A stretch of 64,000 nt of DNA from Pyramidobacter porci (GTDB taxonomy: Bacteria; Synergistota; Synergistia; Synergistales; Dethiosulfovibrionaceae), in the NCBI RefSeq assembly GCF_009695745.1, contig NZ_VUNH01000011.1, positions 1 to 64,000 on the forward strand, read 5' to 3'. The position numbers and the translations under genes are program-made. Shown here piece after piece: positions 1 through 64,000 of this stretch. Below the pieces are notes generated by a model that was not told where the DNA came from, made no database searches, and saw only the letters and a program-made list of their open reading frames with translations. The stretch's first letter is position 1. Every line of letters begins with the position of its first letter.

Positions 1-41
1 TCCTCAATCTCCGCCAGCAGTTCCAGAAATGTCTGGTTCAT
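1..41 (-). CDS. 5' end of an unidentified gene, cut by the window edge
   Basis: Only the first 13 codons are inside the window, reading leftward from an ATG at 41 (MNQTFLELLAEIE). A clean AGGAGGT ribosome-binding site lies on the minus strand at 48-54, six bases before the ATG, which is why I call a real gene start. Too little protein is present to assign a family. The mobile element to its right is transcribed away from it. Confidence 0.5.
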   Translation of the reverse strand, partial: MNQTFLELLAEIE

Positions 42-136
42 TCTCGTACCTCCTGTCGGGGTTTTGGGGCGTTTTCGGTGTTTCTTTGTATTCTACCGCA
101 GGGAAGGCTTTCTTGGGATGAACTTACTTTTCTGCG

Positions 137-628
137 TTGCGGCTTTCTTCTTCTCATGAGCTTACTGGCAATTTTCTCGAGAGGTTTTTCGTAAGCGATT
201 GCCCTGTTGTCTTTGCCCCTAAATTCAGACGTCGTCTCATATATGGCAAGCTCAGAGCAGAAATTAGGAAAATACTGAGAACGCTGTGTGAACGCAAGGG
301 AGTAGAAATATTAGAGGCAAACGCGTGTCCCGATCATATCCACATACTGTTGCAAATACCGCCTAAATACAGCGTATCGGAAGTCATTGGATTTCTGAAA
401 GGCAAAAGTTCACTGATGATATTCAATAGATTTGCGAACCTGAAATACAGGTATGGGAACCGAAAATTCTGGAGCCGAGGCTATTATGTGGATACAGTAG
501 GGCGCAATGAAAAGAAGATAACAGAATATATTCACAATCAACTTCAGGAGGACAAGCTGACAGATCAGCTCACCCTGAAAGAACTAGAAGACCCGTTTAC
601 GGGTGAGTCGGTGAGAAGAGGCAAGTAA
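137..628 (+). CDS. tnpA: IS200/IS605-family transposase TnpA, N-terminus atypical
   Basis: This is a Y1 HUH transposase that cuts and rejoins single-stranded DNA at the element ends. The HUH pair is visible as HIH at residues 67-69 (DHIHILL) and the catalytic tyrosine lies in GYYVDTVG at 115-122. From VVFAPKFRRRLIYGK (about 24) onward the protein matches the family closely, including LKGKSSLMIF and GNRKFWSRGYY. The first 20 or so residues do not resemble the usual family N-terminus, where a KYH triplet normally precedes the VVFAPK block; here it reads DCP. The start is a TTG without a good ribosome-binding site. The 5' end has probably mutated or been replaced, so activity is doubtful although the catalytic residues are intact. 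Confidence 0.8.
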   Translation: MRLSSSHELTGNFLERFFVSDCPVVFAPKFRRRLIYGKLRAEIRKILRTLCERKGVEILEANACPDHIHILLQIPPKYSVSEVIGFLKGKSSLMIFNRFANLKYRYGNRKFWSRGYYVDTVGRNEKKITEYIHNQLQEDKLTDQLTLKELEDPFTGESVRRGK

Positions 629-757
629 AGAGCCACTTTAGTGGCTTGCCTGTGATAGAGGTGCGCTTGTCAGCCTTTTCAGAGCCCGAGAGGGTGGCCG
701 GTAAGAGGCCCTTATAGGGCCAGAGCAAGCCACCGGCTTAGCCGGTGGTCCTGACTT
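137..757 (+). mobile_element. IS200/IS605-family element, transposase plus right-end hairpins
   Basis: The element consists of a TnpA-like gene (137-628) followed by hairpins typical of the right end of IS200/IS605 elements: a short one at about 632-648, GGCCCTTATAGGGCC at 707-721, and CCACCGGC-TTA-GCCGGTGG at 730-748. Family members excise and insert as single strands and recognise such subterminal hairpins, and they have no terminal inverted repeats. The exact ends are inferred; the left end could not be fixed. No tnpB follows. Confidence 0.7.
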
Positions 758-1171
758 ATGGTTTAGGCTATTTGTTCCGCTCGTTTGATATCTTGATAAT
801 ATACGCCCTGAAAAATTGCTTTCATATAGTTCGGGCGCTGCATTCCAATTGCTCCGACGAATAGCCGCCCCATGAATAGTGAAAATGAAAACGTCTTATT
901 TTGTGCTGCCAAGCGGTTTCTCAATAATATGAGCCATGCGCTCATTACGATAAGAAACTCTTGTATAAAATGATCTCAATCACAAAAAAATATAATAGCA
1001 CAGACTTGAAAAATATAAAAGTATTTTATTTATTTGTTATGCGTGGTATTATAGCAATGGATTTGTGGTATACCATTGTATATCAAGGCATACCTCCCCG
1101 CTTGAGGGGCGGTAGTTAAGAGACAGAAGTTTGGGAAATAGATGCCGTTTTCTGAAAGGGGTTATGCGTTA
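758..1171. other. AT-rich gap between the IS element and the catabolic operon
   Basis: This stretch holds no gene I can support. A 60-codon minus-strand frame (763-945) has no recognisable family and no ribosome-binding site. The right half is very AT-rich and probably contains the promoter of the operon that begins at 1172, with TATTAT at 1047-1052 as a possible -10. A CCCC-GCTTGA-GGGG hairpin lies at about 1098-1111. Confidence 0.5.
1066..1075. promoter_or_regulatory. Candidate GntR-type operator TGGTATACCA
   Basis: TGGTATACCA is a perfect 10-bp palindrome about 100 bases upstream of the first gene of the catabolic operon, just downstream of a TATTAT hexamer (1047-1052). The TGGTnnACCA pattern is the usual half-site arrangement for FadR/FCD-type GntR regulators. 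A protein bound here could block transcription. No GntR gene lies in the window, so this is inference from motif and position. Confidence 0.3.
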
Positions 1172-2548
1172 ATGGGAGAAACTCGCAAACTGGCGTCGTA
1201 TCTGTATAGCATCGACTACTCGTCGCTCAGTTCGCAGGCGGTGGATACGGCTAAGAAATGTATCGAAGATTTTATCGGCGTGGCAATTGCCGGCTCTGCA
1301 AAAACAGAGGCGCAGATTTGGAAAGCGTACTATAAAAACAAAGCGGCAGAACAACAGGCTTCCATGTTTCAGCCGGGCTTCCGGCGTGTTTCTGTAGAAC
1401 AGGCCGCGGCTCTCAATGCGGTTTTCGGACATGTTATGGATATGGACGACGTACATAATGCTTCCATTACCCATCTTGGCGTGATTACTGTCCCGGTAGC
1501 TGTAGCTTTGGCGCAGAAACTCCATAAAAGCGGTCGTGATGTAATCGAAGCGATCGTCTCCGGGTATGAGATGGGAGCTCGTGTTGGAGAAAGCATTAAT
1601 CCTTCGTCATATAAACGCTGGCATACGACTGGGGTGGTCGGCGCGTTGGCCGCTGGAACTGCGGCGGCAAAAGTGCTCAATCTGAGCGAGGAGGAAACGC
1701 TGAACTGTATTGGTTCTGCCGGAACTCAGGCTGCCGGTTTTTGGGAGTTCCTTTCCAGCGCGTCGATGAGCAAGGTTCTGCATGTAGCCAATGCCAACCT
1801 TTGCGGACTGCGCGCTGCTGAACTGGCGCGTTTGGGTTTTACGGGAGCGCCTACTATTCTTGAAGGCGAGCGCGGTCTTATACGCGCTTTGGCGTCGCGG
1901 TTCAACCTGTCTAGCCTTACGGCCGGTTATGGCGGAGAATTGCGTATCTGCCAAAATTCTTTCAAGCCCTACGCGTGCTGTCGACATACTCATTCTGCCA
2001 TTTACTGCATTGAGAAGATTATTGCCGATAATCAAATCGTCCCCGACGACATCGTCTCTTTGGTTGATGAGACCTATGGCGCCGCAGCGGAAACTGCTGA
2101 TGATGCCAATCCGGAAAATGCCTATGGCGCCAAGTTCAGTCTCCAGTTTTGCATTGCGGCAATGCTTATCTTTCATGAACTCAGTGACCGTATCTTCTCC
2201 CCCGAGAATATTGATAATCCGCAGGTCCGTCGCTTGATGGGGCGGATCACCGTGAAAGTTGAGCCTCGGATTGATGAAGAGTTTCATAAAGAACCGGCTC
2301 GGTGGCCTCATAGCGTTACTGTTATCCTCAAAGACGGCCGCGTTATCCGCGAACGCGTCGATTTTCCTCCCGGCGACCCCAAGAACTCCTTTTCTTGGCA
2401 AGTTGAAGACCGCAAATTTCGTCAACTTACAGGCGATCTACTTGGCAGCGGCGGCGCTGAAGCGCTCTTGAGTAAACTGCACATCTTTGAACAAATTGAG
2501 GACGTGAATTCTTTGTTTCAAAACAATGAGGGGGCAATGCACGTATGA
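1172..2548 (+). CDS. MmgE/PrpD family protein
   Basis: The 458-residue protein belongs to the MmgE/PrpD family, whose members include 2-methylcitrate dehydratase and cis-aconitate decarboxylase, acting on tricarboxylate-like substrates in the cytoplasm. Family hallmarks are the N-terminal helical block (VDTAKKCIEDFIGVAIAGS), GHVMDMDDVHNASITHLG, the H-rich RWHTTGVVGALAAGTAAAK segment and the Cys-rich FKPYACCRHTHSAI motif near residue 275. I chose ATG 1172 because AAAGGGG precedes it by ten bases; an in-frame ATG at 1142 would add ten residues. The stop overlaps the next start (ATGA), so translation is probably coupled to the fumarase-like alpha subunit. Its exact substrate cannot be told from sequence; partnering with a hydro-lyase suggests a hydroxy-acid pathway. 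Confidence 0.85.
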   Translation: MGETRKLASYLYSIDYSSLSSQAVDTAKKCIEDFIGVAIAGSAKTEAQIWKAYYKNKAAEQQASMFQPGFRRVSVEQAAALNAVFGHVMDMDDVHNASITHLGVITVPVAVALAQKLHKSGRDVIEAIVSGYEMGARVGESINPSSYKRWHTTGVVGALAAGTAAAKVLNLSEEETLNCIGSAGTQAAGFWEFLSSASMSKVLHVANANLCGLRAAELARLGFTGAPTILEGERGLIRALASRFNLSSLTAGYGGELRICQNSFKPYACCRHTHSAIYCIEKIIADNQIVPDDIVSLVDETYGAAAETADDANPENAYGAKFSLQFCIAAMLIFHELSDRIFSPENIDNPQVRRLMGRITVKVEPRIDEEFHKEPARWPHSVTVILKDGRVIRERVDFPPGDPKNSFSWQVEDRKFRQLTGDLLGSGGAEALLSKLHIFEQIEDVNSLFQNNEGAMHV

Positions 2549-3429
2549 ACGAGGAACTTTTCAGAACAGCCGTCCATGACGCATGTATCAGAGCGGTAAC
2601 GGAAATCTCCGCCGACGTCAAAAAACTTATGCGGGACGCTCTGGCGCGGGAGATGAATCGCACGGCTCAGAGCATGCTTGCTTCCATGCTTGAGAATCTG
2701 GAGATCGCCAAAAGCCAGGACAAGGCCATTTGTCAATCGCCCGGCTATCCTACGACGTGGATCAGCTTTGGAGACGGCAACTTTCCTGCCTGCGCTGCCG
2801 ATGAAATCGGTAAATCGCTTGCCGAAGCCACGAAAAAAGGGTATTTGCGCCCCAGCATCGTCGACCCCCTTACCCGCTGCAATCCCGGCGACAACACGGG
2901 AAAAGGCGTCCCAAATATCGAGTATATCTATAAGCCGGGGCAGCCGTACGTCGATTTTATTATCAGCTTCAAGGGGTGCGGTGCAGAACTTGGCAATGCC
3001 ATGAAGATTTTTACAACCGCCCAATTAAGGCTTGACAAGGATTACGCAGGGCTGAGGCGATTTGTTTTGGAGGCCGCAATTAACGCGGGAGGGAAGCCGT
3101 GCCCTCCGTTCGGCATCGGCATTGGCATTGGTGGCCAGATGGATGTGGCTGCCAGACTGAGCCGCAGCGCGATCAGCGCCCGCCGGTGGGACGACACAGC
3201 CGAGGATCCCCTTCTCGCCCATCTGGAAAACGAACTGCGCGACAACGTCAACTCGCTTGGGTTGGGTGCCGCCGGGACCGGCGGAGACACAGTGTGTCTC
3301 GCCGTCAAGATCGATACCGCCGCTACTCATACTGCTATCGCTCCGGTCTGCGTCAATTTCCATTGCTGGGTCGCGCGTCGCGCGGGCATTCGCGTTTACG
3401 ACGGCGGACGCATCGAAAAGCTCCTGTAA
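2545..3429 (+). CDS. Class I fumarase / tartrate dehydratase-like alpha subunit
   Basis: The 294-residue protein is the alpha (N-terminal) half of a two-subunit Fe-S hydro-lyase of the FumA/TtdA type, which adds or removes water from hydroxy-dicarboxylates using a [4Fe-4S] cluster. Candidate cluster or active-site segments are PLTRCNPGDNTG (about 110), KPCPPFGIGIGIGG (about 187) and CVNFHCWVARRAG near 270. Most family members carry KGGGSE in the middle; here the segment reads KGCGAE (about residue 142), so a glycine is replaced by cysteine and the serine by alanine. The start overlaps the upstream gene by four bases and the beta subunit follows 23 bases later, so the two form one enzyme. Fumarate, tartrate or a substituted malate could be the substrate. 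Confidence 0.85.
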   Translation: MNEELFRTAVHDACIRAVTEISADVKKLMRDALAREMNRTAQSMLASMLENLEIAKSQDKAICQSPGYPTTWISFGDGNFPACAADEIGKSLAEATKKGYLRPSIVDPLTRCNPGDNTGKGVPNIEYIYKPGQPYVDFIISFKGCGAELGNAMKIFTTAQLRLDKDYAGLRRFVLEAAINAGGKPCPPFGIGIGIGGQMDVAARLSRSAISARRWDDTAEDPLLAHLENELRDNVNSLGLGAAGTGGDTVCLAVKIDTAATHTAIAPVCVNFHCWVARRAGIRVYDGGRIEKLL

Positions 3430-3452
3430 AGACAGCTGTCGGAAAGGAAAAT

Positions 3453-4049
3453 ATGATGGATAAAAAAATTCTCGGCACTCCCCTAAAAGAGGAAGAGATG
3501 CGTCGGCTTAAGATCGGCGACGTCGTTTATCTTGCCGGCACAATCTATACGGCTCGCGATATGGGACATCTTCGCATAAAACAGCTCTTGGCCGAAGGCA
3601 AACCCCTGCCTAAAAACTTCGACGGGGCGGCGATTTTTCATGCGGGGCCCGTCTGCTTGAAAAACTCGGACGGCAGTTGGAGGCTCAACGTCATCGGCCC
3701 CACGACCAGTATTCGCATGGAACCTTACGCCGATATGGTAGGCCGTCTGGGAGTGAAGGCGATCATCGGCAAAGGCGGCATGGAGCAGGAAACGTTGGAT
3801 GCCTGCGCGAAATACGGTTACGTTTATTTCCAGGCCGCTCCCGGCTGCGCGGCTCAACTGGCTCAGGGAATTAAAACCGTGCATAGTGTCGACTGGTTTG
3901 AAATGGGGATGCCTGAGGCGTTATGGGATCTTGAAGCCGCCGAGTTCGGCCCGCTCGTGGTCGGTATGGATTCCCAAGGTAACAGCATCTACAAGATATT
4001 GAAGACTGAGGCTTTGAAAAAGCTGGACGTCCTTTATCCGGAAAAGTAA
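3453..4049 (+). CDS. Class I fumarase / tartrate dehydratase-like beta subunit
   Basis: The 198-residue protein is the beta (C-terminal) half of the FumA/TtdB-type hydro-lyase. Visible family motifs are LAGTIYTARDMGH (near residue 28), IGPTTSIRMEPY (near 80), IGKGGM (about 103) and FQAAPGCAAQLAQ. ATG 3453 follows a GGAAAGGA ribosome-binding site; the open frame runs further upstream across the alpha gene, but that is overlap without coding sense. A second ATG follows immediately at 3456. Subunit lengths (294 plus 198) match the separate-subunit form of the family. The 261-base gap after the gene carries two AAAATATTTT-cored near-palindromes (about 4205-4242), a possible regulatory site for the next genes. 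Confidence 0.85.
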   Translation: MMDKKILGTPLKEEEMRRLKIGDVVYLAGTIYTARDMGHLRIKQLLAEGKPLPKNFDGAAIFHAGPVCLKNSDGSWRLNVIGPTTSIRMEPYADMVGRLGVKAIIGKGGMEQETLDACAKYGYVYFQAAPGCAAQLAQGIKTVHSVDWFEMGMPEALWDLEAAEFGPLVVGMDSQGNSIYKILKTEALKKLDVLYPEK

Positions 4050-4310
4050 AGCTCTACCGAAGACAAGTTTCAGATGAGTTTCACGTGTACTGCACGATGC
4101 TCTGGCGATTGAGAAGCGAGATGTCCGTTGGTGAATAAGTGCGCTGAACGATTATCAAGTGAAGGCAATCTGCGAGAAGAATTTGCTCGTTGGACAGCGA
4201 ATCGTAAAAATATTTTACCAGGCGACTCGTTAAAATATTTTTAAGTAATTGTTTGTGCCATCGAAAACTTTTGTCGTGTACGTGATTTTGATGTTGCAGG
4301 AGGCGGTCTT

Positions 4311-5477
4311 ATGCTGGAAATCGTTCATGATTTTGACGAGGTTGTCGACAGGAGGGGCAGCGATTCGAAAAAATACTCCCTCTATCCTGAAGACGTCATT
4401 CCCATGTGGATTGCGGATACTGATTTTAAATCTCCGCAGCCGGTCGTCGAAGCGCTTGTCAAACGAATGCAGGCGGGCATATACGGTTATACGCCGACCA
4501 GTGAACGTCTGAAAATTGCGGCGGCCCGTTGGCAGAAACTCCGCTTCGGCTGGGATGTTGACCCGGCGGCGGTGGAGTATATTCCCGGCGTTATTGCCGG
4601 CGTCATCAGCGCCGTGCGGGCGTTTAGCCAGCCGGGCGACAATATCGTCGTGCAGTCTCCGTGCTATCCTCCGTTCAGCGATCTTGCCGATCATAATGGC
4701 CGTCATCTCCTGAGGAATCGGCTCGTAAGGAAAAACGACCGTTTTGAGATTGATTTTGAAGATTTCGAGGCGAAAATTGCAGATTCGCGGACAAAATTGT
4801 TCATTCTCTGCAATCCGCAGAATCCTTCAGGGCGCGTGTACACACGGGAAGAACTGATTCGTCTAGGGGAGCTTTGCCTTAGGCACCATATCATCGTGCT
4901 GGCGGATGAAATTCATGCGGATATTGTCTTCGACAAGAGAAAACACATCCCCTTTGCGAGTTTGTCTACGGAGTTCGCACAGAACTGCATCTCGTTTATG
5001 AACCCGAGCAAAACGTTCAATGTTCCAGGATTCAGAACAGCGGTCTTTATTGCGAAGAATCCGATTTTGAAAGAAGCTGTTCACCAAATTATCGTCGATA
5101 ACAAAGCAATCGGGGAAAATATTTGCGGAACGATCGCTCTGTGCGCCGCTTACGAAGAGTGCGGGTACTACGCCGATCAGCTCGTCGCGTATTTGCAGAG
5201 CAATCGGGATTATGCGGAAGAACGTTTGGGAAAGATCAAAGGGGTTATCCCCAGCCGCCTTGAAGGAACGTATCTGATGTGGCTGGATTGCCGCGGACTG
5301 GAAATGTCTCAGAAAGAGCTTGACCGATTCTTTGTGGATCGGGTCAAAGTCGGCTTAAACAGTGGCACGACGTTCGGCCCTGAATGCGAGGGCTTCCTGC
5401 GTATGAACATCGCGTGCCCAAGGGCGACTTTGACGAAAGCTCTGGACCGCATCGAAGCGGCGGTGATGAGTCTGTAA
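4311..5477 (+). CDS. MalY/PatB family PLP-dependent aminotransferase or C-S lyase
   Basis: The 388-residue fold-type I PLP enzyme resembles PatB/MalY, which cleave cystathionine and related C-S bonds to give pyruvate, ammonia and a thiol. Motifs seen are PMWIADTDFKSPQPVVEAL at the N-terminus, GYTPTSERLK, the conserved NPQNPSGRVYTREEL (about 163-177), ADEIHADIVF (the PLP-ring aspartate), and the Schiff-base lysine in NPSKTFNVPGFRTA near residue 230. A GGAGG ribosome-binding site sits upstream. It is separated from the carrier gene by 78 bases and shares its orientation, which suggests that it works on an imported amino acid or conjugate. Ordinary aminotransferase activity cannot be excluded. 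Confidence 0.85.
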   Translation: MLEIVHDFDEVVDRRGSDSKKYSLYPEDVIPMWIADTDFKSPQPVVEALVKRMQAGIYGYTPTSERLKIAAARWQKLRFGWDVDPAAVEYIPGVIAGVISAVRAFSQPGDNIVVQSPCYPPFSDLADHNGRHLLRNRLVRKNDRFEIDFEDFEAKIADSRTKLFILCNPQNPSGRVYTREELIRLGELCLRHHIIVLADEIHADIVFDKRKHIPFASLSTEFAQNCISFMNPSKTFNVPGFRTAVFIAKNPILKEAVHQIIVDNKAIGENICGTIALCAAYEECGYYADQLVAYLQSNRDYAEERLGKIKGVIPSRLEGTYLMWLDCRGLEMSQKELDRFFVDRVKVGLNSGTTFGPECEGFLRMNIACPRATLTKALDRIEAAVMSL

Positions 5478-5555
5478 CAGGCGATTTTTATCGTTTGTAT
5501 CATATACCTGAAAAACTGAAATTCATTTTGTTGCAATGGAGAGGAGTAGGCGATC

Positions 5556-6932
5556 ATGCGTAAAGAAAAAGGTCTCAAGATCAATATGTTAGCGTTTATT
5601 TTGGGCATTCTGATTTTTTCATGTGTGTTAACCTATCTTATTCCTGCAGGAGTATTCGATATCGACAAAGCGACAAAACAACTCATTCCTGGGACTTTCC
5701 ATTATGTAGCGCAGACGCCGGTCAGTCTTTGGCAAGCTTTGTGCAATATTTTCAATGGAATGGTCAAGTCGGCTAAAGTTATGAGTATTGTAATTTTTAT
5801 GGGCGGTGCCTTAAAGGTAATCATCAATACAGGGGCGGTTGAAGAGTTCTTGAACTGGGCCATTTACCGGCTACAAAAAAGAGGCGTCGCCGTGATTGTG
5901 CCCATGATGGTTATTCTGTTTTCGCTTTTATCTGCATACGGCGGCAACGACTCTTTCTTTACTTTTACCGTTATTGGCGTCGCTGTAGCCGCACGAATGG
6001 GGTTGGATCCAATTGCCGGAATCTCCATGACTTATTTTGCCACGGCCGTCGGATTCGGCGGAGCTTTGAAAGGACGGACTCTTGTGGCTCAAGGACTCGC
6101 AGATGTGCCTCTTTATTCCGGCGCTGGCTGTCGAACCATTTGGTTATTCGTTATGACGGCAATTGCGGTTTTGTATTCGTTACATTATTGCATGAAAATA
6201 AAACGGGATCCGAGCAAAAGTTATATGGGCGATACAGAATGGCTTGACAGTAAGAGCTCTGTTGCGATCGAAGAGGTTCGGTTCAATCTTTCTTCTCTCG
6301 TCGTGATTATTGTTACCGCGGGTTCGTTTGTTCTCAGCGCGGTTATGGGAGTTCTGAAAGGCTGGAACTATCCTCAGCAGGTGGCCGTGCTCATGGTCGC
6401 TTCAACTCTCTGCGGACTTATCCGCAGAGAGTCGGTTATCAAAATCTGCGACGACTTTGCCGAAGGATGCCGTTCAATGGGATTTGTCGCTTTCATTATT
6501 GGATTGGGAAGCGCGATTGCCATTACTATGACTCAGGGAAACATTCTGCATACTATGGTTAACGCCGTCGCGGCGCCGTTGATGAACGTCAGCAAAGGGC
6601 TTGGCACGGTTGCCATGTTTTGGTTTAACTGGTTCTTCAATTTCTTTATTATTTCTGGATCCGGTCAGGCGGCTGTCGTTATGCCGATCATGAATCCTGT
6701 CGCCGACGCGCTTTCCATTAATCGTCAGGTTGCGGTTAGCGCTTTTGTATATGGCGACGCGTTTACAAATATGCTTTTCCCGACTAGCGCCTCTTTGTTG
6801 GGGGCACTGGCGATTGCCAATGTCCCGCTTAAAAAGTGGCTGAAGTTTGTTCTGCCGTTTCTTATCATTCTATCGGCAGCAACTTCAGTATTCCTCTTTT
6901 ATTTGACCGAAATTGGCTGGACAGGGATGTAG
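5556..6932 (+). CDS. YfcC/DcuC-type membrane carrier
   Basis: This 458-residue, many-spanning inner-membrane protein belongs to the YfcC branch of the C4-dicarboxylate anaerobic carrier (DcuC) superfamily. The first hydrophobic segment covers residues 9-28 and is followed by the family-typical TYLIPAGVFDIDK. Further membrane segments carry SAYGGNDSFFTFTVIGVAVA and the C-terminal NWFFNFFIISGSGQAAVVMPI, an ion-transporter-type re-entrant loop. Family members move peptides, amino acids or dicarboxylates. It lies between a PLP lyase and an M20 amidohydrolase, so an N-acylated amino acid or short peptide is a reasonable guess for the substrate. A GGAGAGGAG stretch provides the ribosome-binding site. 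Confidence 0.8.
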   Translation: MRKEKGLKINMLAFILGILIFSCVLTYLIPAGVFDIDKATKQLIPGTFHYVAQTPVSLWQALCNIFNGMVKSAKVMSIVIFMGGALKVIINTGAVEEFLNWAIYRLQKRGVAVIVPMMVILFSLLSAYGGNDSFFTFTVIGVAVAARMGLDPIAGISMTYFATAVGFGGALKGRTLVAQGLADVPLYSGAGCRTIWLFVMTAIAVLYSLHYCMKIKRDPSKSYMGDTEWLDSKSSVAIEEVRFNLSSLVVIIVTAGSFVLSAVMGVLKGWNYPQQVAVLMVASTLCGLIRRESVIKICDDFAEGCRSMGFVAFIIGLGSAIAITMTQGNILHTMVNAVAAPLMNVSKGLGTVAMFWFNWFFNFFIISGSGQAAVVMPIMNPVADALSINRQVAVSAFVYGDAFTNMLFPTSASLLGALAIANVPLKKWLKFVLPFLIILSAATSVFLFYLTEIGWTGM

Positions 6933-6959
6933 GATTTCATTGGGACAGGATGTCGAAAG

Positions 6960-8258
6960 ATGAAAGGCGTTGATTTGGTAAGACTCTCGCGGGAAATGTC
7001 GGGCTATGCCGTCGACGTTCGCCGGTATCTTCATGTCCATGCAGAACCGACTTCTCGCGAATTCGAAACGGTAAGATTTATTCGATGCGAGCTTGAAAAA
7101 ATAGGGCTAAAGTACGTGAACATTCCGGACGGCGGCGTGTTGGCTGAAATAGACGGAGACGGTTCCAGTCATTCGAGTATCTTGCTGCGCGCGGATTGCG
7201 ACGCTCTGGAGATGACCGAAGCCCCGGATAATGCCGCTGGGAAGAAAATCTGCATAAGTTCCAATCCTAACGCCGCGCATATGTGCGGGCATGATTCGCA
7301 TACCGCGATACTTCTCGGCGCGGCTAGAATTCTTGCCAAGATGCCTCCAAATTCAATACGGGGAAAAGTGTATCTTCTGTTCGAAAGGGGGGAGGAGGGG
7401 GGGAACTGTATCTATTACGTAATGAAATACATTCAGCTGCATAAGCTCAGGATTGATAGTTGTTTTGCGTTGCACGTGGAACCGGATCTTCCCGTCGGAA
7501 CTTTTTGGATCAGGGAAGGTCCCGCGAACGCTGGGAACGTGAATTTTGAGATTCGCCTCTATGGAAAAGGCGGGCACGGTTCGCGCCCGGATCTTGCAAA
7601 TAATCCACTGGATTGTTTTGTCGCTGTGCTGAACCAGTTGAAGGACGTCAGATACAAATACATTGCTCCCAATGATTTGATTACCTACAACATCGGCTCC
7701 GTGCACTGTGGCACAAGACGCAACATTGTTCCGGATATGCTTGAATTCAGCGGGACCGCCAGATTTTACAATGTGGAGGCAGGCGGAATATTCAAAAAGA
7801 AGTTGCGCGATATTGTGGATAAGTGCGCCGATTTTTATGATTGCGTCGTCGAATATCGCGTCTTTTCTGGCCCTGGGCTGTCGGTCGTCAACAACCGGGA
7901 AGCGGCTCGGATTGCCGCTGATGCCGTGACAGAGATGTATGGCAACGGTTGCCTGAAAGATTTGCCGATAAGCCTTGGCTCTGAAAGTTTCGCAATGCTG
8001 TCGAACTACTATCCGAGCGTTATGATTCGTCTGGGCGTGCGGAACGAAGAAAGAGGAATGACGGCCGGATTGCACAGTTCTCATTTCGACTTGGACGAGG
8101 ATGCCATTCCTTATGGGATCTCGGCGCATTTAGCGTATGTAATGAAATATATGAGCGTTGCGGATCGTGCGATTCCGTTCGAAGGATTTGCCGGAGACGT
8201 TGATGCCGTGCTGAAGCTGACGAATCGCCCTGTTCCAAAACGCTATGATACTATGTGA
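6960..8258 (+). CDS. M20-family amidohydrolase (N-acyl amino acid or peptide hydrolase)
   Basis: The 432-residue cytoplasmic metallohydrolase is of the M20D type (IAA-amino-acid or aminobenzoyl-glutamate hydrolase-like). Metal-binding and catalytic motifs are MCGHDSHTAILLGAARIL (about 102-118), ERGEEGG (about 142), the GHGSRPD dimerisation-domain motif (about 205), LGSESFAML (about 340) and LHSSHFDLDEDAI near 377. The family removes acyl groups from amino acids or splits small peptides. It begins 27 bases after the carrier, so import and hydrolysis are probably co-expressed. No signal peptide is seen. A weak hairpin (8265-8283) follows. Confidence 0.85.
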   Translation: MKGVDLVRLSREMSGYAVDVRRYLHVHAEPTSREFETVRFIRCELEKIGLKYVNIPDGGVLAEIDGDGSSHSSILLRADCDALEMTEAPDNAAGKKICISSNPNAAHMCGHDSHTAILLGAARILAKMPPNSIRGKVYLLFERGEEGGNCIYYVMKYIQLHKLRIDSCFALHVEPDLPVGTFWIREGPANAGNVNFEIRLYGKGGHGSRPDLANNPLDCFVAVLNQLKDVRYKYIAPNDLITYNIGSVHCGTRRNIVPDMLEFSGTARFYNVEAGGIFKKKLRDIVDKCADFYDCVVEYRVFSGPGLSVVNNREAARIAADAVTEMYGNGCLKDLPISLGSESFAMLSNYYPSVMIRLGVRNEERGMTAGLHSSHFDLDEDAIPYGISAHLAYVMKYMSVADRAIPFEGFAGDVDAVLKLTNRPVPKRYDTM

Positions 8259-8405
8259 TGCGTCGCCGCATAAAACGTGCGGCATTTAGGGCGCGCCGAA
8301 AACTCAGTATGACTTTTCAGAGGAAAAACTGTTTCTCGTCGAATGCAGGGCGAAGCGCATTGAGAGTCGCCGCTTTTCCGACACTGCGAGATGAAGCGTC
8401 GTAAC

Positions 8406-8449
8406 AAAACGAGCAGACTGAGGAAATTTTTCTTCGGTCTGCTCGTTTT
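8406..8449. terminator. Bidirectional terminator between converging operons
   Basis: The arms AAAACGAGCAGAC and GTCTGCTCGTTTT pair perfectly over 13 bases around an 18-base loop. T-runs are present on both strands. It sits between the end of the plus-strand catabolic operon and the end of the minus-strand importer operon. Confidence 0.8.
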
Positions 8450-8476
8450 GTTGTTGAAAAGATTTTGCGAAAAAAT

Positions 8477-10036
8477 TTACTCGTTGTAATTCGCCGCGCG
8501 GTGGACGGCGAAGACGCGGCGGCCGCGCAGGGAGACGTTGAGCTTCTTTTCCAGCTTGCGCGCGATACGCACGAAAGGCGTGCCGATCAGCAGATAAATC
8601 ACTGCGACGATGAGGCCCGTGCCGAAGTAATCGTAGTTGACCGTGGCCAGCTGCCCGTAGGTGCGGGTCAAATCGACGAGCGTGATGATGGAGACCAGCG
8701 ACGAGTCCTTGAGCAGGGCGATGAAGTCGTTGGTCATCGGCAGCAGAGAGACGCGGATCGCCTGAGGCAGGATTACGTGGCGCAGCGCTTCGCGCTTGGT
8801 CATGCCGAGTGCCAGCGCGCCTTCCATCTGGGCGCGCGGCACTGCCTCCAGCCCGGCACGGTAGTTCTCCGACTCGTAGGCGGCGTAGTTCAGTCCCAGC
8901 GCCAACGTTCCGGCCACGAAGGGCGAGAGCTGTACGCCCACGTTGGGCAGTCCGTAAAAGATGAAGAACAGCTGGATCATCACCGGCGTGCCGCGGATGA
9001 ACTCGGTGTAGCAGGCGGCGAACGCCCGCAGCGGCAGCGGGCCGAAGAGGCGGCAGACGGCGATGAACAGGCCGACGATCAGCGCTAGGGCCATCGAGGC
9101 GACAGAAACTTCCAGCGTCACGACGGCGGCGCGTCCGAACGACGGCAGAAAGCCGACGTAGCGTTTGATTCGCTCCGGCCAGCTGCGCGCGCCGCGCTGG
9201 ATGTCCGCCCAATGCTCGTACATGATCGGTTTCTCAAGCGCTGGCCGGTCGTCGTTGAAGTATTCCGCCATGAGCGGGTTCCATAGATTCCAGCGGTCGT
9301 AGATGCGGCGCAGCGTGCCGTCGTCGCGCAGCGTCACGATCGCTTCGTTGACGCGCTTCAAAAACGCCTCTTCGCCTTTGCGGATCGTCATGGCGTACTC
9401 CATGCGGCCGATCGGTTCGCCCACAAACTCGAACATGGGGTTGAATTGCGAATAATAAATCGACATGGGCGCGTCCATGACGACAGCGTCAAGGCGGCCG
9501 TTCTGCATGTCTTGGTAAGCCGTGGCCTCATTTTCGTAGCTGCGGATGTCGGCGATGCCGGCCTTGGCCAGCGTCTCGTAGGCATAGGAGCCACGCAGCG
9601 TGCCGATCGTGTGCCCGCGCGCGTTTTCGAGGTTGCTGACGCCGGCGGGATTGCCCTTGGGCACGACCATCTGCAGGTAGGTGACGTAGTAGGGGATGGA
9701 GAAGTTGATCGTCTCCTGCCGCTCCGGCGTCACCTCGATGCCGTTGATGGCGATGTCGTAAAGACCGCGCTGCATGCCGGGGATGAGGATGTCCCAGACG
9801 TTCTGCACGAACTGGGGCTTCAATCCCATTTCAGCTGCCAGCGCCTCGGCGATTTCGGTTTCGAAGCCCGTCAGTTTCTCGGGCTCGGAAGGGTCGTACA
9901 GGATAAAGGGCACTCCGCCCTCGGAGTTGCCGCCCCATCTCAACACTTTGTCGGGCATGAACTCGGCGGCGAACGAGCATGAAGCGGAAAGCAACGTTGC
10001 AAACACGATGACGCCTATCTTCGGCTTGATTCTCAT
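8477..10036 (-). CDS. Amino-acid ABC importer: fused binding protein and permease (second copy)
   Basis: The 519-residue protein joins a secreted-type amino-acid binding domain (about residues 25-270, family 3 solute-binding fold) to a HisM/GlnP-type permease (about 300-510). A signal peptide ends near CSFAAEF. Binding-domain motifs include GFETEIAEALAAEMG and TIGTLRGSYAYETL; the permease carries the EAA loop that docks the ATPase (NYRAGLEAVPRAQMEGALALG). It is the third gene of the operon, 49 bases after a closely similar paralogue. The family imports polar amino acids. The two paralogues probably form a heterodimeric channel in which each half brings its own tethered receptor. Confidence 0.88.
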   Translation of the reverse strand: MRIKPKIGVIVFATLLSASCSFAAEFMPDKVLRWGGNSEGGVPFILYDPSEPEKLTGFETEIAEALAAEMGLKPQFVQNVWDILIPGMQRGLYDIAINGIEVTPERQETINFSIPYYVTYLQMVVPKGNPAGVSNLENARGHTIGTLRGSYAYETLAKAGIADIRSYENEATAYQDMQNGRLDAVVMDAPMSIYYSQFNPMFEFVGEPIGRMEYAMTIRKGEEAFLKRVNEAIVTLRDDGTLRRIYDRWNLWNPLMAEYFNDDRPALEKPIMYEHWADIQRGARSWPERIKRYVGFLPSFGRAAVVTLEVSVASMALALIVGLFIAVCRLFGPLPLRAFAACYTEFIRGTPVMIQLFFIFYGLPNVGVQLSPFVAGTLALGLNYAAYESENYRAGLEAVPRAQMEGALALGMTKREALRHVILPQAIRVSLLPMTNDFIALLKDSSLVSIITLVDLTRTYGQLATVNYDYFGTGLIVAVIYLLIGTPFVRIARKLEKKLNVSLRGRRVFAVHRAANYNE

Positions 10037-10085
10037 GAAGTAGTATCAACCTCGCATTCTGGAAGATGGCTGTACGTGAATAAGA

Positions 10086-11651
10086 CTAATTGTGATAGCT
10101 CGCGGGGCGCAGTGTCGCATCGCGGCCATGCTTTCCAGAGCGGTTGCCGCGGATGGCCACGGCAAGGCGGCGTTCGGTGTAGCGGGCCAGACGCACAAAG
10201 GGCAGCCCCAGCAGGAAGTAGATCAGGGCGACCATGATGCCGATGCCGAAATAATCGTAATAAGTGTTCGCCAATTGACCATAAGCCTTGGTCAGGTCGA
10301 TCAGCGTGATCATGGAGACCAGCGACGAGTCTTTGAGCAGCGAGATGAAATCGTTAGTCACCGGCGGCAGCGAGACACGCACGGCCTGGGGAATGACCAC
10401 GTAACGCAGCGCCTGGCGTTTGTCCATGCCCAGGGCGAGGGCTCCTTCCATTTGGGCGCGCGGTACCGCCATCAATCCGGCGCGGTAGTTCTCGGCCTCG
10501 TAGGCGGCGTAGTTCATGCCCAGACCGATCACGCCGGCCATGAACGGCGACAGTTTGATGCCGATGTTGGGCAGGCCGTAGAAGATGAAAAACAGCTGGA
10601 TCAGCACCGGCGTGCCGCGAACGATCTCGATGTAGGCCGTCGCCAGGCGGGAGATGAGCTTGGGCGCGAAAAGGCGCGTGATCGCCAGCAGCAGCCCCAG
10701 CACGATGGCCAGGCTCATGGCGCAAACCGAAACTTCCAGCGTGACGACGGCGGCCTTGCCGAACGTGGGCAGAAAGCCCACGTAGCGTTCGAAGCGCTGT
10801 TTCAGCGTCATGCCTTGCCGCTGATACTCCGCCCAGGCGTTGAACTTGTCGGGGCCGAAGCGGGCCGGCGAATCGTCGTTGAAGAATTTTGCCATGACGG
10901 GCGTCCACATGTTCCAGCGGTCGTAAATGCCGCGCAGCGTGCCGTCGTCGCGGATCGATACCAGCGCCGCGTTCAGCTTGTTCAGCAGCTCGGTCTCGCC
11001 CTTGCGCACGGGAATGCCGTAGCTGATCTCGCCGATCGGCTCGCCGACAAATTCCAGATCCGTGTTGAAACCGGCGTAGAAAATGGCGATCGGCGAGTCC
11101 ATCAACACCGCGTCGAGACGGTCATGGGCCATGTCCTGATAGGCGTTGATCTCGTTGTCGTAAGTGCGGATTTCGTCCACGCCGGCGTCGGCCAGCGTGA
11201 AGAAAGCGTAGGATTGTTTCAGCGTGCCGACGCGTTTGCCCACGCAGTCCTGCAGCGACTTGATATTGGCGGGATTGCCCCTCTGAACCACCAGCTGCAG
11301 GAACGTCTTGTAATAAGGCAGCGAAAAGTCGACTTCTTCCTTATGTTCCGGCGTGATCTCCAGGCCGCTCAAGGCGATATCGTACAGCCCGAGGTTGAGA
11401 CCGGGGATTAGATTGTCCCAGCCGTTGTGGACGAATTTCGGCGTCATCCCCATGCGTTCGGCCAGGGCATCGACGATGTCGATCTCGAAGCCGATCATGA
11501 TCTTGTCGTCGCGGGGATCCATGAACATGTACGGCACGTTGCCCTCGGAATCGCCGCCCCACCTCAGGGTCGGCTTATCCGCCGTCACGGCCGGAGAGGC
11601 GATGGCCAGCAGCGCCGGCAGGACGCAGAGAAGAGTGCGCAACCGTTTCAT
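10086..11651 (-). CDS. Amino-acid ABC importer: fused binding protein and permease (first copy)
   Basis: This 521-residue paralogue of the neighbouring gene has the same architecture: signal peptide (residues 1-23, ending VTADK), binding domain with GFEIDIVDALAERMG and RVGTLKQSYAFFTL, and a permease domain with the EAA loop NYRAGLMAVPRAQMEGALALG. Its ATG overlaps the ATPase stop by one base (TGATG), so the two are coupled. Linker and EAA regions are nearly the same in both copies, whereas the binding domains differ more. This suggests duplication followed by receptor specialisation. Substrate is probably a polar or charged amino acid. Confidence 0.88.
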   Translation of the reverse strand: MKRLRTLLCVLPALLAIASPAVTADKPTLRWGGDSEGNVPYMFMDPRDDKIMIGFEIDIVDALAERMGMTPKFVHNGWDNLIPGLNLGLYDIALSGLEITPEHKEEVDFSLPYYKTFLQLVVQRGNPANIKSLQDCVGKRVGTLKQSYAFFTLADAGVDEIRTYDNEINAYQDMAHDRLDAVLMDSPIAIFYAGFNTDLEFVGEPIGEISYGIPVRKGETELLNKLNAALVSIRDDGTLRGIYDRWNMWTPVMAKFFNDDSPARFGPDKFNAWAEYQRQGMTLKQRFERYVGFLPTFGKAAVVTLEVSVCAMSLAIVLGLLLAITRLFAPKLISRLATAYIEIVRGTPVLIQLFFIFYGLPNIGIKLSPFMAGVIGLGMNYAAYEAENYRAGLMAVPRAQMEGALALGMDKRQALRYVVIPQAVRVSLPPVTNDFISLLKDSSLVSMITLIDLTKAYGQLANTYYDYFGIGIMVALIYFLLGLPFVRLARYTERRLAVAIRGNRSGKHGRDATLRPASYHN

Positions 11652-12460
11652 CAGTAGCTCACTCCGTTAAGGTGGCGCAGAAAGTTCTGCGTGCGGGGAT
11701 CCTTGGGCTGCGTGAAGAGGACGTCGCCGTCTTCTTTCTCGACGATTTCGCCGTCGTGCATGAAGACAATGTAGTCCGAGGCGTCGCGGGCGAAGTTCAT
11801 CTGATGGGTGACCACGACCTGGGTCATGCCGTCGCGGTCCAAGTCTTTCATGACTTGAAGGACTTCGCCGACCAGCTCCGGATCGAGCGCCGAAGTCGGC
11901 TCGTCGTACAACATCACCTTGGGCTGCATGGCCAGCGCTCGGGCGATCGCGGCGCGTTGCGTCTGCCCGCCCGACATGGTCACGGGGTACTTGTCGGCAA
12001 AATCGGACAAACCGACTTTTTCGAGCAGTTCGAGGCCCTGCTTTTTAGCGTCCTCTTCTTTGACATGCTTGACCACCATCGGAGCCAGCATGATGTTTTC
12101 AAGAACAGTTTTGTGCGGGAACAGATTGAAACTCTGAAAAACCATTCCGACTTCCTGACGCATCTTGTGGCAGGCGTCGAGGAACTTCTTGTCGAAATCA
12201 CGATCTTTCTCTTCGTCCTCAACGGAACGGCTGACCGTTACGCCGGCTATGGAAATCGTGCCGGAATCGATGTATTCGAGGCAGTTCAAACACCTGAGAA
12301 AGGTGGATTTGCCACAGCCCGAGGGGCCGATGATGGAAACGAGGTCCCCTTCTTCAATGTCGATGGATACGCCCTTTAAAATGGTCGCTCCGTCTTCGTA
12401 ACCCTTACGCAGGTTTTTCACCTGGATCAACGGTACAGCCGCGTTGGTCAAAAGTCTCAT
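11651..12460 (-). CDS. Amino-acid ABC importer ATP-binding protein
   Basis: The 269-residue GlnQ/HisP-type ATPase energises the two fused importer proteins downstream. Motifs are Walker A GPSGCGKST, Q-loop VFQSFNLFPH, signature MSGGQTQRAAIARAL, Walker B VMLYDEPTSALD and the switch histidine in VVVTHQM. I set the start at 12460 (MRLLTNAAVPLIQVKNL) because an AGGAGG directly abuts this ATG; a TTG three codons later, at 12451, has better spacing. The open frame runs further up to 12742, but a strong promoter at 12635-12662 lies inside that extension, so it is unlikely to be translated from there. Confidence 0.88.
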   Translation of the reverse strand: MRLLTNAAVPLIQVKNLRKGYEDGATILKGVSIDIEEGDLVSIIGPSGCGKSTFLRCLNCLEYIDSGTISIAGVTVSRSVEDEEKDRDFDKKFLDACHKMRQEVGMVFQSFNLFPHKTVLENIMLAPMVVKHVKEEDAKKQGLELLEKVGLSDFADKYPVTMSGGQTQRAAIARALAMQPKVMLYDEPTSALDPELVGEVLQVMKDLDRDGMTQVVVTHQMNFARDASDYIVFMHDGEIVEKEDGDVLFTQPKDPRTQNFLRHLNGVSY

Positions 12461-12504
12461 CCTCCTGTTACAGGTCGGGCATGAAGCTGTCGTCCTCCCT
12501 ATAG

Positions 12505-12534
12505 CCTGTGCCGGTTCGCTCCCACAGGGTCCGG
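12505..12534 (-). promoter_or_regulatory. Possible pseudoknot in the importer leader RNA
   Basis: In the minus-strand transcript, CCGG (12534-12531) can pair with CCGG (12514-12511), and CCTGTG (12528-12523) can pair with CACAGG (12510-12505). The pairings interleave, as in an H-type pseudoknot, 45-75 bases upstream of the ATPase start. I do not recognise a known riboswitch class. A short chance structure is possible. Confidence 0.25.
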
Positions 12535-12634
12535 CATTTTTTTGTGTAAAAGTTTTCGCCCCTTCGTATTCCAGCTGCGCAGCCTTGGAACGGCCGGCAG
12601 TGGAGTCTCTCGTCATGAGGACGAGGTCATAATA

Positions 12635-12662
12635 ATTATAGGGTGATTTCTCCCTTTGACAA
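12635..12662 (-). promoter_or_regulatory. Promoter of the amino-acid ABC importer operon
   Basis: On the minus strand TTGTCA (12657-12662) and TATAAT (12635-12640) are separated by 16 bases, close to the sigma-70 consensus. Transcription would start near 12628, leaving a leader of about 168 bases before the ATPase start. The leader can form interleaved pairings (see the separate entry). Confidence 0.7.
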
Positions 12663-12865
12663 GACCTGAATTTTCTCGAGCCGGTCGATTTGTCAGGCAA
12701 AATTCGTCGGAAGCTTCGCGTCATTTTGTCAAAAACGCGCAAAGGACTTTGTGATATCGTTCGTTTAATCCCGTACGACTTTGCGGAAACAGGCGACGAA
12801 AAATTTCTGCGGCGGAATTTCGCCCCGTAAAAATCATTGCCGAGTTTTTCTATAGGAATTTATCC

Positions 12866-12893
12866 TTGCGGCGTAAAAACATATTGATATAAT
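12866..12893 (+). promoter_or_regulatory. Promoter of the suf operon
   Basis: TTGCGG (12866-12871) and TATAAT (12888-12893) are spaced by 16 bases, about 40 bases before the sufC start. No IscR-type box was recognised with confidence, so regulation is open. Confidence 0.6.
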
Positions 12894-12932
12894 AGGTTTA
12901 TCTCAACAATCCGAGATCGATGGGGGAGTTTC

Positions 12933-13679
12933 ATGTTAAAAGAACTGTTGAAAGTCGATGGCCTGACCGTGCGCGTGGAGGACCGGGAGATCCTTCGCGG
13001 CGTCGATCTGACGGTGAACGCCGGCGAGACGCACGTCCTCATGGGGCCGAACGGCGCCGGCAAGTCGACCTTGGGGTACGCTCTGATGGGCGACCCGCGC
13101 TATACGGTCGGCGCGGGAAAAATTTTCTTCGACGGCCGGGACGTGACCGAAGCATCCGCGGCGCAGCGCGCCAAGGCGGGGATGTTCCTGTCGTTTCAGG
13201 CGCCGCTGGAAGTGCCCGGCCTGACGCTGAGCGGTTTTCTCCGCACGGCGCTGGAACAGCGCACGGGCGGGCGCGTCAAGTTCGGGGCTTTCCGCAAGGA
13301 GCTGGCGAAGGCGATGGAAGTTCTGCAGATGGATCCGTCCTACGCTGACCGCGACCTGAACGTCGGCTTTTCCGGCGGCGAGAAGAAAAAGTCGGAAATC
13401 CTTCAACTGCTCATGCTCAAACCGTCTTTCGCCATCCTTGACGAGACGGACTCGGGGCTCGATGTCGATGCGGTGCACGTCGTTTCCGCCGGCATCCGCG
13501 AGTATCAGAAGAACGAAAACGCGGCGCTGATGATCATCACGCACAACGCGCGCATCCTCGAATCGCTGCGCGTCGACGCCGCGCACGTGCTCGTGCAGGG
13601 GCGGCTCGTCGCTTCCGGCGGCGCGGAGCTGGTCGGCGAGATCGGCGCGCGCGGTTTCGAAGGCTTTCTCGGCAGGTGA
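12933..13679 (+). CDS. sufC: Fe-S cluster assembly ATPase SufC
   Basis: SufC is the cytoplasmic ABC-type ATPase of the SufBCD scaffold that builds Fe-S clusters. The 248-residue protein has Walker A GPNGAGKST (about 37-45), a SufC-type signature VGFSGGEKKKSEILQLLML, Walker B PSFAILDETDSGLDVDAVHVV and the switch histidine in MIITHNARIL. ATG 12933 follows GGGGGAG. The stop overlaps the sufB start (GTGA), and the gene heads a five-gene suf operon in the order C-B-D-S-U. Identification is secure. Confidence 0.95.
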   Translation: MLKELLKVDGLTVRVEDREILRGVDLTVNAGETHVLMGPNGAGKSTLGYALMGDPRYTVGAGKIFFDGRDVTEASAAQRAKAGMFLSFQAPLEVPGLTLSGFLRTALEQRTGGRVKFGAFRKELAKAMEVLQMDPSYADRDLNVGFSGGEKKKSEILQLLMLKPSFAILDETDSGLDVDAVHVVSAGIREYQKNENAALMIITHNARILESLRVDAAHVLVQGRLVASGGAELVGEIGARGFEGFLGR

Positions 13680-15094
13680 ACGCCATGAAAGAAAAGACGT
13701 ACGTCGAAGACTTGGATCGCAGCCGCTACGACTTCCGCTTCGACGAAAAAAGCGCCTACAAAGTCGAAGAAGGGCTGACGGCGGAAATCGTCGCCCGGAT
13801 CTCCGCGGAGAAGAACGATCCGGAGTGGATGCGCGAGTTCCGCCTGAACGCGCTGAAAATCTACGGCGAGCTGCCGTGCCCCGACTGGGGGCCGTCGCTC
13901 GACGGGCTGAACATGGAAAACATCGTTACCTACGTGCGCCCCGATACGGAGCGTATGCACGCGAACTGGGACGACGTGCCGGCGGACATCAAGGACACGT
14001 TCGAGCGTCTCGGCATCCCGCAGGCGGAGCGCAAGTCGCTGGCCGGCGTGGGCGCGCAGTACGATTCCGAGCTGGTCTATCACAACGTCAAAGCCGAGGT
14101 GGCATCCCAGGGCGTGGTTTACACCGATCTGGAAAGCGCGCTGCGCGGCCCGTACGCGCGCATGATCGAAGAGCATTTCATGAAGCTGGTGCCGCCGCGC
14201 GACCACAAGTTCGCGGCGCTGCACGGCGCGGTCTGGTCGGGCGGCTCGTTCGTTTACGTGCCGCCGCGCGTGAAGGTGGAGATCCCGCTGCAGTCGTATT
14301 TCCGCCTCAACGCGCCCGGCGCGGGGCAGTTCGAGCACACGCTGATCATCCTCGGCGAGGGCGCCGATTTGCATTTCATCGAAGGCTGCTCGGCGCCCAA
14401 GTACAACGTGGCCAACCTGCACGCCGGCTGCGTGGAGCTGTTCGTGGGCAAAAACGCGCGCTTGCGCTATTCCACGATCGAGAACTGGTCGAAGAACATG
14501 TACAACCTCAACACCAAGCGTGCCGTCGTCGAGGAGGGCGGCGTCATGGAATGGGTATCGGGGTCGTTCGGCTCGCACGTCTCGTATCTCTATCCGATGA
14601 CGATCCTGAACGGAGACGGCGCGCGCGTGGAGTTCACCGGCGTCACCTTCGCCGGGCGCGGGCAGAATCTCGACACGGGCATGAAGGTCGTGCACGTTGC
14701 GCCTTCGACCTCGTCGTACGTCTCCACGCGCTCGATCTCCAAAGACGGCGGCGTCAGCACGTTCCGCAGCGCCGTGGTCGTGACCGCCAAGGGGCAACGC
14801 GCCAAGTCGTCGGTCTCGTGCCAGTCGCTGATGCTCGACGCGCTCAGCCGCAGCGACACGATTCCCGCCATGGACATCCGCACGCCGGACGCCGACGTCG
14901 GCCACGAGGCCAAGATCGGCCGCATCAGCGACGAGTCGGTGTTCTACCTGATGTCGCGCGGCATTCCCGAGGACGAGGCGCGCGCCATGATCGTCAGCGG
15001 TTTCGCCGACAACGTCTCCAAGGAGCTGCCGCTGGAATACGCGCTGGAAATGAACAATCTGATCCGCCTGGAAATGAAGGGCAGCATCGGCTAG
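13676..15094 (+). CDS. sufB: Fe-S cluster assembly scaffold SufB
   Basis: SufB is the core subunit on which the cluster is assembled together with SufC and SufD. The 472-residue protein shows the beta-helix core and the family segments GVGAQYDSE, EGCSAPKYNVANLH, KNMYNLNTKRA and SSVSCQSLMLDALSRSDT. The C-terminus carries GHEAKIGRISDESVFYLMSRG, the SufB/D C-terminal signature. Translation may begin at GTG 13676, overlapping the sufC stop, or at ATG 13685 three codons later. Confidence 0.95.
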   Translation: MNAMKEKTYVEDLDRSRYDFRFDEKSAYKVEEGLTAEIVARISAEKNDPEWMREFRLNALKIYGELPCPDWGPSLDGLNMENIVTYVRPDTERMHANWDDVPADIKDTFERLGIPQAERKSLAGVGAQYDSELVYHNVKAEVASQGVVYTDLESALRGPYARMIEEHFMKLVPPRDHKFAALHGAVWSGGSFVYVPPRVKVEIPLQSYFRLNAPGAGQFEHTLIILGEGADLHFIEGCSAPKYNVANLHAGCVELFVGKNARLRYSTIENWSKNMYNLNTKRAVVEEGGVMEWVSGSFGSHVSYLYPMTILNGDGARVEFTGVTFAGRGQNLDTGMKVVHVAPSTSSYVSTRSISKDGGVSTFRSAVVVTAKGQRAKSSVSCQSLMLDALSRSDTIPAMDIRTPDADVGHEAKIGRISDESVFYLMSRGIPEDEARAMIVSGFADNVSKELPLEYALEMNNLIRLEMKGSIG

Positions 15095-15109
15095 AGGAGG
15101 AAAACTTTC

Positions 15110-16165
15110 ATGGATTCGATGGAGATGAAGGTCAATCGCCTGCCCGCGCCGACGTGGAACTGGCTGCGCATGAACGGGACGGAAACGGCCGCGCGGGTCG
15201 GCGGCGAAGGAACGTTCGGCGTCGAGATCCCCGCGGGCGTCACGGGCGAAACGCTGCCCGCGCCGTCGCTGCGCTGCGCGTGCGGCATGGGGCCGGACGT
15301 CGGCCGTCTGGCGGAGGAAGCGGCGCTGCCGGTCCGCAAGTATACGGCCGCGGGAAAAACGGAGGAAGCGCTGCGTTTCGGCTTTGATTACGCGGACGGC
15401 GCGGCGGCGTTCAATGCCGTGGAGCTGGAGACGGGCGAAGGCGGCGAGCTGACGGTCGTCATGGACTTCCGTTCGTCCCCCGGCGCGGCGGGGTTCGCCG
15501 GCGCGCAGACGAAGATGGAGCTGGGGCGGAACTCGCTGCTGCGGCTGGTGCAGATCCAGCGGCTCGGCGGGCTGACGTTTTTCAACGACGTGGGCGCGCG
15601 CTGCGCCGACGGCGCGCGCGTGGAACTGATCCAGCTGGCGCTGGGCGGCGGGAACGTCTTCATGGGCGCGCAGTGTGCCCTCGAAGGGCGAAGCAGCGCG
15701 CTGAAGGCCGACGTCGGCTATCTGCTGCGCGGGACCGAACGGCTCGACATGAACTATACCGCGCTGCACGAAGGGCGCCGCACGCAAAGCGAGATCAACG
15801 CCTCCGGCGTGCTGCGGGAGAAGGCTTTCAAACTGTTTCGCGGCACGATCGACTTTCGCCGCGGCGCCGCGCAGGCGTCGGGCAGCGAAAGAGAAGACGT
15901 GCTGCTGCTGGACGACGGCGTCGTCAACCAGACGATCCCGCTGATCCTCTGCGGCGAGGACGACGTGGAGGGCAATCACGGCGCCACGATCGGACGCCTC
16001 GACGACCGGCTGCTGTTTTATCTTGAGTCGCGCGGGCTGCCCCGCGATGGCGTGTATGAAATGATGGCCCGCGCGCGCGTCGCCGCGGTGGCCGCGAAGA
16101 TCCCCGACGAAACGGCGCGGCGCGACGTGGAGCGCTGGCTGAACGGAGGTGCGGACGATGTCTGA
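15110..16165 (+). CDS. sufD: Fe-S cluster assembly protein SufD
   Basis: The 351-residue protein is the shorter SufB paralogue, which pairs with SufB in the SufBC2D complex. The conserved C-terminal block EGNHGATIGRLDDRLLFYLESRG contains the histidine that is functionally important in SufD. The N-terminal half is poorly conserved, as is usual for SufD. A GAGGAGG ribosome-binding site lies 10 bases upstream. The end overlaps the sufS start by eight bases. Confidence 0.88.
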   Translation: MDSMEMKVNRLPAPTWNWLRMNGTETAARVGGEGTFGVEIPAGVTGETLPAPSLRCACGMGPDVGRLAEEAALPVRKYTAAGKTEEALRFGFDYADGAAAFNAVELETGEGGELTVVMDFRSSPGAAGFAGAQTKMELGRNSLLRLVQIQRLGGLTFFNDVGARCADGARVELIQLALGGGNVFMGAQCALEGRSSALKADVGYLLRGTERLDMNYTALHEGRRTQSEINASGVLREKAFKLFRGTIDFRRGAAQASGSEREDVLLLDDGVVNQTIPLILCGEDDVEGNHGATIGRLDDRLLFYLESRGLPRDGVYEMMARARVAAVAAKIPDETARRDVERWLNGGADDV

Positions 16166-17399
16166 GGCGGAACTGAAACGGGAGGACGAACGCCTGCGCG
16201 GCGACTTTCCGATTTTCGCCGATAAGGAGCTGGTCTACCTCGACAGCTCGGCGACGACGCAGAAGCCAAAGCGCGTGCTGGACGCGGTGCTCGATTATTA
16301 CGAGAAAAACAACGCCAACCCGCTGCGCGGCCTTTACGGGCTGAGCGTGGCGGCGACGGAAGTCTACGAAAACGCGCGCGCGGCCGTGCGGAAGTTCATC
16401 AACGCCGCCGCGCCCGAGGAGATCGTCTTCACGCGCAACGCCACCGAAAGCCTGAACCTCGTGGCCTACAGCTACGGCATGAACTTTTTGAAGCCCGGCG
16501 ACGAGATCCTCGTCAGCGTCATGGAGCACCACAGCAACCTGCTGCCCTGGCAGAACGTCGCCCGCGCGACCGGCGCGGCGCTGAAGTTCGTCGACTGCGC
16601 GCCGGACGGCTCGCTGACGGCGGAAGCGTTCGCCGCGGCGCTGACGCCGCGCACGCGGCTGGCGGCAGTGACGCACGTTTCCAACGTGCTGGGCGTGAGA
16701 AACGACCTGAAAACTTTTGCCGGACTGTGCCGCCGCAACGGCACGATCCTCGTCGCCGACGGCGCGCAGAGCGTGCCGCACCTGCCCGTGGACGTGCGGG
16801 AGCTCGGCGTCGATTTTCTCGCCTTTTCCGGGCACAAAATGCTGGCGCCGATGGGCATCGGCGTGCTGTACGGACGGCGCGAGCTGCTCGACAAAATGCC
16901 GCCGTTCCTCTACGGCGGCGAGATGATCGAGTCCGTCCGCCGCGACGGCGCCACCTACGCCGCCGCGCCGCACAAGTTCGAGGCCGGCACCGTCAACGCC
17001 GGCGGCGCGGCGGGGCTGGCGGCGGCGATCGAATACATCCGGTCCGTCGGCTTCGAAACGATCCAGCGCCGCGAAAACGACCTCTGCGCGCTGGCCCTGA
17101 ACGAGATGAAAAAGATTCCGCACGTGCATGTGCTCGGCAGCGACGACCCGCTCGACCATCACGGCATCCTGTCCTTCACGATCGACGGCGTGCATCCGCA
17201 CGACATCGCGGCGATCTGCGACGAAGCGCGTATCTGCGTGCGGGCCGGACATCACTGCGCCCAGCCTCTGCTCGAACATCTCGGCTGCCGCTCGACGGCG
17301 CGCGCCAGCGTCGCCTTTTACAACACGGAGGGAGACATCCGCCGTTTTATCGCCTGCCTGGCGGGCATCCGAAAGAAGATGGGTTACGATGGAAAGTAG
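16158..17399 (+). CDS. sufS: Cysteine desulfurase SufS
   Basis: SufS is a PLP enzyme that takes sulfur from cysteine for cluster assembly, leaving alanine. The 413-residue protein has the group II desulfurase motifs: YLDSSATTQKP at the N-terminus, EHHSNLLPWQ, VADGAQSVPHLPVD, the PLP lysine in FSGHKMLAPMGIG, and the active-site cysteine-bearing RAGHHCAQPLLEHLG near residue 360. ATG 16158 is preferred because GGAGGT lies seven bases upstream; a GTG at 16149 would add three residues. The last 11 bases overlap sufU. Confidence 0.94.
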   Translation: MSEAELKREDERLRGDFPIFADKELVYLDSSATTQKPKRVLDAVLDYYEKNNANPLRGLYGLSVAATEVYENARAAVRKFINAAAPEEIVFTRNATESLNLVAYSYGMNFLKPGDEILVSVMEHHSNLLPWQNVARATGAALKFVDCAPDGSLTAEAFAAALTPRTRLAAVTHVSNVLGVRNDLKTFAGLCRRNGTILVADGAQSVPHLPVDVRELGVDFLAFSGHKMLAPMGIGVLYGRRELLDKMPPFLYGGEMIESVRRDGATYAAAPHKFEAGTVNAGGAAGLAAAIEYIRSVGFETIQRRENDLCALALNEMKKIPHVHVLGSDDPLDHHGILSFTIDGVHPHDIAAICDEARICVRAGHHCAQPLLEHLGCRSTARASVAFYNTEGDIRRFIACLAGIRKKMGYDGK

Positions 17400-17835
17400 A
17401 ACATTTTACAACGAAGTTCTCACCGAACACAACGTGCGCCCCGCGCACAAGCGCGCGCTGGAAGGCGAGTGTTTCTCGCTGGAAGGGGTCAACCCGTCCT
17501 GCGGCGACGACATCACGCTCAGCCTCAGGGTCGAAGACGGCGTCATCGTCGACGGCGCCTTCGAGGGCGACGGCTGCGCGATCTCGCAGGCTTCCGCGGA
17601 CATCATGCTCGATCTCGTCATCGGCCGCACGAAAGATGAAGCCCTGCGCCTGTCGGACCTCTTCCGGCGCATGATCCAGGGCGCGGCCTCCGAGGCGGAG
17701 ATCGAAGAGCTCGAAGAGGCCGGCGCGCTGCGCGACGTCTCTCACATGCCGGCGCGCGTCAAGTGCGCCGTGCTGGGATGGCACACCCTGGACGAGATCC
17801 TGAGGAACCCCGATAAAGCCGTCGGGCAGCGCTGA
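17389..17835 (+). CDS. sufU: SufU-type sulfur acceptor / Fe-S scaffold
   Basis: The 148-residue protein is a SufU-type member of the IscU/NifU N-terminal family; it receives persulfide from SufS. The three zinc or sulfur cysteines are in NPSCGDDI (about 41), GDGCAISQASAD (about 66) and RVKCAVLGW (about 128). The extra residues between the second and third cysteines, compared with IscU, mark it as SufU. It ends the operon and is followed by a terminator. Confidence 0.92.
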   Translation: MESRTFYNEVLTEHNVRPAHKRALEGECFSLEGVNPSCGDDITLSLRVEDGVIVDGAFEGDGCAISQASADIMLDLVIGRTKDEALRLSDLFRRMIQGAASEAEIEELEEAGALRDVSHMPARVKCAVLGWHTLDEILRNPDKAVGQR

Positions 17836-17852
17836 CGCCGCTTGAACGAAAA

Positions 17853-17884
17853 AATTTCCCCGAGCGCCCGGGGGAATTTTTTTA
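17853..17884 (+). terminator. Terminator of the suf operon
   Basis: A TTCCCC / GGGGGAA hairpin followed by seven T residues lies about 20 bases after the sufU stop. Confidence 0.8.
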
Positions 17885-18013
17885 TGGGTGCTCCAAGCGG
17901 ACAGAGTTATCGGTTTATGATAAAATAGATAAAATCAAAAAAATGACAATAACGGGATAAAGAGCGGGCACGCTGATTTTCTTTGTCCCGATCATAAAAA
18001 GGGGTGACAGTCG

Positions 18014-19099
18014 ATGAAGTTCTTTGCTTTAAGACGGTTGCGGGCGATTTTGGCCCTGACGGCGGTGACGGTGGCGTGTTCCGGAGCGCCCGCCGCCGAG
18101 AAGGTTCTTCTCGACACCGACATGGTGGAGGCTTTTGACGACGGCATTGCCATGCTCATGCTGGCCCGAGCGCCGCAGGTCGAGCTGCTCGGAGTGACGA
18201 CGGTCGTCGGCAACACCTGGGTTGAAGAGGGAACGGCCTATGCCCTGCGCCAGCTTGAAGCCGTCAAGCTCGAATGGAAGGTGCCCGTGGCGATGGGATT
18301 TGCCGAGGCCACGCGCCGCGGCCGCGCCGAAGGACTTGGGGAAGAGCGGCGTCTTTTCGGCGAAGGTCACGACGACTGGATGGGCGCCTACTCCCATTCT
18401 CGTCCCGAATCGTGGCAGGCCGCCTACACGGCGATGTACGGCGTCAAGCCCAAATGCGCCCCCGTGAAGGAACACGCGGTCGATTTCATGATCAACTGCG
18501 TCAAACGCAATCCCGGCGAAGTGACGATCGTCGAGATCGGCACCTGCGGCAATCTCGCCGCGGCCGTGCGCCGGGCGCCGGAGATCGTGCCGCTGATCAA
18601 GCGCGTGATCTACATGGGCGGAGCGGTCTTTCAGGAAGGCAACGTCACGCCGGCCGCGGAGTTCAACTGGTGGTTCGATCCCGAAGCGGCCCGCAGTTGT
18701 CTGCGCACGCCCTTCAAAGAGCAGATCATCGTCCCGCTCGACACTTGCGAGAAGATCCGTTTCGACGGCCCCCGCCTGCTCGACGTGATGGGGCACGTAA
18801 AGAACGAGATGATCGCGCCGATGCTGCAGCGCAAGTACGACCTTTTCTTCGCCGATAATCCCGATTACGTGATTTACGTCTGGGACGTGATCGCGGCGGC
18901 GATCTTTGTGGATCCGTCGCTGATCGCCGAGGAAGTCTCGTATCCCGTGGACGTGGACGACCAGTTCGGCCTGAGCTACGGCAAAGTTTACGCTTTCAAG
19001 GGGAAAGCTCCTGCCGGCGCTCGGAGCGCCCGTATTATCCTGACAGTCGACGAGGGACGGCTGTGGGAAATGATCTATAAGCTCTGCGACGAGCTTTAA
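18014..19099 (+). CDS. Exported inosine-uridine nucleoside hydrolase-like protein
   Basis: The 361-residue protein belongs to the nucleoside hydrolase family, which splits the N-glycosidic bond of nucleosides using a calcium held by aspartates. A signal peptide covers residues 1-27 (cleavage near SGAPAAEK), so it acts outside the cytoplasm, unlike most family members. The metal-binding start reads LLDTDMVEAFDDGIAMLML where most relatives have DTDPGxDDAxA; the two aspartate groups are kept but the spacing is longer. GTCGNLAAAVRRAPEI and YMGGAVFQEGNVTPAAEFNWWFDP match the family active-site segments. It stands alone between the suf terminator and a long palindrome. It may scavenge ribose or bases in the periplasm. 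Confidence 0.8.
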   Translation: MKFFALRRLRAILALTAVTVACSGAPAAEKVLLDTDMVEAFDDGIAMLMLARAPQVELLGVTTVVGNTWVEEGTAYALRQLEAVKLEWKVPVAMGFAEATRRGRAEGLGEERRLFGEGHDDWMGAYSHSRPESWQAAYTAMYGVKPKCAPVKEHAVDFMINCVKRNPGEVTIVEIGTCGNLAAAVRRAPEIVPLIKRVIYMGGAVFQEGNVTPAAEFNWWFDPEAARSCLRTPFKEQIIVPLDTCEKIRFDGPRLLDVMGHVKNEMIAPMLQRKYDLFFADNPDYVIYVWDVIAAAIFVDPSLIAEEVSYPVDVDDQFGLSYGKVYAFKGKAPAGARSARIILTVDEGRLWEMIYKLCDEL

Positions 19100-19105
19100 G
19101 CGAAC

Positions 19106-19147
19106 GCGACAGGGCCCGGAACTCCGCGGAGTTCCGGGCCCTGTCGC
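19106..19147. repeat. Perfect 42-bp palindrome
   Basis: Two 21-base arms, beginning GCGACAGGGCCC and ending GGGCCCTGTCGC, meet with no loop at 19126/19127. It follows the nucleoside hydrolase stop by seven bases and lacks a T-run on either side. It could end transcription with the help of another factor, protect mRNA 3' ends, or be a protein-binding or cruciform site. Confidence 0.8.
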
Positions 19148-19260
19148 AGTGTGGTCAAAAGAATTCCACAAACGATTCTTTCACGACATTTCCGGTATAA
19201 TCTGAAACGAGAGAACGGATTCTTCCATTTCAATTCAAATAATTTTACGGAGGCGTTGCA

Positions 19261-20673
19261 ATGAGTCAGAACAGTTTCACCCGTCTTTATCCGTCGGTCT
19301 GGAAGCAGGACAAACAGAGCGCGATCATGGAGTTCGCCGAAGGCTACAAGGCCTTTCTCGATACGTGCAAGACCGAACGCGAGACCGCGGCCGAAGTGAT
19401 CCGCCAGGCGGAAGCGGCGGGCTACGGGAATCTCGACGAGCTGTGCGCGGAGCACCGCGGACTGAAAGCCGGCGACAAAGTATACGCGCTGCGCCAAAAC
19501 AAGGCCGCCGCGCTCTTCGTGATCGGCCAAAGACCGCTGACCGACGGCATGAACCTGATCTGCGCCCACGCCGACGCGCCGCGCCTCGACCTGCGCGCCA
19601 ACCCGCTTTACGAGAAGGACGGCTACGCGCTGATGAAGACCCATTATTACGGCGGCATCAAAAAGTACCAGTGGGCGGCGCTGCCGCTCAGCCTGCATGG
19701 CGTCGTCGTCAAAAAAGGCGGCGAGCGCGTCGACGTCGTCGTCGGCGAGAACGAGTCCGACCCTGTTGTGTACGTCAGCGATCTGCCCAAGCACCTTTCC
19801 GCCGAGCAGATGAAGCGATCCCTCGAAGAGGGGCTCAAAGGCGAGGAACTGAACCTCGTCGTCGGCTCCGTGCCGCTGGCCGGAGGCGAGGGCGACGCCG
19901 TCAAGAAACAAATCCTCGCGCTGCTGGAAGAGCGTTACGGCATCGGCGAGAAGGATTTCGTCAGCGCCGAGTTCGAAGCGGTCCCCGCCGGACGCGCCCG
20001 CGACGTCGGCCTCGACGCCTCGATGATCGCCTCCTACGCGCACGACGACCGCGTCTGCGTCTACACCGCCCTGCAGGCCATGCTGCGCGTGGAGCGTCCC
20101 GTCTATACCGCCGGCGTGATGTTCGTCGACAAGGAAGAAGTCGGCAGCAACGGCAACGCCGGCATGAACTCCCATTATATGGAGAACCTCGCCGCCCGCC
20201 TCGTGCGCCTGAGCGGCGGCGACGCGCTGGACCTGAATCTGGCGCTGGAAAACTCCAGACTGCTGTCCGCCGACGTCACCGTCGGTTACGACCCCAACTT
20301 CGCCGACGCGTTCGAGGTGAACAACACCGCGCGCCTCGGCAGCGGCCCCGCCATCGTCAAGTACGCCGGCTCCAAGGGCAAGAGCGGATGCAACGACGCC
20401 AACGCCGAATTCGTCGCCATGGTTCGCGACGTCTTCGACGACGCCGGCGTGACGTGGCAGATCAGCACCATGGGACGCATCGATTTGGGCGGCGGCGGCA
20501 CGATCGCGCCCTTCGCCTCGCGCTACGGCATGCACGTGCTCGACTGCGGCGTGGCCCTGCTGAGTATGCACGCCCCCTTCGAACTGGCCAGCAAAGCCGA
20601 CGTCTACGAAACGGTCCGCGCCTACGAAGCCTTCCTGAACAGCGCCGCCGAGATGAAAAACTACCTGCGCTGA
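19261..20673 (+). CDS. M18-family aminopeptidase
   Basis: The 470-residue cytoplasmic zinc aminopeptidase is of the M18 type (aspartyl aminopeptidase-like), releasing N-terminal residues, often acidic ones, from peptides. Metal and active-site segments are CAHADAPRLDLR (about 101), YYGGIKKYQW (about 129), ASMIASYAHDDRVCVYTAL (about 252), the catalytic FVDKEEVGSNGNAGMNS (about 289), and SMHAPFELASKADVYE near the end. GGAGG precedes the ATG by eight bases. TATAAT at 19196-19201 is a probable -10; its -35 is weak. It suits a peptide-degrading lifestyle. Confidence 0.9.
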   Translation: MSQNSFTRLYPSVWKQDKQSAIMEFAEGYKAFLDTCKTERETAAEVIRQAEAAGYGNLDELCAEHRGLKAGDKVYALRQNKAAALFVIGQRPLTDGMNLICAHADAPRLDLRANPLYEKDGYALMKTHYYGGIKKYQWAALPLSLHGVVVKKGGERVDVVVGENESDPVVYVSDLPKHLSAEQMKRSLEEGLKGEELNLVVGSVPLAGGEGDAVKKQILALLEERYGIGEKDFVSAEFEAVPAGRARDVGLDASMIASYAHDDRVCVYTALQAMLRVERPVYTAGVMFVDKEEVGSNGNAGMNSHYMENLAARLVRLSGGDALDLNLALENSRLLSADVTVGYDPNFADAFEVNNTARLGSGPAIVKYAGSKGKSGCNDANAEFVAMVRDVFDDAGVTWQISTMGRIDLGGGGTIAPFASRYGMHVLDCGVALLSMHAPFELASKADVYETVRAYEAFLNSAAEMKNYLR

Positions 20674-20716
20674 CGAGTGTGCGGCACACGCCTTGTTTTT
20701 GATAACCCGTCGATAA

Positions 20717-20785
20717 AAAGCGGCCGGAAGCCGGCGAGAAAAAATTCGTCGGTTTCCGGCCGCTTTGATCGTTCCACGCGGAACG
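20717..20785. repeat. Hairpin plus parS-like palindrome, copy 1
   Basis: A hairpin with arms AAAGCGGCCGGAA (20717-20729) and TTCCGGCCGCTTT (20754-20766) is followed four bases later by GTTCCACGCGGAAC (20771-20784). The same module, with the same four-base spacing, recurs at 34825-34895. The hairpin probably terminates the M18 gene and, from the other side, the minus-strand C69 operon. The second part differs from a perfect parS-like palindrome by one central base (CACGCG instead of CACGTG). Confidence 0.7.
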
Positions 20786-20810
20786 GTCAGGCCGTTTTTT
20801 TCGGATAATT

Positions 20811-22478
20811 CTAGCGCCCGTTCTTCACGTCGTCGGCCATCGTGTTGCCGAAATCGACGGCCTTGAGCCACTCGGGATTGTAGCCGGGCTGCTTGATTTT
20901 GTTGTCTTCGATGTAGAAGGGCATTTGTCCGTACTTGGAGACCAGATATGCGGCGAAGCCCCACCAATCTTTTTCCAGCGCCTTCATGTTCGTGGCGCAG
21001 TAGTTGGTCAGGAACGCCTTGGCCGCGGCGGGATCCTTGGCGTAGAGGTCGAGGGCCAGTTTTTCGATGCCGGGCTGCGCGTCGAAGGTGCGCTGCTCGA
21101 TCGCGGCCTTTTTGGCGCGGATCTCGGGGTACATCATGTCCCAGCGGTGCTGCGCCCACTGCTGCACGAAGTTGAACGCCCACCAGGGATTCTCCGTGTT
21201 GAAGTTGACGCGGTCGTTGTCGCCCCAGTTCTTCGGCAGCTCGGTGACGCCGGCGTAAATGGGCGTGTAAACGGTCGTGTCGGGAGCGGCGAGGCCGAAC
21301 CACAGCACGCCGCCGATCGCCGCGGGCAGGTCGGCGCGGGTCTGCCCGATGAAGCTGTACGAACACTGCGGCACGGCGATGGCGCGTTCCCAGGAAGCCC
21401 AGGCCTTGCGGTCTTCCATGTCATGTTTGGGTTTCTGCGGGCGGAAGCGGGCGGGAGAGCCGAAAGGGCCGGCCGCCAGACCCTTGGTCATGTCGTAGGG
21501 CGTGCCTTCGAGGTGGTCGCTGTAGATCTTTTCCAGATCCTGAACGGTCAGCTTGTGGTCGGGTTTGACCGAGAACGGATAATCCTGAAGGCCCGAGCCG
21601 GGCGTCAGTTTCAGCGAAGGCGCGACGATGTCGAAAGCGCGCCACTCGCGGCGCGAGCTGCCGAAGCTGTTCTTGGCCGCTTCGCCGTAACTGCCGTTGT
21701 CGAAGATGTGCGAGAAGTTGAAGGGGTCGCCCTTTTTCCACCAGCCCATTTCCTCGGCCAGGGCGGTAATGTTGGCGGAGTACATGTAGTTGTCCTTGTC
21801 GTTGAAGTCGATCACGCCGAGGCGGGAGCGGTTGGCGCCGACGAAGAACTCGTCGTCGGGCACGCGGCGGGCCGCCCAGATGGCGCCCGGTTTGCCGCTG
21901 TCCTTCGTCCACAGCAGACCGGCGCCGCAGATCTCGAAGACCCACAGTTCCTTGCCGTCGCTGATGACCAAACCTTCGCCGCCGTCGCCGTAGCCGTATT
22001 TCTCGGCCAGTTCGCCCATGACCTTGATCACTTCGCGGGCGGTCTTGCCGCGCTGCAGGCCGAGGGCCTCGAGGTTCTCGATGTAGAACAGGCCGCTGGC
22101 GCTCTGCACTTCGTCGCGTCCGGTCCAGGTGTGTTCGCCGATCATGACCTGATGCTCGTTGAGGAACGGATAACCGATGTGGAAGTACGTGTAGGTGCGC
22201 TCGACCTGAGGAATCTGGCCGGCGACCGTCAGCGAACGGCCGGGGCGGCTGTCCATGCAGGAGACGATCTTGACGTCGACCATTTCGCCGGGCTGGTGTT
22301 CGCCGCCGGGCACCACGCGCACGCGGGCGTCGTACCAGCTGTCGCAGGTGTGGGCGACGAGGATCGAACCGTCGGCGGTGGCCTTCGGGCCGACGCCCAT
22401 GGGCGTGCAGGCGACCGACGCCGAAGCGGCGGCCAGCAGCGCCGCGCCGGCGAAAAGCGTTGTGGAAATACGTTTCAT
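20811..22478 (-). CDS. Exported C69-family dipeptidase (copy 1)
   Basis: The 555-residue protein belongs to peptidase family C69 (PepD-like, Ntn-hydrolase fold), whose catalytic cysteine becomes the N-terminus after processing. A signal peptide ends at about residue 23 and the presumed nucleophile is Cys24 in SVACTPMGVGPKATADGSI, so maturation and export coincide. Other conserved segments are HTCDSWYDARV and RVPDDEFFVGANRSRLGVID. An AGGAGG lies nine bases upstream of the ATG. It is the last gene of a minus-strand cluster with two further C69 enzymes, a deacylase and a transporter. It most resembles the copy at 27698-29356. Confidence 0.88.
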   Translation of the reverse strand: MKRISTTLFAGAALLAAASASVACTPMGVGPKATADGSILVAHTCDSWYDARVRVVPGGEHQPGEMVDVKIVSCMDSRPGRSLTVAGQIPQVERTYTYFHIGYPFLNEHQVMIGEHTWTGRDEVQSASGLFYIENLEALGLQRGKTAREVIKVMGELAEKYGYGDGGEGLVISDGKELWVFEICGAGLLWTKDSGKPGAIWAARRVPDDEFFVGANRSRLGVIDFNDKDNYMYSANITALAEEMGWWKKGDPFNFSHIFDNGSYGEAAKNSFGSSRREWRAFDIVAPSLKLTPGSGLQDYPFSVKPDHKLTVQDLEKIYSDHLEGTPYDMTKGLAAGPFGSPARFRPQKPKHDMEDRKAWASWERAIAVPQCSYSFIGQTRADLPAAIGGVLWFGLAAPDTTVYTPIYAGVTELPKNWGDNDRVNFNTENPWWAFNFVQQWAQHRWDMMYPEIRAKKAAIEQRTFDAQPGIEKLALDLYAKDPAAAKAFLTNYCATNMKALEKDWWGFAAYLVSKYGQMPFYIEDNKIKQPGYNPEWLKAVDFGNTMADDVKNGR

Positions 22479-22512
22479 GTCCTTTTCCTCCTTATGAGAA
22501 TTGGCTTGGGGC

Positions 22513-23682
22513 TTAGTCGTAGTACAGGCGGTCCTTGGGAGCTTCGGCGGGGTTGTGGAACAGGAATCCCAGCCCTTTCTCCATGATTTCGCCGTAGCCG
22601 GGGACTCCCTCGATCAGGATGGTCTTGTCGGGATGGATCATGTTGTTGACTTCGATCAGCGTCAGCACGGTCTGCACGTGACGCGCGACGCGCTTTTCCG
22701 CCGGCCAGCCGTTCTCGTCGATGGGCGAATAAAGCAGGTGGTGCTCGCCGGCCTTCATGACGAAACGGTCCTTGCCCGACATCGCCAGTTCTTCGTCGGT
22801 GATGCCGCGGATGCGGTCGAGCATCGGCTCGGCCACTTCGCACAGATAGGACGTGGCCTCGGAGTGGTCGCCGATCTCGCGGTGCGACAGGCCGTGCAGG
22901 GCCTTGGGCGAGAATTCCATGCCGATGGGAATGTCGAACATCGTCGAGGTCAGCGTCATCGACGTCATCGCGCCGACGTCCTGTCCCTTTTCATGCACGA
23001 CCATCGTGTTCTCGACGGGGTATTCCAGCTCGGCCTCGTGGAAGTCCATGGTCATGTCGACGCCTTCCTGGCGGATCAGCTGCATGGCGGCGTAATTCGT
23101 GCGCTCCGTGAGCAGCCCGTTGGCGCGCCCCGGCCAGGCGCGGTTGGCGTTGCGGATGTCCATGTAGGCCAGGTTCTGCCCGCTGGGGTAGTGGATGTAC
23201 ACTTCGGGATCGGGCCACGAGTCGAGAGGATTGCTGGCGCGGTCGCCGAAGCGCCAGCGTTTGACGCCCCAGTCCGTCTTAACGTGGGTGAAGCGGGGAT
23301 AGGCTTCGCCCAGACGCGTGAGCGTCGAGCCGCTGGTGTTCAGTCGATCGATGACGATCACCCGTCCCTGCGTGACTTTCACGTTTTCCGTGAAGGCCTG
23401 AGCTGCCATGTTGGCGACCGGCTCTTCGGGGTGAGTTCCGCCGATGATCAGGATCGTACCGCCGGGCACGCCGCTGTCGAAGAAGTAAACGTTGGCGTCG
23501 TTGACGGTCCCTTTGAGCCCGCCGTCGGGGAAGTATTCGCTCAGTTTCTTGACCTGAGTCAGAGCCGCGCTGGGCACGACCGGCTCCTTGAACTCGCGGT
23601 GCTCCTTGAAGAGCACGCCCGCGGTGGCCGCCGCCGCTCCGGCGACGACGAGAGCAAGGCATTTTACGGCTTTCAGATTCAT
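22513..23682 (-). CDS. Secreted or membrane-anchored AstE/M14-like deacylase
   Basis: The 389-residue protein has an N-terminal signal or anchor (about residues 6-22) and resembles the succinylglutamate desuccinylase/aspartoacylase branch of zinc carboxypeptidases. Zinc-ligand motifs are GGTHPEEPVAN (G-T-H-x-x-E, about 79-89) and the later TMDFHEAELEYP (about 215). Such enzymes remove an acyl group or a C-terminal residue from amino-acid conjugates. Its setting between a C69 peptidase and a transporter suggests that it finishes substrates outside the cytoplasm before uptake. AAAGGAGGGC provides the ribosome-binding site. Confidence 0.75.
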   Translation of the reverse strand: MNLKAVKCLALVVAGAAAATAGVLFKEHREFKEPVVPSAALTQVKKLSEYFPDGGLKGTVNDANVYFFDSGVPGGTILIIGGTHPEEPVANMAAQAFTENVKVTQGRVIVIDRLNTSGSTLTRLGEAYPRFTHVKTDWGVKRWRFGDRASNPLDSWPDPEVYIHYPSGQNLAYMDIRNANRAWPGRANGLLTERTNYAAMQLIRQEGVDMTMDFHEAELEYPVENTMVVHEKGQDVGAMTSMTLTSTMFDIPIGMEFSPKALHGLSHREIGDHSEATSYLCEVAEPMLDRIRGITDEELAMSGKDRFVMKAGEHHLLYSPIDENGWPAEKRVARHVQTVLTLIEVNNMIHPDKTILIEGVPGYGEIMEKGLGFLFHNPAEAPKDRLYYD

Positions 23683-23698
23683 TGCGCGCGCCCTCCTT

Positions 23699-23863
23699 TT
23701 ACTTGAGGCGCAGAAGGCGCAGTACGAAGGGCATCATGATGATGCTGTAAAGCACAGCTTTCTGCGGATCTTTCGTCTTGACGAAGTTCATGACCACCGC
23801 CAGCAGGAAAAACGCGGCGATTCCGTAATACAGCCACATAACGATATTGTTCAGCATGATCAT
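23699..23863 (-). CDS. Small membrane protein, partner of the permease
   Basis: The 54-residue protein (MIMLNNIVMWLYYG...) has two hydrophobic segments (about 4-24 and 35-48) separated by a charged FVKTKDPQK loop. ATG 23863 lies 11 bases after GGAGG (23875-23879); a TTG at 23869 has better spacing and would add two residues. The ribosome-binding site lies in the last codons of the permease gene, so it is translated with it. I know no family name. The tight link suggests an accessory subunit of the permease, loosely like the small subunits of TRAP transporters. Confidence 0.65.
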   Translation of the reverse strand: MIMLNNIVMWLYYGIAAFFLLAVVMNFVKTKDPQKAVLYSIIMMPFVLRLLRLK

Positions 23864-23870
23864 GACCAAC

Positions 23871-25205
23871 TTAACCTCCAATCACAGCGGCGAGCTCTTT
23901 GCTGTACACCATGCAGGCCGTGCAGACGGCGAGGATGAAGAGCATGGGGATCAGCGCGGCCTTGACGAAGCCGTCCCAGTAATTTCCCTTGTAATCAAGC
24001 TCCATGACCGCTGCGCGTCCGACCACCGCGGTGGGAGGCAGACAGTCGCCGACAGGCCACATCACCGACCAGGTGGAAAGCGAAACGATTGGATCGAGCC
24101 CGAGCATGTTGAACAGCATGATCAGCGGCACGCCGAACAGCGGCGCGACGGCGTACTGAAGCACGCCTTCGGAAAGCGGCAGGATGATCCACAGCGTGGC
24201 GAACAGCACCGTCAGCGGCAGCGTCACCACCATCAGCGACAGCAACCCGCGGGCGCCGCTCAGCGCCAGCACCTGGATCAGCGTGCCGACGACGACCATC
24301 GCGCCGACCAGGCCGAGCAGGTTCTCGACCGTCTGACGGGCGACCGCGAAGATGCGCAGGTGAATGGGGCTTAAGACGATGACAGAAAATGCCGAGATCA
24401 TGAACACCAGCGGCAGGCCGAGGATCGGGAAGCTGAAGGGGAACGCGCGTCCGGCGAGGATCAGGCCGATCAGCACGACGAAGGGGATGACGGCCCGCTG
24501 CCAGTTCCAGCCGGCCGGAGCTTCGGGCAGTTCCTTGAGCGCCTGCTCCACGTCGATGGCTTTGCCGCGGCCGGCCAGCCAGAAGGTGGAGAACAACGCG
24601 CCGACGATCGACATCAGCGCCAGCGGTGCGCCGAAGCCGACATAGGGCATGTTCGCGCCGGCGGCCGCCATCATGGCCCACAGGTTGATGGGCGGACAGG
24701 CGGCGCTCATGGCCGCGAGCAGGAAAATCAGCGCCACGCGGCGGTCTTCAGGCACGCCCATGGTCATCAGCACGGAACCGACCAGAGAGCCGACCGTCAG
24801 CACCGTTGTCGCTCCCGAGCCGGTGATGGCGCCGGGAACCAGCATCAGGACCGTAAGGAAGAGCAGGCAGACGAAACGGTGCGCGTGAAAGCTGCGCACG
24901 ATGCAGCGCACGATGTAGGCCACGCCGCCCGACTCCTTGTAGAGCATCATGAAAAACGTGGCGGTGAGAAAGGTCAGGCACACGTCGAAGTAGGTGAAGG
25001 AGCCTTCGATCACGTGACGGATCATTTCCACAAAGGGAAGGGGCGAACGGGGGTCGACGCCCTTCGGAAGCAGTGCATGCACCGCCAGCCCGACCAGGGC
25101 CGAGAGGAACATGGACAGCTCCGTGCTTATCTTCATTTTCTTGCCGATGGCGAAAGCGACGACGACCGCAGCCAGCACCAGCGAAGAATGGACAAACATA
25201 GTCAT
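23871..25205 (-). CDS. Ion-transporter-superfamily permease (DctM/DcuC-like)
   Basis: The protein of about 444 residues has some 11-12 hydrophobic segments and resembles TRAP DctM or DcuC-type permeases of the ion transporter superfamily. Typical features are the re-entrant-loop segments VPGAITGSGATTVLTVGSLVG (about 130) and the C-terminal WPVGDCLPPTAVVGRAAVME (about 375). Translation may start at ATG 25205 or at TTG 25211, which has better spacing from AAAGGA. A small membrane protein follows and a small secreted protein precedes it in the operon, so a three-part importer for a peptidase product is plausible. The substrate is unknown. Confidence 0.7.
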   Translation of the reverse strand: MTMFVHSSLVLAAVVVAFAIGKKMKISTELSMFLSALVGLAVHALLPKGVDPRSPLPFVEMIRHVIEGSFTYFDVCLTFLTATFFMMLYKESGGVAYIVRCIVRSFHAHRFVCLLFLTVLMLVPGAITGSGATTVLTVGSLVGSVLMTMGVPEDRRVALIFLLAAMSAACPPINLWAMMAAAGANMPYVGFGAPLALMSIVGALFSTFWLAGRGKAIDVEQALKELPEAPAGWNWQRAVIPFVVLIGLILAGRAFPFSFPILGLPLVFMISAFSVIVLSPIHLRIFAVARQTVENLLGLVGAMVVVGTLIQVLALSGARGLLSLMVVTLPLTVLFATLWIILPLSEGVLQYAVAPLFGVPLIMLFNMLGLDPIVSLSTWSVMWPVGDCLPPTAVVGRAAVMELDYKGNYWDGFVKAALIPMLFILAVCTACMVYSKELAAVIGG

Positions 25206-25253
25206 TGACAAATACGTCCTTTCAACGGAGAAATTTAAATGAAAAAGAGTGCG

Positions 25254-25298
25254 GAAAAATAAGGCGTTCCAGCGGCGAACAGGCTGCGGGAACGCCTT
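25254..25298 (-). terminator. Terminator or attenuator between secreted protein and permease genes
   Basis: The arms AAGGCGTTCC (25261-25270) and GGAACGCCTT (25289-25298) are followed on the minus strand by ATTTTT. It lies just after the stop of the 186-residue protein, and may lower expression of the permease relative to the secreted protein, as is common in binding-protein operons. Confidence 0.65.
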
Positions 25299-25302
25299 TG
25301 CC

Positions 25303-25863
25303 TTATTCGGCGGCCTTCAGCGCGGGGCCGATGGCCAGAGCGTCTTTGACGACGATCAGAGGTTTGTTGTGTTCCTGGGCGTACTTGGTGAAGAACCCGT
25401 CGCTGTCGCTGTCGGTGACGGCGAGGATCACATCGGCGTCCTTCATCACGGCTTCGATGGAAGCGGCGTCGGAGTTGTCGGTGCGGCGGGCCATGCCTTC
25501 GATGTGAGCGCCGATCACAGTCATGCCGAGCTTCTTGGCTTCGGCGATCAGTTCGGTGCAGCGGGCGATCTCGCTTTCAACGTTGGTGCCGGCGGCGCCC
25601 ATGCCCTTCATGCTGGTGCCGGAAGTGACGATCAACGTCTTGGCGTTGGCGGCGGCCAGCTTGTCGGCGGTGAGTTTGTTGTCGTGGTTGGCCGCGATCT
25701 TGGACTGCATGGCCGACATGTGCACCATGACGGCGCCGGGGCTCTGGCCGCAGGTGGTAACGATAAAGGGCGCGTTCAGCTTGGGCACTTCCACGGCGAA
25801 CGCGAAGCTGCTCAGCACGCAGGCGGCGAGCAGAGCGACGAAAACGGCGGATAACTTTTTCAT
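25303..25863 (-). CDS. Small secreted protein (DUF6305-like)
   Basis: The 186-residue protein has a clear signal peptide (residues 1-23, SSFAFA then VEVPK) and a soluble alpha/beta domain with Rossmann-like alternation: APFIVTTCGQSPGAVMVHM, AKTLIVTSGTSMKGMGAAG, GMTVIGAHIEGMARRTDNSD and ADVILAVTDSDSDG. It looks like the DUF6305 group, although I give that name with limited confidence. The gene lies between a C69 dipeptidase and the permease, is preceded by AGGAGG, and ends at an attenuator-like hairpin. This is how a highly expressed binding protein would be placed. Its function is unproven. Confidence 0.65.
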   Translation of the reverse strand: MKKLSAVFVALLAACVLSSFAFAVEVPKLNAPFIVTTCGQSPGAVMVHMSAMQSKIAANHDNKLTADKLAAANAKTLIVTSGTSMKGMGAAGTNVESEIARCTELIAEAKKLGMTVIGAHIEGMARRTDNSDAASIEAVMKDADVILAVTDSDSDGFFTKYAQEHNKPLIVVKDALAIGPALKAAE

Positions 25864-25902
25864 GGAAAACCTCCTGAATTGAGAAATAGTGATTGTGAAG
25901 AA

Positions 25903-25948
25903 CTGAACGATTCAGCCGCGCCTCGATGGAAGCGGCCGAATCGCTCAG
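25903..25948 (-). terminator. Hairpin after C69 dipeptidase copy 2
   Basis: CTGAACGATTCAGCCGC (25903-25919) pairs with GCGGCCGAATCGCTCAG (25932-25948) with a few mismatches. The following T-run is weak, so it may act as a partial terminator or an mRNA stabiliser inside the operon. Confidence 0.5.
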
Positions 25949-25962
25949 GCGTTTCCGTGCGT

Positions 25963-27564
25963 TTAGCTCTTCTTGTTGTTGATGTACTTGGTGATCAGGG
26001 TCCTGTTCAGCTGGTGCCACGCCTTTTCGGCCTTATCCATGCAGTCCAGGGTAAAGCTGGTGACCATCTGCGTCGCGGCGGCGGGATCCCTTTTGTAAAG
26101 TTCGGCGCCTTCCTTGTCGATGCGGGCCGTTTCGTCGAAGAAGCTCTTTTCGAGAGGCGCCCGCACGGCTTCGAGATCGGCCATGGCTTCGGCGTAGCGT
26201 TTCAGAACGAGGTCGTCGGCGAGCATGAACGTCCACTGGGCCGATTCGGGCGTGTAACTGTCGCGGTCGAACTGGCGCCAGCTGGCCTTCGTGTCGGTCG
26301 CGCCGCAGTAGATGGGGACGTAACAGGTGGTGTGGGGCGCGTCGAAGCCGAACCACAGGATGGTGCTCAGGGGCTTGGGCATGCCGTCGCGGGCCTGGGC
26401 CACGAAACTGTAGGCGCAGTTGATCACCGAGACCGGGCGGCTGTAGTTCATCTTCAGCAGCGCGCGCATGTCGCGGGTGGGGAACGGCGAGGCCAGAGGG
26501 CTTTTGACGAGCTTGCCGTCCTTGCGGATGAACCATTCGTCGGCGTCGTACATGTCGAACTGAGTGCCGTCGTGATGGCTGCGCAGCATCGCCTGCACTT
26601 CCTGCACGGAAAGCTTTTTGCCGGGCTTGACGGCGAAGGGATAGGACGTCGCTTCCGCCAGCGGATCCCATTCGCGGTCGGGATCGAGACGGCGGTACAA
26701 CGAGTAGAGGCGGTTGCGGACCCAGTCGGACGAGAGGGCCCAGCCGCCCGTGTAAGGCGCGTAGGCCTTCGCCCAGTTGAAGGGTGCGCCGCTTGCGGGA
26801 TTCCACCAGCCCATGTCGATGGCGAACTGACGGTAGTCCTTGGAGGCCATGAAGTTATCCGTGTCTTCGGGATGGACTTCCTGGATGCGGGCGACGTTGC
26901 AGGTGATCAGCACCATGTCGTCGGGGACGCGCTGGGCGACCCAGTACGCGCCGGGCTTGCCGCTCTCGGGCGTCCACATCATGCCGGCGGAGCGGATCTC
27001 GAACAGCCAGGCTTCCTTGCCGTCGGCGATCGTCAGGCTTTCGCCCTCGAAATCGCAGGAACCGAGGAATCCGTATTTTTCCGCCAGGGAGCCGATCAGG
27101 GCGATCGCTTCGCGGGCGGTCTTGGTGCGCTGCAGCGCGAAGATCTCGAGCTGCTCGATCGTCAGAATGGCGCGAGCGTCCGGACGGAAGGTCTTCATTT
27201 CCACCTTCTGGGCGAAGGTGCTTTCGCCGATCGCCAGACCGTATTCGTTCATGAAGGGATAGCCGACGTGGAAATAACCGTATGTCTCCGGGGCCTGGGG
27301 GATCTCGCCGATCTTCGTGATTTCGGCGGATTCGTCGTTGGTGATGTTCCAGAAAACGGGCGCCATCTCGCCGTCGGCGTGCTTGCCGCCGGGGATGAAG
27401 CGCACCTGCGCGTCGTAAAACGCGCCGTCCGCGGTGTGGGAAGTGATGACGGAACCGTCCGCCGAAGCTTTCGCTCCGACGACGACGTCGGTGCAGGCCG
27501 AAGCCGCTCCGGCGAGAAGCATGACGCCAAGTACGCTGGAAACGATCGTGTGCTTTGCTTGCAT
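25963..27564 (-). CDS. Exported C69-family dipeptidase (copy 2)
   Basis: The 533-residue C69 protein is more diverged than the other two copies. A signal peptide ends near residue 23 and the predicted nucleophile is Cys24 in ASACTDVVVGAKASADGSV. The family segments HTADGAFYDAQVRF and VGYPFMNEYGLAIGEST are present. AAGGAGGTAATGGAAC lies upstream of the ATG. Its neighbours are another C69 gene upstream and the small secreted protein downstream. The different pocket residues suggest a different dipeptide preference. Confidence 0.88.
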   Translation of the reverse strand: MQAKHTIVSSVLGVMLLAGAASACTDVVVGAKASADGSVITSHTADGAFYDAQVRFIPGGKHADGEMAPVFWNITNDESAEITKIGEIPQAPETYGYFHVGYPFMNEYGLAIGESTFAQKVEMKTFRPDARAILTIEQLEIFALQRTKTAREAIALIGSLAEKYGFLGSCDFEGESLTIADGKEAWLFEIRSAGMMWTPESGKPGAYWVAQRVPDDMVLITCNVARIQEVHPEDTDNFMASKDYRQFAIDMGWWNPASGAPFNWAKAYAPYTGGWALSSDWVRNRLYSLYRRLDPDREWDPLAEATSYPFAVKPGKKLSVQEVQAMLRSHHDGTQFDMYDADEWFIRKDGKLVKSPLASPFPTRDMRALLKMNYSRPVSVINCAYSFVAQARDGMPKPLSTILWFGFDAPHTTCYVPIYCGATDTKASWRQFDRDSYTPESAQWTFMLADDLVLKRYAEAMADLEAVRAPLEKSFFDETARIDKEGAELYKRDPAAATQMVTSFTLDCMDKAEKAWHQLNRTLITKYINNKKS

Positions 27565-27617
27565 GTTCCATTACCTCCTTCGGGATTTTGACACTCCAAC
27601 TCTCTGTTCATCGAACG

Positions 27618-27674
27618 AAAAGCCGGCGGAGGATTTTCGCGTCGCAGCGGGCAAACCCTCCCGCCGGCTTTTTT
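27618..27674. terminator. Hairpin between C69 copies 3 and 2
   Basis: AAAAGCCGGCGG (27618-27629) pairs with CCGCCGGCTTTT (27661-27672), with T-runs on both strands. It lies between the stop of the upstream C69 gene and the start of the next, so it probably lowers read-through. Confidence 0.7.
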
Positions 27675-27697
27675 GACACTGGAACGAAAACGGGAAA

Positions 27698-29356
27698 CTA
27701 CTTGCTGTTGGTGGCTTTCAGGTCGCGCTCGGTCATGCCGCCGAAGTCGACCGCCTTGAGCCATTCCGTGGGATAGCCGGGGGTCTTCTGCGATCCGTCG
27801 GGCTGCATGACGCCGCCGTCGCAGTACTTGCCGATCAGCTCGAAGGCGAAGTTCCACCAGCCGTCGTTGACTTCGTTCATGGCCTTGTTGGTGTAGGCCG
27901 TCAGGTACTCGACTGCCTTCTGGGGATCCTTCTTGTACAGCTCGACGGCGTGGGCTTCGATCGTTTTCTGGTCGGCGAAGAATTTATCTTCGTAGCTGGC
28001 CTTCTTGGCGCGGATCTCGGGATAAATGGCGTCCCAGCGGATCGTCGCCCAGTTGTTGACGAGGTTGAACGCCCACCAGGCGCTGTCGCGGTCGAACACG
28101 TGGCGCTTGGTCTCGCTCCAGGCCTTGGGCACGGAGGTCACGCCGCAGTAGATGGGAACGTACACGGTGGTGTCGGGCGAATCCTCGCCGAACCACAGCA
28201 CGCCGCCCACGGCGTCGGGCATGTCGGCGCGGCTCTGGGACACGAAACTGTAGGAGCAGCGGAACAGCGCGATGGGACGCTCCCAATCGTCGCCCTTGCG
28301 ACCTTCGGGACGAACGTCCTTGGGCGTCTGCCAGCGGCTGGGGCAGCCGAAGGGGCCGGCGGCCAGACCCTTGGTGAGGTCGTAGTCGGTGCCTTCGAGG
28401 TGATCGCTGTACACGTCCATGATGTCCTTGACGGAAAGTTTCTTGTCGGGCTTGACGGAGAAGGGGTACATTTCCCACTTGGCCAGCACGGGGAACTTCT
28501 GTGAAGGCGCGACCAGGTTGAGCGCTCTCCACTCGCGGCGGGCGGCGTAGTAGGGGTAGCCGTAGGGCTCGGGATTGAAGATCGTGGAGAAGTCGAAGGG
28601 CTCGCCCTGCTTCCACCAGCCCATGGCCTCGGGCAGCTTGGTGATGTCGGTGGAGTGCATGGTGTTCTCGGTGTCGTTCAGATCGATGACGCCGAGGCGC
28701 GAACGGTTGGCGCCGACGAACACTTCGTCGTCGGGGAGGCGCTTGGCCGCCCAGTGGGCGCCGGGATTGCCGGAATCCTTATTCCACAGGCCGCCGCCGC
28801 AGATCTCGAAGACCCAGCATTCCTTGGGATCGCCGATGATCAGCGTCTCGCCGCCGTCGGCATAGCCGTACTTTTCGGCCAGAGCGCCCATGACCTTGAT
28901 GGCTTCGCGGGCCGTCTTGGCGCGGGCCAGTCCGAGCGCTTCGAGGTTCTCGATGTACATCAGGCCTTCGGTGGAAGCCAATTCGTCGCGGCCGCTCCAG
29001 GTGAACTCGCCCATCATCAGCTGTTGATCGTTCATGAAGGGGTAGCCGATCTGGAAGTAGGTGTAGGTGTGCGCCACCTGCGGGATCTGGCCGACTTTGC
29101 GCAGCGGCTTGTTGGGGCGGGTGTCGACGCACATGACGTTGTAGATGTCGACCATTTCGCCTTTTTTGTGGTCGCCGCCGGGAATGATCTTGATGCGGTT
29201 GTCGTACCAGCCGTCGCAGGTGTGGCTGACCATGACGGAGCCGTCCGCCGACGCTTTGGCCCCCACGCCCATGGGCGTGCAGGCCATCGCTGCCGCCGCC
29301 GAGAAGAGCAGGGCGGCGCTGACGAAGGCCGCTGCCGAGAAACGTTTCATTTCCAT
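27698..29356 (-). CDS. Exported C69-family dipeptidase (copy 3)
   Basis: The 552-residue C69 protein is similar along its length to copy 1. A signal peptide ends at Ala25 and the nucleophile is predicted to be Cys26 in AMACTPMGVGAKASADGSV. Matching segments include HTCDGWYDNRIKIIPGGDHKKG, AWWAFNLVNNWATIRWD and GYPTEWLKAVDFGGM at the C-terminus. AAGGAGG lies upstream of the ATG. It is the first gene of the cluster, so the promoter should lie in 29357-29820, but I find no convincing sigma-70 pair there. Confidence 0.88.
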   Translation of the reverse strand: MEMKRFSAAAFVSAALLFSAAAAMACTPMGVGAKASADGSVMVSHTCDGWYDNRIKIIPGGDHKKGEMVDIYNVMCVDTRPNKPLRKVGQIPQVAHTYTYFQIGYPFMNDQQLMMGEFTWSGRDELASTEGLMYIENLEALGLARAKTAREAIKVMGALAEKYGYADGGETLIIGDPKECWVFEICGGGLWNKDSGNPGAHWAAKRLPDDEVFVGANRSRLGVIDLNDTENTMHSTDITKLPEAMGWWKQGEPFDFSTIFNPEPYGYPYYAARREWRALNLVAPSQKFPVLAKWEMYPFSVKPDKKLSVKDIMDVYSDHLEGTDYDLTKGLAAGPFGCPSRWQTPKDVRPEGRKGDDWERPIALFRCSYSFVSQSRADMPDAVGGVLWFGEDSPDTTVYVPIYCGVTSVPKAWSETKRHVFDRDSAWWAFNLVNNWATIRWDAIYPEIRAKKASYEDKFFADQKTIEAHAVELYKKDPQKAVEYLTAYTNKAMNEVNDGWWNFAFELIGKYCDGGVMQPDGSQKTPGYPTEWLKAVDFGGMTERDLKATNSK

Positions 29357-29819
29357 TCCTAATGACCTCCTTGAAAATTGCCTGCCGTTCGCAGGAATCT
29401 AAGAGAACTCCGTGCCGTCCCCATGGACAGCCCGGTACTGCACGATAAGGAATTTAAAGAAGGAAGATCTGGCAAAAATTCGCCCCACCGAAGATGACGC
29501 CCTGAACAAAATTTCTTTTGTCATCCACATGAAAGAGTTGACGCAAATTCTCGATTAAAGAAACGTCCAGATCATTGAAAGTGTAACAGTTTTCCCCAGC
29601 GAGATAAAGATTTAGGAAATGATTCCGTCGTTTTGTTCTTTACGTGTGTTGTTGTCTGAAAATTATTGAATGTTCTTTGTTGCAGGGAAGCGGATCTTTC
29701 TCTCTTTCACTCGGCATCGCAATTTGAAACGCTCGGCAGCGGCCGGATCACGATCGCCGAATAACCGACGCGGTGTGCCGGGGCACTGCTCGCTGAAACG
29801 GACCGGTAGGAACGAAATA
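29357..29819. other. Gene-free region upstream of the C69 cluster
   Basis: This stretch is more AT-rich than its flanks and codes for nothing I recognise. It should hold the promoter of the C69 cluster. Clear TTGACA/TATAAT pairs are absent on the minus strand, which hints at an activated or alternative promoter. Confidence 0.5.
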
Positions 29820-29864
29820 AAAGAGCGCGAACGACCGAATCTCACGTGGTCGTTCGCGCTCTTT
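29820..29864. terminator. Strong hairpin terminator
   Basis: The arms AAAGAGCGCGAACGACC (29820-29836) and GGTCGTTCGCGCTCTTT (29848-29864) pair perfectly over 17 bases. It ends the minus-strand flavoprotein gene that stops at 29934. Confidence 0.8.
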
Positions 29865-29933
29865 CCGCTGGAGATATCTCTCTGAATACTATTTCTTGAT
29901 AAAAGGCCGGGCGCTCACGGGTAAGTCGTTCGA

Positions 29934-31058
29934 TCAAGAATCGGAATCAGCGTCCTGGCGGCGGCTTTTGTTTTCCGGCTTATCGGCGCTGCCGAAGAGA
30001 TCGTTGAAGATCTCTTTTACGGTCTGGATCTTGTTGACGCGCCACACGTTGGTGCCGCAGAAGAAAAGCCCTTCCTCCCAGTTGCCCTGAAGCGCCTGGA
30101 TCAGGGCGCGGGCGATGCAGAACGTCTTGTGCGTGGCGCGGTAGACGCAATGCGCCAGGCAGTTGGCGATGCAGGGGTCCTGGCGGTCCTCGTGGCGGAG
30201 ATAGCGCTCCACCATGGGGCTGCGCAGCGCCCGGCCGGGAAGGCCGCAGGGGCTGTTGATCAGCACCACGTCCTCGGGCGTGGCGTCGACGTAGGCTTGT
30301 TTGAAGACGTCGGAGGCGTCGCCCTCGGCGCTGGCGGCGAAGCGCGTGCCCATCTGCACGCCGCTGGCGCCCAGCTCAAACGCGTGCAGCATCTCGGCGC
30401 GGTCGAATATGCCGCCCGCGGCGATGACGGGAATGTTGAGCTTGATCTCTTTCAGCCAGTTCACGAGCTGCGGGATTACCGTCTCGAGCGAGAGCTCCTT
30501 GTCGTCCACCTGTTCGATCTTGGCGGCGCCCAGATGTCCGCCCGCGGCGTTGGGCGTTTCCACGACGAAGGCGTCGGGCGAGCGCCCGTAATTCTTCATC
30601 CAGCGGCGCACGATGATCGAGGCGGCCTTGAGGCTGCTGACGATGGGCACGAGCGCCACGTTGGGAAAATCCTTGGTCAGCTCGGGCAGCTTGAGGGGCA
30701 GCCCGGCGCCGGAGATGATGATGTCGATGCCGGCTTCGCAGACGGCGCGCACCTGCTGCTCGTAATCCTGAAGCGCGCACATGCAGTTGGCGGCGAGGAT
30801 GCCGCCTTTCGCCTTTTCGCGGGCCTTGGCGACGAAATCCTTGAGGGCCTCCACGTTCTTTTTGAAGAAGTTGTCCACGTTGCAGGTCATGGTCGCCATG
30901 CCGATACCGACGGTGGCCAACGTGCCGATGCCGCCTTCGGCCGCGACGGCGCCGCTGAGACTGGGGCCCGAAATGAGGACGCCCATGCCGCCCTGGATGA
31001 CGGGGAAGTGCGGCGTGTACCGGCCGATCTTCAAAGTTGGCAGTTTGTCAAGAATCAT
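29934..31058 (-). CDS. Nitronate monooxygenase / FabK-like flavoprotein
   Basis: The 374-residue FMN-binding TIM-barrel protein belongs to the nitronate monooxygenase/2-nitropropane dioxygenase family, which also contains the enoyl-ACP reductase FabK. Motifs are FPVIQGGMGVLISGPSLSGAVA at the N-terminus, ETPNAAGGHLG (about 165), PVIAAGGIFDRAEM (about 213) and LGASGVQMGTRFAAS (about 230). The C-terminal extension carries a cysteine-rich stretch (DPCIANCLAHC) and ends in a charged tail. AAGGAG precedes the ATG. It stands alone between terminators. In an anaerobe, a reductase or nitro-compound detoxification role is as likely as monooxygenation. Confidence 0.8.
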   Translation of the reverse strand: MILDKLPTLKIGRYTPHFPVIQGGMGVLISGPSLSGAVAAEGGIGTLATVGIGMATMTCNVDNFFKKNVEALKDFVAKAREKAKGGILAANCMCALQDYEQQVRAVCEAGIDIIISGAGLPLKLPELTKDFPNVALVPIVSSLKAASIIVRRWMKNYGRSPDAFVVETPNAAGGHLGAAKIEQVDDKELSLETVIPQLVNWLKEIKLNIPVIAAGGIFDRAEMLHAFELGASGVQMGTRFAASAEGDASDVFKQAYVDATPEDVVLINSPCGLPGRALRSPMVERYLRHEDRQDPCIANCLAHCVYRATHKTFCIARALIQALQGNWEEGLFFCGTNVWRVNKIQTVKEIFNDLFGSADKPENKSRRQDADSDS

Positions 31059-31239
31059 GCTTTTCTCCTTTCTCCGCGAAAAGGTGCGCGCGGAGTTCCA
31101 TATGCCGTACGAGACGGTTTCATAAATATAGGGCCTTTTGGCAGATTGTGCAAGCTCTTTCGTGTCGTTTCCCGCCGTGGCGGAGAAAAAAGCGCCCTCG
31201 CGCGGCGCGGGGAAAGAAAAACGTTCCGTGGACGGCCGC

Positions 31240-32364
31240 TCAGTCGACGACGCGGACTTTTTGCCCTTCGCGCAGGCCGCGCGCGCCGACGGTGACGATC
31301 TGATCGCCGGGCGCGAGTTCGCCGACGATCTGGACGCGGCTGCCGCGAAAATCGCCCAGCGTCACGGGGACGCGGACGATGCCGCCGCCGCGCCCGCAGC
31401 GCCAGACCCACGTGCGTCCCGAAACGTCGCCCACGACCGCTTCGAGCGGGACGTAGAAGTTCGGATCGCCCGTTTCCCCGCCGATCAGGCTGGCCGTGAC
31501 GTTCACCGCCATGCCGGGCAGAATGCGGGCGCTCTTCGGCTGCGGCATGGCGACGGTGACCGGATAGGTCTGCGTGCGCGGGTCGGACTGCGCCCCCACT
31601 TCCTTGAACGTGACGCGGAACGACTGCCCGGGCAGTTCGTCGAGCGTCGCTTCCAGATCGAGGCTGACTTTTTCGGAAAGGCGGAACATTCTGTTTTTTT
31701 CGTCGGCGACGGCGACGTTGGCGATGTCTTCTTCGGGGACGCGGATCACGATTTCGACGGAGTCAAGGTTCTGCAGGCTGGCGACGGGCTGTTTGGCCTG
31801 CACGTCCTGAAAGTTTTCCGCCATACGGGCCACGATCACGCCGCCGAACGGCGCGCGCAGCTCCGTGTCGGCGAGCGCGTCCTGCGCGGCGGCGACGCTC
31901 GCTTCCGCCGTCTTCAGCGCCGAGCGCGCCACGTCGAGCGCCGTCTTGTAGCGGTCGTACTGCGCCTGAGAGACGGACTGTTTTTTGTAAAGTTCATCGT
32001 AGCGCCTGAAGTTGTTCAGCGCTTCGCCGTAGCGCGCCCGCGCCTGAGAAAGCCGGCTTTGGGCGTCGCTGAGGCGCGTGCGGAAATCGCGCGGGTCGAC
32101 GCGGCCGATCAGATCGCCCTTCGCGACGCGCGAGCCCATCTCGACGGGGAATTCCACCAGCGGCCCCGGCACGCGGAACGACAGGTTCACGCGCTGCGAC
32201 CCCTGAACGGTGCCGTAATAATGGCGCTGAGGATGCGACCGGGCCGAGCCGAGAAACAGCGTCTTCACGGGGATCGGCGGCTCTTCGGCGGCGGTCGGGG
32301 CGGCAAGGAGGCTCAACGCGGCGAGCGCCGCAAACGTTTTTATAAAGGACGTTCTCGTTTTCAT
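31240..32364 (-). CDS. RND-type efflux membrane-fusion protein without its pump
   Basis: The 374-residue periplasmic adaptor is of the AcrA/HlyD type. A signal peptide covers residues 1-24 (ending APTAAEE). It is followed by barrel and lipoyl segments (YYGTVQGSQRVNLSF, GSRVAKGDLIGRVDPRDF), an alpha-hairpin (about 85-165, rich in Q, A and R), and a beta-barrel with LRAPFGGVIVARM. ATG 32364 has AGGAG ten bases upstream; an upstream in-frame extension lacks a ribosome-binding site. These adaptors normally precede an inner-membrane pump gene; here the next gene is a flavoprotein, so its partner must be elsewhere. Confidence 0.85.
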   Translation of the reverse strand: MKTRTSFIKTFAALAALSLLAAPTAAEEPPIPVKTLFLGSARSHPQRHYYGTVQGSQRVNLSFRVPGPLVEFPVEMGSRVAKGDLIGRVDPRDFRTRLSDAQSRLSQARARYGEALNNFRRYDELYKKQSVSQAQYDRYKTALDVARSALKTAEASVAAAQDALADTELRAPFGGVIVARMAENFQDVQAKQPVASLQNLDSVEIVIRVPEEDIANVAVADEKNRMFRLSEKVSLDLEATLDELPGQSFRVTFKEVGAQSDPRTQTYPVTVAMPQPKSARILPGMAVNVTASLIGGETGDPNFYVPLEAVVGDVSGRTWVWRCGRGGGIVRVPVTLGDFRGSRVQIVGELAPGDQIVTVGARGLREGQKVRVVD

Positions 32365-32759
32365 GGCGAAGAAACTCCTGTTCTGTGGAAATGTTGATAC
32401 GGCTAAGTCTAGCACGACCGGCAACGCTTGTGAAGGGCCGGCGGCCGCTTGGGACGGAACGCGCGCGGTGCGAAGAACGCGCCCTTTTGACAAAGCTTTG
32501 CCCTTGCAATACCATTATGCCGTGGCTGAAAGAGAAAGAGCGGTCTGACTCGTAACGACGAAAATCCGCCGCCGGCGTGCCTGCGGGGCACGAACGGACG
32601 GTTGGAACGACGCGCCGGGTTGCAAAAGTCGCCTCTTGGACTTGAAAATTCCGAAGGGAATGAGAAAAAAGTAATAAATAATATAGAAGCTTTGTTGATA
32701 CTGCGGGGGAGTTCCCGTTCGGCGCGAAGCGGTGTATGATTGGGCGCGAGGTGATCGAA
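32365..32759. other. Divergent intergenic region
   Basis: This region lies between the adaptor gene (minus) and the YbaK gene (plus). I see no gene. TATGAT at 32735-32740 could be a -10 for the plus-strand operon but lacks a good -35. No regulator site was recognised. Confidence 0.45.
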
Positions 32760-33275
32760 ATGGCGAAAAATCCGAAGACGAACGCCGTCCGCGAGGCGGA
32801 GCGTCTGCGCATCCCAGTGCGCGTGATCGAATACGAAGCGGACGAGAGCGACCTCAGCGCCGCCCACGCCGCGGCCGGCTGCGGCGTGCCGCTGGAACGC
32901 ATCTACAAGACGCTGGTGCTGCGGGGCGACGGGCGCGCCAAAGAGCTGCTCGTGGCCGTGATCCCCGGTGCGATGGAGCTGGATCTGAAAAAACTGGCGG
33001 CGTTGTCGGGATACGATAAAGTGGAAATGATCCGTATGAAGGAACTTTTCGAGCTGACGGGCTATGTCCGCGGCGGCTGTTCGCCGCTGGGCATGAAGAA
33101 AAAGCTGCCCACGTTCCTCGACGAGTCGGCGCTGCGGCACGAACGCATCGCCGTCAGCGCGGGACGGCGTGGCCTGCAGATGGAACTGGATCCCCGCGAT
33201 TTGCAGAAAGCCGCCGGCGCGACCGTCGGCGCGATTTCGCGCGAAGCGGCGAAAGAAGAGGAGAAAACATGGTGA
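32760..33275 (+). CDS. ybaK: Cys-tRNA(Pro)/Cys-tRNA(Cys) deacylase of the YbaK/EbsC family
   Basis: The 171-residue protein is a trans-editing factor that hydrolyses misacylated tRNA, typically Cys-tRNA(Pro). Recognisable family segments are IYKTLVLRGDG, ELLVAVIPGAMELDLKKLA and the loop YVRGGCSPLGMKKKLPTFLDES (about 102-122) containing the conserved GGxSPxGxK signature. I start at ATG 32760, seven bases after GAGGTG; an upstream ATG at 32736 has no ribosome-binding site. The stop overlaps the next start by seven bases, which makes a three-gene operon with DUF1294 and YbgC. Confidence 0.9.
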   Translation: MAKNPKTNAVREAERLRIPVRVIEYEADESDLSAAHAAAGCGVPLERIYKTLVLRGDGRAKELLVAVIPGAMELDLKKLAALSGYDKVEMIRMKELFELTGYVRGGCSPLGMKKKLPTFLDESALRHERIAVSAGRRGLQMELDPRDLQKAAGATVGAISREAAKEEEKTW

Positions 33276-33565
33276 AATGGGTTGTATTGGCGTTCCTGGC
33301 CGTCATGAACCTGGGCGCGTTCGCGGCCTACGGCATCGACAAGAAGATCGCCCAGCGCAACGGCCTGCGCGACGACGACGTGGACGCGAGCCGCATCAGC
33401 GAAAAGGCGCTGTTCCTGTGGGCGCTGTGCGGCGGCGCGCTGGGCGCGCTGCTGGGCATGAAAGTCTGGCGGCACAAGACCAGACACTGGTACTTCGTCT
33501 GGGGCGTGCCCGCGATCCTGTTCGCTCAGCTGGCGTTGGGCGCGTGGCTGGCCTGGAAATTCTAG
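33269..33565 (+). CDS. DUF1294 family small membrane protein
   Basis: The 98-residue protein has three or so hydrophobic segments (about 2-22, 49-64 and 74-95) and the family motif FAAYGIDKKIAQRNG followed by RISEKALFLWALCGGALGALLGMKVWRHKT. Its function is unknown. It overlaps the ybaK gene by seven bases and precedes the thioesterase gene by nine, so it is co-translated with them. Confidence 0.85.
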   Translation: MVKWVVLAFLAVMNLGAFAAYGIDKKIAQRNGLRDDDVDASRISEKALFLWALCGGALGALLGMKVWRHKTRHWYFVWGVPAILFAQLALGAWLAWKF

Positions 33566-33574
33566 GAAGCCGCC

Positions 33575-33997
33575 ATGGAAGCCAAAGGTGAAAAACGCTC
33601 TTACGCGTTCCGCGTGCGTTATGCCGAGACCGATCAGATGGGCATCGCCCATCACAGCAACTATTTCGTCTGGTTCGAAGCGGGGCGCTCCGATTACTGC
33701 CGCGACCTCGGCGTGCCCTATCCCGAATGGGAGCGGCACGGCGTTTTTCTGCCGGTCGTCGAGGCGCGCTGCCGCTACAAATCGCCGCTGCGCTACGACG
33801 AGCTGGCGACGCTGGAAGTTTTTCCCGTCGAGTGCGGCGCCGCAGCCATGACCTTCGGCTATCATCTGCGCCACGCCGACGGAAAACTGGCCGCCGAGGG
33901 CTGGACGAAGCACGCCTTCGCCGATGCCGAGGGCAGGCTGATCCGCGGCGGGAACGAGTTCATCGAGCGGCTGAAGAGCGCGATCTTTTCCGCCTGA
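33575..33997 (+). CDS. Acyl-CoA thioesterase, YbgC/4HBT type
   Basis: The 140-residue hotdog-fold protein hydrolyses thioester bonds of acyl-CoA or acyl-ACP. The active-site region reads VRYAETDQMGIAHHSNYFVWFEAGRSDY (about 12-40), with the catalytic aspartate in ETDQMG and the partner tyrosine typical of the 4-hydroxybenzoyl-CoA thioesterase family. Only the YbgC-like gene is present; no tol-pal genes lie beside it. It closes a short operon with ybaK and the DUF1294 gene. Confidence 0.85.
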   Translation: MEAKGEKRSYAFRVRYAETDQMGIAHHSNYFVWFEAGRSDYCRDLGVPYPEWERHGVFLPVVEARCRYKSPLRYDELATLEVFPVECGAAAMTFGYHLRHADGKLAAEGWTKHAFADAEGRLIRGGNEFIERLKSAIFSA

Positions 33998-34064
33998 GGG
34001 TCGAAAAGCTGCGCGCAAAAATTTATATGCTGTAAGACGACAGACACAACAGGAGGAATCAGAA

Positions 34065-34793
34065 GTGGCGGAAAGAACGCTCATTGCGGTGGCGTGCAAT
34101 CTCGATTGTCCGGGAACGACGCCCATCGTCGGCGTGTACAATTCCTACACGGGAGCGCTGACGGAGGCGGGCGGCGCGCCGTTCATCGTGCCGGACTCGG
34201 CGGACGAGGCGCTGCTTTCGCAGTATCTCGACATGGCCGGGGGGCTTTTCGTGCCCGGAGGCATCGACGTCTGGCCGATGCTGTACGGTCAGGGGCCGGA
34301 CGCCAGGCTGGGGCGGCTCGATCCCGGGCTGGACCTTTATCAGATCGCGCTGATCAAACTGGCCCGCGCGCGGCGGATGCCGATTTTCGGCGTGTGCCGC
34401 GGCATCCAGGCCATGAACGTGGCTTTCGGCGGCACGCTGATCCAGCACCTCGGCAACGACCCGGTCAGATTCGACCACCAGCAGAACATGCCCGGCCGAT
34501 GGCCCAGCCACGAGGCGACGGCCGAAAAAGATTCGCTGATTGGCGCTCTTTTCGGCGAAAAATTTTCCGTCAACAGCTTCCATCATCAGGCTCTGGACGC
34601 TCTCGCGCCGGGATTCAGGGCCACCGCCTGGGCGCCCGACGGCGTGATCGAAGCGTTCGAGGCGGAAGACGGCTCGTTCTGCATGGGCGTGCAGTGGCAC
34701 CCCGAGCGCATGATCCACGATTTCCCCGCCGACCTGAATCTCTTCCGGCGCTTCGTGGAGGAGGCGTCCAGATACCGCGCCGGCCGGAGCTGA
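34065..34793 (+). CDS. PuuD-like gamma-glutamyl hydrolase (class I amidotransferase fold)
   Basis: The 242-residue protein belongs to peptidase family C26, which includes gamma-glutamyl-GABA hydrolase PuuD. The nucleophile is the cysteine in FGVCRGIQAMNVAFGGTLIQ (about 108), and the His-Glu pair is in VQWHPERM (about 212). GGLFVPGGIDVWPMLYG and FSVNSFHHQALDAL are family signatures. It begins with GTG 34065, preceded by AGGAGG. No polyamine genes are nearby. It probably releases glutamate from gamma-glutamyl conjugates in the cytoplasm. Confidence 0.87.
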   Translation: MAERTLIAVACNLDCPGTTPIVGVYNSYTGALTEAGGAPFIVPDSADEALLSQYLDMAGGLFVPGGIDVWPMLYGQGPDARLGRLDPGLDLYQIALIKLARARRMPIFGVCRGIQAMNVAFGGTLIQHLGNDPVRFDHQQNMPGRWPSHEATAEKDSLIGALFGEKFSVNSFHHQALDALAPGFRATAWAPDGVIEAFEAEDGSFCMGVQWHPERMIHDFPADLNLFRRFVEEASRYRAGRS

Positions 34794-34824
34794 GAGAATT
34801 GAAACGGAAACGAATCGGAAATAA

Positions 34825-34895
34825 AAAGCGGCCGGAAGCCGATGAAAACTGACTCATCGGCTTCCGGCCGCTTTCAATGTTCCACGTGGAACATT
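34825..34895. repeat. Hairpin plus parS-like palindrome, copy 2
   Basis: A 21-base perfect hairpin (arms 34825-34845 and 34854-34874, with the core AAAGCGGCCGGAAGCCGATG) is followed four bases later by GTTCCACGTGGAAC (34879-34892). Both parts repeat the module at 20717-20785. The hairpin would terminate the PuuD-like gene and the converging Crp/Fnr gene. Confidence 0.75.
34876..34895. promoter_or_regulatory. Candidate parS centromere site
   Basis: AATGTTCCACGTGGAACATT is a perfect 20-bp palindrome. Its 16-bp core TGTTCCACGTGGAACA fits the ParB-binding parS pattern tGTTnCACGTGnAACa, with C/G at the variable positions as reported for some proteobacterial parS sites. parS sites cluster near the replication origin. 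No parA or parB gene is in the window, so the call rests on sequence alone. Confidence 0.55.
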
Positions 34896-35031
34896 TACGG
34901 CCGTTGAATATCTCGTGCGATCTCTCATCTTGCAGAGAGCGTTCCCCTGAGAATTGGCATCGCGAAGCATTTTCCCCGCTTTTCTTTGCGTTTCCGGGGC
35001 TCTGCGGCGGCTTGTGCTTCGCTCCTGTTTG

Positions 35032-35706
35032 TCACTCTTCCGCGATCTCGAAACGTTTCTTGAGTTCGAAGAAATTTTTGCGGAAGGCGATCAGGCCCTC
35101 CTTCCGCATCCTCGACAGCTCCGCCGAGAGCGCGCTGCGGTCCGCCGCCAGATAGTCGGCCAGCCCCTGCCGGTCGAGCGGGATGCGAAAACTTCGCGCT
35201 TCCGCTTCCTGCGCGCAGTACGACAGGTAGGTCAGGATCTTGTCGCGGAGCGTGCGCCGCGAGATCACGGCGAGGCGCCGCAGCAGCAGCAGATTTTTCC
35301 GCGCCAGAATGTGCATGAGATTGTCGAGGATCTGCCGGCCTTCGCGGTCGGGATTGCCTTCTGCCAGCAATTTGGCCGGATCGCCGAAGAGCGCGCGGGA
35401 TTTTTCCGCGGCGACGACGCCGACGGGCATTTCCGCGACGCCGGCGCAGAAGAACGCTTCGGCGAAAAGATCGCCGGGGGCCAGCGTTGTGACCACGATG
35501 CGCGCGCCCCAATAGTCTTCCTTCACGATCAGAGCGGCTCCCGACAGCAGAATGCCGAGCCCGCGCGGCGCTTCCCCCTGAAGCAGGATGGGCTGATCCC
35601 TTTCGTATTCCGCCTGACGCGGCGACAGAGCCGCCACGGCGCGTTCCAGACGGTCCGCGGCGATCCCGGCGAACAGCGGACACTGGGCGAGAGCTTCGTA
35701 GCTCAT
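35032..35706 (-). CDS. Crp/Fnr-family transcription regulator
   Basis: The 224-residue protein has an N-terminal cyclic-nucleotide-type sensor barrel (about 1-115, with QPILLQGEAPRGLGILLSG and LAPGDLFAEAFFCAG) and a C-terminal winged helix. The recognition part is IPLDRQGLADYLAADRSALSAELSRMRKEG. No N-terminal cysteine cluster of the FNR kind is seen, so a bound ligand or heme is more likely than an oxygen-labile cluster. The ATG at 35706 follows GAGGTG; a GTG inside that ribosome-binding site (35715) is less likely. A perfect dyad lies 15 bases upstream, so it probably controls itself and the divergent Fe-S gene. Confidence 0.87.
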   Translation of the reverse strand: MSYEALAQCPLFAGIAADRLERAVAALSPRQAEYERDQPILLQGEAPRGLGILLSGAALIVKEDYWGARIVVTTLAPGDLFAEAFFCAGVAEMPVGVVAAEKSRALFGDPAKLLAEGNPDREGRQILDNLMHILARKNLLLLRRLAVISRRTLRDKILTYLSYCAQEAEARSFRIPLDRQGLADYLAADRSALSAELSRMRKEGLIAFRKNFFELKKRFEIAEE

Positions 35707-35720
35707 CTTCGTCACCTCTT

Positions 35721-35736
35721 TGTTGTAAAAACAACA
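35721..35736. promoter_or_regulatory. Crp/Fnr-type operator between divergent genes
   Basis: TGTTGT-AAAA-ACAACA is a perfect 16-bp dyad in the gap between the Crp/Fnr regulator and the Fe-S protein gene. Its arms resemble operators of non-FNR members of the family. Relative to a possible TACACT -10 (35758-35763) for the Fe-S gene, its centre would lie at about -41.5, the class II activation distance. It lies immediately upstream of the regulator's own ribosome-binding site, where it would hinder the regulator's own expression. Confidence 0.6.
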
Positions 35737-35835
35737 GACATCGCCGCCTCATCATAGTACACTGAGCGCACGATGTCAAAAAACGAGCGCCCGTTTTCGG
35801 ACGGCGCGCGGCAAATGGATTCCGGGGGGATTTTC

Positions 35836-36609
35836 ATGAGGAGAAAAATCGTCAAAATCGACCGCGACAAGTGCAACGGCTGCGGTGCCTGCGCCGCAGC
35901 CTGCCAGGAGGGCGCCATCCAGATGAGCGGCGGCAAGGCGGCGGTGGTCCGCGAAGATTATTGCGACGGGCTGGGGAACTGTCTGCCGCATTGCCCGACG
36001 GGAGCGATCGCCATCGAAGAGCGCGAGGCCGTTCCCTTCGACGAGGCCGCAGTCAAGGCCGCTCAGGAAGAGCTGGCCGCAAAAAACGCCGCACCCGCGA
36101 GCGGCTGTCCCGGCTCGGCCGCACGCGCCATTTTTCGGCCGCTGCCCGGCGGTGCCCCGCGCATGTGTCCCGGCCCGATGGCGCGCGCCGTTCGGCACGA
36201 TGCGGCGGAAGCGCCCGAAACGGCGGGCGCGCCGGCTGATCTGCGCAGCCGCCTCAGCCAGTGGCCCGTGCAGATCAAGCTGGCGCCCGTCAGCGCGCCT
36301 TTTTTCAAGGACGCCTCGCTGCTGGTCGCCGCCGACTGCACGGCTTACGCTTACGGCGCCTTTCACCGCGATTTCATCAAAAACCGCGTCGTGCTGATCG
36401 GCTGCCCCAAGCTCGACGAGGGCGATTACCGCGAGAAGCTGACCGAGATCATCAAAAACAACGAGATCAAAAGCGTGACGATCGTGCGCATGGAAGTGCC
36501 CTGCTGCGGCGGCCTCGAAAAAGCCGCCCGCGCCGCGCTGATGGACAGCGGCAAATTCATCCCCTGGCAGGTCGTCACCATCGGCGTGGACGGGCGCGTG
36601 GTCGAATAG
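35836..36609 (+). CDS. 4Fe-4S ferredoxin-type protein
   Basis: The 257-residue protein starts with a ferredoxin domain (about 1-60): CNGCGACAAACQEGAI gives a full CxxCxxCxxxC motif, and CDGLGNCLPHCPTGAI a second set in which the second cysteine position is leucine. A proline- and alanine-rich linker with further cysteines (GCPGSAARA, RMCPGPMARA) follows. The C-terminal domain has ADCTAYAYGAFH, VLIGCPKLDEGDY and VPCCGGLEKAARAAL, a pattern common in anaerobe Fe-S proteins found beside Crp/Fnr regulators. ATG 35836 follows GGGGGGA. An electron-transfer or redox-sensing role is likely; the partner enzyme is unknown. Confidence 0.82.
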   Translation: MRRKIVKIDRDKCNGCGACAAACQEGAIQMSGGKAAVVREDYCDGLGNCLPHCPTGAIAIEEREAVPFDEAAVKAAQEELAAKNAAPASGCPGSAARAIFRPLPGGAPRMCPGPMARAVRHDAAEAPETAGAPADLRSRLSQWPVQIKLAPVSAPFFKDASLLVAADCTAYAYGAFHRDFIKNRVVLIGCPKLDEGDYREKLTEIIKNNEIKSVTIVRMEVPCCGGLEKAARAALMDSGKFIPWQVVTIGVDGRVVE

Positions 36610-36644
36610 CTTTTTCGCCGAAAAAAATTTATCGCCGCAAAGCG

Positions 36645-36695
36645 ACGACGGCAGAGGCGCCTGAACGAGTCGGCGCGCCTCTGCCGTCGTTTTTT
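36645..36695 (+). terminator. Terminator after the Fe-S protein gene
   Basis: The arms ACGACGGCAGAGGCGC and GCGCCTCTGCCGTCGT (36675-36690) pair perfectly and are followed by a run of T. Confidence 0.85.
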
Positions 36696-36739
36696 ATCGT
36701 ACGGTCGCTTTGTGATGACGATAAGTAAACTATTCTTTT

Positions 36740-36768
36740 TTGACTTTTGTGAAGTCTGGTTGTATATT
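36740..36768 (+). promoter_or_regulatory. Promoter of the small sigma-factor gene
   Basis: TTGACT (36740-36745) and TATATT (36763-36768) are spaced by the ideal 17 bases, about 90 bases before the sigma-factor start. The near-consensus form suggests strong basal expression. Confidence 0.7.
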
Positions 36769-36860
36769 TATCACTGATTAAGCACTCTTTGTGATAAAGT
36801 CGGAAGAAGTTCCTTCTTCCGGCGTTTAAGACCTCACAAGAGGAGAAAGGACAACGGTCA

Positions 36861-37367
36861 GTGGAATGCGAACGATGCGCTGCGAGCAAAGAGCAGCTGA
36901 ACGAAATCGCTCTGCGCTTTTTGCCGTTGGCGAAAAAAATTGCCTGGAAGTATACAGGGCGCGGCGCCGAATACGAAGATCTGGTGCAGGAGGGCATGAT
37001 CGCGCTTTTCGAACTTGTGCGGCGCTACGACGAGGAACGTCCGGCCCAGCGCCTGAGCCTGTTCGTCTGGTATCGTCTGCGCGGCCGGGTGCGCGACGCG
37101 GCCGCGCGGCTGCGCCGAGACGGCGCCCACGATTCGCTGGAACAAAAGTTCGAGGACGACGGTTTCGACGTCCCCTGCGAAGAGGGCGGCTACGCCGTCT
37201 TCGATCTGCTCGAAAGCCTGCCGCCCCCCGAGCGCGAGCTGGCGCGCGATCTGGCTTCCGGCCTGACGCAGAAGGAACTGGCCCGCCGCTGCGCCGTCAG
37301 CCAGCAAGCCATGAGCAAGCGCGTGCGCCGCCTGCGCGACAAAGTGCGGCGCACTCTGGCAAGCTGA
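36861..37367 (+). CDS. Small sigma-70-family RNA polymerase sigma factor
   Basis: The 168-residue protein has region 2 near the N-terminus (ALRFLPLAKKIAWKY and YEDLVQEGMIALFELVRRYD, about 38-60) and a region 4 helix-turn-helix at the C-terminus (LTQKELARRCAVSQQAMSKRVRRLRDK). Regions 1.1 and 3 are absent, as in sporulation-like or ECF-like factors. The start is GTG 36861 with AAAGGA nine bases upstream. No anti-sigma gene follows. Many such factors control a narrow gene set, here unknown. Confidence 0.82.
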   Translation: MECERCAASKEQLNEIALRFLPLAKKIAWKYTGRGAEYEDLVQEGMIALFELVRRYDEERPAQRLSLFVWYRLRGRVRDAAARLRRDGAHDSLEQKFEDDGFDVPCEEGGYAVFDLLESLPPPERELARDLASGLTQKELARRCAVSQQAMSKRVRRLRDKVRRTLAS

Positions 37368-37381
37368 AAATGAAGAGACGG

Positions 37382-37425
37382 AACGCCCCGCTTGAGAGCA
37401 AAAGTGAGCTCAAGCGGGGCGTTTT
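37382..37425 (+). terminator. Terminator after the sigma-factor gene
   Basis: AACGCCCCGCTTGAG (37382-37396) pairs perfectly with CTCAAGCGGGGCGTT (37409-37423), followed by T residues. Confidence 0.85.
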
Positions 37426-37513
37426 TGCTTGCCGTCCAAATTGTGCCCCGTTTTCACGCCTTTGCTCGCCGACATCTTTGTTCCTGCTTCTTTCTCGTCA
37501 GGTGCGCCCCGAT

Positions 37514-37564
37514 TTGACGTTTGTAAATTTTGATGATATTCTACATGTAGAATTACATGTAGAA
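37514..37564 (+). promoter_or_regulatory. Promoter and operator of the MazEF-type pair
   Basis: TTGACG (37514-37519) and TATTCT (37537-37542) are spaced by 17 bases. The palindrome TTCTACATGTAGAA (37539-37552) overlaps the -10, and a second TACATGTAGAA copy follows at 37554-37564. This is the arrangement expected for self-repression by an antitoxin or toxin-antitoxin complex. Confidence 0.65.
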
Positions 37565-37577
37565 ATGGAGGGGTTTG

Positions 37578-37814
37578 ATGGTCGATATGGCGGAAAGAAA
37601 CGAAAAGAAACGCTTATCTGTCGCGAGACGCCGCAATGCCCTCAGATCGGATGGTTACCGTCCCGTTCAGCTTTGGGTGCCGGATCTTCGGAATCTGGAG
37701 GTTCGTAGTGCCTGTCTGCGAGATTTGGAAGCGATTCGCGACGATCCGCGCGAGCGGGAATACCATTCGATGCTGGAAGCTGCCGCCGCGGATATTACGG
37801 AGTGGGAATACTGA
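37578..37814 (+). CDS. Antitoxin, MazE-like (DUF3018 type)
   Basis: The 78-residue protein resembles the DUF3018 antitoxins paired with MazF: RRRNALRSDGYRPVQLWVPDLRN in the N-terminal half, then an acidic C-terminal tail ending ITEWEY that would wrap the toxin. ATG 37578 lies four bases after GGAGGGG. The toxin follows three bases after the stop. The double palindrome upstream is its likely binding site. Confidence 0.8.
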   Translation: MVDMAERNEKKRLSVARRRNALRSDGYRPVQLWVPDLRNLEVRSACLRDLEAIRDDPREREYHSMLEAAAADITEWEY

Positions 37815-37817
37815 TCG

Positions 37818-38153
37818 ATGCGGCGAGGGGATTTGGTAACGGTCGCTGTACAGGGAAATTACGGGAAACCGAGGCCGGCTGTGGTGATTCAAGCCGACGT
37901 TTTCATCGATCACACTTCTATAACATTTCTGCCATTGACTTCTTTTCTTGTGGAGGCCCCGCTTCTTCGCTGCACGATCCTGCCCGATAAAGAAAACGGA
38001 CTTGCAAAAATCTCTCAGGTCATGATCGACAAAATCATGACTCTGCCCAAAAAAAAGGTCGGGAAAGTCATTGGGCGTCTTTCAGGCAAGGAAATGAAGC
38101 AAATTACAAGTCGGCTGGCTCTGTTTATCGGGATCGGAGAGCTTGGAACCTAA
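37818..38153 (+). CDS. MazF/PemK-type mRNA interferase toxin
   Basis: The 111-residue protein is a MazF-like endoribonuclease. It begins MRRGDLVTVAVQGNYGKPRPAVVIQAD, the family RGDV/I and K-x-RPAVV motifs, and continues with TFLPLTS and AKISQVMIDKIMTLPKKKVGKVIGRL. It cleaves mRNA when the antitoxin is lost. The pair ends at a short terminator. Confidence 0.88.
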   Translation: MRRGDLVTVAVQGNYGKPRPAVVIQADVFIDHTSITFLPLTSFLVEAPLLRCTILPDKENGLAKISQVMIDKIMTLPKKKVGKVIGRLSGKEMKQITSRLALFIGIGELGT

Positions 38154-38160
38154 TGCCGCG

Positions 38161-38182
38161 CGCCTCGCAGGAGGCGTTTTTT
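38161..38182 (+). terminator. Terminator of the MazEF-type operon
   Basis: CGCCTC-GCAG-GAGGCG is followed by TTTTTT, a compact intrinsic terminator eight bases after the toxin stop. Confidence 0.85.
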
Positions 38183-38237
38183 GTAAACGAAAAGCGGCGA
38201 ACCTCGCTTCATTCGAGGTTCGCCGCTTTTCGTTTAC
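38183..38237. terminator. Long hairpin at the end of the sulfatase gene
   Basis: Perfect 24-base arms (38183-38206 and 38214-38237, core AAAGCGGCGAACCTCG) flank a seven-base loop. It overlaps the stop codon of the minus-strand sulfatase gene (38234-38236). The arms carry AAAA/TTTT runs, so it probably terminates that gene. Confidence 0.75.
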
Positions 38238-41200
38238 CGTTTGAACGCGGGGTTTTTGCGCGAGGCGGACAGGTCGGCGTAAGTGTTGAAGGCGACGCTG
38301 TCGACGACGCGTCGTCGTTTTTTGTCGTAGACGACGATGTTCATGCCCAGCGACTGCGCGGAATACTCGACGCCGTCGATCCGGATCGACGACTCGGAGC
38401 CGGCTTCCATGCCCGTGCTGATGAGTTTGATCTTCAGCCCCGCGGCGTCGACGGCCGTGTCGATGCGGCCGGGCGTGCATTCCTCGCAGACCTTTTTGCC
38501 GCCGTCGCTGACGGCCGCGTAGCTCCAGCGCCGCTTGCCGGACAGCGCCAGGTCGAGCCCCAGCGGCGCAAAGAGTTTGCGGTGCGTCTCCGTGAGGCGG
38601 CGCGCGCCCTCGTCGAGCACGGAGATCAGCACGACGTAATCGGGATCGGCCAGCCGCCGCAGATAGCGGCAGAAGTCCGTTTCCAGAAAGAGCGGCGTCA
38701 GGTCGACGGACTGCGCGTGTTTCTGCCCCTGCGCGTCGATAAAGCCGACGTCGGCGGACGGACCTTGCGCCGGCAGGGCGGAGATCACGCCGTCGAATCC
38801 GGCCGACACGGCGCAGTCCAGCGGCGCGGCGCCCGCGCTTTCTGAAGCGCCGAGCAGTCTGATTTTGAAAACCTGTTCCCATGCCGTCTGGAAGTAAAGG
38901 CGATCGCCGGAGCGCGCGACGTATGGCCCGCCGGGCCACGAGGCGAGAAACGCGCCCTTTTCGACGGGGACGCGGTGATCGACGGGGCAATGGAGCAGTT
39001 TGGAAGTTTCGCCAACGCCCCGCCGCGCCTTCCCGGGCTGCGCGCCCGCGAGCAGCGGCGCCAGTTCGTCCAGCGATATCGACGCGGCGCAGGCGGCGCG
39101 GTCGAGCACTTCGCCGCAGGCGGGATCGAAGACGACGAAGTTCGCGCCCTGTTGCGCACAGGCGTATTCAAGGCCGTTCACGCGCAGCGACAGCCGCGCG
39201 CGCGTGCGCGACTGGGCGGTGGTGGCCTCGTCGTACGTGTTGAGGTCGAGGTAAACGCCGCCTTCCTCGCCGTCGAAGTGCAGCGCCGTACCGGGCTCGC
39301 CGTGCTGAAGCGTGAGAATCCGCCCGTCCCGCACGGCCAAAAGGCCGGGTTTCTGCCCCGGGGCGTTGACGGCGGCGAGGATCAGCGCCTCCGACCGCGC
39401 CAGCTTTTGCACATAGGCGGCGAGATCCTGCTCTTCGCGCAGCGGCGCGCTTTTCGCCGCGGGAAGGAGGCTGAACGGGCGCATGTTTTCCGCGCCGCCG
39501 CGCCGCCAGCCCGCTTCCAGATATTCGAGACCGGCTCCGTCCAGCGGCGCGGCGGCCCAGCGGAATTTTTGGTCGGAAGCGCGGCACAGCTCGCGCGGCG
39601 TCAGCCTGACGGTCTGCCCGCCGCGGCGGGCGCGCAAAATTAGATCTTCTGCGGACAATCGGCTGTCCAGCATCTTGCAGAAGAGCGTGTCCCGATGGCA
39701 ATAGACTTCCAGCGCGCCCGCAAAGGCGACGCAGGGCGCGCCGCCGTCCAGCACGGTACGCTCGTCCTGCGGCGCGCCGCCGTCCCCTGCGGCGTACCGC
39801 CACTGCGCCGACGTCCGCAGCGGCGTCTCGCAGGCGGCGGCGACGGGTTGGTCTTTTTCGTCAACGAATTCCAGCCGCAGGCGGTACGCGCCTTCCGGCG
39901 GCACGGGAATCGACGCCTGCAGGTATTCGGCGTCCTGCGGCGGCAGGTCGCGCGGCAGCGGGAACGCGCGCGTATATTCCGGCATGGCGTGACCGTCCGC
40001 GGCGCAGAGCGACGCGCGGATCCGCAGCGGCGTATCGCCCGTTCCCGAAAGCAGGCTGTCGCTCGAATTGAAGACCGCGCACTGAAAAGCGCCGCTGCCG
40101 CCGGTCCTCATGAACAGCTCCGGCTCGGAAAAGACGAGGCGCGGCGCGCCCGCGGAAAAGTCGTTCGTCTTCAGCGGCGCAGGCCGGGCGGACGCGCCTT
40201 TAGGGCGCTTGAAGAAGCGGTTGTAACGTGCCGATGTCTTGCCCAGCTCGGCGACGTAAGCTTTTTCGCCCAGTTCCTCGATCATCGTCGGGCGCGCGCT
40301 GAACAGCGACGTGCCGATGCCGAAGCGGCGCTCGGGCAGGGACGCGCCGATGGCTTCGAGAATCGTCGGCGCGAAATCCGGCGCGCTGAAAAGCCGCTCG
40401 ATCCCGCGCTCCGGGCGCGGGATCGCGTTGATGAACAGGTTGAACACGGCGCGTCCGTTCCCCAGCGGGCGCCCGGCGATCGTGTCGCCCATCCAGAGGT
40501 GGTCGCCGAGAACGACGATCGTCAGGTCGCGGGCGAACGGCTGCGCCTGTACCCAGTCGATGAACTCGCCCATCATCAGGCTGCCGGCGCGGATCACGTC
40601 GCGAAAGTCGTGCCAGCGCGTTTCCGCGCGGACGTCGGGGTCGAGGAAGTAATACGTGTCCGGCCCGTGCGTGTCGAGCGTCTCGACGAAAAAGGCATAC
40701 GGCGCGCCCGAAGCGGCGCGCAGCGCCAGATCCTCCTTGAGCCGCTCGTAGAGATAGCGGTCGCGCAGTCCCCAGCCGTTGCCGCGGTTCTGTTCCACGT
40801 CGGAGCGGTACTGGCTGAACCAGCGCAGATCCTTGACGACGGGGCGCTCCGCGTGCGTGCGGATCAGGTTTTCGATGCCGCCGAACGAACAGTCGCTGGA
40901 AAACATGAATTCCAGCGCGTAGCCGCTGCGCTCCAGCACCTCGAAGATGCTCAGCGCGCCGGGCAGGAACGACTCGTAGTCGCCGTAGTTGTTGTGCCCG
41001 ATCGGCAGCAGCAGCGGCAGCCCGAAATCCGAGGCCGTCACGCCCGCCGTCGTCCAGGTCGTGCCGCGCACCTGGCGGAAGCCTTTGAAATGGAGGTGGT
41101 CCTTTTGCAGCCGCGCCAGCTCCGGCAGCAGCGGCGCGCCCATGACCGCCGCGTCGTTGAACGTGTCTTCCATGGATTCCATGTGGATCACCAGCAGATT

Positions 41201-41647
41201 GCGCTTGGCGCCGGGGAACGACCAGCGCACGTCCTGCGGCTCGGGCACGGCGTCGAACAGCGCCGTGGTTTGGAACTGGCGCAGAACGAACTCAGCCACG
41301 CCGACGCTCTGTTCCGCATACAGCGCGAACCCCGCCAGCGCCAGCGCCGCCAGCAGCCCCGCCCCGCGCCGTCCGCGCCGCAGGCAGAAGCCGCAGAACA
41401 GTCCGTACAGTGCCGTGACTGCCGCCGCGCCCGCGGCCGCGGCGAAAATGAGGCGGCGCAGGTTGGCGTCGACGCCGCCCGTCAGCGGCACGTTCAGATG
41501 GAACAGGATCTGCTCCATCGACACCCGCCCCCAGACCCGGCGCACCAGCGCCAGAGCCGCTATTCCAGCAGCCGCGAGAGCGAAGACGGCGGTCAGCGCC
41601 GCGCCCTTGAAAAAGCGCGCATGATTTTTTATGAACGACATAAACAT
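38234..41647 (-). CDS. LtaS/OpgB-like sulfatase with C-terminal ILEI-type domains
   Basis: The 1137-residue inner-membrane protein starts with three membrane segments (about 13-35, 63-87 and 96-115), followed by an alkaline-phosphatase-superfamily domain of the lipoteichoic-acid synthase/OpgB type (about 145-460). The metal and active-site segments are LLVIHMESMED (about 151-161), GTTWTTAGVTAS (about 195-206), DTHGPD (about 325) and VLGDHLWMGD (about 385). Such enzymes transfer glycerol phosphate or phosphoethanolamine on the outer face of the membrane. About 650 extra residues follow. The last 150 read like an ILEI/FAM3 domain: VLISVLDEGARRLTETHRKLF and SSIRIDGVEYSAQSLGMNIV with VVDSVAFNTY. 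A weaker copy, LSLRVNGLEYACAQQGANFV, lies near 850. This fusion is unusual. Confidence 0.78.
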   Translation of the reverse strand: MFMSFIKNHARFFKGAALTAVFALAAAGIAALALVRRVWGRVSMEQILFHLNVPLTGGVDANLRRLIFAAAAGAAAVTALYGLFCGFCLRRGRRGAGLLAALALAGFALYAEQSVGVAEFVLRQFQTTALFDAVPEPQDVRWSFPGAKRNLLVIHMESMEDTFNDAAVMGAPLLPELARLQKDHLHFKGFRQVRGTTWTTAGVTASDFGLPLLLPIGHNNYGDYESFLPGALSIFEVLERSGYALEFMFSSDCSFGGIENLIRTHAERPVVKDLRWFSQYRSDVEQNRGNGWGLRDRYLYERLKEDLALRAASGAPYAFFVETLDTHGPDTYYFLDPDVRAETRWHDFRDVIRAGSLMMGEFIDWVQAQPFARDLTIVVLGDHLWMGDTIAGRPLGNGRAVFNLFINAIPRPERGIERLFSAPDFAPTILEAIGASLPERRFGIGTSLFSARPTMIEELGEKAYVAELGKTSARYNRFFKRPKGASARPAPLKTNDFSAGAPRLVFSEPELFMRTGGSGAFQCAVFNSSDSLLSGTGDTPLRIRASLCAADGHAMPEYTRAFPLPRDLPPQDAEYLQASIPVPPEGAYRLRLEFVDEKDQPVAAACETPLRTSAQWRYAAGDGGAPQDERTVLDGGAPCVAFAGALEVYCHRDTLFCKMLDSRLSAEDLILRARRGGQTVRLTPRELCRASDQKFRWAAAPLDGAGLEYLEAGWRRGGAENMRPFSLLPAAKSAPLREEQDLAAYVQKLARSEALILAAVNAPGQKPGLLAVRDGRILTLQHGEPGTALHFDGEEGGVYLDLNTYDEATTAQSRTRARLSLRVNGLEYACAQQGANFVVFDPACGEVLDRAACAASISLDELAPLLAGAQPGKARRGVGETSKLLHCPVDHRVPVEKGAFLASWPGGPYVARSGDRLYFQTAWEQVFKIRLLGASESAGAAPLDCAVSAGFDGVISALPAQGPSADVGFIDAQGQKHAQSVDLTPLFLETDFCRYLRRLADPDYVVLISVLDEGARRLTETHRKLFAPLGLDLALSGKRRWSYAAVSDGGKKVCEECTPGRIDTAVDAAGLKIKLISTGMEAGSESSIRIDGVEYSAQSLGMNIVVYDKKRRRVVDSVAFNTYADLSASRKNPAFKR

Positions 41648-41814
41648 AATCTCCCGGTTGAATGTAACGTTGCGGAACGGTTATTTATACTGATTCCCGA
41701 CAGAAAATATCGATATGGCTCGCAACGTCTTTGAGTTTGGCTTTTCAATCAAGAAATAGTATCAGTATCGGAATATGTCCGAAATCTTGAGAACAGCTCG
41801 CGCACGAGTAAACG

Positions 41815-41861
41815 AAACGGCAAGGCGCCGCCGCAATATCCGCGGCGGCGCCTTGCCGTTT
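41815..41861. terminator. Terminator between cyclase and sulfatase genes
   Basis: The 20-base arms (41815-41834 and 41842-41861, core GGCAAGGCGCCGCCGC) pair perfectly around seven bases. It ends the minus-strand cyclase gene. Confidence 0.8.
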
Positions 41862-41884
41862 ACGCCAAATGGCGGACGCGAGTT

Positions 41885-42643
41885 TTACTCGCAGATAGCG
41901 AAAACACGGACAGGAAGTCCCGTCGCTCCCTTGATGTTGGGATACCCCGCGAAAAGGAGCGCGCCGGCGGGCGGCAACATATCAAGATTGCAAAGCACTT
42001 CTATCTGAAGTTTGCCCTGCTGAAGGACATATCTCTCGCAGGCCAGGTCGCCAGCCTTCGCCGCTTCGGCCGACGCATCGGTGTCAAGGGCCTCGTGCCC
42101 GTTCGCAGCCGCGGAGCGGAACTCGTAGATATATTTGAGCGCAGGCAGCGACCACCCCGGGAAGTTTTCAGAGCCGTCCTCTTTTATTTTCGTTCCGGAG
42201 AGGGCATCCATGTCGGGCCAATTCTTGCTCCAACCCGTATAAAGAGCCACAAACGCACCGTCGGGTATGGCTCCGTATTTCGCTTCGTATTCCTTGATGT
42301 CGTCTATCGTCACGGCGTAGCAGGGATCGGCTTTTACCTTTTCCGAAATGTCGACAACGCAGAGCGGGAACACGCAGTCTTTCACGCCGAAGGCTTCCGA
42401 CAGCGGTGCGCCTTTGACGAAATGCCCTGGGAAATCTATGTGCGTTCCGAACTGCCCGGGAAATTTAAAAGTCTGAATGAGACATTCAAGCATCGGATTG
42501 CCCCAGTCGAACACAGTTTTGCAGAGTTCGACGGATCCATCCGGTATGCCGCTCCAATAGGGGCTTGTATTATCGAGAGGATGCGAAAGGTCTATCCAGC
42601 GCAGCTTTTTCAGTTCCTGAAGCTCGTTCCAAAGCTTATACAT
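41885..42643 (-). CDS. Cyclase-family (kynurenine formamidase-like) metal hydrolase
   Basis: The 252-residue cytoplasmic protein belongs to the cyclase/formamidase family. It has WIDLSHPLDNTSPYW at the start, the metal-binding QFGTHIDFPGHFVKG (about 72-86, H-x-x-x-D-x-x-x-H) and ALYTGWSKNW. Family members hydrolyse N-formylkynurenine, isatin and other amides. It is a single-gene unit with its own promoter and terminator. GC content appears close to its neighbours. The substrate cannot be told. Confidence 0.82.
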   Translation of the reverse strand: MYKLWNELQELKKLRWIDLSHPLDNTSPYWSGIPDGSVELCKTVFDWGNPMLECLIQTFKFPGQFGTHIDFPGHFVKGAPLSEAFGVKDCVFPLCVVDISEKVKADPCYAVTIDDIKEYEAKYGAIPDGAFVALYTGWSKNWPDMDALSGTKIKEDGSENFPGWSLPALKYIYEFRSAAANGHEALDTDASAEAAKAGDLACERYVLQQGKLQIEVLCNLDMLPPAGALLFAGYPNIKGATGLPVRVFAICE

Positions 42644-42693
42644 AGAAGATCCATCCTTTCAGTAATAATATTCGTTGTTCGCTAACTTATTCA

Positions 42694-42722
42694 ATTATAT
42701 TTTGCCTCTGTTCAAAAAACAA
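42694..42722 (-). promoter_or_regulatory. Promoter of the cyclase-family gene
   Basis: On the minus strand TTGTTT (42717-42722) and TATAAT (42694-42699) are separated by 17 bases, about 50 bases before the start at 42643. Confidence 0.65.
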
Positions 42723-42897
42723 GTGTCTTCTGCGCGGATTTTTTCTCGGCGCATGGCCGGGATGCCGCGCTTGGACAGGGATACGTCGGGCATAAGGGAC
42801 TTGCAAAATATAAACGATCAGGCCAAAATTGATGCGGGAGCTTCGGGCGCCGCGGCAGGCGCGGCGACGTCGTTTTTTATGAGTCCCTTCGATATTT

Positions 42898-43902
42898 TTA
42901 TCGCAGCGACTTCTTCGTCCAGTTCCAAGAATCGCGGCACATGTCGTCGAGCGATTTCTGCGCTTTCCAGCCCAGCAGGCGCTCGGCCTTGCCTGCATCG
43001 GCCCAGCATGCGGCGATGTCGCCGGCGCGGCGCGGCGCGATCGCGTAAGGGATTTTAATGCTGTTGACCCGTTCGAACGAACGGATCAGATCAAGCACGC
43101 TGCTGCCGCGCCCCGTGCCCAGGTTGAACGCCTCGGCGCCGGTGTGCGACGCGGCGTAAGTCAGCGCCGCCGCGTGCCCCTTGGCGAGATCGACCACGTG
43201 GATGTAATCGCGCACCCCCGTGCCGTCGGGCGTGGGGTAGTCGTCGCCGAAAACGCGCAGCTGCGGCAGCTTGCCCGCCGCCACCTGGCACAGATACGGC
43301 ATCAGATTGTTGGGGACGCCCTGCGGCTGCTCGCCGATCAGCCCCGACTCGTGCGCGCCGATCGGGTTGAAATAGCGCAGCAGCGCCGCCGACAGCTCCG
43401 CGTCCGCGGCAGCCGCGTCGCGCAGGATCTGCTCGATCATGAACTTCGTCCAGCCGTAGGGATTCGTGCAGCCGCCGGCCGGCATGTCTTCGGTGAACGG
43501 AACGGCGTTCGTCATGCCGTAGACCGTGGCCGACGAGCTGAAGATGAAGCGCTTGCAGCCGTGCGCCGCCATCGTTTCCAGCAGCGCCAGCGTCGTGTCC
43601 AGATTGTTGCGGTAGTAGAGCAGCGGCTTGGCCACCGATTCGCCCACCGCCTTCAGCCCCGCGAAATGGATCACCGCGTCGATATGACGCTCCGCGAAGA
43701 GGCGCTCCAGCGCCGCCGTGTCGGCCACGTCGATTTGGTAAAACGGCACGCGCACGCCCGTGATCCGCTCCAGCCGCTCGATCACCGAAGCCGAACTATT
43801 GCTCAGATTGTCGGCGATCACCACGCCGTGCCCCGCCGCGATCAGCTCGACCGCCGTATGCGACCCGATAAAACCGGCCCCGCCGGTAAGCAAAACGTTC
43901 AT
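42898..43902 (-). CDS. galE: UDP-glucose 4-epimerase GalE
   Basis: The 334-residue short-chain-dehydrogenase-type epimerase interconverts UDP-glucose and UDP-galactose with bound NAD. Motifs are GGAGFIGSHTAVEL at the N-terminus, the catalytic serine region FSSSATVYG, and the Y-x-x-x-K in NPYGWTKFMIEQIL. YLCQVAAGKLPQLRVFGDDYPTPDGTGVRDYIHV is the standard GalE C-terminal block. ATG 43902 has GGAGG eight bases upstream; a longer frame to 43917 lacks one. It is close to the glycan locus and likely supplies UDP-galactose to it. Confidence 0.93.
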   Translation of the reverse strand: MNVLLTGGAGFIGSHTAVELIAAGHGVVIADNLSNSSASVIERLERITGVRVPFYQIDVADTAALERLFAERHIDAVIHFAGLKAVGESVAKPLLYYRNNLDTTLALLETMAAHGCKRFIFSSSATVYGMTNAVPFTEDMPAGGCTNPYGWTKFMIEQILRDAAAADAELSAALLRYFNPIGAHESGLIGEQPQGVPNNLMPYLCQVAAGKLPQLRVFGDDYPTPDGTGVRDYIHVVDLAKGHAAALTYAASHTGAEAFNLGTGRGSSVLDLIRSFERVNSIKIPYAIAPRRAGDIAACWADAGKAERLLGWKAQKSLDDMCRDSWNWTKKSLR

Positions 43903-44084
43903 GGTCGTTTCCTCCAATAAAAGATTGTCAGCCGCCGCGCATCACGCAAATTCCGGCCTCTGCCATAGAATTATACACTGAAACAATTATGCGATGGCTG
44001 TTGCTTTTTTCCGTTGAACAGAATGCAATAATTATGTGATGGCGGCACACGTAAATCCCAATAATAATGTGAGGCGTGCTGTAT

Positions 44085-44483
44085 ATGGAACGATTGGTTC
44101 TGAAACGATTGCGGGAATGGAAACGCTCGTCTTACCGTAAACCTTTGATCTTAAAAGGCGTTCGCCAAGTAGGCAAGACACGGCTCCTCAAAGAATTTGG
44201 CGCACGATATTATGAAAACGCCGCTTACTTCAATTTTGACGGGAACGAAGAATACAAACAGTTCTTTGAAACGACAAAGGGCGTCGAACACCTCTTGCAA
44301 AATGTGACGCTGCCCAGCGGCCAAAAGAAGCGTCTCCGTTCCGTTGGACAATGTTTCTTCGATCCTGATTATCGTCCAGTAGAATGGGTTGTTGCACAAA
44401 CGCAGTATGAGCCGCTCAACGACGCAACGCTTCTTCGTTCCCCAACGTTGAGATACATCTTCAAAGAAGTTGAAACTGAATAG
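44085..44483 (+). pseudogene. Remnant of an AAA_14/DUF4143-type ATPase
   Basis: The first 80 or so residues match the N-terminus of the common ATPases with AAA_14 and DUF4143 domains: MERLVLKRLREWKRSSYRKPLILKGVRQVGKTRLLKEF (Walker A GVRQVGKT) and YYENAAYFNFDGNEEYKQFF. After LLQNVTLPSG the sequence no longer fits, and the frame stops at 132 residues where the family has about 400. The Walker B and DUF4143 parts are missing. I read it as a truncated relic. It sits beside a toxin-antitoxin pair, a common place for such decay. Confidence 0.75.
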
Positions 44484-44521
44484 TGCGTTGTATTGACAAC
44501 GCACATTTATCACACTACAAT
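44484..44521 (+). promoter_or_regulatory. Promoter and operator of the DinJ/YafQ pair
   Basis: TTGACA (44493-44498) and TACAAT (44516-44521) are 17 bases apart. The dyad TGCGTTGT-ATTG-ACAACGCA (44484-44503) overlaps the -35, as expected for self-repression by the antitoxin. Confidence 0.7.
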
Positions 44522-44546
44522 TTAAGACAGAAAGGAGCTGATGATC

Positions 44547-44813
44547 ATGGCGACAACCAACGTCACCGTAAGAATGGACGAAAACCTGAAAGCCGATTTC
44601 GAAGAAATGCTCGCCGACTTCGGGCTGAATACGTCGGTGGCCATTAACATCTTTGCGCGCCAGGTCGTGTACGAGCGGCGGATCCCGTTCGCCATCGCGC
44701 GCGACCGCCCCAACGCTGCGACGCGCGCGGCCATGGAAGACACCCGCGCGCGCCGCGGCCTGAGCAAGACTTTCTCGTCCGTAAAAGACTTGATGGCCGA
44801 TCTCGATGCTTAA
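44547..44813 (+). CDS. dinJ: Antitoxin, RelB/DinJ family
   Basis: The 88-residue protein has the N-terminal ribbon-helix-helix of DinJ (NVTVRMDENLKADFEEMLADFGLNTSVAINIFARQVV), which binds DNA and dimerises. A C-terminal part (KTFSSVKDLMADLDA) would neutralise the toxin. ATG 44547 is nine bases after AAGGAG; an earlier ATG at 44541 is too close to it. The last eight bases overlap the toxin gene. Confidence 0.88.
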   Translation: MATTNVTVRMDENLKADFEEMLADFGLNTSVAINIFARQVVYERRIPFAIARDRPNAATRAAMEDTRARRGLSKTFSSVKDLMADLDA

Positions 44814-45081
44814 CCTCAGATATCAGTCGGCCTTCAAGAGCGACTACAAGCGTATCCGCAAGCGTGGGTACGATATTCGGCGGCTGGAAGACGTCATCGA
44901 AACGCTCGCAAAAGAGCTGCCTCTCCCCAAAGAGTGCCGCGACCACGATTTGGGCGGCAATTGGTCAGGGTTTCGCGAGTGCCATATCGAGCCGGACTGG
45001 TTGCTCGTCTACGCTATTGACCATAACGATTTGGTCTTGATCCTCAGCCGTACCGGTTCGCACAGCGATCTGTTCGGATAA
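44806..45081 (+). CDS. yafQ: YafQ/RelE-type mRNA interferase toxin
   Basis: The 91-residue toxin cleaves mRNA on the ribosome. It has the YafQ signature: LRYQSAFKSDYKRIRKRGYD, HDLGGNWSGFRECHIEPDWLLVY (catalytic histidines and aspartate), and the C-terminal ILSRTGSHSDLFG. It overlaps the antitoxin gene by eight bases. The pair is complete and may be active. Confidence 0.9.
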   Translation: MLNLRYQSAFKSDYKRIRKRGYDIRRLEDVIETLAKELPLPKECRDHDLGGNWSGFRECHIEPDWLLVYAIDHNDLVLILSRTGSHSDLFG

Positions 45082-45523
45082 TCACAAGGAGCCGCTGATT
45101 AAGTCGCATAGCTATCAAATCATTCATTTGAAAGTCAACTTTCCGTTTTCGTTCGTGGGAAATAATTAACGGCTCCTTTGTTCTGCGCACATGTTATGTT
45201 TCTCGTACCGGACAAAAATTACCAAAGGACAGCGAAAAGCCGTCTCGATTGACTTTTGAGACGGTCTCTTTTTGTAAATGTACCGTACCCGCGTATAGAC
45301 ACGGCGTAAAGTTGTTCCTTCGCCATCAACGCAGCCTAACATTCTTTATATATACGGTTCTGCGCTGAATGGAACAAACCTAGGGAGAGCCTACATCCTG
45401 TCGCCTGAAATCTACAGTAAAAACTGAGCGTTTTTAAACAGACTCTAGCTAGGATATATGTTATTGCGGAAATATTACAGGTACGTTAGGCTAAACCTAA
45501 TGAATCCGTTTGGGATTACTATA
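45082..45523. other. Gene-free region upstream of the glycan locus
   Basis: No gene is seen here. The ends of the first part are inverted: AAGGAGCCG (about 45087-45095) and CGGCTCCTT (about 45171-45179) bracket some 75 bases, which could be a small hairpin element or mobile remnant. A terminator lies at 45239-45273. The rest, up to the dehydrogenase gene, is AT-rich and may hold its promoter, with TATAAT at 45518-45523. Confidence 0.5.
45239..45273. terminator. Hairpin terminator
   Basis: GCCGTCTC (45239-45246) pairs with GAGACGG (45258-45264) and is followed by TCTCTTTTT. Confidence 0.65.
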
Positions 45524-45541
45524 ATGAAAGAAGAGTTCATA

Positions 45542-46792
45542 ATGAAAAATAAAGATAGACTTACCGTTGCCGTCGCCGGGACAGGATATGTTGGACTCAG
45601 CATAGCAACTCTTCTGGCTCAGCACCATAGAGTCTACGCTGTTGACATCGTTCCTGAAAAAGTCAACTTGATCAATAGTGGAAAATCACCATTTGCGGAT
45701 AAAGAAATCGAACAATATCTGGCGGCGGGAAAATTAGACCTCATCGCCACGCTGGACGCCGCGGACGCGTATAAAAAGGCGGATTACGTCGTGATCGCCG
45801 CGCCGACGAACTACGACAGCGCCAAGAACTTCTTCGATACCTCCGCCGTGGAAACTGTTATCGAACTGGTGATGAAACATAACCCCAACGCGATTATGGT
45901 TATCAAATCCACGGTTCCCGTAGGATATACGCGTTCAATTCGCGAAAGGATCGGCAGCCGGAACATTATCTTCAGCCCCGAATTTCTGCGCGAGAGCCGC
46001 GCCCTCTACGACAACCTTTATCCTTCGCGGATCATCGTCGGCACAGACCTTGACGATCCGCGGCTCGTCGAGGCGGCGCGTGCGTTTGCGGAACTGCTGC
46101 GGGAAGGCGCCCTCAAAAAAGACGTACAGACCCTGATCATGGGTTTTACCGAGGCGGAAGCCGTCAAACTCTTCGCCAATACCTACCTGGCCCTGCGCGT
46201 CAGCTTTTTCAACGAACTCGACACCTATGCGGAAATGAAAGGCTTGAACACAAAACAGATCATCGACGGCATTTCCCTTGACCCCAGAATCGGTTCCCAT
46301 TACAACAACCCGTCTTTCGGCTACGGCGGCTACTGCCTGCCCAAGGACACGAAGCAGCTCCTCGCCAATTATCGGGACGTGCCCGAAAATCTGATCGAGG
46401 CGATCGTTCAATCCAATAGGACCCGCAAGGATTTTATCGCCGAACGCGTGTTGCGAAAAGCCGGTTACTTCAAAGAAAGTTCAGAATGCGGCAGTCGCGG
46501 CGAAGAATCAATAACTATCGGCGTGTACCGCCTGACCATGAAAGCGGACTCCGACAATTTCCGTCAGAGCTCAATCCAAGGCGTCATGAAGCGCCTTCGG
46601 GCCGAGGGGGTTACCGTCATAATCTACGAGCCGACCCTCAAGGACGGCGAGACGTTTTTCGGCAGTGTCGTCGTCAACGATTTCGAGCAGTTTAAACGCC
46701 AGAGCCGTGTTATTATCGCCAACCGCTATGACCCCGTGCTTGATGACGTGAAAGACAAAGTTTACACTCGCGATATCTTTATGAGAGATTGA
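45542..46792 (+). CDS. ugd: UDP-glucose 6-dehydrogenase
   Basis: The 416-residue enzyme oxidises UDP-glucose to UDP-glucuronate in two NAD-dependent steps. Motifs are [19 protein letters not shown] (Rossmann GxGxxG), [50 protein letters not shown], and the catalytic cysteine in [13 protein letters not shown] (about 257). The C-terminal domain has [22 protein letters not shown] start at ATG 45542; ATG 45524 (MKEEFI) is also possible. It opens the plus-strand half of the glycan locus and would supply glucuronic acid for the polymer. Confidence 0.92.
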
Positions 46793-46820
46793 TGCGAAAC
46801 TTCAGAGGAGAGTCCTTTAG

Positions 46821-47987
46821 ATGACAATACTGCAAAGGGCGAAAAAAGTACTGAAGCGCTTTTATCCCCTACCTGTAGACGTTTTTAACAGGGAAATCCA
46901 TAAACTAAGCAGTGCTGTTGCCGAAGCGGACGAAAAAATTTCTGCAAAAGTGACAGATCTTTCGGATTCTGTTGCTCAGCGCCTACAGGATATCACAAAA
47001 GAGCAAACGCAGACAGCGGAGACGCTGACGGCAGAGCTGCACAAGCAAAGAGCACAGCAAACGAATGCACTGACTGAGCTTCAAAAGCAACTTGATCAGC
47101 AAGAGCAGAGAATCATTGCCGAAATGGACGAGCGAACCGCTGAACTGCAGAATCAATTCAAGCGGCAAACCCAAGCCCTTGCCTCTGAACTGCAAAAGCT
47201 GCTGCACAATGGCGAAAAAATCTGCTCCGAACTCCAGAAACAATTTTCGCTTTATGAAGCCAAGCTGTCTGAGCAGAACACGCTCATTAACCAAGTCAAC
47301 CGCCAGAGCGTCATCAGCTCGCGCAACGCTTCCGAGGCCGTCTGGGCGGAAATCTTCAATAACACCATTACGGGCAGCGAATGGCTGACCGATACCGCCT
47401 TTTCGCCGGGGCGCTGGGCCGTAGGATATCCCTATCTCTACGTCATGTATAGGGTTTTGAACGAAGTCCATCCCCGTAATATCCTTGAACTGGGGCTCGG
47501 ACAGTCGACGCGCATGATCGCTCAATATGCCGCCTGCTGTAAAGCCAGACATCAGATCGTCGAACACGACCCGGAGTGGATCGAATTTTTCGCAAGGTCT
47601 TTCAAGTTGCCGCCGTGCAGCAGCATCGTCACCCTGGATCGAGAATTGGTTCCGTACAAAGAAGCGGAAGCCGTCCGAGTCTTTAAAGACTTCTCGAAGA
47701 CCTTTGCCGGGCAGCACTTCGATTTCATTTCCATCGACGCGCCCTTGGGCGGGGATATGAAACAGTACGCCCGGATCGACGTGCTGCAATTACTTCCCGA
47801 CTGCCTGGCCGAGGATTTTGTGATCATGTTGGACGACTGCGAGCGTCCCGGCGAGAATCATACGTGGGAAGAAATAAAACGTGTCCTCAGTGCTGCCGGC
47901 GTCGCATACAGCGAAGGCGCCTATGGCGGTGTCAAAGACTGCCGGATCATGAGCTCAAGATCACTAGGCTTCGTCTGTAGCATGTAA
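46821..47987 (+). CDS. Coiled-coil protein with methyltransferase-like domain
   Basis: The 388-residue protein has an amphipathic start (ILQRAKKVLKRFYPLPVDVF), a long coiled coil (about 25-155, rich in Q, E, L and K), and a C-terminal Rossmann-like domain. The domain has NILELGLGQSTRMIAQYA (glycine-rich SAM loop, about 213-230), IVEHDPEWIEFF, and FDFISIDAPLGGDMK (about 303). A class I methyltransferase fold is likely, but the substrate is unknown. Coiled coils fused to capping enzymes act as length rulers for some O-antigens (WbdD), which makes a polymer-capping role possible here. A recognisable kinase domain is absent. Confidence 0.65.
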   Translation: MTILQRAKKVLKRFYPLPVDVFNREIHKLSSAVAEADEKISAKVTDLSDSVAQRLQDITKEQTQTAETLTAELHKQRAQQTNALTELQKQLDQQEQRIIAEMDERTAELQNQFKRQTQALASELQKLLHNGEKICSELQKQFSLYEAKLSEQNTLINQVNRQSVISSRNASEAVWAEIFNNTITGSEWLTDTAFSPGRWAVGYPYLYVMYRVLNEVHPRNILELGLGQSTRMIAQYAACCKARHQIVEHDPEWIEFFARSFKLPPCSSIVTLDRELVPYKEAEAVRVFKDFSKTFAGQHFDFISIDAPLGGDMKQYARIDVLQLLPDCLAEDFVIMLDDCERPGENHTWEEIKRVLSAAGVAYSEGAYGGVKDCRIMSSRSLGFVCSM

Positions 47988-48104
47988 GAATTTAGAAACG
48001 TTGACACTTCTGCAGTCTCGATCAATACAGCACGCTTGGAATAAAAAGCTGTCAAATTATAAGTGTTTCCATAGAATGTGGACGATAAGATAGGAGCGTA
48101 GGAG

Positions 48105-50240
48105 ATGGAGCGTATAAAAACTTTGAGCGGAGAATCTGATGAAAAGATATTGGGTAAAATCATTGTCTCTGTTGTGATGCCGGTTTATAACGCACAAGAA
48201 TATCTTGCCGCAAGTCTTGATTGTCTTTTGAATCAAACATTGAAAGATATTGAAGTTATCTGCGTGAACGACGGTTCTAGTGATAATTCTCTGAAAATTC
48301 TCGAAGAGTACAGACGACATGACCCCCGTGTGGTTATCTTATCGCAGTCGAACAAAGGCGCAGGTGCTGCACGGAATTTGGGTTTTTCGCAGGGGAGCGG
48401 ACGTTACGTCTACTTTTTTGATGCGGACGACCTGTGCGCCCCGGATTTGCTCGAAAAATGCGTAAATGCTGCCGAAGCTCAAGAGGCCGATATTGTTGCT
48501 TTTAACTTTTCGCGTTTTTACCCTAATGGGAATGAGGAGCAGCGCATGGGAATTCATGACGATTGGCTCCCTAAAGGTTGTAAGGTTTTCAGCTGGCGTG
48601 ACTGTCCGGAACTGATCATGAGCGTTGTCAATCCGACCCCTTGGAACAAGCTATATCGCGCTGATTTCATACAGAAAAATCAACTTAGATTTGAAGAGAT
48701 TTCAACCACTAATGACATTACCTTCTGTGCTGTCAGCATGGCTGTGGCATCGCGCGTGACCTTTCTGAAGGATTCCCTCTTTAGATATCGTGTCGGGCAT
48801 TCACAGACAATTACCTCCAGAAAAAAGAAAAATTGGGCAAATATTATCACAGCAGTTCAAAGTGCAGAGAAGCAGATAAAGCGGCTTCCTTATTTTGAGG
48901 AAATTGTTGATTCACTGTGCCGTTTCATAATTGAAAACTGCATTTTTGGGATCAATTATTTTGACGGAGATTATAAAAGCGTGTCTTTCGGAGAGTACTA
49001 TAATCGGGTACGCAGCATTTTTGCCGGAGAGATGTTTTCAAATGTTAGCATCGACACCGTAAAGAATGAACTCCTCGTGCAGAAGTTTCGAGCTATACGT
49101 AAAAACTCGTACGAAGACTACCTGAAGCTGGCTGGGCACAAAATCGTCATTTCTCTGACTTCATATCCGAAACGGATTAAAGATGTTGCCGGCGTTTTGG
49201 AAACAATCTTCCGACAGAGTCGAAAAGCAGACGAAATTGTACTTTGGCTTGCAGAAGAGCAATTTCCCAAGAAAGAAAACGATCTGCCGGATAATTTACG
49301 GAAACTTGTTGATCAGCGAAAGATGACCGTTCGCTGGATTGCCGAAGATTTGCGCCCGCATAAAAAGTATTTCTGGGCGCTGCCCTCGTATCCTGACGAC
49401 ATTGTCATAACGATCGACGACGATCTGATTTATCCTTCGGATATGATCGATTCGCTGTTTGTGAGCTATCTGATTTATCCTCGCGCCGTCAGCGCCATGA
49501 GAGCTCATCTGATAGTGATTAATGAGGCTCTGGAGATTGAGCCGTATAACAACTGGATTCTTGAGACGGATCATTGCCGCTATCGCCCTTGTATGCAGTT
49601 GCTCTCAACTAATGGTGCGGGCACTCTTTTCCCTCCTGGTATTATGAGAAAAAATGAGCTTTACAACAGCGACGCTATCAAAGATACGTGCCTCAATGCA
49701 GACGACCTGTGGCTGAAAGCGATGCAGTTGTGCGAAAATGTTCCCGTAGTTGTCGCGCATAAGTACAAAAGCTTGCAGTATGTGCCAGACTCACAGGAAG
49801 AAGCGCTTGCTCATGACAACATGACAATGTGTCAGAATGACGTCCAGCTTAGGAAGATTACCGACTGGGTTGACAGAAAGTTAGGAGATGGATATTTTGT
49901 CAGGAAATTAACGTTGCCACCGCAGATGGAGGATAGCGTACAATTGTTGGGCGTCTCGGCCATATGTAAAATGTTCCGCGCAGAGCGCTGCAGAGAAAAA
50001 AATGAACGGCGCGTACTTAACAATAGATTGCAGAGAGCTCTCACAGCAGAAAAAGAACTAAAAGATGTGTGCCGGAGACTGCGGAAAGAAAATGTCGCGC
50101 TTGTCTCTAACTACCAAAAAACGCAGAATGAACTGCAGAAGATTAAAAAGTCAAAGCGCTATAAGCTGGCGGAGTACTTAGCAAGGCTTGTGTGGTTTGT
50201 ACGACGGCACTTCAAGCAATCAAAAGGAAAACTGCTGTGA
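48105..50240 (+). CDS. Two-domain glycosyltransferase (GT2 plus second GT-A-like domain)
   Basis: The 711-residue cytoplasmic protein begins with a GT2 domain (about 18-330): VSVVMPVYNAQEYLAASLDCLLNQT, VNDGSSDNS, and the metal-binding YFFDADDLCAP (about 103-113). A second domain starts near 345 (KIVISLTSYPKRIKDV) and carries its own acidic motif, ITIDDDLIYPSDM (about 435), with ADDLWLKAMQ (about 530) later. This second part resembles GT-A transferases of capsule loci. A basic coiled-coil tail (about 625-711) follows. AGGAG is eight bases before the ATG. Two sugar-transfer steps by one protein are likely. Confidence 0.8.
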   Translation: MERIKTLSGESDEKILGKIIVSVVMPVYNAQEYLAASLDCLLNQTLKDIEVICVNDGSSDNSLKILEEYRRHDPRVVILSQSNKGAGAARNLGFSQGSGRYVYFFDADDLCAPDLLEKCVNAAEAQEADIVAFNFSRFYPNGNEEQRMGIHDDWLPKGCKVFSWRDCPELIMSVVNPTPWNKLYRADFIQKNQLRFEEISTTNDITFCAVSMAVASRVTFLKDSLFRYRVGHSQTITSRKKKNWANIITAVQSAEKQIKRLPYFEEIVDSLCRFIIENCIFGINYFDGDYKSVSFGEYYNRVRSIFAGEMFSNVSIDTVKNELLVQKFRAIRKNSYEDYLKLAGHKIVISLTSYPKRIKDVAGVLETIFRQSRKADEIVLWLAEEQFPKKENDLPDNLRKLVDQRKMTVRWIAEDLRPHKKYFWALPSYPDDIVITIDDDLIYPSDMIDSLFVSYLIYPRAVSAMRAHLIVINEALEIEPYNNWILETDHCRYRPCMQLLSTNGAGTLFPPGIMRKNELYNSDAIKDTCLNADDLWLKAMQLCENVPVVVAHKYKSLQYVPDSQEEALAHDNMTMCQNDVQLRKITDWVDRKLGDGYFVRKLTLPPQMEDSVQLLGVSAICKMFRAERCREKNERRVLNNRLQRALTAEKELKDVCRRLRKENVALVSNYQKTQNELQKIKKSKRYKLAEYLARLVWFVRRHFKQSKGKLL

Positions 50241-50708
50241 TTCCCTGGGGTGATTTCTGTGTTGCTGCAGGTGAAGAGGAGAACCGCGTATCCAAGTCAA
50301 ACGTTCTCGGGCGGATATTCAATACTTGAAAGTTCTATGTTTTTTTACAAAGCTCTGGGGTATACTCTTTTTTGGAATAATGAGCTAAATAAAATCGATG
50401 TTTACGTAGAAACATTCTAGAGATCTCAAGCTAAGAAAAGAAATCTTGTAATAAATGCTGGGGCGCTAACTACAACGGGCATTGAAAAGATCACTCCGCC
50501 TGAAGTTGGCTATTTAATGGGTAATATGTGTACTTTGCCGCCGAAAAGTCCGGTCCCGCAACGGGAATTTTAGCTTAAATAGGTGCGAGGATAGATACTC
50601 GAATTCGTTGCACTTGCCTGATTATTCACCAAAAGAGCCGGAAATATCCGACTCTTTTTTGTATAATAAATGTCATCACGCTGTTTTTAGAAAAGGCAGG
50701 GGATCAGA
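50241..50708. other. Decayed stretch between two glycosyltransferase genes
   Basis: This AT-rich region lacks an intact gene. A frame from about 50247 to 50420 encodes roughly 57 residues, ending in YKALGYTLFWNNELNKIDVY, without a ribosome-binding site; it may be the relic of a removed gene. I do not recognise a family. A hairpin terminator lies at 50631-50660, so transcription of the next gene probably starts after it. Confidence 0.4.
50631..50660 (+). terminator. Hairpin terminator before the second glycosyltransferase
   Basis: AAAAGAGCCGGA (50631-50642) pairs with TCCGACTCTTTT, with one mismatch, and is followed by further T residues. Confidence 0.6.
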
Positions 50709-52898
50709 GTGTTGCCTCAGGTATCGGTTGTTATTCCTGTTTATAACGCGGATGCGTATCTTGAGCAGTGCTTGGGAAGCATTGTTTCGCAAACGCTGAA
50801 AGAGATCGAGATCATCTGTGTCGACGACGGTTCGACGGATCGTTCATATGGTATTCTGCAACGTTTTGCGGAACAGGACGACAGAATCGTTCTCCTGCAG
50901 CAAAAGAACCAATATGCAGGCGTGGCGCGCAATGCCGGACTGAAGGCGGCTCGAGGGGAATACGTGATTTTTCTTGACGCCGATGATTTTTTTGATTGCA
51001 CCATGCTTGAAAAGATGCATTCCCAGGCTGTTTTTCATAACGCCGATATTACGGTGTGCGGCGCTCAGAATTATGATGCCGTGAACGGGAAAATTACGCC
51101 GGCACCTCATCGTTTCAGGAGTCTTCTCGTCAAAGGAATGGAGGTCTTTTCCAAGCGGGATATTCCCGACGAAATTATGAATATCACCTCGCCAGCAAGC
51201 TGGAACAAGCTTTACAGGAGGAAGTTTCTCCTTGAGGAAGGGCTGGAGTTTCAGCCGCTGCACAACACCAATGACTGCTTCCTGACGGAAGTGGCGATGT
51301 GCGTCGCGAAACGGATCGCCTACGTTGACGAGCCGCTGGTGAATTACCGCAAAGGACAAAGCAGTAATCTGCAAAGTTCCAGGCAAATTTCGCCATGTGA
51401 TTTTATGGTCGCGTTCGAAGCGGTTTATGACGACCTCCATCGACGCGGAATATTCCAAGAGGTGGAAAAAAGTTTTGTAAGGTTTGTGGTCGAGAACGTT
51501 GCTTATCAAGTGAAATCATTTCAGGATCATGATGAAAAATTTGCTGTTTTTGGCGAGATGCGAAAGCCTCATTTTGCGAGAATGGGGGTTTTTTCATATC
51601 CTGATGACTTTTATCCCGATAAAGGGGCGCTCAACGCCGCGCGCGGGGCTTTCCATGCGCTGGACTGGCATAACCGTTTTTCAATCCGTGGGCACGAGTC
51701 TTTTCCTGTAATCAAAATATCTGCAAGGCCGGCAACGCTGATAACTGTGCTTATTCAGACAGAAAACATTCCCGAGGGCGTTGTTGAAAGCATCGGGAGC
51801 ATACTACGCCAGTCTTGGGAGGACTTTGAAATCTTGCTGATCGCGAACGGCGCGGCCTGCGAAGATCTGAATGAGCTGAAAGTCCTGGCCAGTCGTGATG
51901 AGCGAATCTCTCTTTTTTCGCAAGGACTCTCACCTCGGACGGCTGCGAAGAATATTGGCATTGAGCATGCCAAGGGGAAATACCTTTGGTTTTTCCCCGT
52001 TGGTTGCGTCCTGGCGCCGTACGCGCTGGAACATCTGTGTGCCGTGTTGGAAGAACTGTGCTTGGACGGCGTATATTTTGATGAAGGCAATGTTGAGTCG
52101 GAACAAGTTAACGAAAGTAGGGCAGAGTTTCTCGCTGGACTCGTCAAATGTCGTGATGGGCGGACTTTAATGCGTGAATTGAAATCGAAACGAATGTACC
52201 GTTCTTCAGTATCTGCTCAGATTGTTAAAACGGATTTTTTGAGAAGAACAGAAATACGTTTTGCTGAAGAAACCAGCGATGGCAACGATCTCTTTACATT
52301 TTGCACGATGTTGGCGGCAGGGCGAACGGGATATTTCCCCCGAGATTTCTACCGGCAGTCGGCTGAAAGGCAGATGGTGAGAGCGGATCCTTTTGAGAAG
52401 GTCTATGAAAAATTTTATGCTTTTATGAAAGGTTGGCAATATGTGCAACACGTGGGTCTGAAAGATGACAACCTTCCCGCCGCTCTGAGCGTGCTTCAGG
52501 ACTTTTTAAGCGCGGCTAGAAATCTTTATCAAAAACTGTCGGGGGATGCGCGGTGTTCGTGGTGGGGATTGCCTCGGACGCAGGGATTGTTGTTCAAGGC
52601 ACTGGTGGCCGATGAGTGCGGGAGGGCGCAACAGCTTGGTTCCGCCAAAAAACAGCTGCAGAATATCAAGAAGGAAAATCTTGCTTGGGTAGGCCGATTT
52701 GAAAGCATGCAGAAAGATGCGGCAAAGATGAAAAAGCGGCTTTCATGCTTGGAAAACAGCCGCTCGTATAGACTGGGGCGCGCGGTTACGTATGTGCCGA
52801 GGAAAATTAAGGACACTCTTTGCCGATGGCGCCAGCATGGTCTGGCTTGCACCGTGAAATCAATACTCCGTAAAAGCATGAGATTCGGGAAACAGTAA
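50709..52898 (+). CDS. Two-domain GT2 glycosyltransferase, second domain without DxD
   Basis: The 729-residue protein starts with an intact GT2 domain (about 1-310): VSVVIPVYNADAYLEQCLGSIVSQT, VDDGSTDRS and IFLDADDFFD (about 88-97). A second GT2-like domain begins near 340: LITVLIQTENIPEGVVESIGSILRQSWEDFEILLIANGA and ERISLFSQGLSPRTAAKNIGIEHAKG. Where the metal-binding DxD should be, it reads YLWFFPVGCVLAPYALE, with no acidic pair. This half is therefore probably inactive, perhaps a binding or scaffold domain. The C-terminal 90 residues are a basic coiled coil like that of the other large transferase. The start is a GTG. Confidence 0.8.
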   Translation: MLPQVSVVIPVYNADAYLEQCLGSIVSQTLKEIEIICVDDGSTDRSYGILQRFAEQDDRIVLLQQKNQYAGVARNAGLKAARGEYVIFLDADDFFDCTMLEKMHSQAVFHNADITVCGAQNYDAVNGKITPAPHRFRSLLVKGMEVFSKRDIPDEIMNITSPASWNKLYRRKFLLEEGLEFQPLHNTNDCFLTEVAMCVAKRIAYVDEPLVNYRKGQSSNLQSSRQISPCDFMVAFEAVYDDLHRRGIFQEVEKSFVRFVVENVAYQVKSFQDHDEKFAVFGEMRKPHFARMGVFSYPDDFYPDKGALNAARGAFHALDWHNRFSIRGHESFPVIKISARPATLITVLIQTENIPEGVVESIGSILRQSWEDFEILLIANGAACEDLNELKVLASRDERISLFSQGLSPRTAAKNIGIEHAKGKYLWFFPVGCVLAPYALEHLCAVLEELCLDGVYFDEGNVESEQVNESRAEFLAGLVKCRDGRTLMRELKSKRMYRSSVSAQIVKTDFLRRTEIRFAEETSDGNDLFTFCTMLAAGRTGYFPRDFYRQSAERQMVRADPFEKVYEKFYAFMKGWQYVQHVGLKDDNLPAALSVLQDFLSAARNLYQKLSGDARCSWWGLPRTQGLLFKALVADECGRAQQLGSAKKQLQNIKKENLAWVGRFESMQKDAAKMKKRLSCLENSRSYRLGRAVTYVPRKIKDTLCRWRQHGLACTVKSILRKSMRFGKQ

Positions 52899-52955
52899 GA
52901 CGTCTTATGATAATAATCGGGAGAATAAAATAAGACTCGAATTGTGGAGGAACGG

Positions 52956-54089
52956 ATGAATTTCACGAAAGACGATACATTGAAAGTAAAAGGATCGGCC
53001 ATAATACTTATGCTGATTCATCATTGTTTTTTAGCTCCTGATAGGTATAAAGGCCAGGCCGTCATCTTTTATCCTTTCACAGAACAATTGGTCAATTATT
53101 TTGCTTTGGCAATGAAAATATGCGTCGCTCTTTTCACATTTTTAAGCGCTTATGGCATTTTTATGTCATACAAGAAAAAAAGTCAGATGCTTCTTTTGAC
53201 TGTAAAAGATATTCATTCCGAGATGGCGCGGCGAACGACAACTCTTTTGGGAGGGTATGTTTTTGTCTTCTTCCTCGTGCAGTTGTATTCTGTCTTGATC
53301 ATAAGAGGAGGTCGCTACGCTAAAATTTATGGCCATGGAATAAAGAGCGCGCTGTACTTTTTGATCGATTCTCTGGGACTGGCGGAACTGTTCAGGACGC
53401 CCACCTTTCTGGCAACTTTTTGGTACCTGTCGCTTGCCTTGGTGATTATTGCGCTGATGCCGATACTGATCGCTTTCTACAAGCGGTTCGGGACAGTTTC
53501 TCTGCTGAGCATGTCTGTTCTCTGTGCCGTCTTTTTTCCTGTCTCTTCAAAATGTACTTTTGCTTATCTCCCTCACTATGCGTTTTGTGTCGCCTTGGGA
53601 ATCGCGACCGCGGATCATAATTGGCTGTGCCAGTTCCGAGACTGGAAACCGGCAGGAGCACGTGGAATCGGTAAGATGCTGAAGGCCACTTTGATTCTTG
53701 TCTTCATTACGTTATTTCTATACTGGAGGCAGGTTACGAGATATACGCCTTTGTTGCCGATATGGGACGGTGTGGTGTCGTTTTTAACCATCGCGTTGAT
53801 GTTCGAGTTTATAAATCCGATACCGTTGCTGGGGAATTCCCTTAAATTTCTGGGAATCCATTCAATGAACGTTTTCCTGATTCATAATTTTGTCAGAGTG
53901 GTGTGGTACTATAAGTTTACATACAGCTTCAAGTACGCTTGGCTTATTGTGATTGTTCTGCTGGCAGTTTCATCGCTGCTTTCTGTTTGTATCGAATGGT
54001 TGAAGAACATTTTGGGATATTCTGCCATGATTGGAAATCTGAGAAATAAAGCGGCAGCGATGGCGGCGAAAAAAGAGAAAATAGGATAA
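52956..54089 (+). CDS. Acyltransferase family 3 membrane protein
   Basis: The 377-residue protein has about ten hydrophobic segments and the acyltransferase 3 (OafA/NolL-like) start: KGSAIILMLIHHCFLAPDRY, with the family histidines, then CVALFTFLSAYGIFMSY. The C-terminal FLGIHSMNVFLIHNFVRVVWY is also typical. These proteins O-acylate surface glycans, taking acyl groups across the inner membrane. ATG 52956 lies five bases after GGAGG. It is the last plus-strand gene before the orientation of the locus flips. Confidence 0.82.
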   Translation: MNFTKDDTLKVKGSAIILMLIHHCFLAPDRYKGQAVIFYPFTEQLVNYFALAMKICVALFTFLSAYGIFMSYKKKSQMLLLTVKDIHSEMARRTTTLLGGYVFVFFLVQLYSVLIIRGGRYAKIYGHGIKSALYFLIDSLGLAELFRTPTFLATFWYLSLALVIIALMPILIAFYKRFGTVSLLSMSVLCAVFFPVSSKCTFAYLPHYAFCVALGIATADHNWLCQFRDWKPAGARGIGKMLKATLILVFITLFLYWRQVTRYTPLLPIWDGVVSFLTIALMFEFINPIPLLGNSLKFLGIHSMNVFLIHNFVRVVWYYKFTYSFKYAWLIVIVLLAVSSLLSVCIEWLKNILGYSAMIGNLRNKAAAMAAKKEKIG

Positions 54090-54111
54090 AAACGTCAGTA
54101 CTCTGCGAATA

Positions 54112-54160
54112 TATAAATGCCGCTGGGCAATGGGATGCTCCACTGTCAGCGGCATTTATA
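54112..54160. terminator. Bidirectional terminator in the middle of the glycan locus
   Basis: TATAAATGCCGCTG (54112-54125) pairs with CAGCGGCATTTATA (54147-54160). It separates the plus-strand transferase genes from the converging minus-strand teichoic-acid-like genes. Confidence 0.8.
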
Positions 54161-54164
54161 TGAC

Positions 54165-56564
54165 TTATTCAAAAAGCGCTTCAAATTCATCGATGCATCT
54201 TTGATTATATTCCTGCATATTGATATTCAATGGCATGATATTGCCCGCGTCAAACTCCAGCATTCCCCGGTACAGCGCTTCAGCGCTTTCTTCGACAAGC
54301 AGGCCGCCCTGATATTGGGTCAGAATTTCTCGTGGCCCGTCTATATTTGTGCTGAGAATAGGAACGCCGAGACAGTCGGCTTCAAAGAAAACCACGGGCA
54401 ATCCTTCATGACTGGAGGACAGTACGAACAGATTGCATCTTTTCAAAATGCTGATAGGGTTGTTTATAGATTTAATAAGGCAGACGTTTCTGGTGCAGGG
54501 AAGTTTGCGGGCATAATTCAAAGTGTGGCGGTAAGAGTCTCCATACCCGCCGATGATAATGAGCTGGGAATCCTGATGATCTGCCCAGTACATGTTAAAA
54601 GCATCGAGCAGACGTAAATGTTCCTTTTCGGGAGAGAAGCGTCCTATTGAAATGAACTTGTTCCCTGAAGAACGCAGGATGCCGTTGATCCCGTCGGCGT
54701 TCATAGTCTGACAATCGGTTGTGACGTCGAGTTCCACATCCATATTTCCTCTGCTGGTTGTTCCTCTGTAATCAAAGCAGTTATGTACTGTGCGAAAATC
54801 GTGTGCGTGGCCGGCTATTTCTGCGGCAATGTTTGTCGAAGCGGAACTAACGCCAACGACTTTGTCGTACTTCCGATAGCACGTAAGCAACGTGTTTTTA
54901 TGCTGCACTTTTTTCTCGGAAAGTTCTTTTTTCATGTCGTTATGAACGAAGACGAACTTTTTCGGCGCTTGCAGAAACAGATTCAGAGGATCCCGACCGT
55001 AGCCGACGAACTGAATGAAAATATCATGAGGAATATTCCCGTAGTATTTCATGAACATCCGTTGATAACTTTTTGCGACGAAGTGGTTGATAATGGAAAA
55101 GCTCCAGTTGAATTTGTAGTAAAAAAACAGGGCGAACAATTCCATGACGGTTTTTTCTAGGGTATCGATGGAAAGAAGTCCCATATGGGAAGGGAGGTCG
55201 TTGAGTTTTTCCCTGTTTTCATAGGTTGCGGGGCTTAACTTGTAGACGGCAAAATAATTACGTTTTTCAAGATCTATCGTGTGGAGCAGATCAAAAGCAG
55301 CCGACGTGATCCCGTTTTTGATCAGCTCCAGATAAATAAAGACGTTAGTTTTGCCGTTGCTGGGCAGTTGCACTGTCTTGCAGTCGTAGTCGTAACCGAG
55401 GAATTGAGCGCAGACTCTCTTTACGGACTGAGAATTCTCATGTTCAACAATTCCTCGGATGAAATTGTCTTCAAGGTAATGAGGCCGCGTGTTTATTGCG
55501 GAAATCAGTTGATCGACGGTTTTTGCCTGTACGAATGGCAGTGTGACAATGGAAATATAAAGTCCGCGATCCTGGAGATATTCGTTTTCGTCATATGTGA
55601 ACAGAATGATGTTTTTCCCTGAACAGGCAAAATCAAACATCACGCTGGAGTAGTCTGTAACAAGACAGTCTGCAGCGTTGAGAAAATCATAGGTTTCATA
55701 TTCTTCAGGCATGTGCCTGATATGTTTGTATTGGTCTATGCTGACTTCTGCGGTAGCGAGAGGATGCAGCTTGACGAAGAAAAACTGATTGTCGTTGAGT
55801 TTTGCATCGAGTTCATCCAAGTATGACTGAAGCTGAGCAGTATAAGTTTCCGACTTGTCTGTATTTGAGTTCCCCCGCCATGTGGGCATGTATACGATGA
55901 TCTGCTTTTCAGAAAGTCCCAGCGCGTGCCGTACTTCCAAGGCGCGAGCCTTGTCAAAGAAAACGGCGTTGCGAGGGTAGCCTTCATTCAGGATCTTCCC
56001 TTCGAAAAGATGATCGAGAGAATAAGCTTTGACCATCAGTTCTGTCATGTACCCACTGGGGCAAAGTAGATAGTCGGACGCAAAAAAATTACGCTGCATA
56101 TTGCCGAAGTTGTATGCAGTTTTTGCCTCGTCCAATCCCATTTTTTTCAGCGGTGTGCCGTGCCATGTGTTCAGATACTGCTGCCCTCGACGTTTTATAA
56201 AGCAAGCATGAAAAGTTACGTCGTTGATAAGGTATTTGCAGGTCCCGAGCAGACGCCAGTAGGTAAATCGGTGCAGACGAATCAAATGCACGTTGTTGAT
56301 ATGGTAATGCTTTAACAGAGCTGTGTATTTGCTTTTGGTTTTCGGTATATAGGCAAGATAAAGGGTGTATCCCGGGTAGTTGTTGCTGAGCTCCTTCAAC
56401 AGGTAAAAAATGTTGCCGCCGAAGTCGTCCCCGTAACGCGATTGGAGGAGAATGCCCTTGTTCTTCAGAGGCAGATGGCCTCGGCAGAAAACATACCAGC
56501 TTTCGATAACGCTTGATTTGAATTCTCTCAAGGCTCGCGTGACAAGTTTTTTCAATCTGTTCAT
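54165..56564 (-). CDS. TagF-like CDP-glycerol transferase fused to a GT4 glycosyltransferase
   Basis: The 799-residue protein joins two GT-B modules. The first (about 30-400) is a CDP-glycerol glycerophosphotransferase domain: YLNTWHGTPLKKMGLDEAK (about 140), VYMPTWRG, FVKLHPLA and CLVTDYSSVMFDFACSGKN (about 310). The second (about 430-799) is GT4: FISIGRFSPEKEHLRLLDAF, LFVLSSSHEGLPVVFFEADCLGVPILSTNIDG. ATG 56564 has GGAGG upstream; the frame extends into the neighbouring gene, but that start is unsupported. The protein could add both a glycerol phosphate and a sugar to the same chain. The domain fusion is known from some capsule loci, but its product is not predictable. Confidence 0.82.
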   Translation of the reverse strand: MNRLKKLVTRALREFKSSVIESWYVFCRGHLPLKNKGILLQSRYGDDFGGNIFYLLKELSNNYPGYTLYLAYIPKTKSKYTALLKHYHINNVHLIRLHRFTYWRLLGTCKYLINDVTFHACFIKRRGQQYLNTWHGTPLKKMGLDEAKTAYNFGNMQRNFFASDYLLCPSGYMTELMVKAYSLDHLFEGKILNEGYPRNAVFFDKARALEVRHALGLSEKQIIVYMPTWRGNSNTDKSETYTAQLQSYLDELDAKLNDNQFFFVKLHPLATAEVSIDQYKHIRHMPEEYETYDFLNAADCLVTDYSSVMFDFACSGKNIILFTYDENEYLQDRGLYISIVTLPFVQAKTVDQLISAINTRPHYLEDNFIRGIVEHENSQSVKRVCAQFLGYDYDCKTVQLPSNGKTNVFIYLELIKNGITSAAFDLLHTIDLEKRNYFAVYKLSPATYENREKLNDLPSHMGLLSIDTLEKTVMELFALFFYYKFNWSFSIINHFVAKSYQRMFMKYYGNIPHDIFIQFVGYGRDPLNLFLQAPKKFVFVHNDMKKELSEKKVQHKNTLLTCYRKYDKVVGVSSASTNIAAEIAGHAHDFRTVHNCFDYRGTTSRGNMDVELDVTTDCQTMNADGINGILRSSGNKFISIGRFSPEKEHLRLLDAFNMYWADHQDSQLIIIGGYGDSYRHTLNYARKLPCTRNVCLIKSINNPISILKRCNLFVLSSSHEGLPVVFFEADCLGVPILSTNIDGPREILTQYQGGLLVEESAEALYRGMLEFDAGNIMPLNINMQEYNQRCIDEFEALFE

Positions 56565-56716
56565 AATGACCTCCACAAATGCCAGCTTTTTCCTAAAGAA
56601 GACTTTAGGTGAGATTGGGCACGCGCATATTGACGCTAACGATATACACAGAGCATTGGTCTGGGCAAGATCGTGCCTTGATGAAACCGGCGCTGGTAAA
56701 AACTGATGAGCAGTGT

Positions 56717-57643
56717 TCACCTGCTCCTGTCATTTGACTGTATGATTGTCAGTTCGTTATTTTGACGGTTATGCGTGACCATGGTGTTGAGAATCAGCCC
56801 GCAGACAGCCGTCAGTCCTGAAATGATCATCAGGGCAACGGATAGAATTGCCAGAGGAACATGCGATACAAACGCAGTACGGGCATATTCGACCAGTACG
56901 GGGAGTCCTGCGGCGAGCCCCAGCAGAAAAAGAACGAGAGCGAAAGAGCCGAAGAACAAAAGCGGCTGGTAATCGCGGAGCGTTGTCACGATTGTTCTCA
57001 GGACGCGAAAACCGTCGCGAAACGTGTTGAGTTTCGAGAAGCTGCCTGCCGGTCGGTCACGGTACGCGATAGGAATTTCTTTGATAAAAAATTTTCGGTC
57101 TAAGGCGGAAATGGTAAGCTCTGTTTCAACCTGAAAGCCGTCATAGAGCAGCGGCATGTTCTTGACAAAACGACGACTGAACGCGCGGTATCCAGTCATG
57201 ATATCGGTCAAATGGCTTTTAAAGCAGAAATTGACAAGCCAGCGAACCAGATTGTTGCCGAAATCGTGAAAGCCCCGTTTGTTTTCCTTGTAGTAAGTCC
57301 CGTTGCTCAGGCGGTCTCCGACTGCCATATCCATGTGTTCATCAACAACTGCGGAGATAAGTTTACGTACAGCTTCGGCAGGATAGGTATCGTCGCCGTC
57401 GACAAGGACATACACATCGGCTTCATAAGACCTGAACAGCTCTCGGATGACGGCACCTTTGCCTTGGCGAGGTACGTCAGTGACCTCTGCTCCCGCTTCA
57501 TGGGCAAGAAACGCAGTCTTATCTGTTGAGAGGTTGTTCATGACCACGATTCTTGCTTCGGGTAATTCTTTCCTGAAGTCCAAAACGACTTTCCGTATGG
57601 TCAACTCTTCATTGTAGCAGGGAATCGCGACAATGATCTCCAT
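56717..57643 (-). CDS. GT2 glycosyltransferase of the DPM/GtrB type
   Basis: The 308-residue protein has a GT2 catalytic domain (about 1-220: IIVAIPCYNEELTIRKVV, NNLSTDKTA, VYVLVDGDDTYP with the DxD, MTGYRAFSRRFVKNMPLL) and two C-terminal membrane segments (about 230-250 and 265-287). This is the build of polyprenyl-phosphate sugar transferases, which make a lipid-linked sugar that a GT-C enzyme uses outside. The neighbouring gene encodes a large membrane protein that could be such a partner. Spacing between the two is 12 bases. Confidence 0.85.
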   Translation of the reverse strand: MEIIVAIPCYNEELTIRKVVLDFRKELPEARIVVMNNLSTDKTAFLAHEAGAEVTDVPRQGKGAVIRELFRSYEADVYVLVDGDDTYPAEAVRKLISAVVDEHMDMAVGDRLSNGTYYKENKRGFHDFGNNLVRWLVNFCFKSHLTDIMTGYRAFSRRFVKNMPLLYDGFQVETELTISALDRKFFIKEIPIAYRDRPAGSFSKLNTFRDGFRVLRTIVTTLRDYQPLLFFGSFALVLFLLGLAAGLPVLVEYARTAFVSHVPLAILSVALMIISGLTAVCGLILNTMVTHNRQNNELTIIQSNDRSR

Positions 57644-57655
57644 TTTCCAGCTCCT

Positions 57656-59527
57656 TTATTCTGTTAGAGTGTGCGTGCGGCCGTCATATTTTGATGACGC
57701 TGCCAGCGTAAACAGTATGGGAAAGGCTGCAAGAACTGGTAGAAAATAGCGTGGATGTCCGTTGACGGGAGAGGCGATGCAGGTCAGAACCATCAGCAGG
57801 AGCGGTAAAGCTGCGATCAGGTCTCTGTATCTCCTGCTGGCTAAAAAATAACAGCAAATAAGCGTGATTCCCCACGTATACGTTGCCAGTTTTAGAAACA
57901 GGTTCACGACGGGCAGCTTTTTAGTGAGCGTATGGTAATTCATCATTGCTGTTCTGAGAAACTGAGGAAAATGATATTTGACCGAGAGTTTTCCCCATTG
58001 GAGCCACGCCTCTGCCTGGTAAGCATGGATCTCAGGTTTTTTCACTTTTATGGGCGGAGTGAAGGCATAATAACCGTACGAATTGGCAAAAAACGCCTCG
58101 AAGTGGTTGCGGGGATGACGCAGAAACATGCGGAGCCATACCTTGACACAGTTTATTTTGTTTTCACTGGTAGCGTTGTTTCTTAGAGAAGATTTCACTG
58201 GGTCGGATAGATTAGGATCATATATTTGGGGAAGTTTATCAAGGGGGAGAACTTTATCTAGGGTAGCGCGTTCGTCCTCTGTGATGTCTGAAGGATGATC
58301 CCGAGTGTATCTGGCGATTTGCTGGAGGGGGATGCTCAAGGCTTCTGCCGAACTTCCGGGAGTTAAGCCAAGAATTTTGAAATTGTATGTTTGAAAAACG
58401 AAGTAGAGAATAGGGACGGTAAGGAACAGCAAAAATGTTTTCTTCTGCCGTGATTTGCGGAAGATAAGCGAGGAAATGCAGATGAGCGTGGGAAACACGG
58501 CGTAGATCCCGTTATGACGAAGAAGGCATGCGAGAAGCGAAACCGTTAGATAGGCTGTTAAATCCTTAGGGGACACAGGACCCTGTCTAAGAAGAGTTGA
58601 TGTCGTTAAAGCGAAAAGAGCGAAGATGCCGCTGAATATGGGATCTTTAACAAAAGCTTGGGAGTAACCACCAAAATATGAAATGAATGAAAAATATATT
58701 AGAATACCTGCAGAAAGCGCCGTTGAATGAGTCCTTCGATATGAGGCTTTGACAATTTGTCCGTAGATCATCGCACTTAAAACGCTTTGAAATAAAACAT
58801 ATAGGAAGATTCCTAAATTATCATTCCCAAGACGTCTCCCCAACGAGAAGAGTCCGCCGATGAGCCATGTTGTTAAAATCGGATGATGGTCGGTAAGCGG
58901 TCGAACTCCAATGAATTCGAGAACTGACCGCAGTCCATCGAATACCGCTGACCCCGGGTAATAGACGACGAGCCATGGCGCCCAGCAGAGCAGGATGAAG
59001 AGCGTCGGCCATAGTCCTGAATATTTTGCCGAAGGGATGGATTTTTGCGGTGAGATCGAAGCTGGCTGTTTCGCTGAATCAAACAACCAGAACAAAAAGA
59101 GCGAAACAGAGTAAAAGAGAAAGGCATATCCGATAATGCAGATGACCGCGATGAAATGTTGATACTTATTGGCTAGTAAAAAATCCATCGAGTCAAGGCT
59201 GTTCATACTCAGACCAACGGTCTGCAGTACGCCGAAAAACATGCTCAGCAGCGCAAGCCAAGGACGGAAAAAGTGATATTGACTCGCTCGTTCCCAGATT
59301 TTTTTATAGGTAAAAGTTAAAAGGAGCGCTAAGAGCGTCCAAGTGACGTTATAAGCGTTGAAATTTTGCGGAAGCATGTTGAAAGCAGAAAGAAAAAGAT
59401 TGTTGACGTTTTGCCACTGCGGGACATGAATCCGCATGGACAAAGCCAATGTTGTTATCAAAGCTGCGCACAGAGGAAGGGCAAAAGGCGTATGGGGCTG
59501 TGAAAAAGTTTGCTTAGGAGGAATCAT
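57656..59527 (-). CDS. Large membrane protein (DUF6020-like, possible GT-C transferase)
   Basis: The 623-residue protein has about 12-14 membrane segments and a large loop near the C-terminus. The segment WLVVYYPGSAVFDGLRSVLEF with PLTDHHPILTTWLIGGLFSLG (about 190-240), and KDPIFSGIFALFAL, resemble the DUF6020 group, whose members look like GT-C glycosyltransferases. It is translated just upstream of the DPM-like transferase, which could provide its lipid-linked sugar donor. AAGGAG precedes the ATG. Function is inferred from fold and context only. Confidence 0.65.
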   Translation of the reverse strand: MIPPKQTFSQPHTPFALPLCAALITTLALSMRIHVPQWQNVNNLFLSAFNMLPQNFNAYNVTWTLLALLLTFTYKKIWERASQYHFFRPWLALLSMFFGVLQTVGLSMNSLDSMDFLLANKYQHFIAVICIIGYAFLFYSVSLFLFWLFDSAKQPASISPQKSIPSAKYSGLWPTLFILLCWAPWLVVYYPGSAVFDGLRSVLEFIGVRPLTDHHPILTTWLIGGLFSLGRRLGNDNLGIFLYVLFQSVLSAMIYGQIVKASYRRTHSTALSAGILIYFSFISYFGGYSQAFVKDPIFSGIFALFALTTSTLLRQGPVSPKDLTAYLTVSLLACLLRHNGIYAVFPTLICISSLIFRKSRQKKTFLLFLTVPILYFVFQTYNFKILGLTPGSSAEALSIPLQQIARYTRDHPSDITEDERATLDKVLPLDKLPQIYDPNLSDPVKSSLRNNATSENKINCVKVWLRMFLRHPRNHFEAFFANSYGYYAFTPPIKVKKPEIHAYQAEAWLQWGKLSVKYHFPQFLRTAMMNYHTLTKKLPVVNLFLKLATYTWGITLICCYFLASRRYRDLIAALPLLLMVLTCIASPVNGHPRYFLPVLAAFPILFTLAASSKYDGRTHTLTE

Positions 59528-59714
59528 TTTTTTACTCCTTGTCGTTTTTTGTTGTTCTTATCTGATTTCTGTACGGGGCATTATTGGGAATCGAGTCTAT
59601 CGTAGAACATAACCGAGGATTCCGGTATAGAGACAAGAAGAGGCAAAAACGACGATCAAGGCGCATTTTGCCTCGATGTTTTCCTGTTTTCTGCGACTGT
59701 TATTGTGCAGGTAT

Positions 59715-60104
59715 TTATCCTCGGAGATCTTTTTTTATCTGGGTCGTTGAGATCTCGGGCGTACGAGGGAGATAGACAACTTCGCACTGCTCTTTCAGAA
59801 AGTCGAATTTCCCTATCCAATCGTCTCCCATAACAAAAATGCCGACGTCATATTTCGTGACGTCGGTCTTTTTCTGCTCCCAGTTTTCTTCTGGAATAAC
59901 AAGATCGACATATCGTATGGCTTCGAGCATTTCTTTTCGTTTCTGATAGTCGAAATAGCATTTTTTGTTTTTGCTGTTCCAGTTGAATTCGTCGGTAGAC
60001 AATGCCACGATTAAGTAATCGCCGAGCGCTCTAGCGCGCTTGAGCAGGTTGATATGCCCATAATGAAGCAGATCAAAGGTACCGTAAGTGATAACGCGTT
60101 TCAT
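59715..60104 (-). CDS. tagD: Glycerol-3-phosphate cytidylyltransferase TagD
   Basis: The enzyme makes CDP-glycerol from CTP and glycerol 3-phosphate. The protein is 129 residues, the length of Bacillus TagD. It has the nucleotide-binding [18 protein letters not shown] with the HxGH motif (about 14-17), and the C-terminal [14 protein letters not shown] (ISTT motif). I start at the second of two close ATGs, 60104, because GGGAGA is eight bases upstream of it. It lies between a TagB/F-like gene and the DUF6020-like gene, so CDP-glycerol is made where it is used. It is the clearest indicator that the locus makes a glycerol-phosphate polymer. Confidence 0.92.
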
Positions 60105-60213
60105 CGTCATGTTCTCCCGAGGGTGAGGTTTAAGGCTATGTCTGGCATCTGAAAAATGGTTATTAAGAATCTGCAGAAACAACAAAGCACGGAATTGTAA
60201 GTTTCGTCTTGCG

Positions 60214-61425
60214 TCAGAACGGATGCGGTTTATTCAAGAACGTTTTTTTGCTTGAGGTTTCTTTATCCCAGTTGTCCCCATCGATAATCGAGAGAATTTT
60301 CCTTCCAACGATGGCAGATGCCTGACCGGTTTCTGCGATGCCAGCCTTGCAATGATACTGCTGCAGACTCTTCAGATATTTTTGCCTGTCAAACGAAAGG
60401 ATATTATTTGCTAACTCACGGATGTTTTCAGCGATGGGAAAACCCCACTGCGCCATAGGCATATAGAATCCCCGTTCGCGCTCATAGGAGAGGCGATCCG
60501 GTGCAAAGATGAAAATAGGATTTCCCGTCAGGGAAAAATCCCAGACGGAGGACGAGTAGTCGGTGATAAGCGCGTCAGCAGCACAAAGTAAGCGCTGCAT
60601 ATCAGGATAATGGTTTAAATCAATGGCATTGCAAACGGTGCGAGGCGAAAAGGTAAGGCGGTGTGAACGATACCCGAATTGCCAGTTCTCTTGTGTTGCC
60701 TTTTTCAATGTCCCTTTGATAAATTCTATTTGGGTTTCATTTAAAAATGGATTGAGGGCGTTGAGAGAGGAATGTCGTGCCTTACGGAATGTCGGAGCAT
60801 AAAGAACAAATTTGTCATTTTCAGAGAGTCCCAGCTCTGACCTGACTTTTAACGCTATGGAATTGAGGGCTTGAGGAGTAAAAAAGACATCATTTCGGGG
60901 GAGTCCAATTTCCCATAAAGACTCCTTGGTGGAGAGGTGATCTTCTATTGCGCCTTGAGAGAAGACTGTGCAGCTTGAGAGAAAAATATGCGTTTTCGAA
61001 GCGGCCAGGTCCCTATCTTTAAGGATCGCGGGGCAACGATGCTGCGGTGCTGTTATTCTCTTGCAGGGGCCTCCTCCGTGCCATGTGTTCACGACAGTGG
61101 TGTGTCTCGAAAAAGGCATGTAGGAGACGCCACCGTTATTTGTCAGGAACACTCGCGAATGCAAACTCTTGATAAAGAAGGCAAGGGAGCGCTTGTTAAA
61201 AAAAGAAACGCCGTCAATCTGCGGAAACGGAGGATTGCAGGCGAAGCAGATATCGAGAACATGACCGTGCTGCAGGAGGTAGTTGCAGATTGAAGCAGGA
61301 CTGTCTGCATAACTCCCCAAATCATTAAGAAGTGTGATCCTGTCAGCTTTTACAGGGAAAAGTCTCAACGGGAACAACAGGAACCGAAGTATGTATTTTA
61401 TGGCAATTTTGCAATAAATATTCAT
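60214..61425 (-). CDS. TagB/TagF-like CDP-glycerol glycerophosphotransferase
   Basis: The 403-residue protein is a single-domain member of the CDP-glycerol glycerophosphotransferase family. Motifs are [20 protein letters not shown] (about 112), [12 protein letters not shown] (about 208), [36 protein letters not shown] (about 280) and a membrane-associating N-terminus (about 8-24). The family attaches the first (TagB) or following (TagF) glycerol phosphates to a lipid-linked primer on the cytoplasmic face. Its size suits TagB better than the larger TagF. It lies directly after the exporter genes. Confidence 0.85.
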
Positions 61426-61466
61426 ACACTCGAACCTCGAATAAAATGTACTGTATTATCTCTTAA

Positions 61467-62207
61467 TTATCTCTCATCCAAAAACGCCTCATAGCGGGCG
61501 CAGACATCGTCCACCCGATCCCCGAATTCGACCTGCCGGCCCTTATGGAGCCAGAGAACTTTATTGCACATGTTTTGCACTTGCTCAAGCGAATGGGACA
61601 CCAAAATGGTGGTCGCGCCGCCGCGGATGATCTCCTGCATTTTTTCTTCGCTGCGCTTGCGGAACGCGCCGTCGCCCACGGACAGCACTTCGTCGAGGAT
61701 GAGGATGTCGGGATCGACGAGCGAGGCGATGGAAAAGGCAAGGCGCGATTTCATGCCTGAAGAAAGCTGCCTGAAGGGGCGGTCCTGAAACTCCGCAAGT
61801 TCGGCGAAAGCGATAATTTCGTCGTATTTGTCGTTCATAAAGCCGCGGGTGTAGCCCAGCATGGCACCACGCAGGTAGGTGTTTTCCCGCACCGTCAGAT
61901 CGTTGTCGAAGCCGCTGGCAAGTTCCAGCAGGGCGGCGATGTTTCCTAGGCAGCGCACACAGCCTTCGGTGGGTTTCATGATGCCGGAAATGGCTTTGAG
62001 CAAAGTCGATTTGCCGGCACCGTTCGTGCCGATGATGCCCAGCATGTCGCCCTTTTCAAGGGAGAAAGTGATGTGGCGGTCGGCCCAAAATTCCTGCACG
62101 TGGTAGTCTCCTTTTATTTTTTGGATGACATAGTCTTTGAGGCCGATAGCTTTGAAATCTCCGATTTTGTAACGGATTGAGACATCCTTTAATTCAATGA
62201 CAGACAT
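61467..62207 (-). CDS. Polysaccharide or teichoic-acid exporter ATP-binding protein
   Basis: The 246-residue ATPase is of the TagH/Wzt/KpsT type, powering export of a finished lipid-linked polymer. Motifs are Walker A GIIGTNGAGKSTLLKAISG, signature LSSGMKSRLAFSIASLVDPD, Walker B ILILDEVLSVGD and the switch VSHSLEQV. It is short and lacks the C-terminal carbohydrate-binding domain found in Wzt and the extension of Bacillus TagH, so export is probably not end-group-selected. ATG 62207 has AGGTGA five bases upstream; the permease stop is 12 bases before it. Confidence 0.9.
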   Translation of the reverse strand: MSVIELKDVSIRYKIGDFKAIGLKDYVIQKIKGDYHVQEFWADRHITFSLEKGDMLGIIGTNGAGKSTLLKAISGIMKPTEGCVRCLGNIAALLELASGFDNDLTVRENTYLRGAMLGYTRGFMNDKYDEIIAFAELAEFQDRPFRQLSSGMKSRLAFSIASLVDPDILILDEVLSVGDGAFRKRSEEKMQEIIRGGATTILVSHSLEQVQNMCNKVLWLHKGRQVEFGDRVDDVCARYEAFLDER

Positions 62208-62219
62208 GGCGTTCACCTG

Positions 62220-62987
62220 TTACACGTAGTAAAGAAATTCGGTGTTGTATTTTCGATACATCCAGCAGCCCAGCAAAAGGACAGCAGCCACGTCGAAGGC
62301 CATCAGCAGGTGAAAGGTGACAGTGGGAACGGTGTCTTCAATGACGATTTTTCTGAAATAGCGGATAAAAAGATAGACTGGATTGATCAGAAACGCATAT
62401 TGCGCCGTAGTGCTGAAACTGTCGATGCTGTAGAAAATGGCGGACATGTACATAAGCAGCTGAGAAAAAATGGACCACAGATATTGAATGTCGCGGAAAA
62501 AAACGAACAAGGCCGACAGCACCAGCCCCATGCCGATGTTGAACAGCATCAGCAGCGCTACGGGATAGAGAAGAAAGATGAACTTCCACGTGAAAGTAAT
62601 ATGGTCGATCAGACAAAAAATGAAAAAGACGACAAGAGTCAGGCCAAAATTGATGAGGGTCTGACAGTTTTTGGAGAGGAGAAACAGATACTTGGGGACG
62701 TTGACCTTGGTAAAGATCGCGGCGTTGCCGAGGAGCGACGTCATCCCTTGCGTTGCGGACTCGTTGAAGTAGGCGAAGACAAGATTGCCGCAGAACAGGT
62801 AAGTGGTGTAGTGCAACATGGTGCGGCCGAAAAAGTGGGTGAAGACAAGCCGCATGACCAGCAGCATCGCCAGCGGCGAAAGAATGCTCCATCCCATTCC
62901 GAGAACGGTTCGTTTGTATTTTTTCTTGAAATCGCGCTTCACCAGTTCCTCAAAGAGAAACTGGTGTTTTTTGTATTTTTCAAGCAT
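62220..62987 (-). CDS. Polysaccharide or teichoic-acid exporter permease
   Basis: The 255-residue ABC-2-type permease has six membrane segments and pairs with the next ATPase. The N-terminal amphipathic helix (LFEELVKRDFKKKYKRTVLGMGWSILSPL) is typical of TagG, RfbA and KpsM proteins. ATG 62987 follows AAGGAG; a frame to 63134 runs into the promoter region and is not supported. It is the first gene of the minus-strand operon. Confidence 0.9.
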   Translation of the reverse strand: MLEKYKKHQFLFEELVKRDFKKKYKRTVLGMGWSILSPLAMLLVMRLVFTHFFGRTMLHYTTYLFCGNLVFAYFNESATQGMTSLLGNAAIFTKVNVPKYLFLLSKNCQTLINFGLTLVVFFIFCLIDHITFTWKFIFLLYPVALLMLFNIGMGLVLSALFVFFRDIQYLWSIFSQLLMYMSAIFYSIDSFSTTAQYAFLINPVYLFIRYFRKIVIEDTVPTVTFHLLMAFDVAAVLLLGCWMYRKYNTEFLYYV

Positions 62988-63426
62988 GAGACGCTCCTTG
63001 CTTTGGCATGATATGTAACAGTTATGGGGATATCCGTTTTCGAACGGAACGGCGTTTCTCCTCGGCGCGCCGCTGCCGCGGAATGCGGCGATCCTGCTGC
63101 CGCTTTTTATAGCGGCTCCGTATATCAGGTACAAACGGTTCTCTTTACTTAAAAACTTAAAATCTTCAAAACGGCTTACTTAAATCGGCAAGCGACGCGA
63201 CGTGCTCATTATACGCAAGGTTCCGGAAAAATGCCAGTTTGCAGTGGATCCTGCTTTGTCGGGGGCGTTGGCGCGGCGTCTGCCGGTCGGTTTGTTTCAC
63301 GGGCGCACTGCCGCGCGGAGCGGCGAGGCGCTGAAGGGGAGATTCTCCTCGAAAAAGACAAACTGGTTGTATTTTAGATGATGGAAAAGCACTCTTGATG
63401 ATGTAACAGGAAAGGAGGTGAGAACG
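62988..63426. other. Divergent intergenic region
   Basis: This 439-base region lies between the exporter operon (minus) and the DUF1659 gene (plus). The left part holds the exporter promoter and leader, and the middle has three ACTTAAA-like repeats (about 63147-63185). I see no gene in it. Confidence 0.5.
63106..63134 (-). promoter_or_regulatory. Promoter of the exporter and teichoic-acid-like operon
   Basis: On the minus strand TTGTAC (63129-63134) and TATAAA (63106-63111) are 17 bases apart, about 120 bases before the permease start. The GCCGC/GCGGC hairpin (about 63099-63116) covers the -10. TTGAAG with TAAAGA a little further upstream is a second candidate. Confidence 0.5.
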
Positions 63427-63651
63427 ATGGTTGCACAGATTGTTCTTGCGAACTGCAAACTGCGCATCAAAACCAAGGCCGGCGCGCTGGAGAACGGCGC
63501 CGACAAGGTAAAGAGCATTTCCCTGACCGGGATCCGGGAAGGGGCCGAAGGCCAGCCGCTGCTCGACGTGGCGGACGCGATCGGCACGGTGATCAGCAAT
63601 CCGGTATTGGAAGTGCTGCGCGTTGACGAGAACGTGGTTTCCGCCGAATAA
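63427..63651 (+). CDS. DUF1659 family small protein
   Basis: The 74-residue protein has the family pattern of a short beta-rich protein: LRIKTKAGALENGADKVKSISLTGIREGAEGQPLLDVADAIGTVISNP. Its function is unknown. An excellent AAAGGAGGTGA site supports ATG 63427 over GTG 63418. In many Firmicutes and Synergistota it is paired with DUF2922, as here. Confidence 0.87.
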   Translation: MVAQIVLANCKLRIKTKAGALENGADKVKSISLTGIREGAEGQPLLDVADAIGTVISNPVLEVLRVDENVVSAE

Positions 63652-63690
63652 GGCGGTTTGTGACGGGAAAAACGAAAGGAGGTGACAGGG

Positions 63691-63906
63691 ATGCCCAAGA
63701 CCCTTGCGATGAAATTCGGCCTGGCCAGCGGCGGCAAGCGCACCATTTCGGTGTCCGACGTGAAGGACGACGTGAACGCGGAGACGGTGACCGGCTGCAT
63801 GAACGCCATCGTCGGCGCCGGCACGGCGTTCGACGACGCGCCGACCAGCTCGCTCAAGGCGGAACTGACCGAGCGCACTACCACGGTGCTGCTGGACAAC
63901 GAATAA
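63691..63906 (+). CDS. DUF2922 family small protein
   Basis: The 71-residue protein shows the DUF2922 pattern: LAMKFGLASGGKRTISVSDVKDDVNAETV, CMNAIVGAGTAF, and a C-terminal LKAELTERTTTVLLDN. Function is unknown. AAAGGAGGTGACAGGG lies just upstream. It is 39 bases after the DUF1659 gene. A GGCG/CGCC hairpin (about 63925-63942) follows and may end the unit. Confidence 0.87.
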   Translation: MPKTLAMKFGLASGGKRTISVSDVKDDVNAETVTGCMNAIVGAGTAFDDAPTSSLKAELTERTTTVLLDNE

Positions 63907-64000
63907 ACTGAAAAAACAAGAGCGGCGTTCCGCGGAGCGCCGCCATGAAAATAGAGGCGGCGGAGAGTCTTTCTTTGCCGCGCGCGACGACAAACGCCCG

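Follow-up and report, generated by a model that had tools for sequence, protein, structure and literature searches.

Between positions 20811 and 29356 of the window, the 64,000-nucleotide stretch of Pyramidobacter porci DNA analysed here (contig NZ_VUNH01000011.1), three genes for exported hydrolases share the minus strand with genes for a secreted protein, a permease, a small membrane protein and a zinc hydrolase. The question raised by this locus is whether these genes serve a common task and what that task would be. A preliminary description had read them as a new kind of importer, made of a secreted receptor, a large permease and a small subunit, joined to peptidases preparing its substrate. 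Our analysis points to an undescribed system by which amino-acid-eating bacteria would take up fragments of peptides or of gamma-glutamyl polymers from outside the cell.

Gene calling in this GC-rich DNA was based on codon scoring and HMMs. All seven genes were verified, and every coordinate in the gene list of the preliminary description was correct. In order of transcription (a slash marks the apparent signal-peptide cleavage site) the features are:

27698..29356, minus strand: exported C69-family Ntn hydrolase, 552 aa, AMA/C, N-terminus read directly; PF03577, E 7.4e-67
25963..27564, minus strand: exported C69-family Ntn hydrolase, 533 aa, ASA/C; PF03577, E 2.6e-62
25303..25863, minus strand: secreted single-domain DUF6305 protein, 186 aa, proposed receptor or presenter; PF19823, E 3.3e-48; Sec signal peptide recognized by eye
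25254..25298, minus strand: terminator- or attenuator-like hairpin and T run between the DUF6305 and permease genes, enriched in this gap of C69-type cassettes
23871..25211, minus strand: TRAP-M-like permease of the IT superfamily; full-length, sub-threshold DctM match
23699..23863, minus strand: 54-aa membrane protein with two hydrophobic segments, proposed small (Q-like) subunit; near-invariant C-terminal P..LR...K
22513..23682, minus strand: membrane-anchored AstE/AspA-like (M14-fold) zinc hydrolase; PF24827 sub-threshold (E 0.032)
20811..22478, minus strand: exported C69-family Ntn hydrolase, 555 aa, SVA/C; PF03577, E 2.5e-63

The permease probably starts at the ATG at 25205 rather than at 25211, and one Shine-Dalgarno sequence each precedes, by a few bases, the small-protein gene and the AstE-like gene.

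Conservation of a four-gene unit

Absence from other genomes had been named beforehand as an observation that would count against the triplet of secreted protein, permease and small protein. Instead, the triplet is kept in about ten phyla and in five paralogous copies within P. porci itself; the real unit, however, is a quartet that also includes the gene for the AstE-like zinc hydrolase. The P. porci genome contains seven DUF6305 genes and five related permeases, and the full quartet is present at each of the five permease loci. Three of them show the direct order DUF6305-permease-small protein-AstE, another has one additional gene separating DUF6305 from the permease, and in the remaining one the order is permease-small protein-AstE-DUF6305. 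Two further DUF6305 genes, on contig C3, are not accompanied by a permease.

DUF6305 was found in 70 of 188 Synergistota genomes. In this set, 123 of the 131 strong permease matches lie at most 4.5 kb from a DUF6305 match, and 123 of the 134 DUF6305 matches have a permease. Five of the eight permeases without a nearby DUF6305 come from fragmented assemblies, which were left uninspected; the other three loci (L189, L190 and L191) were fetched, and their inspection revealed no adjacent DUF6305. A kinase/regulator pair occupies its place in L190, and only about 220 bases are found there in L191. A collection-wide scan, with a five-row DUF6305 alignment as query, gave 234 relatives, the best 80 of which belong to Synergistota, Bacillota, Thermotogota, Atribacterota, Bipolaricaulota, Acidobacteriota, Aminicenantes, Bacteroidota, Spirochaetota and Fusobacteriota; nearly all of these 80 have the full quartet. 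Across 142 permease loci, all of them fetched through DUF6305, the small protein was present in 141 and the AstE gene in 140, and the gaps within the quartet are short (medians of 41, 13 and 12 nt). An apparent permease::small-protein fusion in locus L181 was rejected, as the permease is split over two frames by a frameshift.

The DUF6305 protein, the permease and the small protein

The AF2 model of the DUF6305 protein (pLDDT 91.2) comprises one alpha/beta domain. No solute-binding protein appeared among the listed Foldseek PDB hits of this model, which were loose alpha/beta matches with a best TM of 0.46, nor among the matches listed for its sequence. The conserved polar residues Q40, S84, K86, E98, R101, H120, R126, R127 and D155 suggest a putative binding or active site. 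A possible relationship of DUF6305 to pgsW was discarded after profile comparison (probability 8.5), and our literature search found no paper on DUF6305 or on this gene combination.

In about 12 Bacillota loci DUF6305 carries a lipobox followed by a long linker, and in several of these bacteria the C69 enzyme has a C-terminal membrane segment. Diderms, including the diderm Bacillota of the Halanaerobiales, have a plain DUF6305 signal peptide; a simple lipobox pattern also flags a few signal peptides in Synergistota, these without the linker. A lipid-tethered DUF6305 and a membrane-tethered C69 protein would be the behaviour expected of a receptor outside the cytoplasm and the enzymes that accompany it, which is indirect evidence; we counted the lipoprotein form in favor of a receptor role because importer receptors behave in this way.

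A hairpin had been placed directly before the permease gene, and it is real: a stem (25298-25261) is followed by a T run, and the intergenic piece has an MFE of -28.9 kcal/mol. Comparable sites are present in 35 of the 133 DUF6305-permease gaps of all types, where simple shuffles predict 11.9, and in 28 of 68 C69-type cassettes. The next two gaps yielded 2 of 141 and 0 of 139, a contrast that is partly one of length as those gaps are shorter. Binding-protein systems make more receptor than permease, and a hairpin after the DUF6305 gene fits such an excess by analogy.

These features bear on an explanation that makes DUF6305 a partner of the AstE-like hydrolase, either as its cofactor or in presenting the substrate, and leaves the permease and the small protein to work as a carrier of two parts without any receptor. 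Two Halanaerobiales encode a DUF6305::AstE fusion, beside pgsBC-pgsW, and the modelled single-lobe fold without similarity to solute-binding proteins, together with the cassettes lacking an adjacent DUF6305, would also agree with this explanation. On the other hand, DUF6305 adjoins the permease and not AstE in nearly all loci, and the monoderm lipoprotein form and the hairpin after its gene are hallmarks of a receptor, and we consider this partnership unlikely, albeit one of the two main alternatives. Several observations likewise speak against an importer: a DUF6305 without an SBP-like structure among the listed hits, a fusion that could mean that it serves the hydrolase, the three cassettes L189 to L191, and the DUF6305 pair on contig C3.

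The window permease scores 15.9 bits against the Pfam DctM profile, below the cutoff of 23.8, in a full-length match (E 0.0058), while the permease of a GGT-type paralogue reaches 46.5 bits; DctM matched 45 of 73 family members. Foldseek hits of its AF2 model (pLDDT 85.5) were headed by TRAP QM and M structures (IseQM, SiaQM), followed by other IT-superfamily carriers. The model superposed on SiaM (7qha_B) with a TM of 0.68/0.71, and the query TM was 0.62-0.69 over TRAP M and QM structures. The predicted fold is thus closest to that of a TRAP M subunit. The claim of a new kind of importer holds in that a secreted protein, an IT permease and a small two-TM protein form a conserved unit, but it must be tempered by this match.

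The small protein has 46-63 aa, except in one truncated copy, and two hydrophobic segments. Its C-terminal P..LR...K is near-invariant, with the P and the R present in 140 of 141 sequences, and it gave no DctQ hit in Pfam or NCBIfam. Homology with the permease was considered and rejected, the profile similarity (probability 71) being read as a shared hydrophobic helix.

Partner hydrolases and poly-gamma-glutamate genes

PF03577 matches all three C69 proteins (E 2.6e-62 to 7.4e-67), and in each of them a Cys directly follows an A-x-A-like cleavage site. Judging from these N-termini, export itself would apparently expose the nucleophile through signal-peptide cleavage. With 180.5, 198.2 and 188.3 bits, the three proteins stay under the cutoff of 250 of the NCBI equivalog for C69 dipeptidases (NF033678). 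Their naming as three exported C69 dipeptidases is therefore sound for the family and the export signals but not for the dipeptidase label.

In sister cassettes the alternative partner is a gamma-glutamyltransferase (GGT; PF01019, E 5e-154) whose nucleophile motif contains a conserved Thr. The proposed joining of the transporter to peptidases accordingly stands as a conserved link to exported hydrolases, of which a C69 protein is one version and GGT the other. Among 117 labelled cassettes, hydrolase type changes twice on the permease tree and twice on the DUF6305 tree; shuffled labels gave 38.8 changes on the permease tree. Since both types are common in Synergistota (36 C69 and 32 GGT cassettes), this match between type and clade is not just species history, and the transporter seems to be tailored to the kind of reaction that its hydrolase carries out. 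Several C69-type cassettes have a gene for a sensor kinase nearby that contains an SBP_bac_3 domain.

The AstE-like protein of the window has an N-terminal hydrophobic anchor. PF24827, sub-threshold in this protein, gave an E value of 4.2e-8 in a paralogue and 33.4 bits (cutoff 25) in locus L008. The presumed zinc ligands and the catalytic Glu (H84, E87, H215, E282) are invariant or nearly so; the HxxE...H zinc site, the N.NR motif and the catalytic Glu are at least 97% conserved in 65 sequences.

Of 138 loci, C69 and GGT types alike, 56 have poly-gamma-glutamate synthesis genes (from the set pgsB, pgsC and pgsW, the last encoding the TIGR04332 protein) in their fetched flanks; the remaining 82 show no pgs gene in flanks that in some cases end at contig ends. 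On plasmid p1 of Cetobacterium somerae, HK-RR-ggt-DUF6305-permease-small protein-AstE-pgsB-pgsC-pgsW form one closely spaced run, HK being a histidine-kinase-like ATP-binding protein; there the public annotations read 'TRAP transporter large permease subunit', 47-aa hypothetical protein and 'succinylglutamate desuccinylase'. The three pgs genes share a run with the quartet in Fusobacteriota, Bacillota, Spirochaetota and others. Within Synergistota, TIGR04332 occurs in 63 of 69 genomes with DUF6305 versus 9 of 119 without it (Fisher P 9e-33, a value inflated by shared ancestry, as are the mirror-tree correlations). From this repeated linkage it would seem that gamma-glutamyl compounds are handled by some cassettes at least, and that the polymer made by Pgs enzymes can be broken down and reclaimed. 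It has been reported that GGT takes single subunits off poly-gamma-glutamate, and that the phage enzyme PghP, a carboxypeptidase-like zinc enzyme, cuts this polymer (PMC4497714). The window cassette has no pgs genes beside it, which counts against the importer; the pgsB-pgsC-pgsW genes of P. porci are on another contig (C1; locus L188).

Considering the gene content, order, conservation and co-occurrence described above, and the predicted folds and export signals of the quartet proteins, we think it rather probable that the cassette is a receptor-assisted, TRAP-like secondary importer coupled to exported hydrolases, which would obtain its substrate from peptides or gamma-glutamyl polymers; the complex, its ligand, direction and ion coupling are what we infer from these data. 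Exported Ntn hydrolases (C69, or GGT in sister cassettes) would cleave peptides or gamma-glutamyl compounds on the outer side of the inner membrane, where the membrane-anchored AstE-like hydrolase would also act. DUF6305, free in the diderm periplasm and lipid-tethered in monoderms, would capture or present the product, and the elevator permease, probably driven by Na+, would carry it in with the two-TM subunit to feed amino-acid fermentation. The favored substrates are amino acids, dipeptides or gamma-glutamyl units, and C69 and GGT cassettes may be specificity variants of one machine. In a bolder version, which we put forward tentatively as it is less probable, the quartet, made up of a single-domain DUF6305 receptor, a TRAP-M-like carrier, a two-TM mini-subunit and an anchored zinc hydrolase, would represent a new transporter class, secondary and receptor-dependent, that takes part in an extracytoplasmic gamma-glutamyl cycle. 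In this cycle the polymer would come from Pgs enzymes, exported GGT or C69 enzymes would cut it or pass its gamma-glutamyl groups on to amino acids outside the cell, and the products would be returned to the cell by the quartet.

The pgs genes could also be taken to mean that the quartet helps to make or secrete poly-gamma-glutamate as an accessory, with the permease, small protein and DUF6305 in place of Bacillus PgsA/PgsE and with hydrolases that trim the chain or anchor it. The shared gene runs in several phyla and the genome co-occurrence agree with such a role, as does the GGT-family CapD, which anchors the polymer (PMC4497714). We nevertheless doubt it, as 82 of the 138 loci lack pgs genes in the flanks fetched, the P. 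porci genome has five cassettes and one pgsC, TRAP-M-type elevators transport small molecules, and several exported hydrolases per locus suit breakdown better than synthesis. An ordinary, divergent TRAP transporter functionally uncoupled from ordinary peptidases next to it, which the TRAP-M-like fold and the public annotation would suggest, is very improbable, being already contradicted by near-invariant order and partners in about ten phyla and five paralogues, as well as by the missing DctP, TAXI receptor and DctQ and by a hydrolase type that tracks the transporter clade.

With the importer reading, DUF6305 acquires a role that can be tested, as does a small membrane protein publicly annotated as hypothetical, and in anaerobes of about ten phyla the orphan 'TRAP large permease' of the databases is now joined to peptide or gamma-glutamyl hydrolysis and to poly-gamma-glutamate genes. 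Should DUF6305 prove to be the receptor, a TRAP-type elevator would here be paired with an unrelated receptor of a single domain and with a far smaller Q-like subunit, a combination relevant to the roles of both components in TRAP transport. A route for reclaiming bacterial poly-gamma-glutamate outside Bacillus would also be suggested.

Comparison with known systems

The C69 proteins share with peptidase family C69 a full-length match and the N-terminal Cys nucleophile, but they are exported, the Cys is apparently bared by signal-peptide cleavage, and they fall below the dipeptidase equivalog. The cassette AstE-like enzyme retains the zinc ligands, the N.NR substrate motif and the catalytic Glu of AstE/AspA, yet it is membrane-anchored, apparently extracytoplasmic and very divergent. 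With PgsBCA/CapBCAD, Ggt and PghP the cassettes have in common the GGT family, the pgsB, pgsC and pgsW genes that adjoin many of them, and a zinc hydrolase of carboxypeptidase-like type that resembles PghP in kind; among the Pgs/Cap systems that we found described in the literature, none has DUF6305, the small protein or a permease of TRAP-like type.

The quartet recalls TctABC in combining a secreted protein with a large permease and a small membrane protein, and its proteins have no Pfam or NCBIfam match to TctA, TctB or TctC. By eye, an apparently real TctABC set, a separate system, lies near the P. porci paralogue C4. TAXI-TRAP and TctABC genes are found near two of the paralogues of this genome and are rare neighbours elsewhere.

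The closest likeness is to TRAP transporters (DctPQM, SiaPQM, IseQM, TAXI-TRAP and TPAT), in which an extracytoplasmic protein, an IT-superfamily elevator permease and a small membrane subunit are likewise encoded in one gene run. However, the TRAP receptor is a two-lobed DctP or TAXI protein, whereas the one proposed here is a single DUF6305 domain; DctQ has four TM segments, in contrast to the two of the 46-63-aa protein; unlike a TRAP DctM, the window permease lies under the Pfam cutoff; and TRAP systems lack the constant partner hydrolases. By the published definition of these transporters (PMC5812351), the quartet, without a DctP/TAXI gene or DctQ features, is not classed as a TRAP transporter, and yet it probably works like one.

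Gene fusions and insertions in the cassette

In Halanaerobiales, DUF6305 and the AstE-type catalytic domain are joined in a single natural fusion gene, which pgsB-pgsC-pgsW immediately precede in both loci concerned.

L138:6671-7873, DUF6305::AstE fusion, Halanaerobiales
L144:6546-7754, DUF6305::AstE fusion, Halanaerobiales

Within the GGT-type cassette on contig C4 of the same genome as the window (locus L011), a malonate decarboxylase alpha subunit (PF16957, 1e-274) lies between DUF6305 and the permease, with a TctABC-like set nearby; L051 shows the same arrangement. One or two additional genes separate DUF6305 from the permease in Aminicenantes and a related Acidobacteriota MAG, and their products (about 194 residues, two transmembrane segments) gave a weak DUF4131 match and no other.

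L011:6720-8450, malonate decarboxylase alpha subunit
L151:10748-12178; L152:10726-11310; L157:6687-7280, additional gene(s)

DUF6305 genes without a permease

Contig C3 of the window's genome (locus L012) carries two DUF6305 genes in tandem, without a permease and adjoining apparent metal ABC transporter genes; an insertion interrupts the conserved GxSxKG region of the first.

L012:8238-8867 and 9051-9680, tandem DUF6305 genes

Binding proteins, permeases and a two-component system as neighbours

On contig C2 of the window's genome (locus L008), a GGT-type cassette has close by it a binding protein of the TAXI type, together with a TRAP-like permease that is itself a fusion; such cassette neighbours are rare elsewhere. 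One window gene fuses SBP_bac_3, an amino-acid-type binding domain, to the ABC permease domain BPD_transp_1, and a gene of similar appearance (10086-11651) lies just upstream. A two-component system near several C69-type cassettes comprises an SBP_bac_3 sensor kinase (amino-acid-binding type) and a DpiA-like regulator; in L190 it occupies the place of the missing DUF6305.

L008:14180-17707, TAXI-type binding protein and fused TRAP-like permease
Window 8477-9913, SBP_bac_3-BPD_transp_1 fusion
L190:4343-6959, also L052, L061, L077, L107 and L108, kinase/regulator system

Follow-up and report, generated by a model that had tools for sequence, protein, structure and literature searches.

A putative exchangeable surface-polysaccharide cassette with TagD and a TPR-less CpsD-type polymerase in the diderm Pyramidobacter porci

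The seven-gene locus described here, in a 64,000-nucleotide stretch of Pyramidobacter porci DNA (the window), may represent an exchangeable and recently acquired surface-polysaccharide cassette whose polymer joins lipopolysaccharide (LPS) as O-antigen, a reading that we hold to be somewhat better than even. Each part of it is known already; what is new is that, in a deep diderm phylum, TagD is combined with a CpsD-type polymerase lacking a TPR domain, beside an exporter whose partner chemistry alternates between glycerol phosphate and phosphonate. A sequence-only reading had proposed a CDP-glycerol-based surface polymer containing glycerol phosphate in a diderm, and the gene content (LpxC, BamA, LpxA and heptosyltransferases) supports this prediction. 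All of the tag-like genes named in that reading were found on the minus strand where it had placed them; the list was correct as far as it went and incomplete, since a GT2 gene (56717-57643) and a DUF6020 gene (57656-59527) also belong to the set. The features of the region are as follows.

63208..63237, minus strand: operon promoter CTGGCA-18-TATAAT (pattern scan; kept in the congeneric genomes G116 and G117)
62220..62987, minus strand: ABC-2 permease, Wzm/TagG-like, 255 aa (PF01061; ATG start, RBS AAGGAG)
61467..62216, minus strand: ABC ATPase, TagH/Wzt-like (PF00005; without a C-terminal carbohydrate-binding domain)
60214..61425, minus strand: PF04464 CDP-glycerol:glycerophosphotransferase, TagB/CpsA-sized, proposed primase (Pfam profile, catalytic His)
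59715..60110, minus strand: TagD, glycerol-3-phosphate cytidylyltransferase (TIGR01518; TarD/TagD structures)
57656..59527, minus strand: DUF6020 polytopic membrane protein, proposed periplasmic glycosyltransferase (PF19484; hydropathy)
56717..57643, minus strand: GT2, proposed polyprenyl-phosphate-hexose synthase (TIGR04182; DPMS structure; hydropathy)
54165..56564, minus strand: two-domain polymerase, TagF-like GroP transferase + GT4 (Pfam profiles; collinear with Cps3D, without TPR domain)
52944..54089, plus strand: convergent acyltransferase family 3 membrane protein, possibly for polymer decoration (PF01757)
50709..52898, plus strand: GT2 protein, member of the low-GC island (Pfam profile, GC3)
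48105..50240, plus strand: GT2 protein, member of the low-GC island (Pfam profile, GC3)
46821..47987, plus strand: protein of unassigned family (no Pfam match)
45458..46792, plus strand: UDP-glucose 6-dehydrogenase-like nucleotide-sugar dehydrogenase (profile match)
42898..43917, minus strand: GalE, UDP-glucose 4-epimerase, possible UDP-Gal source (TIGR01179, 450.6 bits; GC3 0.87)

From the promoter, the minus-strand order is ABC permease, ATPase, PF04464 transferase, TagD, DUF6020, GT2 and PF04464+GT4 fusion. Judged by the gaps between them (3, 41, 103, 187, 12 and 152 bases), the seven genes are consistent with one operon. The suggestion that the set has its own promoter was confirmed at 63237-63208. 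From the scan alone the call is weak, because five matches to the −35/−10 pattern were found against 3.5 expected by chance; its support is conservation, the element lying in a block that is nearly identical in three congeneric genomes while the sequence around the block varies. Upstream of this promoter, two short plus-strand genes, DUF1659 and DUF2922 (63427-63906), lie within the stretch that aligns with the congeners.

The identification of TagD proved correct. The protein scored 206 bits against the TIGR01518 equivalog, the curated cut-off of which is 165 bits, and 198-200 bits against solved TagD/TarD enzymes; this strong homology points to CDP-glycerol synthesis as its function. The two PF04464 proteins of the locus scored 229.5 and 153.9 bits (cut-off 22.1 bits). 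In the smaller one, at 60214-61425, both catalytic His positions of TagF are kept (NTWHG, SHRL). Priming is the role of CpsA and TagB, which belong to the PF04464 family (PMC11666461), and is likewise proposed for this protein.

The second PF04464 protein had been taken for a TagF-like transferase. The TagF-like domain is indeed there, but the protein is not a single-domain TagF: a GT4 domain is fused at its C-terminus, and its start was moved to ATG 56564, which is likelier than GTG 56720 by the ribosome-binding site. Residues 19-771 align with residues 370-1112 of Cps3D (8QOY) at 277 bits, as against 103 bits for TagF itself, and the collinearity with Cps3D spans about 750 residues. In alignment with TagF and Cps3D, the TagF-like domain shows both catalytic histidines (NTWHG, KLHP), and the fused GT-B hexosyltransferase domain has the conserved Arg/Lys (GRFSPEK) and an EGLPVVFFE motif. 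Moreover, the motifs NTWHG, PTWRG, DYSS, GR.SPEK and EX7E are invariant in the polymerase and its relatives from Phaeobacter and Staphylococcus. Cps3D works by alternation, its first domain adding glycerol-3-phosphate taken from CDP-glycerol and its second domain adding galactose (PMC11666461). Given the end-to-end alignment of the fusion with this Gram-negative capsule polymerase, the backbone is expected to be a poly(hexosyl-glycerol-phosphate) rather than a plain TagF-type polymer. The presence of galE, which has host-like GC, at the left edge of the low-GC island fits UDP-Gal as the hexose donor and proves nothing.

A TPR domain is absent from the polymerase, only about 36 residues preceding the TagF domain. 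Every CpsD homolog so far analysed combines a TPR module with the catalytic ones, and extension of a poly(glycerol phosphate) primer by CpsD requires the TPR domain (PMC11666461). The polymerase is therefore regarded as a variant of the CpsD type. Similar TPR-less TagF-GT4 fusions were found elsewhere. One stands beside tagD on plasmid pP78_d of the diderm Phaeobacter inhibens, where a capsule-annotated gene also occurs; another is encoded on an IMG/VR viral contig (L127:7629-10378) with tagD directly after it. A search of the viral contigs with TagD gave three loci, one of them with a TagF-GT4 fusion beside tagD, and a search of named genome contigs with the fused protein returned as its sole match a GT4 in a Ca. 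Electronema MAG.

Between TagD and the polymerase lie the GT2 and DUF6020 genes. The GT2 protein has two C-terminal membrane helices by hydropathy, scores 215 bits against the AglJ model TIGR04182, and also matches the structure of dolichyl-phosphate mannose synthase (DPMS). A Priestia plasmid carries a GT2 gene whose product is 53% identical to it; the next genes there are one for DUF6020, immediately adjacent, and two for EamA proteins. In DUF6020, D197 and H215-P216 are invariant in three relatives and probably lie in an outer loop. The PDB, searched with DUF6020 by phmmer and by profile, gave no relevant match, a search of viral contigs gave none, and a single-sequence structure prediction (pLDDT 43) was too low for use. 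A GtlA/GtcA/YfhO-type system attaches sugars to teichoic acids from outside (PMC7389260). The present pair resembles GtlA/CsbB-GtcA-YfhO in joining a GT2 with C-terminal membrane helices to a large polytopic protein, and we infer that DUF6020 is a glycosyltransferase; it differs in that DUF6020 has no solved relative and only a putative activity, and in that no GtrA-type flippase gene was found adjacent to the pair.

The exporter had been described as TagGH-like, on which its two proteins point in different directions. The ATPase is best matched by TagH models (PRK13545, 208 bits, against 176 bits for galactan Wzt), but the nearest PDB relative of the permease is the Wzm-type O-antigen permease 6m96 (67 bits), TarG giving 23 bits. 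Both exporter proteins are conserved within the genus, the permease being 90% and the ATPase 85-87% identical in G116 and G117, and at the DNA level these genomes align at 86-87% over 61492-65007, a stretch that runs from the end of tagH and takes in the right flank. The homology stops at the 3' end of tagH, and beyond it the two congeners carry phosphonate-biosynthesis genes instead. Their cassettes encode PEP mutase (419-422 bits), phosphonopyruvate decarboxylase (458 bits in G116, where it was tested; in that part the DNA of the two cassettes is 88% alike), a PsrA-like dehydrogenase, GT2s, RmlB in both genomes and RmlA (tested in G117), and probably make a phosphonate-modified polysaccharide. 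They are located at L130:11086-17487 and L130:17493-L131:4348 in G116 and at L132:3998-17608 in G117. Since G116 and G117 keep the exporter beside phosphonate genes, the exporter is not specific to glycerol phosphate; and since the congeners use it for a phosphonate-type polymer, the locus seems to work like a serotype locus. A classical wall set of TagB, TagF and TagGH is thus not supported: the polymerase is of the CpsD/Cps3D type, and the exporter is a genus-conserved one standing beside a different cassette in sister species.

Base composition changes in steps across the region. GC3 is 0.48-0.56 in the cassette genes of the operon, 0.68-0.70 in the exporter and 0.83-0.89 (about 0.86) in host genes, which would indicate recent insertion of the cassette beside an exporter acquired earlier. 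On the left side, comparison with the congeners for an empty site aligned fragments only, so the left boundary is imprecise. This left edge of the low-GC island is marked, at 44080-45081, by a toxin-antitoxin pair of the RelB/YafQ type and a truncated piece of an ATPase-like gene; fragments of the edge are repeated several times in G116. Contamination or a chimaera is unlikely, as both flanks have host-like GC in a 123-kb contig and the exporter and right flank match the congeners.

The gene set is not a conserved possession of the phylum Synergistota, to which assignment of the host fits. When the locus was compared across the phylum, TagD exceeded its cut-off in the studied genome only, 1 of 188, and the whole set was found at none of the sampled phylum loci; a phylum-wide conserved tag operon was therefore rejected. 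PF04464 exceeded its cut-off in 30 of the 188 genomes, with a patchy distribution, and two genomes from another family likewise have permease, ATPase and PF04464 genes in this order. In contrast, TagA occurs in 175 of the 188 genomes and LCP in 174, both as single copies. Because they are almost phylum-wide, TagA and LCP predate the cassette and must mainly serve otherwise. A literature search for Synergistetes and teichoic acid, covering open-licence papers, found no dedicated paper, and a 2021 review places LCP in eight phyla, Synergistetes not among them (PMC7831098).

By its gene content the host is a diderm. LpxC, LpxA, BamA (Omp85 with POTRA) and an LpxB-family match are encoded, together with two family-9 heptosyltransferases, an HldE-like protein and, near these core genes, a WaaL-like ligase with a modest Wzy_C match (65 bits); the genes for an LPS with core and O-antigen ligase are thus present. 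It had been noted that tagO and tagA are missing, which is true of the window and not of the genome. Outside the window and unlinked to the cassette are a tagO-like (WecA-like) gene at C3:286703, apart from mraY, and a TagA-family gene at C3:93245. The latter product matches the TarA structure at 177 bits and keeps all of the tested TarA active-site residues (Thr, Asn, Asp, Arg, Gln-Glu and the C-terminal Arg), the roles of which were described previously (PMC6493773). TagA-family proteins of the phylum measure about 580-600 aa, and the one of the studied genome (L097:8088-9827, C3) has a polytopic N-terminal domain of about 330 aa without a Pfam match. The genome has one LCP gene (C1:276786; L100:9115-10422), best matched by TagU at 157 bits and by TagU/V structures at 112 bits; a single gene of this family is almost universal in the phylum.

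An LPS anchor is favoured, at slightly above even, over a linkage to peptidoglycan by LCP, which we consider doubtful. Cassettes exchanged in the manner of serotypes beside a Wzm-like exporter that is conserved, with WaaL present and neither Wza nor Kps found, make up the pattern of O-antigen loci. What counts against it is that the ATPase is best matched by TagH models and that the host has a TagU-like LCP, so that peptidoglycan linkage is possible. The polymer might then resemble a wall teichoic acid, grown on ManNAc-GlcNAc-PP-undecaprenol and joined to peptidoglycan by the host LCP; the WecA-like gene, the intact TarA active site and the wide occurrence of TagA and LCP all fit such a polymer. 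However, TagA and LCP are found almost phylum-wide and TagD in one genome, so that the two most likely belong to a different, ancestral polymer; unrelated cassettes accompany the retained exporter, as for O-antigens, and its permease is nearer to Wzm than to TarG. It is rather unlikely that the ancestral WecA-TagA-LCP module of the phylum is the landing site for the acquired cassette, yielding a real teichoic acid on peptidoglycan beneath an LPS membrane.

The polymer had also been suggested to be capsular. The polymerase is indeed of a Gram-negative capsule type, and the diderm Phaeobacter plasmid combines a TagF-GT4 fusion and tagD with a capsule-annotated gene. However, neither the KpsC/KpsS Kdo transferases (PF05159) nor a Wza/KpsD-type outer-membrane export protein (Poly_export, PF02563) gave a match in the 98% complete genome, by which a canonical group 2 (Kps) capsule was rejected, and the TPR domain that CpsD needs is missing. 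A capsule of the CpsD kind or a free exopolysaccharide, lipid-anchored by a route other than Kps/Wza, is accordingly improbable. That the cassette is decayed or silent, or an assembly artefact, is very improbable: the low GC and the truncated ATPase and toxin-antitoxin pair at the left edge might suggest it, but the open frames are intact in all seven operon genes, most of them with recognisable ribosome-binding sites, the catalytic motifs are kept, both flanks have host-like GC, and the exporter and right flank match the congeners.

Under the preferred O-antigen reading, TagD would make CDP-glycerol, and the host WecA-like and TagA-family enzymes, the genes of which are present, might build an undecaprenyl-PP-linked acceptor that the PF04464 protein would prime with glycerol phosphate. 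The TagF/GT4 enzyme, as its collinearity with Cps3D suggests, would add glycerol phosphate and hexose (Gal in Cps3D) by turns. The ABC pair would carry the chain across the inner membrane, on the periplasmic face of which GT2 and DUF6020 may add a side sugar via a polyprenyl-phosphate sugar. Most likely, the WaaL-like ligase would then move the chain to the lipid A core to give a glycerol-phosphate O-antigen. Although they predate the cassette, TagA could thus provide the acceptor, or LCP the ligase.

Several known systems resemble the locus in part. Like CpsD of Actinobacillus pleuropneumoniae (Cps3D-Cps7D; PMC5974469, PMC11666461; 8QOY), the polymerase unites in one chain a TagF-like GroP transferase and, behind it, a GT-B domain (a galactosyltransferase in CpsD), with the catalytic motifs kept, and TagD-type and priming PF04464 enzymes belong to the same pathway; unlike it, the polymerase has no N-terminal TPR, and its locus contains an ABC exporter and a GT2/DUF6020 pair, KpsC/S and Wza not being found. 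With the wall teichoic acid systems of Bacillus and Staphylococcus (TagOABDFGH + LCP) are shared TagD, a TagB-sized PF04464 protein and a TagH-like ATPase, and the genome has, at other places, genes resembling tagO, tagA and LCP; the differences are the diderm host, the two-domain, probably hexose-adding polymerase, the Wzm-nearer permease, and a tagA and LCP that are ancestral and unlinked. ABC-dependent O-antigen loci (Wzm/Wzt, WecA-initiated) likewise have an exporter pair, a WecA-like initiator, a WaaL-like ligase and exchangeable cassettes beside a conserved exporter, but here the ATPase lacks the Wzt carbohydrate-binding domain and a glycerol-phosphate polymerase accompanies ordinary glycosyltransferases. 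The fusions of pP78_d and L127 have the same two-domain architecture adjoining tagD; that of Phaeobacter is about 27% identical, the neighbours differ, and neither such an exporter pair nor a GT2/DUF6020 pair was seen beside them.

Taken together, these results add to the known carriers of teichoic-acid-like polymer genes a deep-branching phylum that bears LPS and is otherwise almost without them, and provide a CpsD-type capsule polymerase that lacks the TPR domain. The exporter stays while the phosphorus chemistry attached to it differs between species, glycerol phosphate in one and phosphonate in others, and the locus has more the look of an interchangeable surface coat than of a wall of the Gram-positive kind. 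With TagA and LCP so nearly universal in the phylum, the presence of a peptidoglycan-linked polymer in this diderm lineage becomes testable. Other phylum loci (L069, L073, L074, L075 and further ones) encode more distant TagD-like cytidylyltransferases, with 44-118 bits to TIGR01518, some of which share a frame with, or adjoin, PF04464 domains; this hints at further polymer pathways that use CDP activation.
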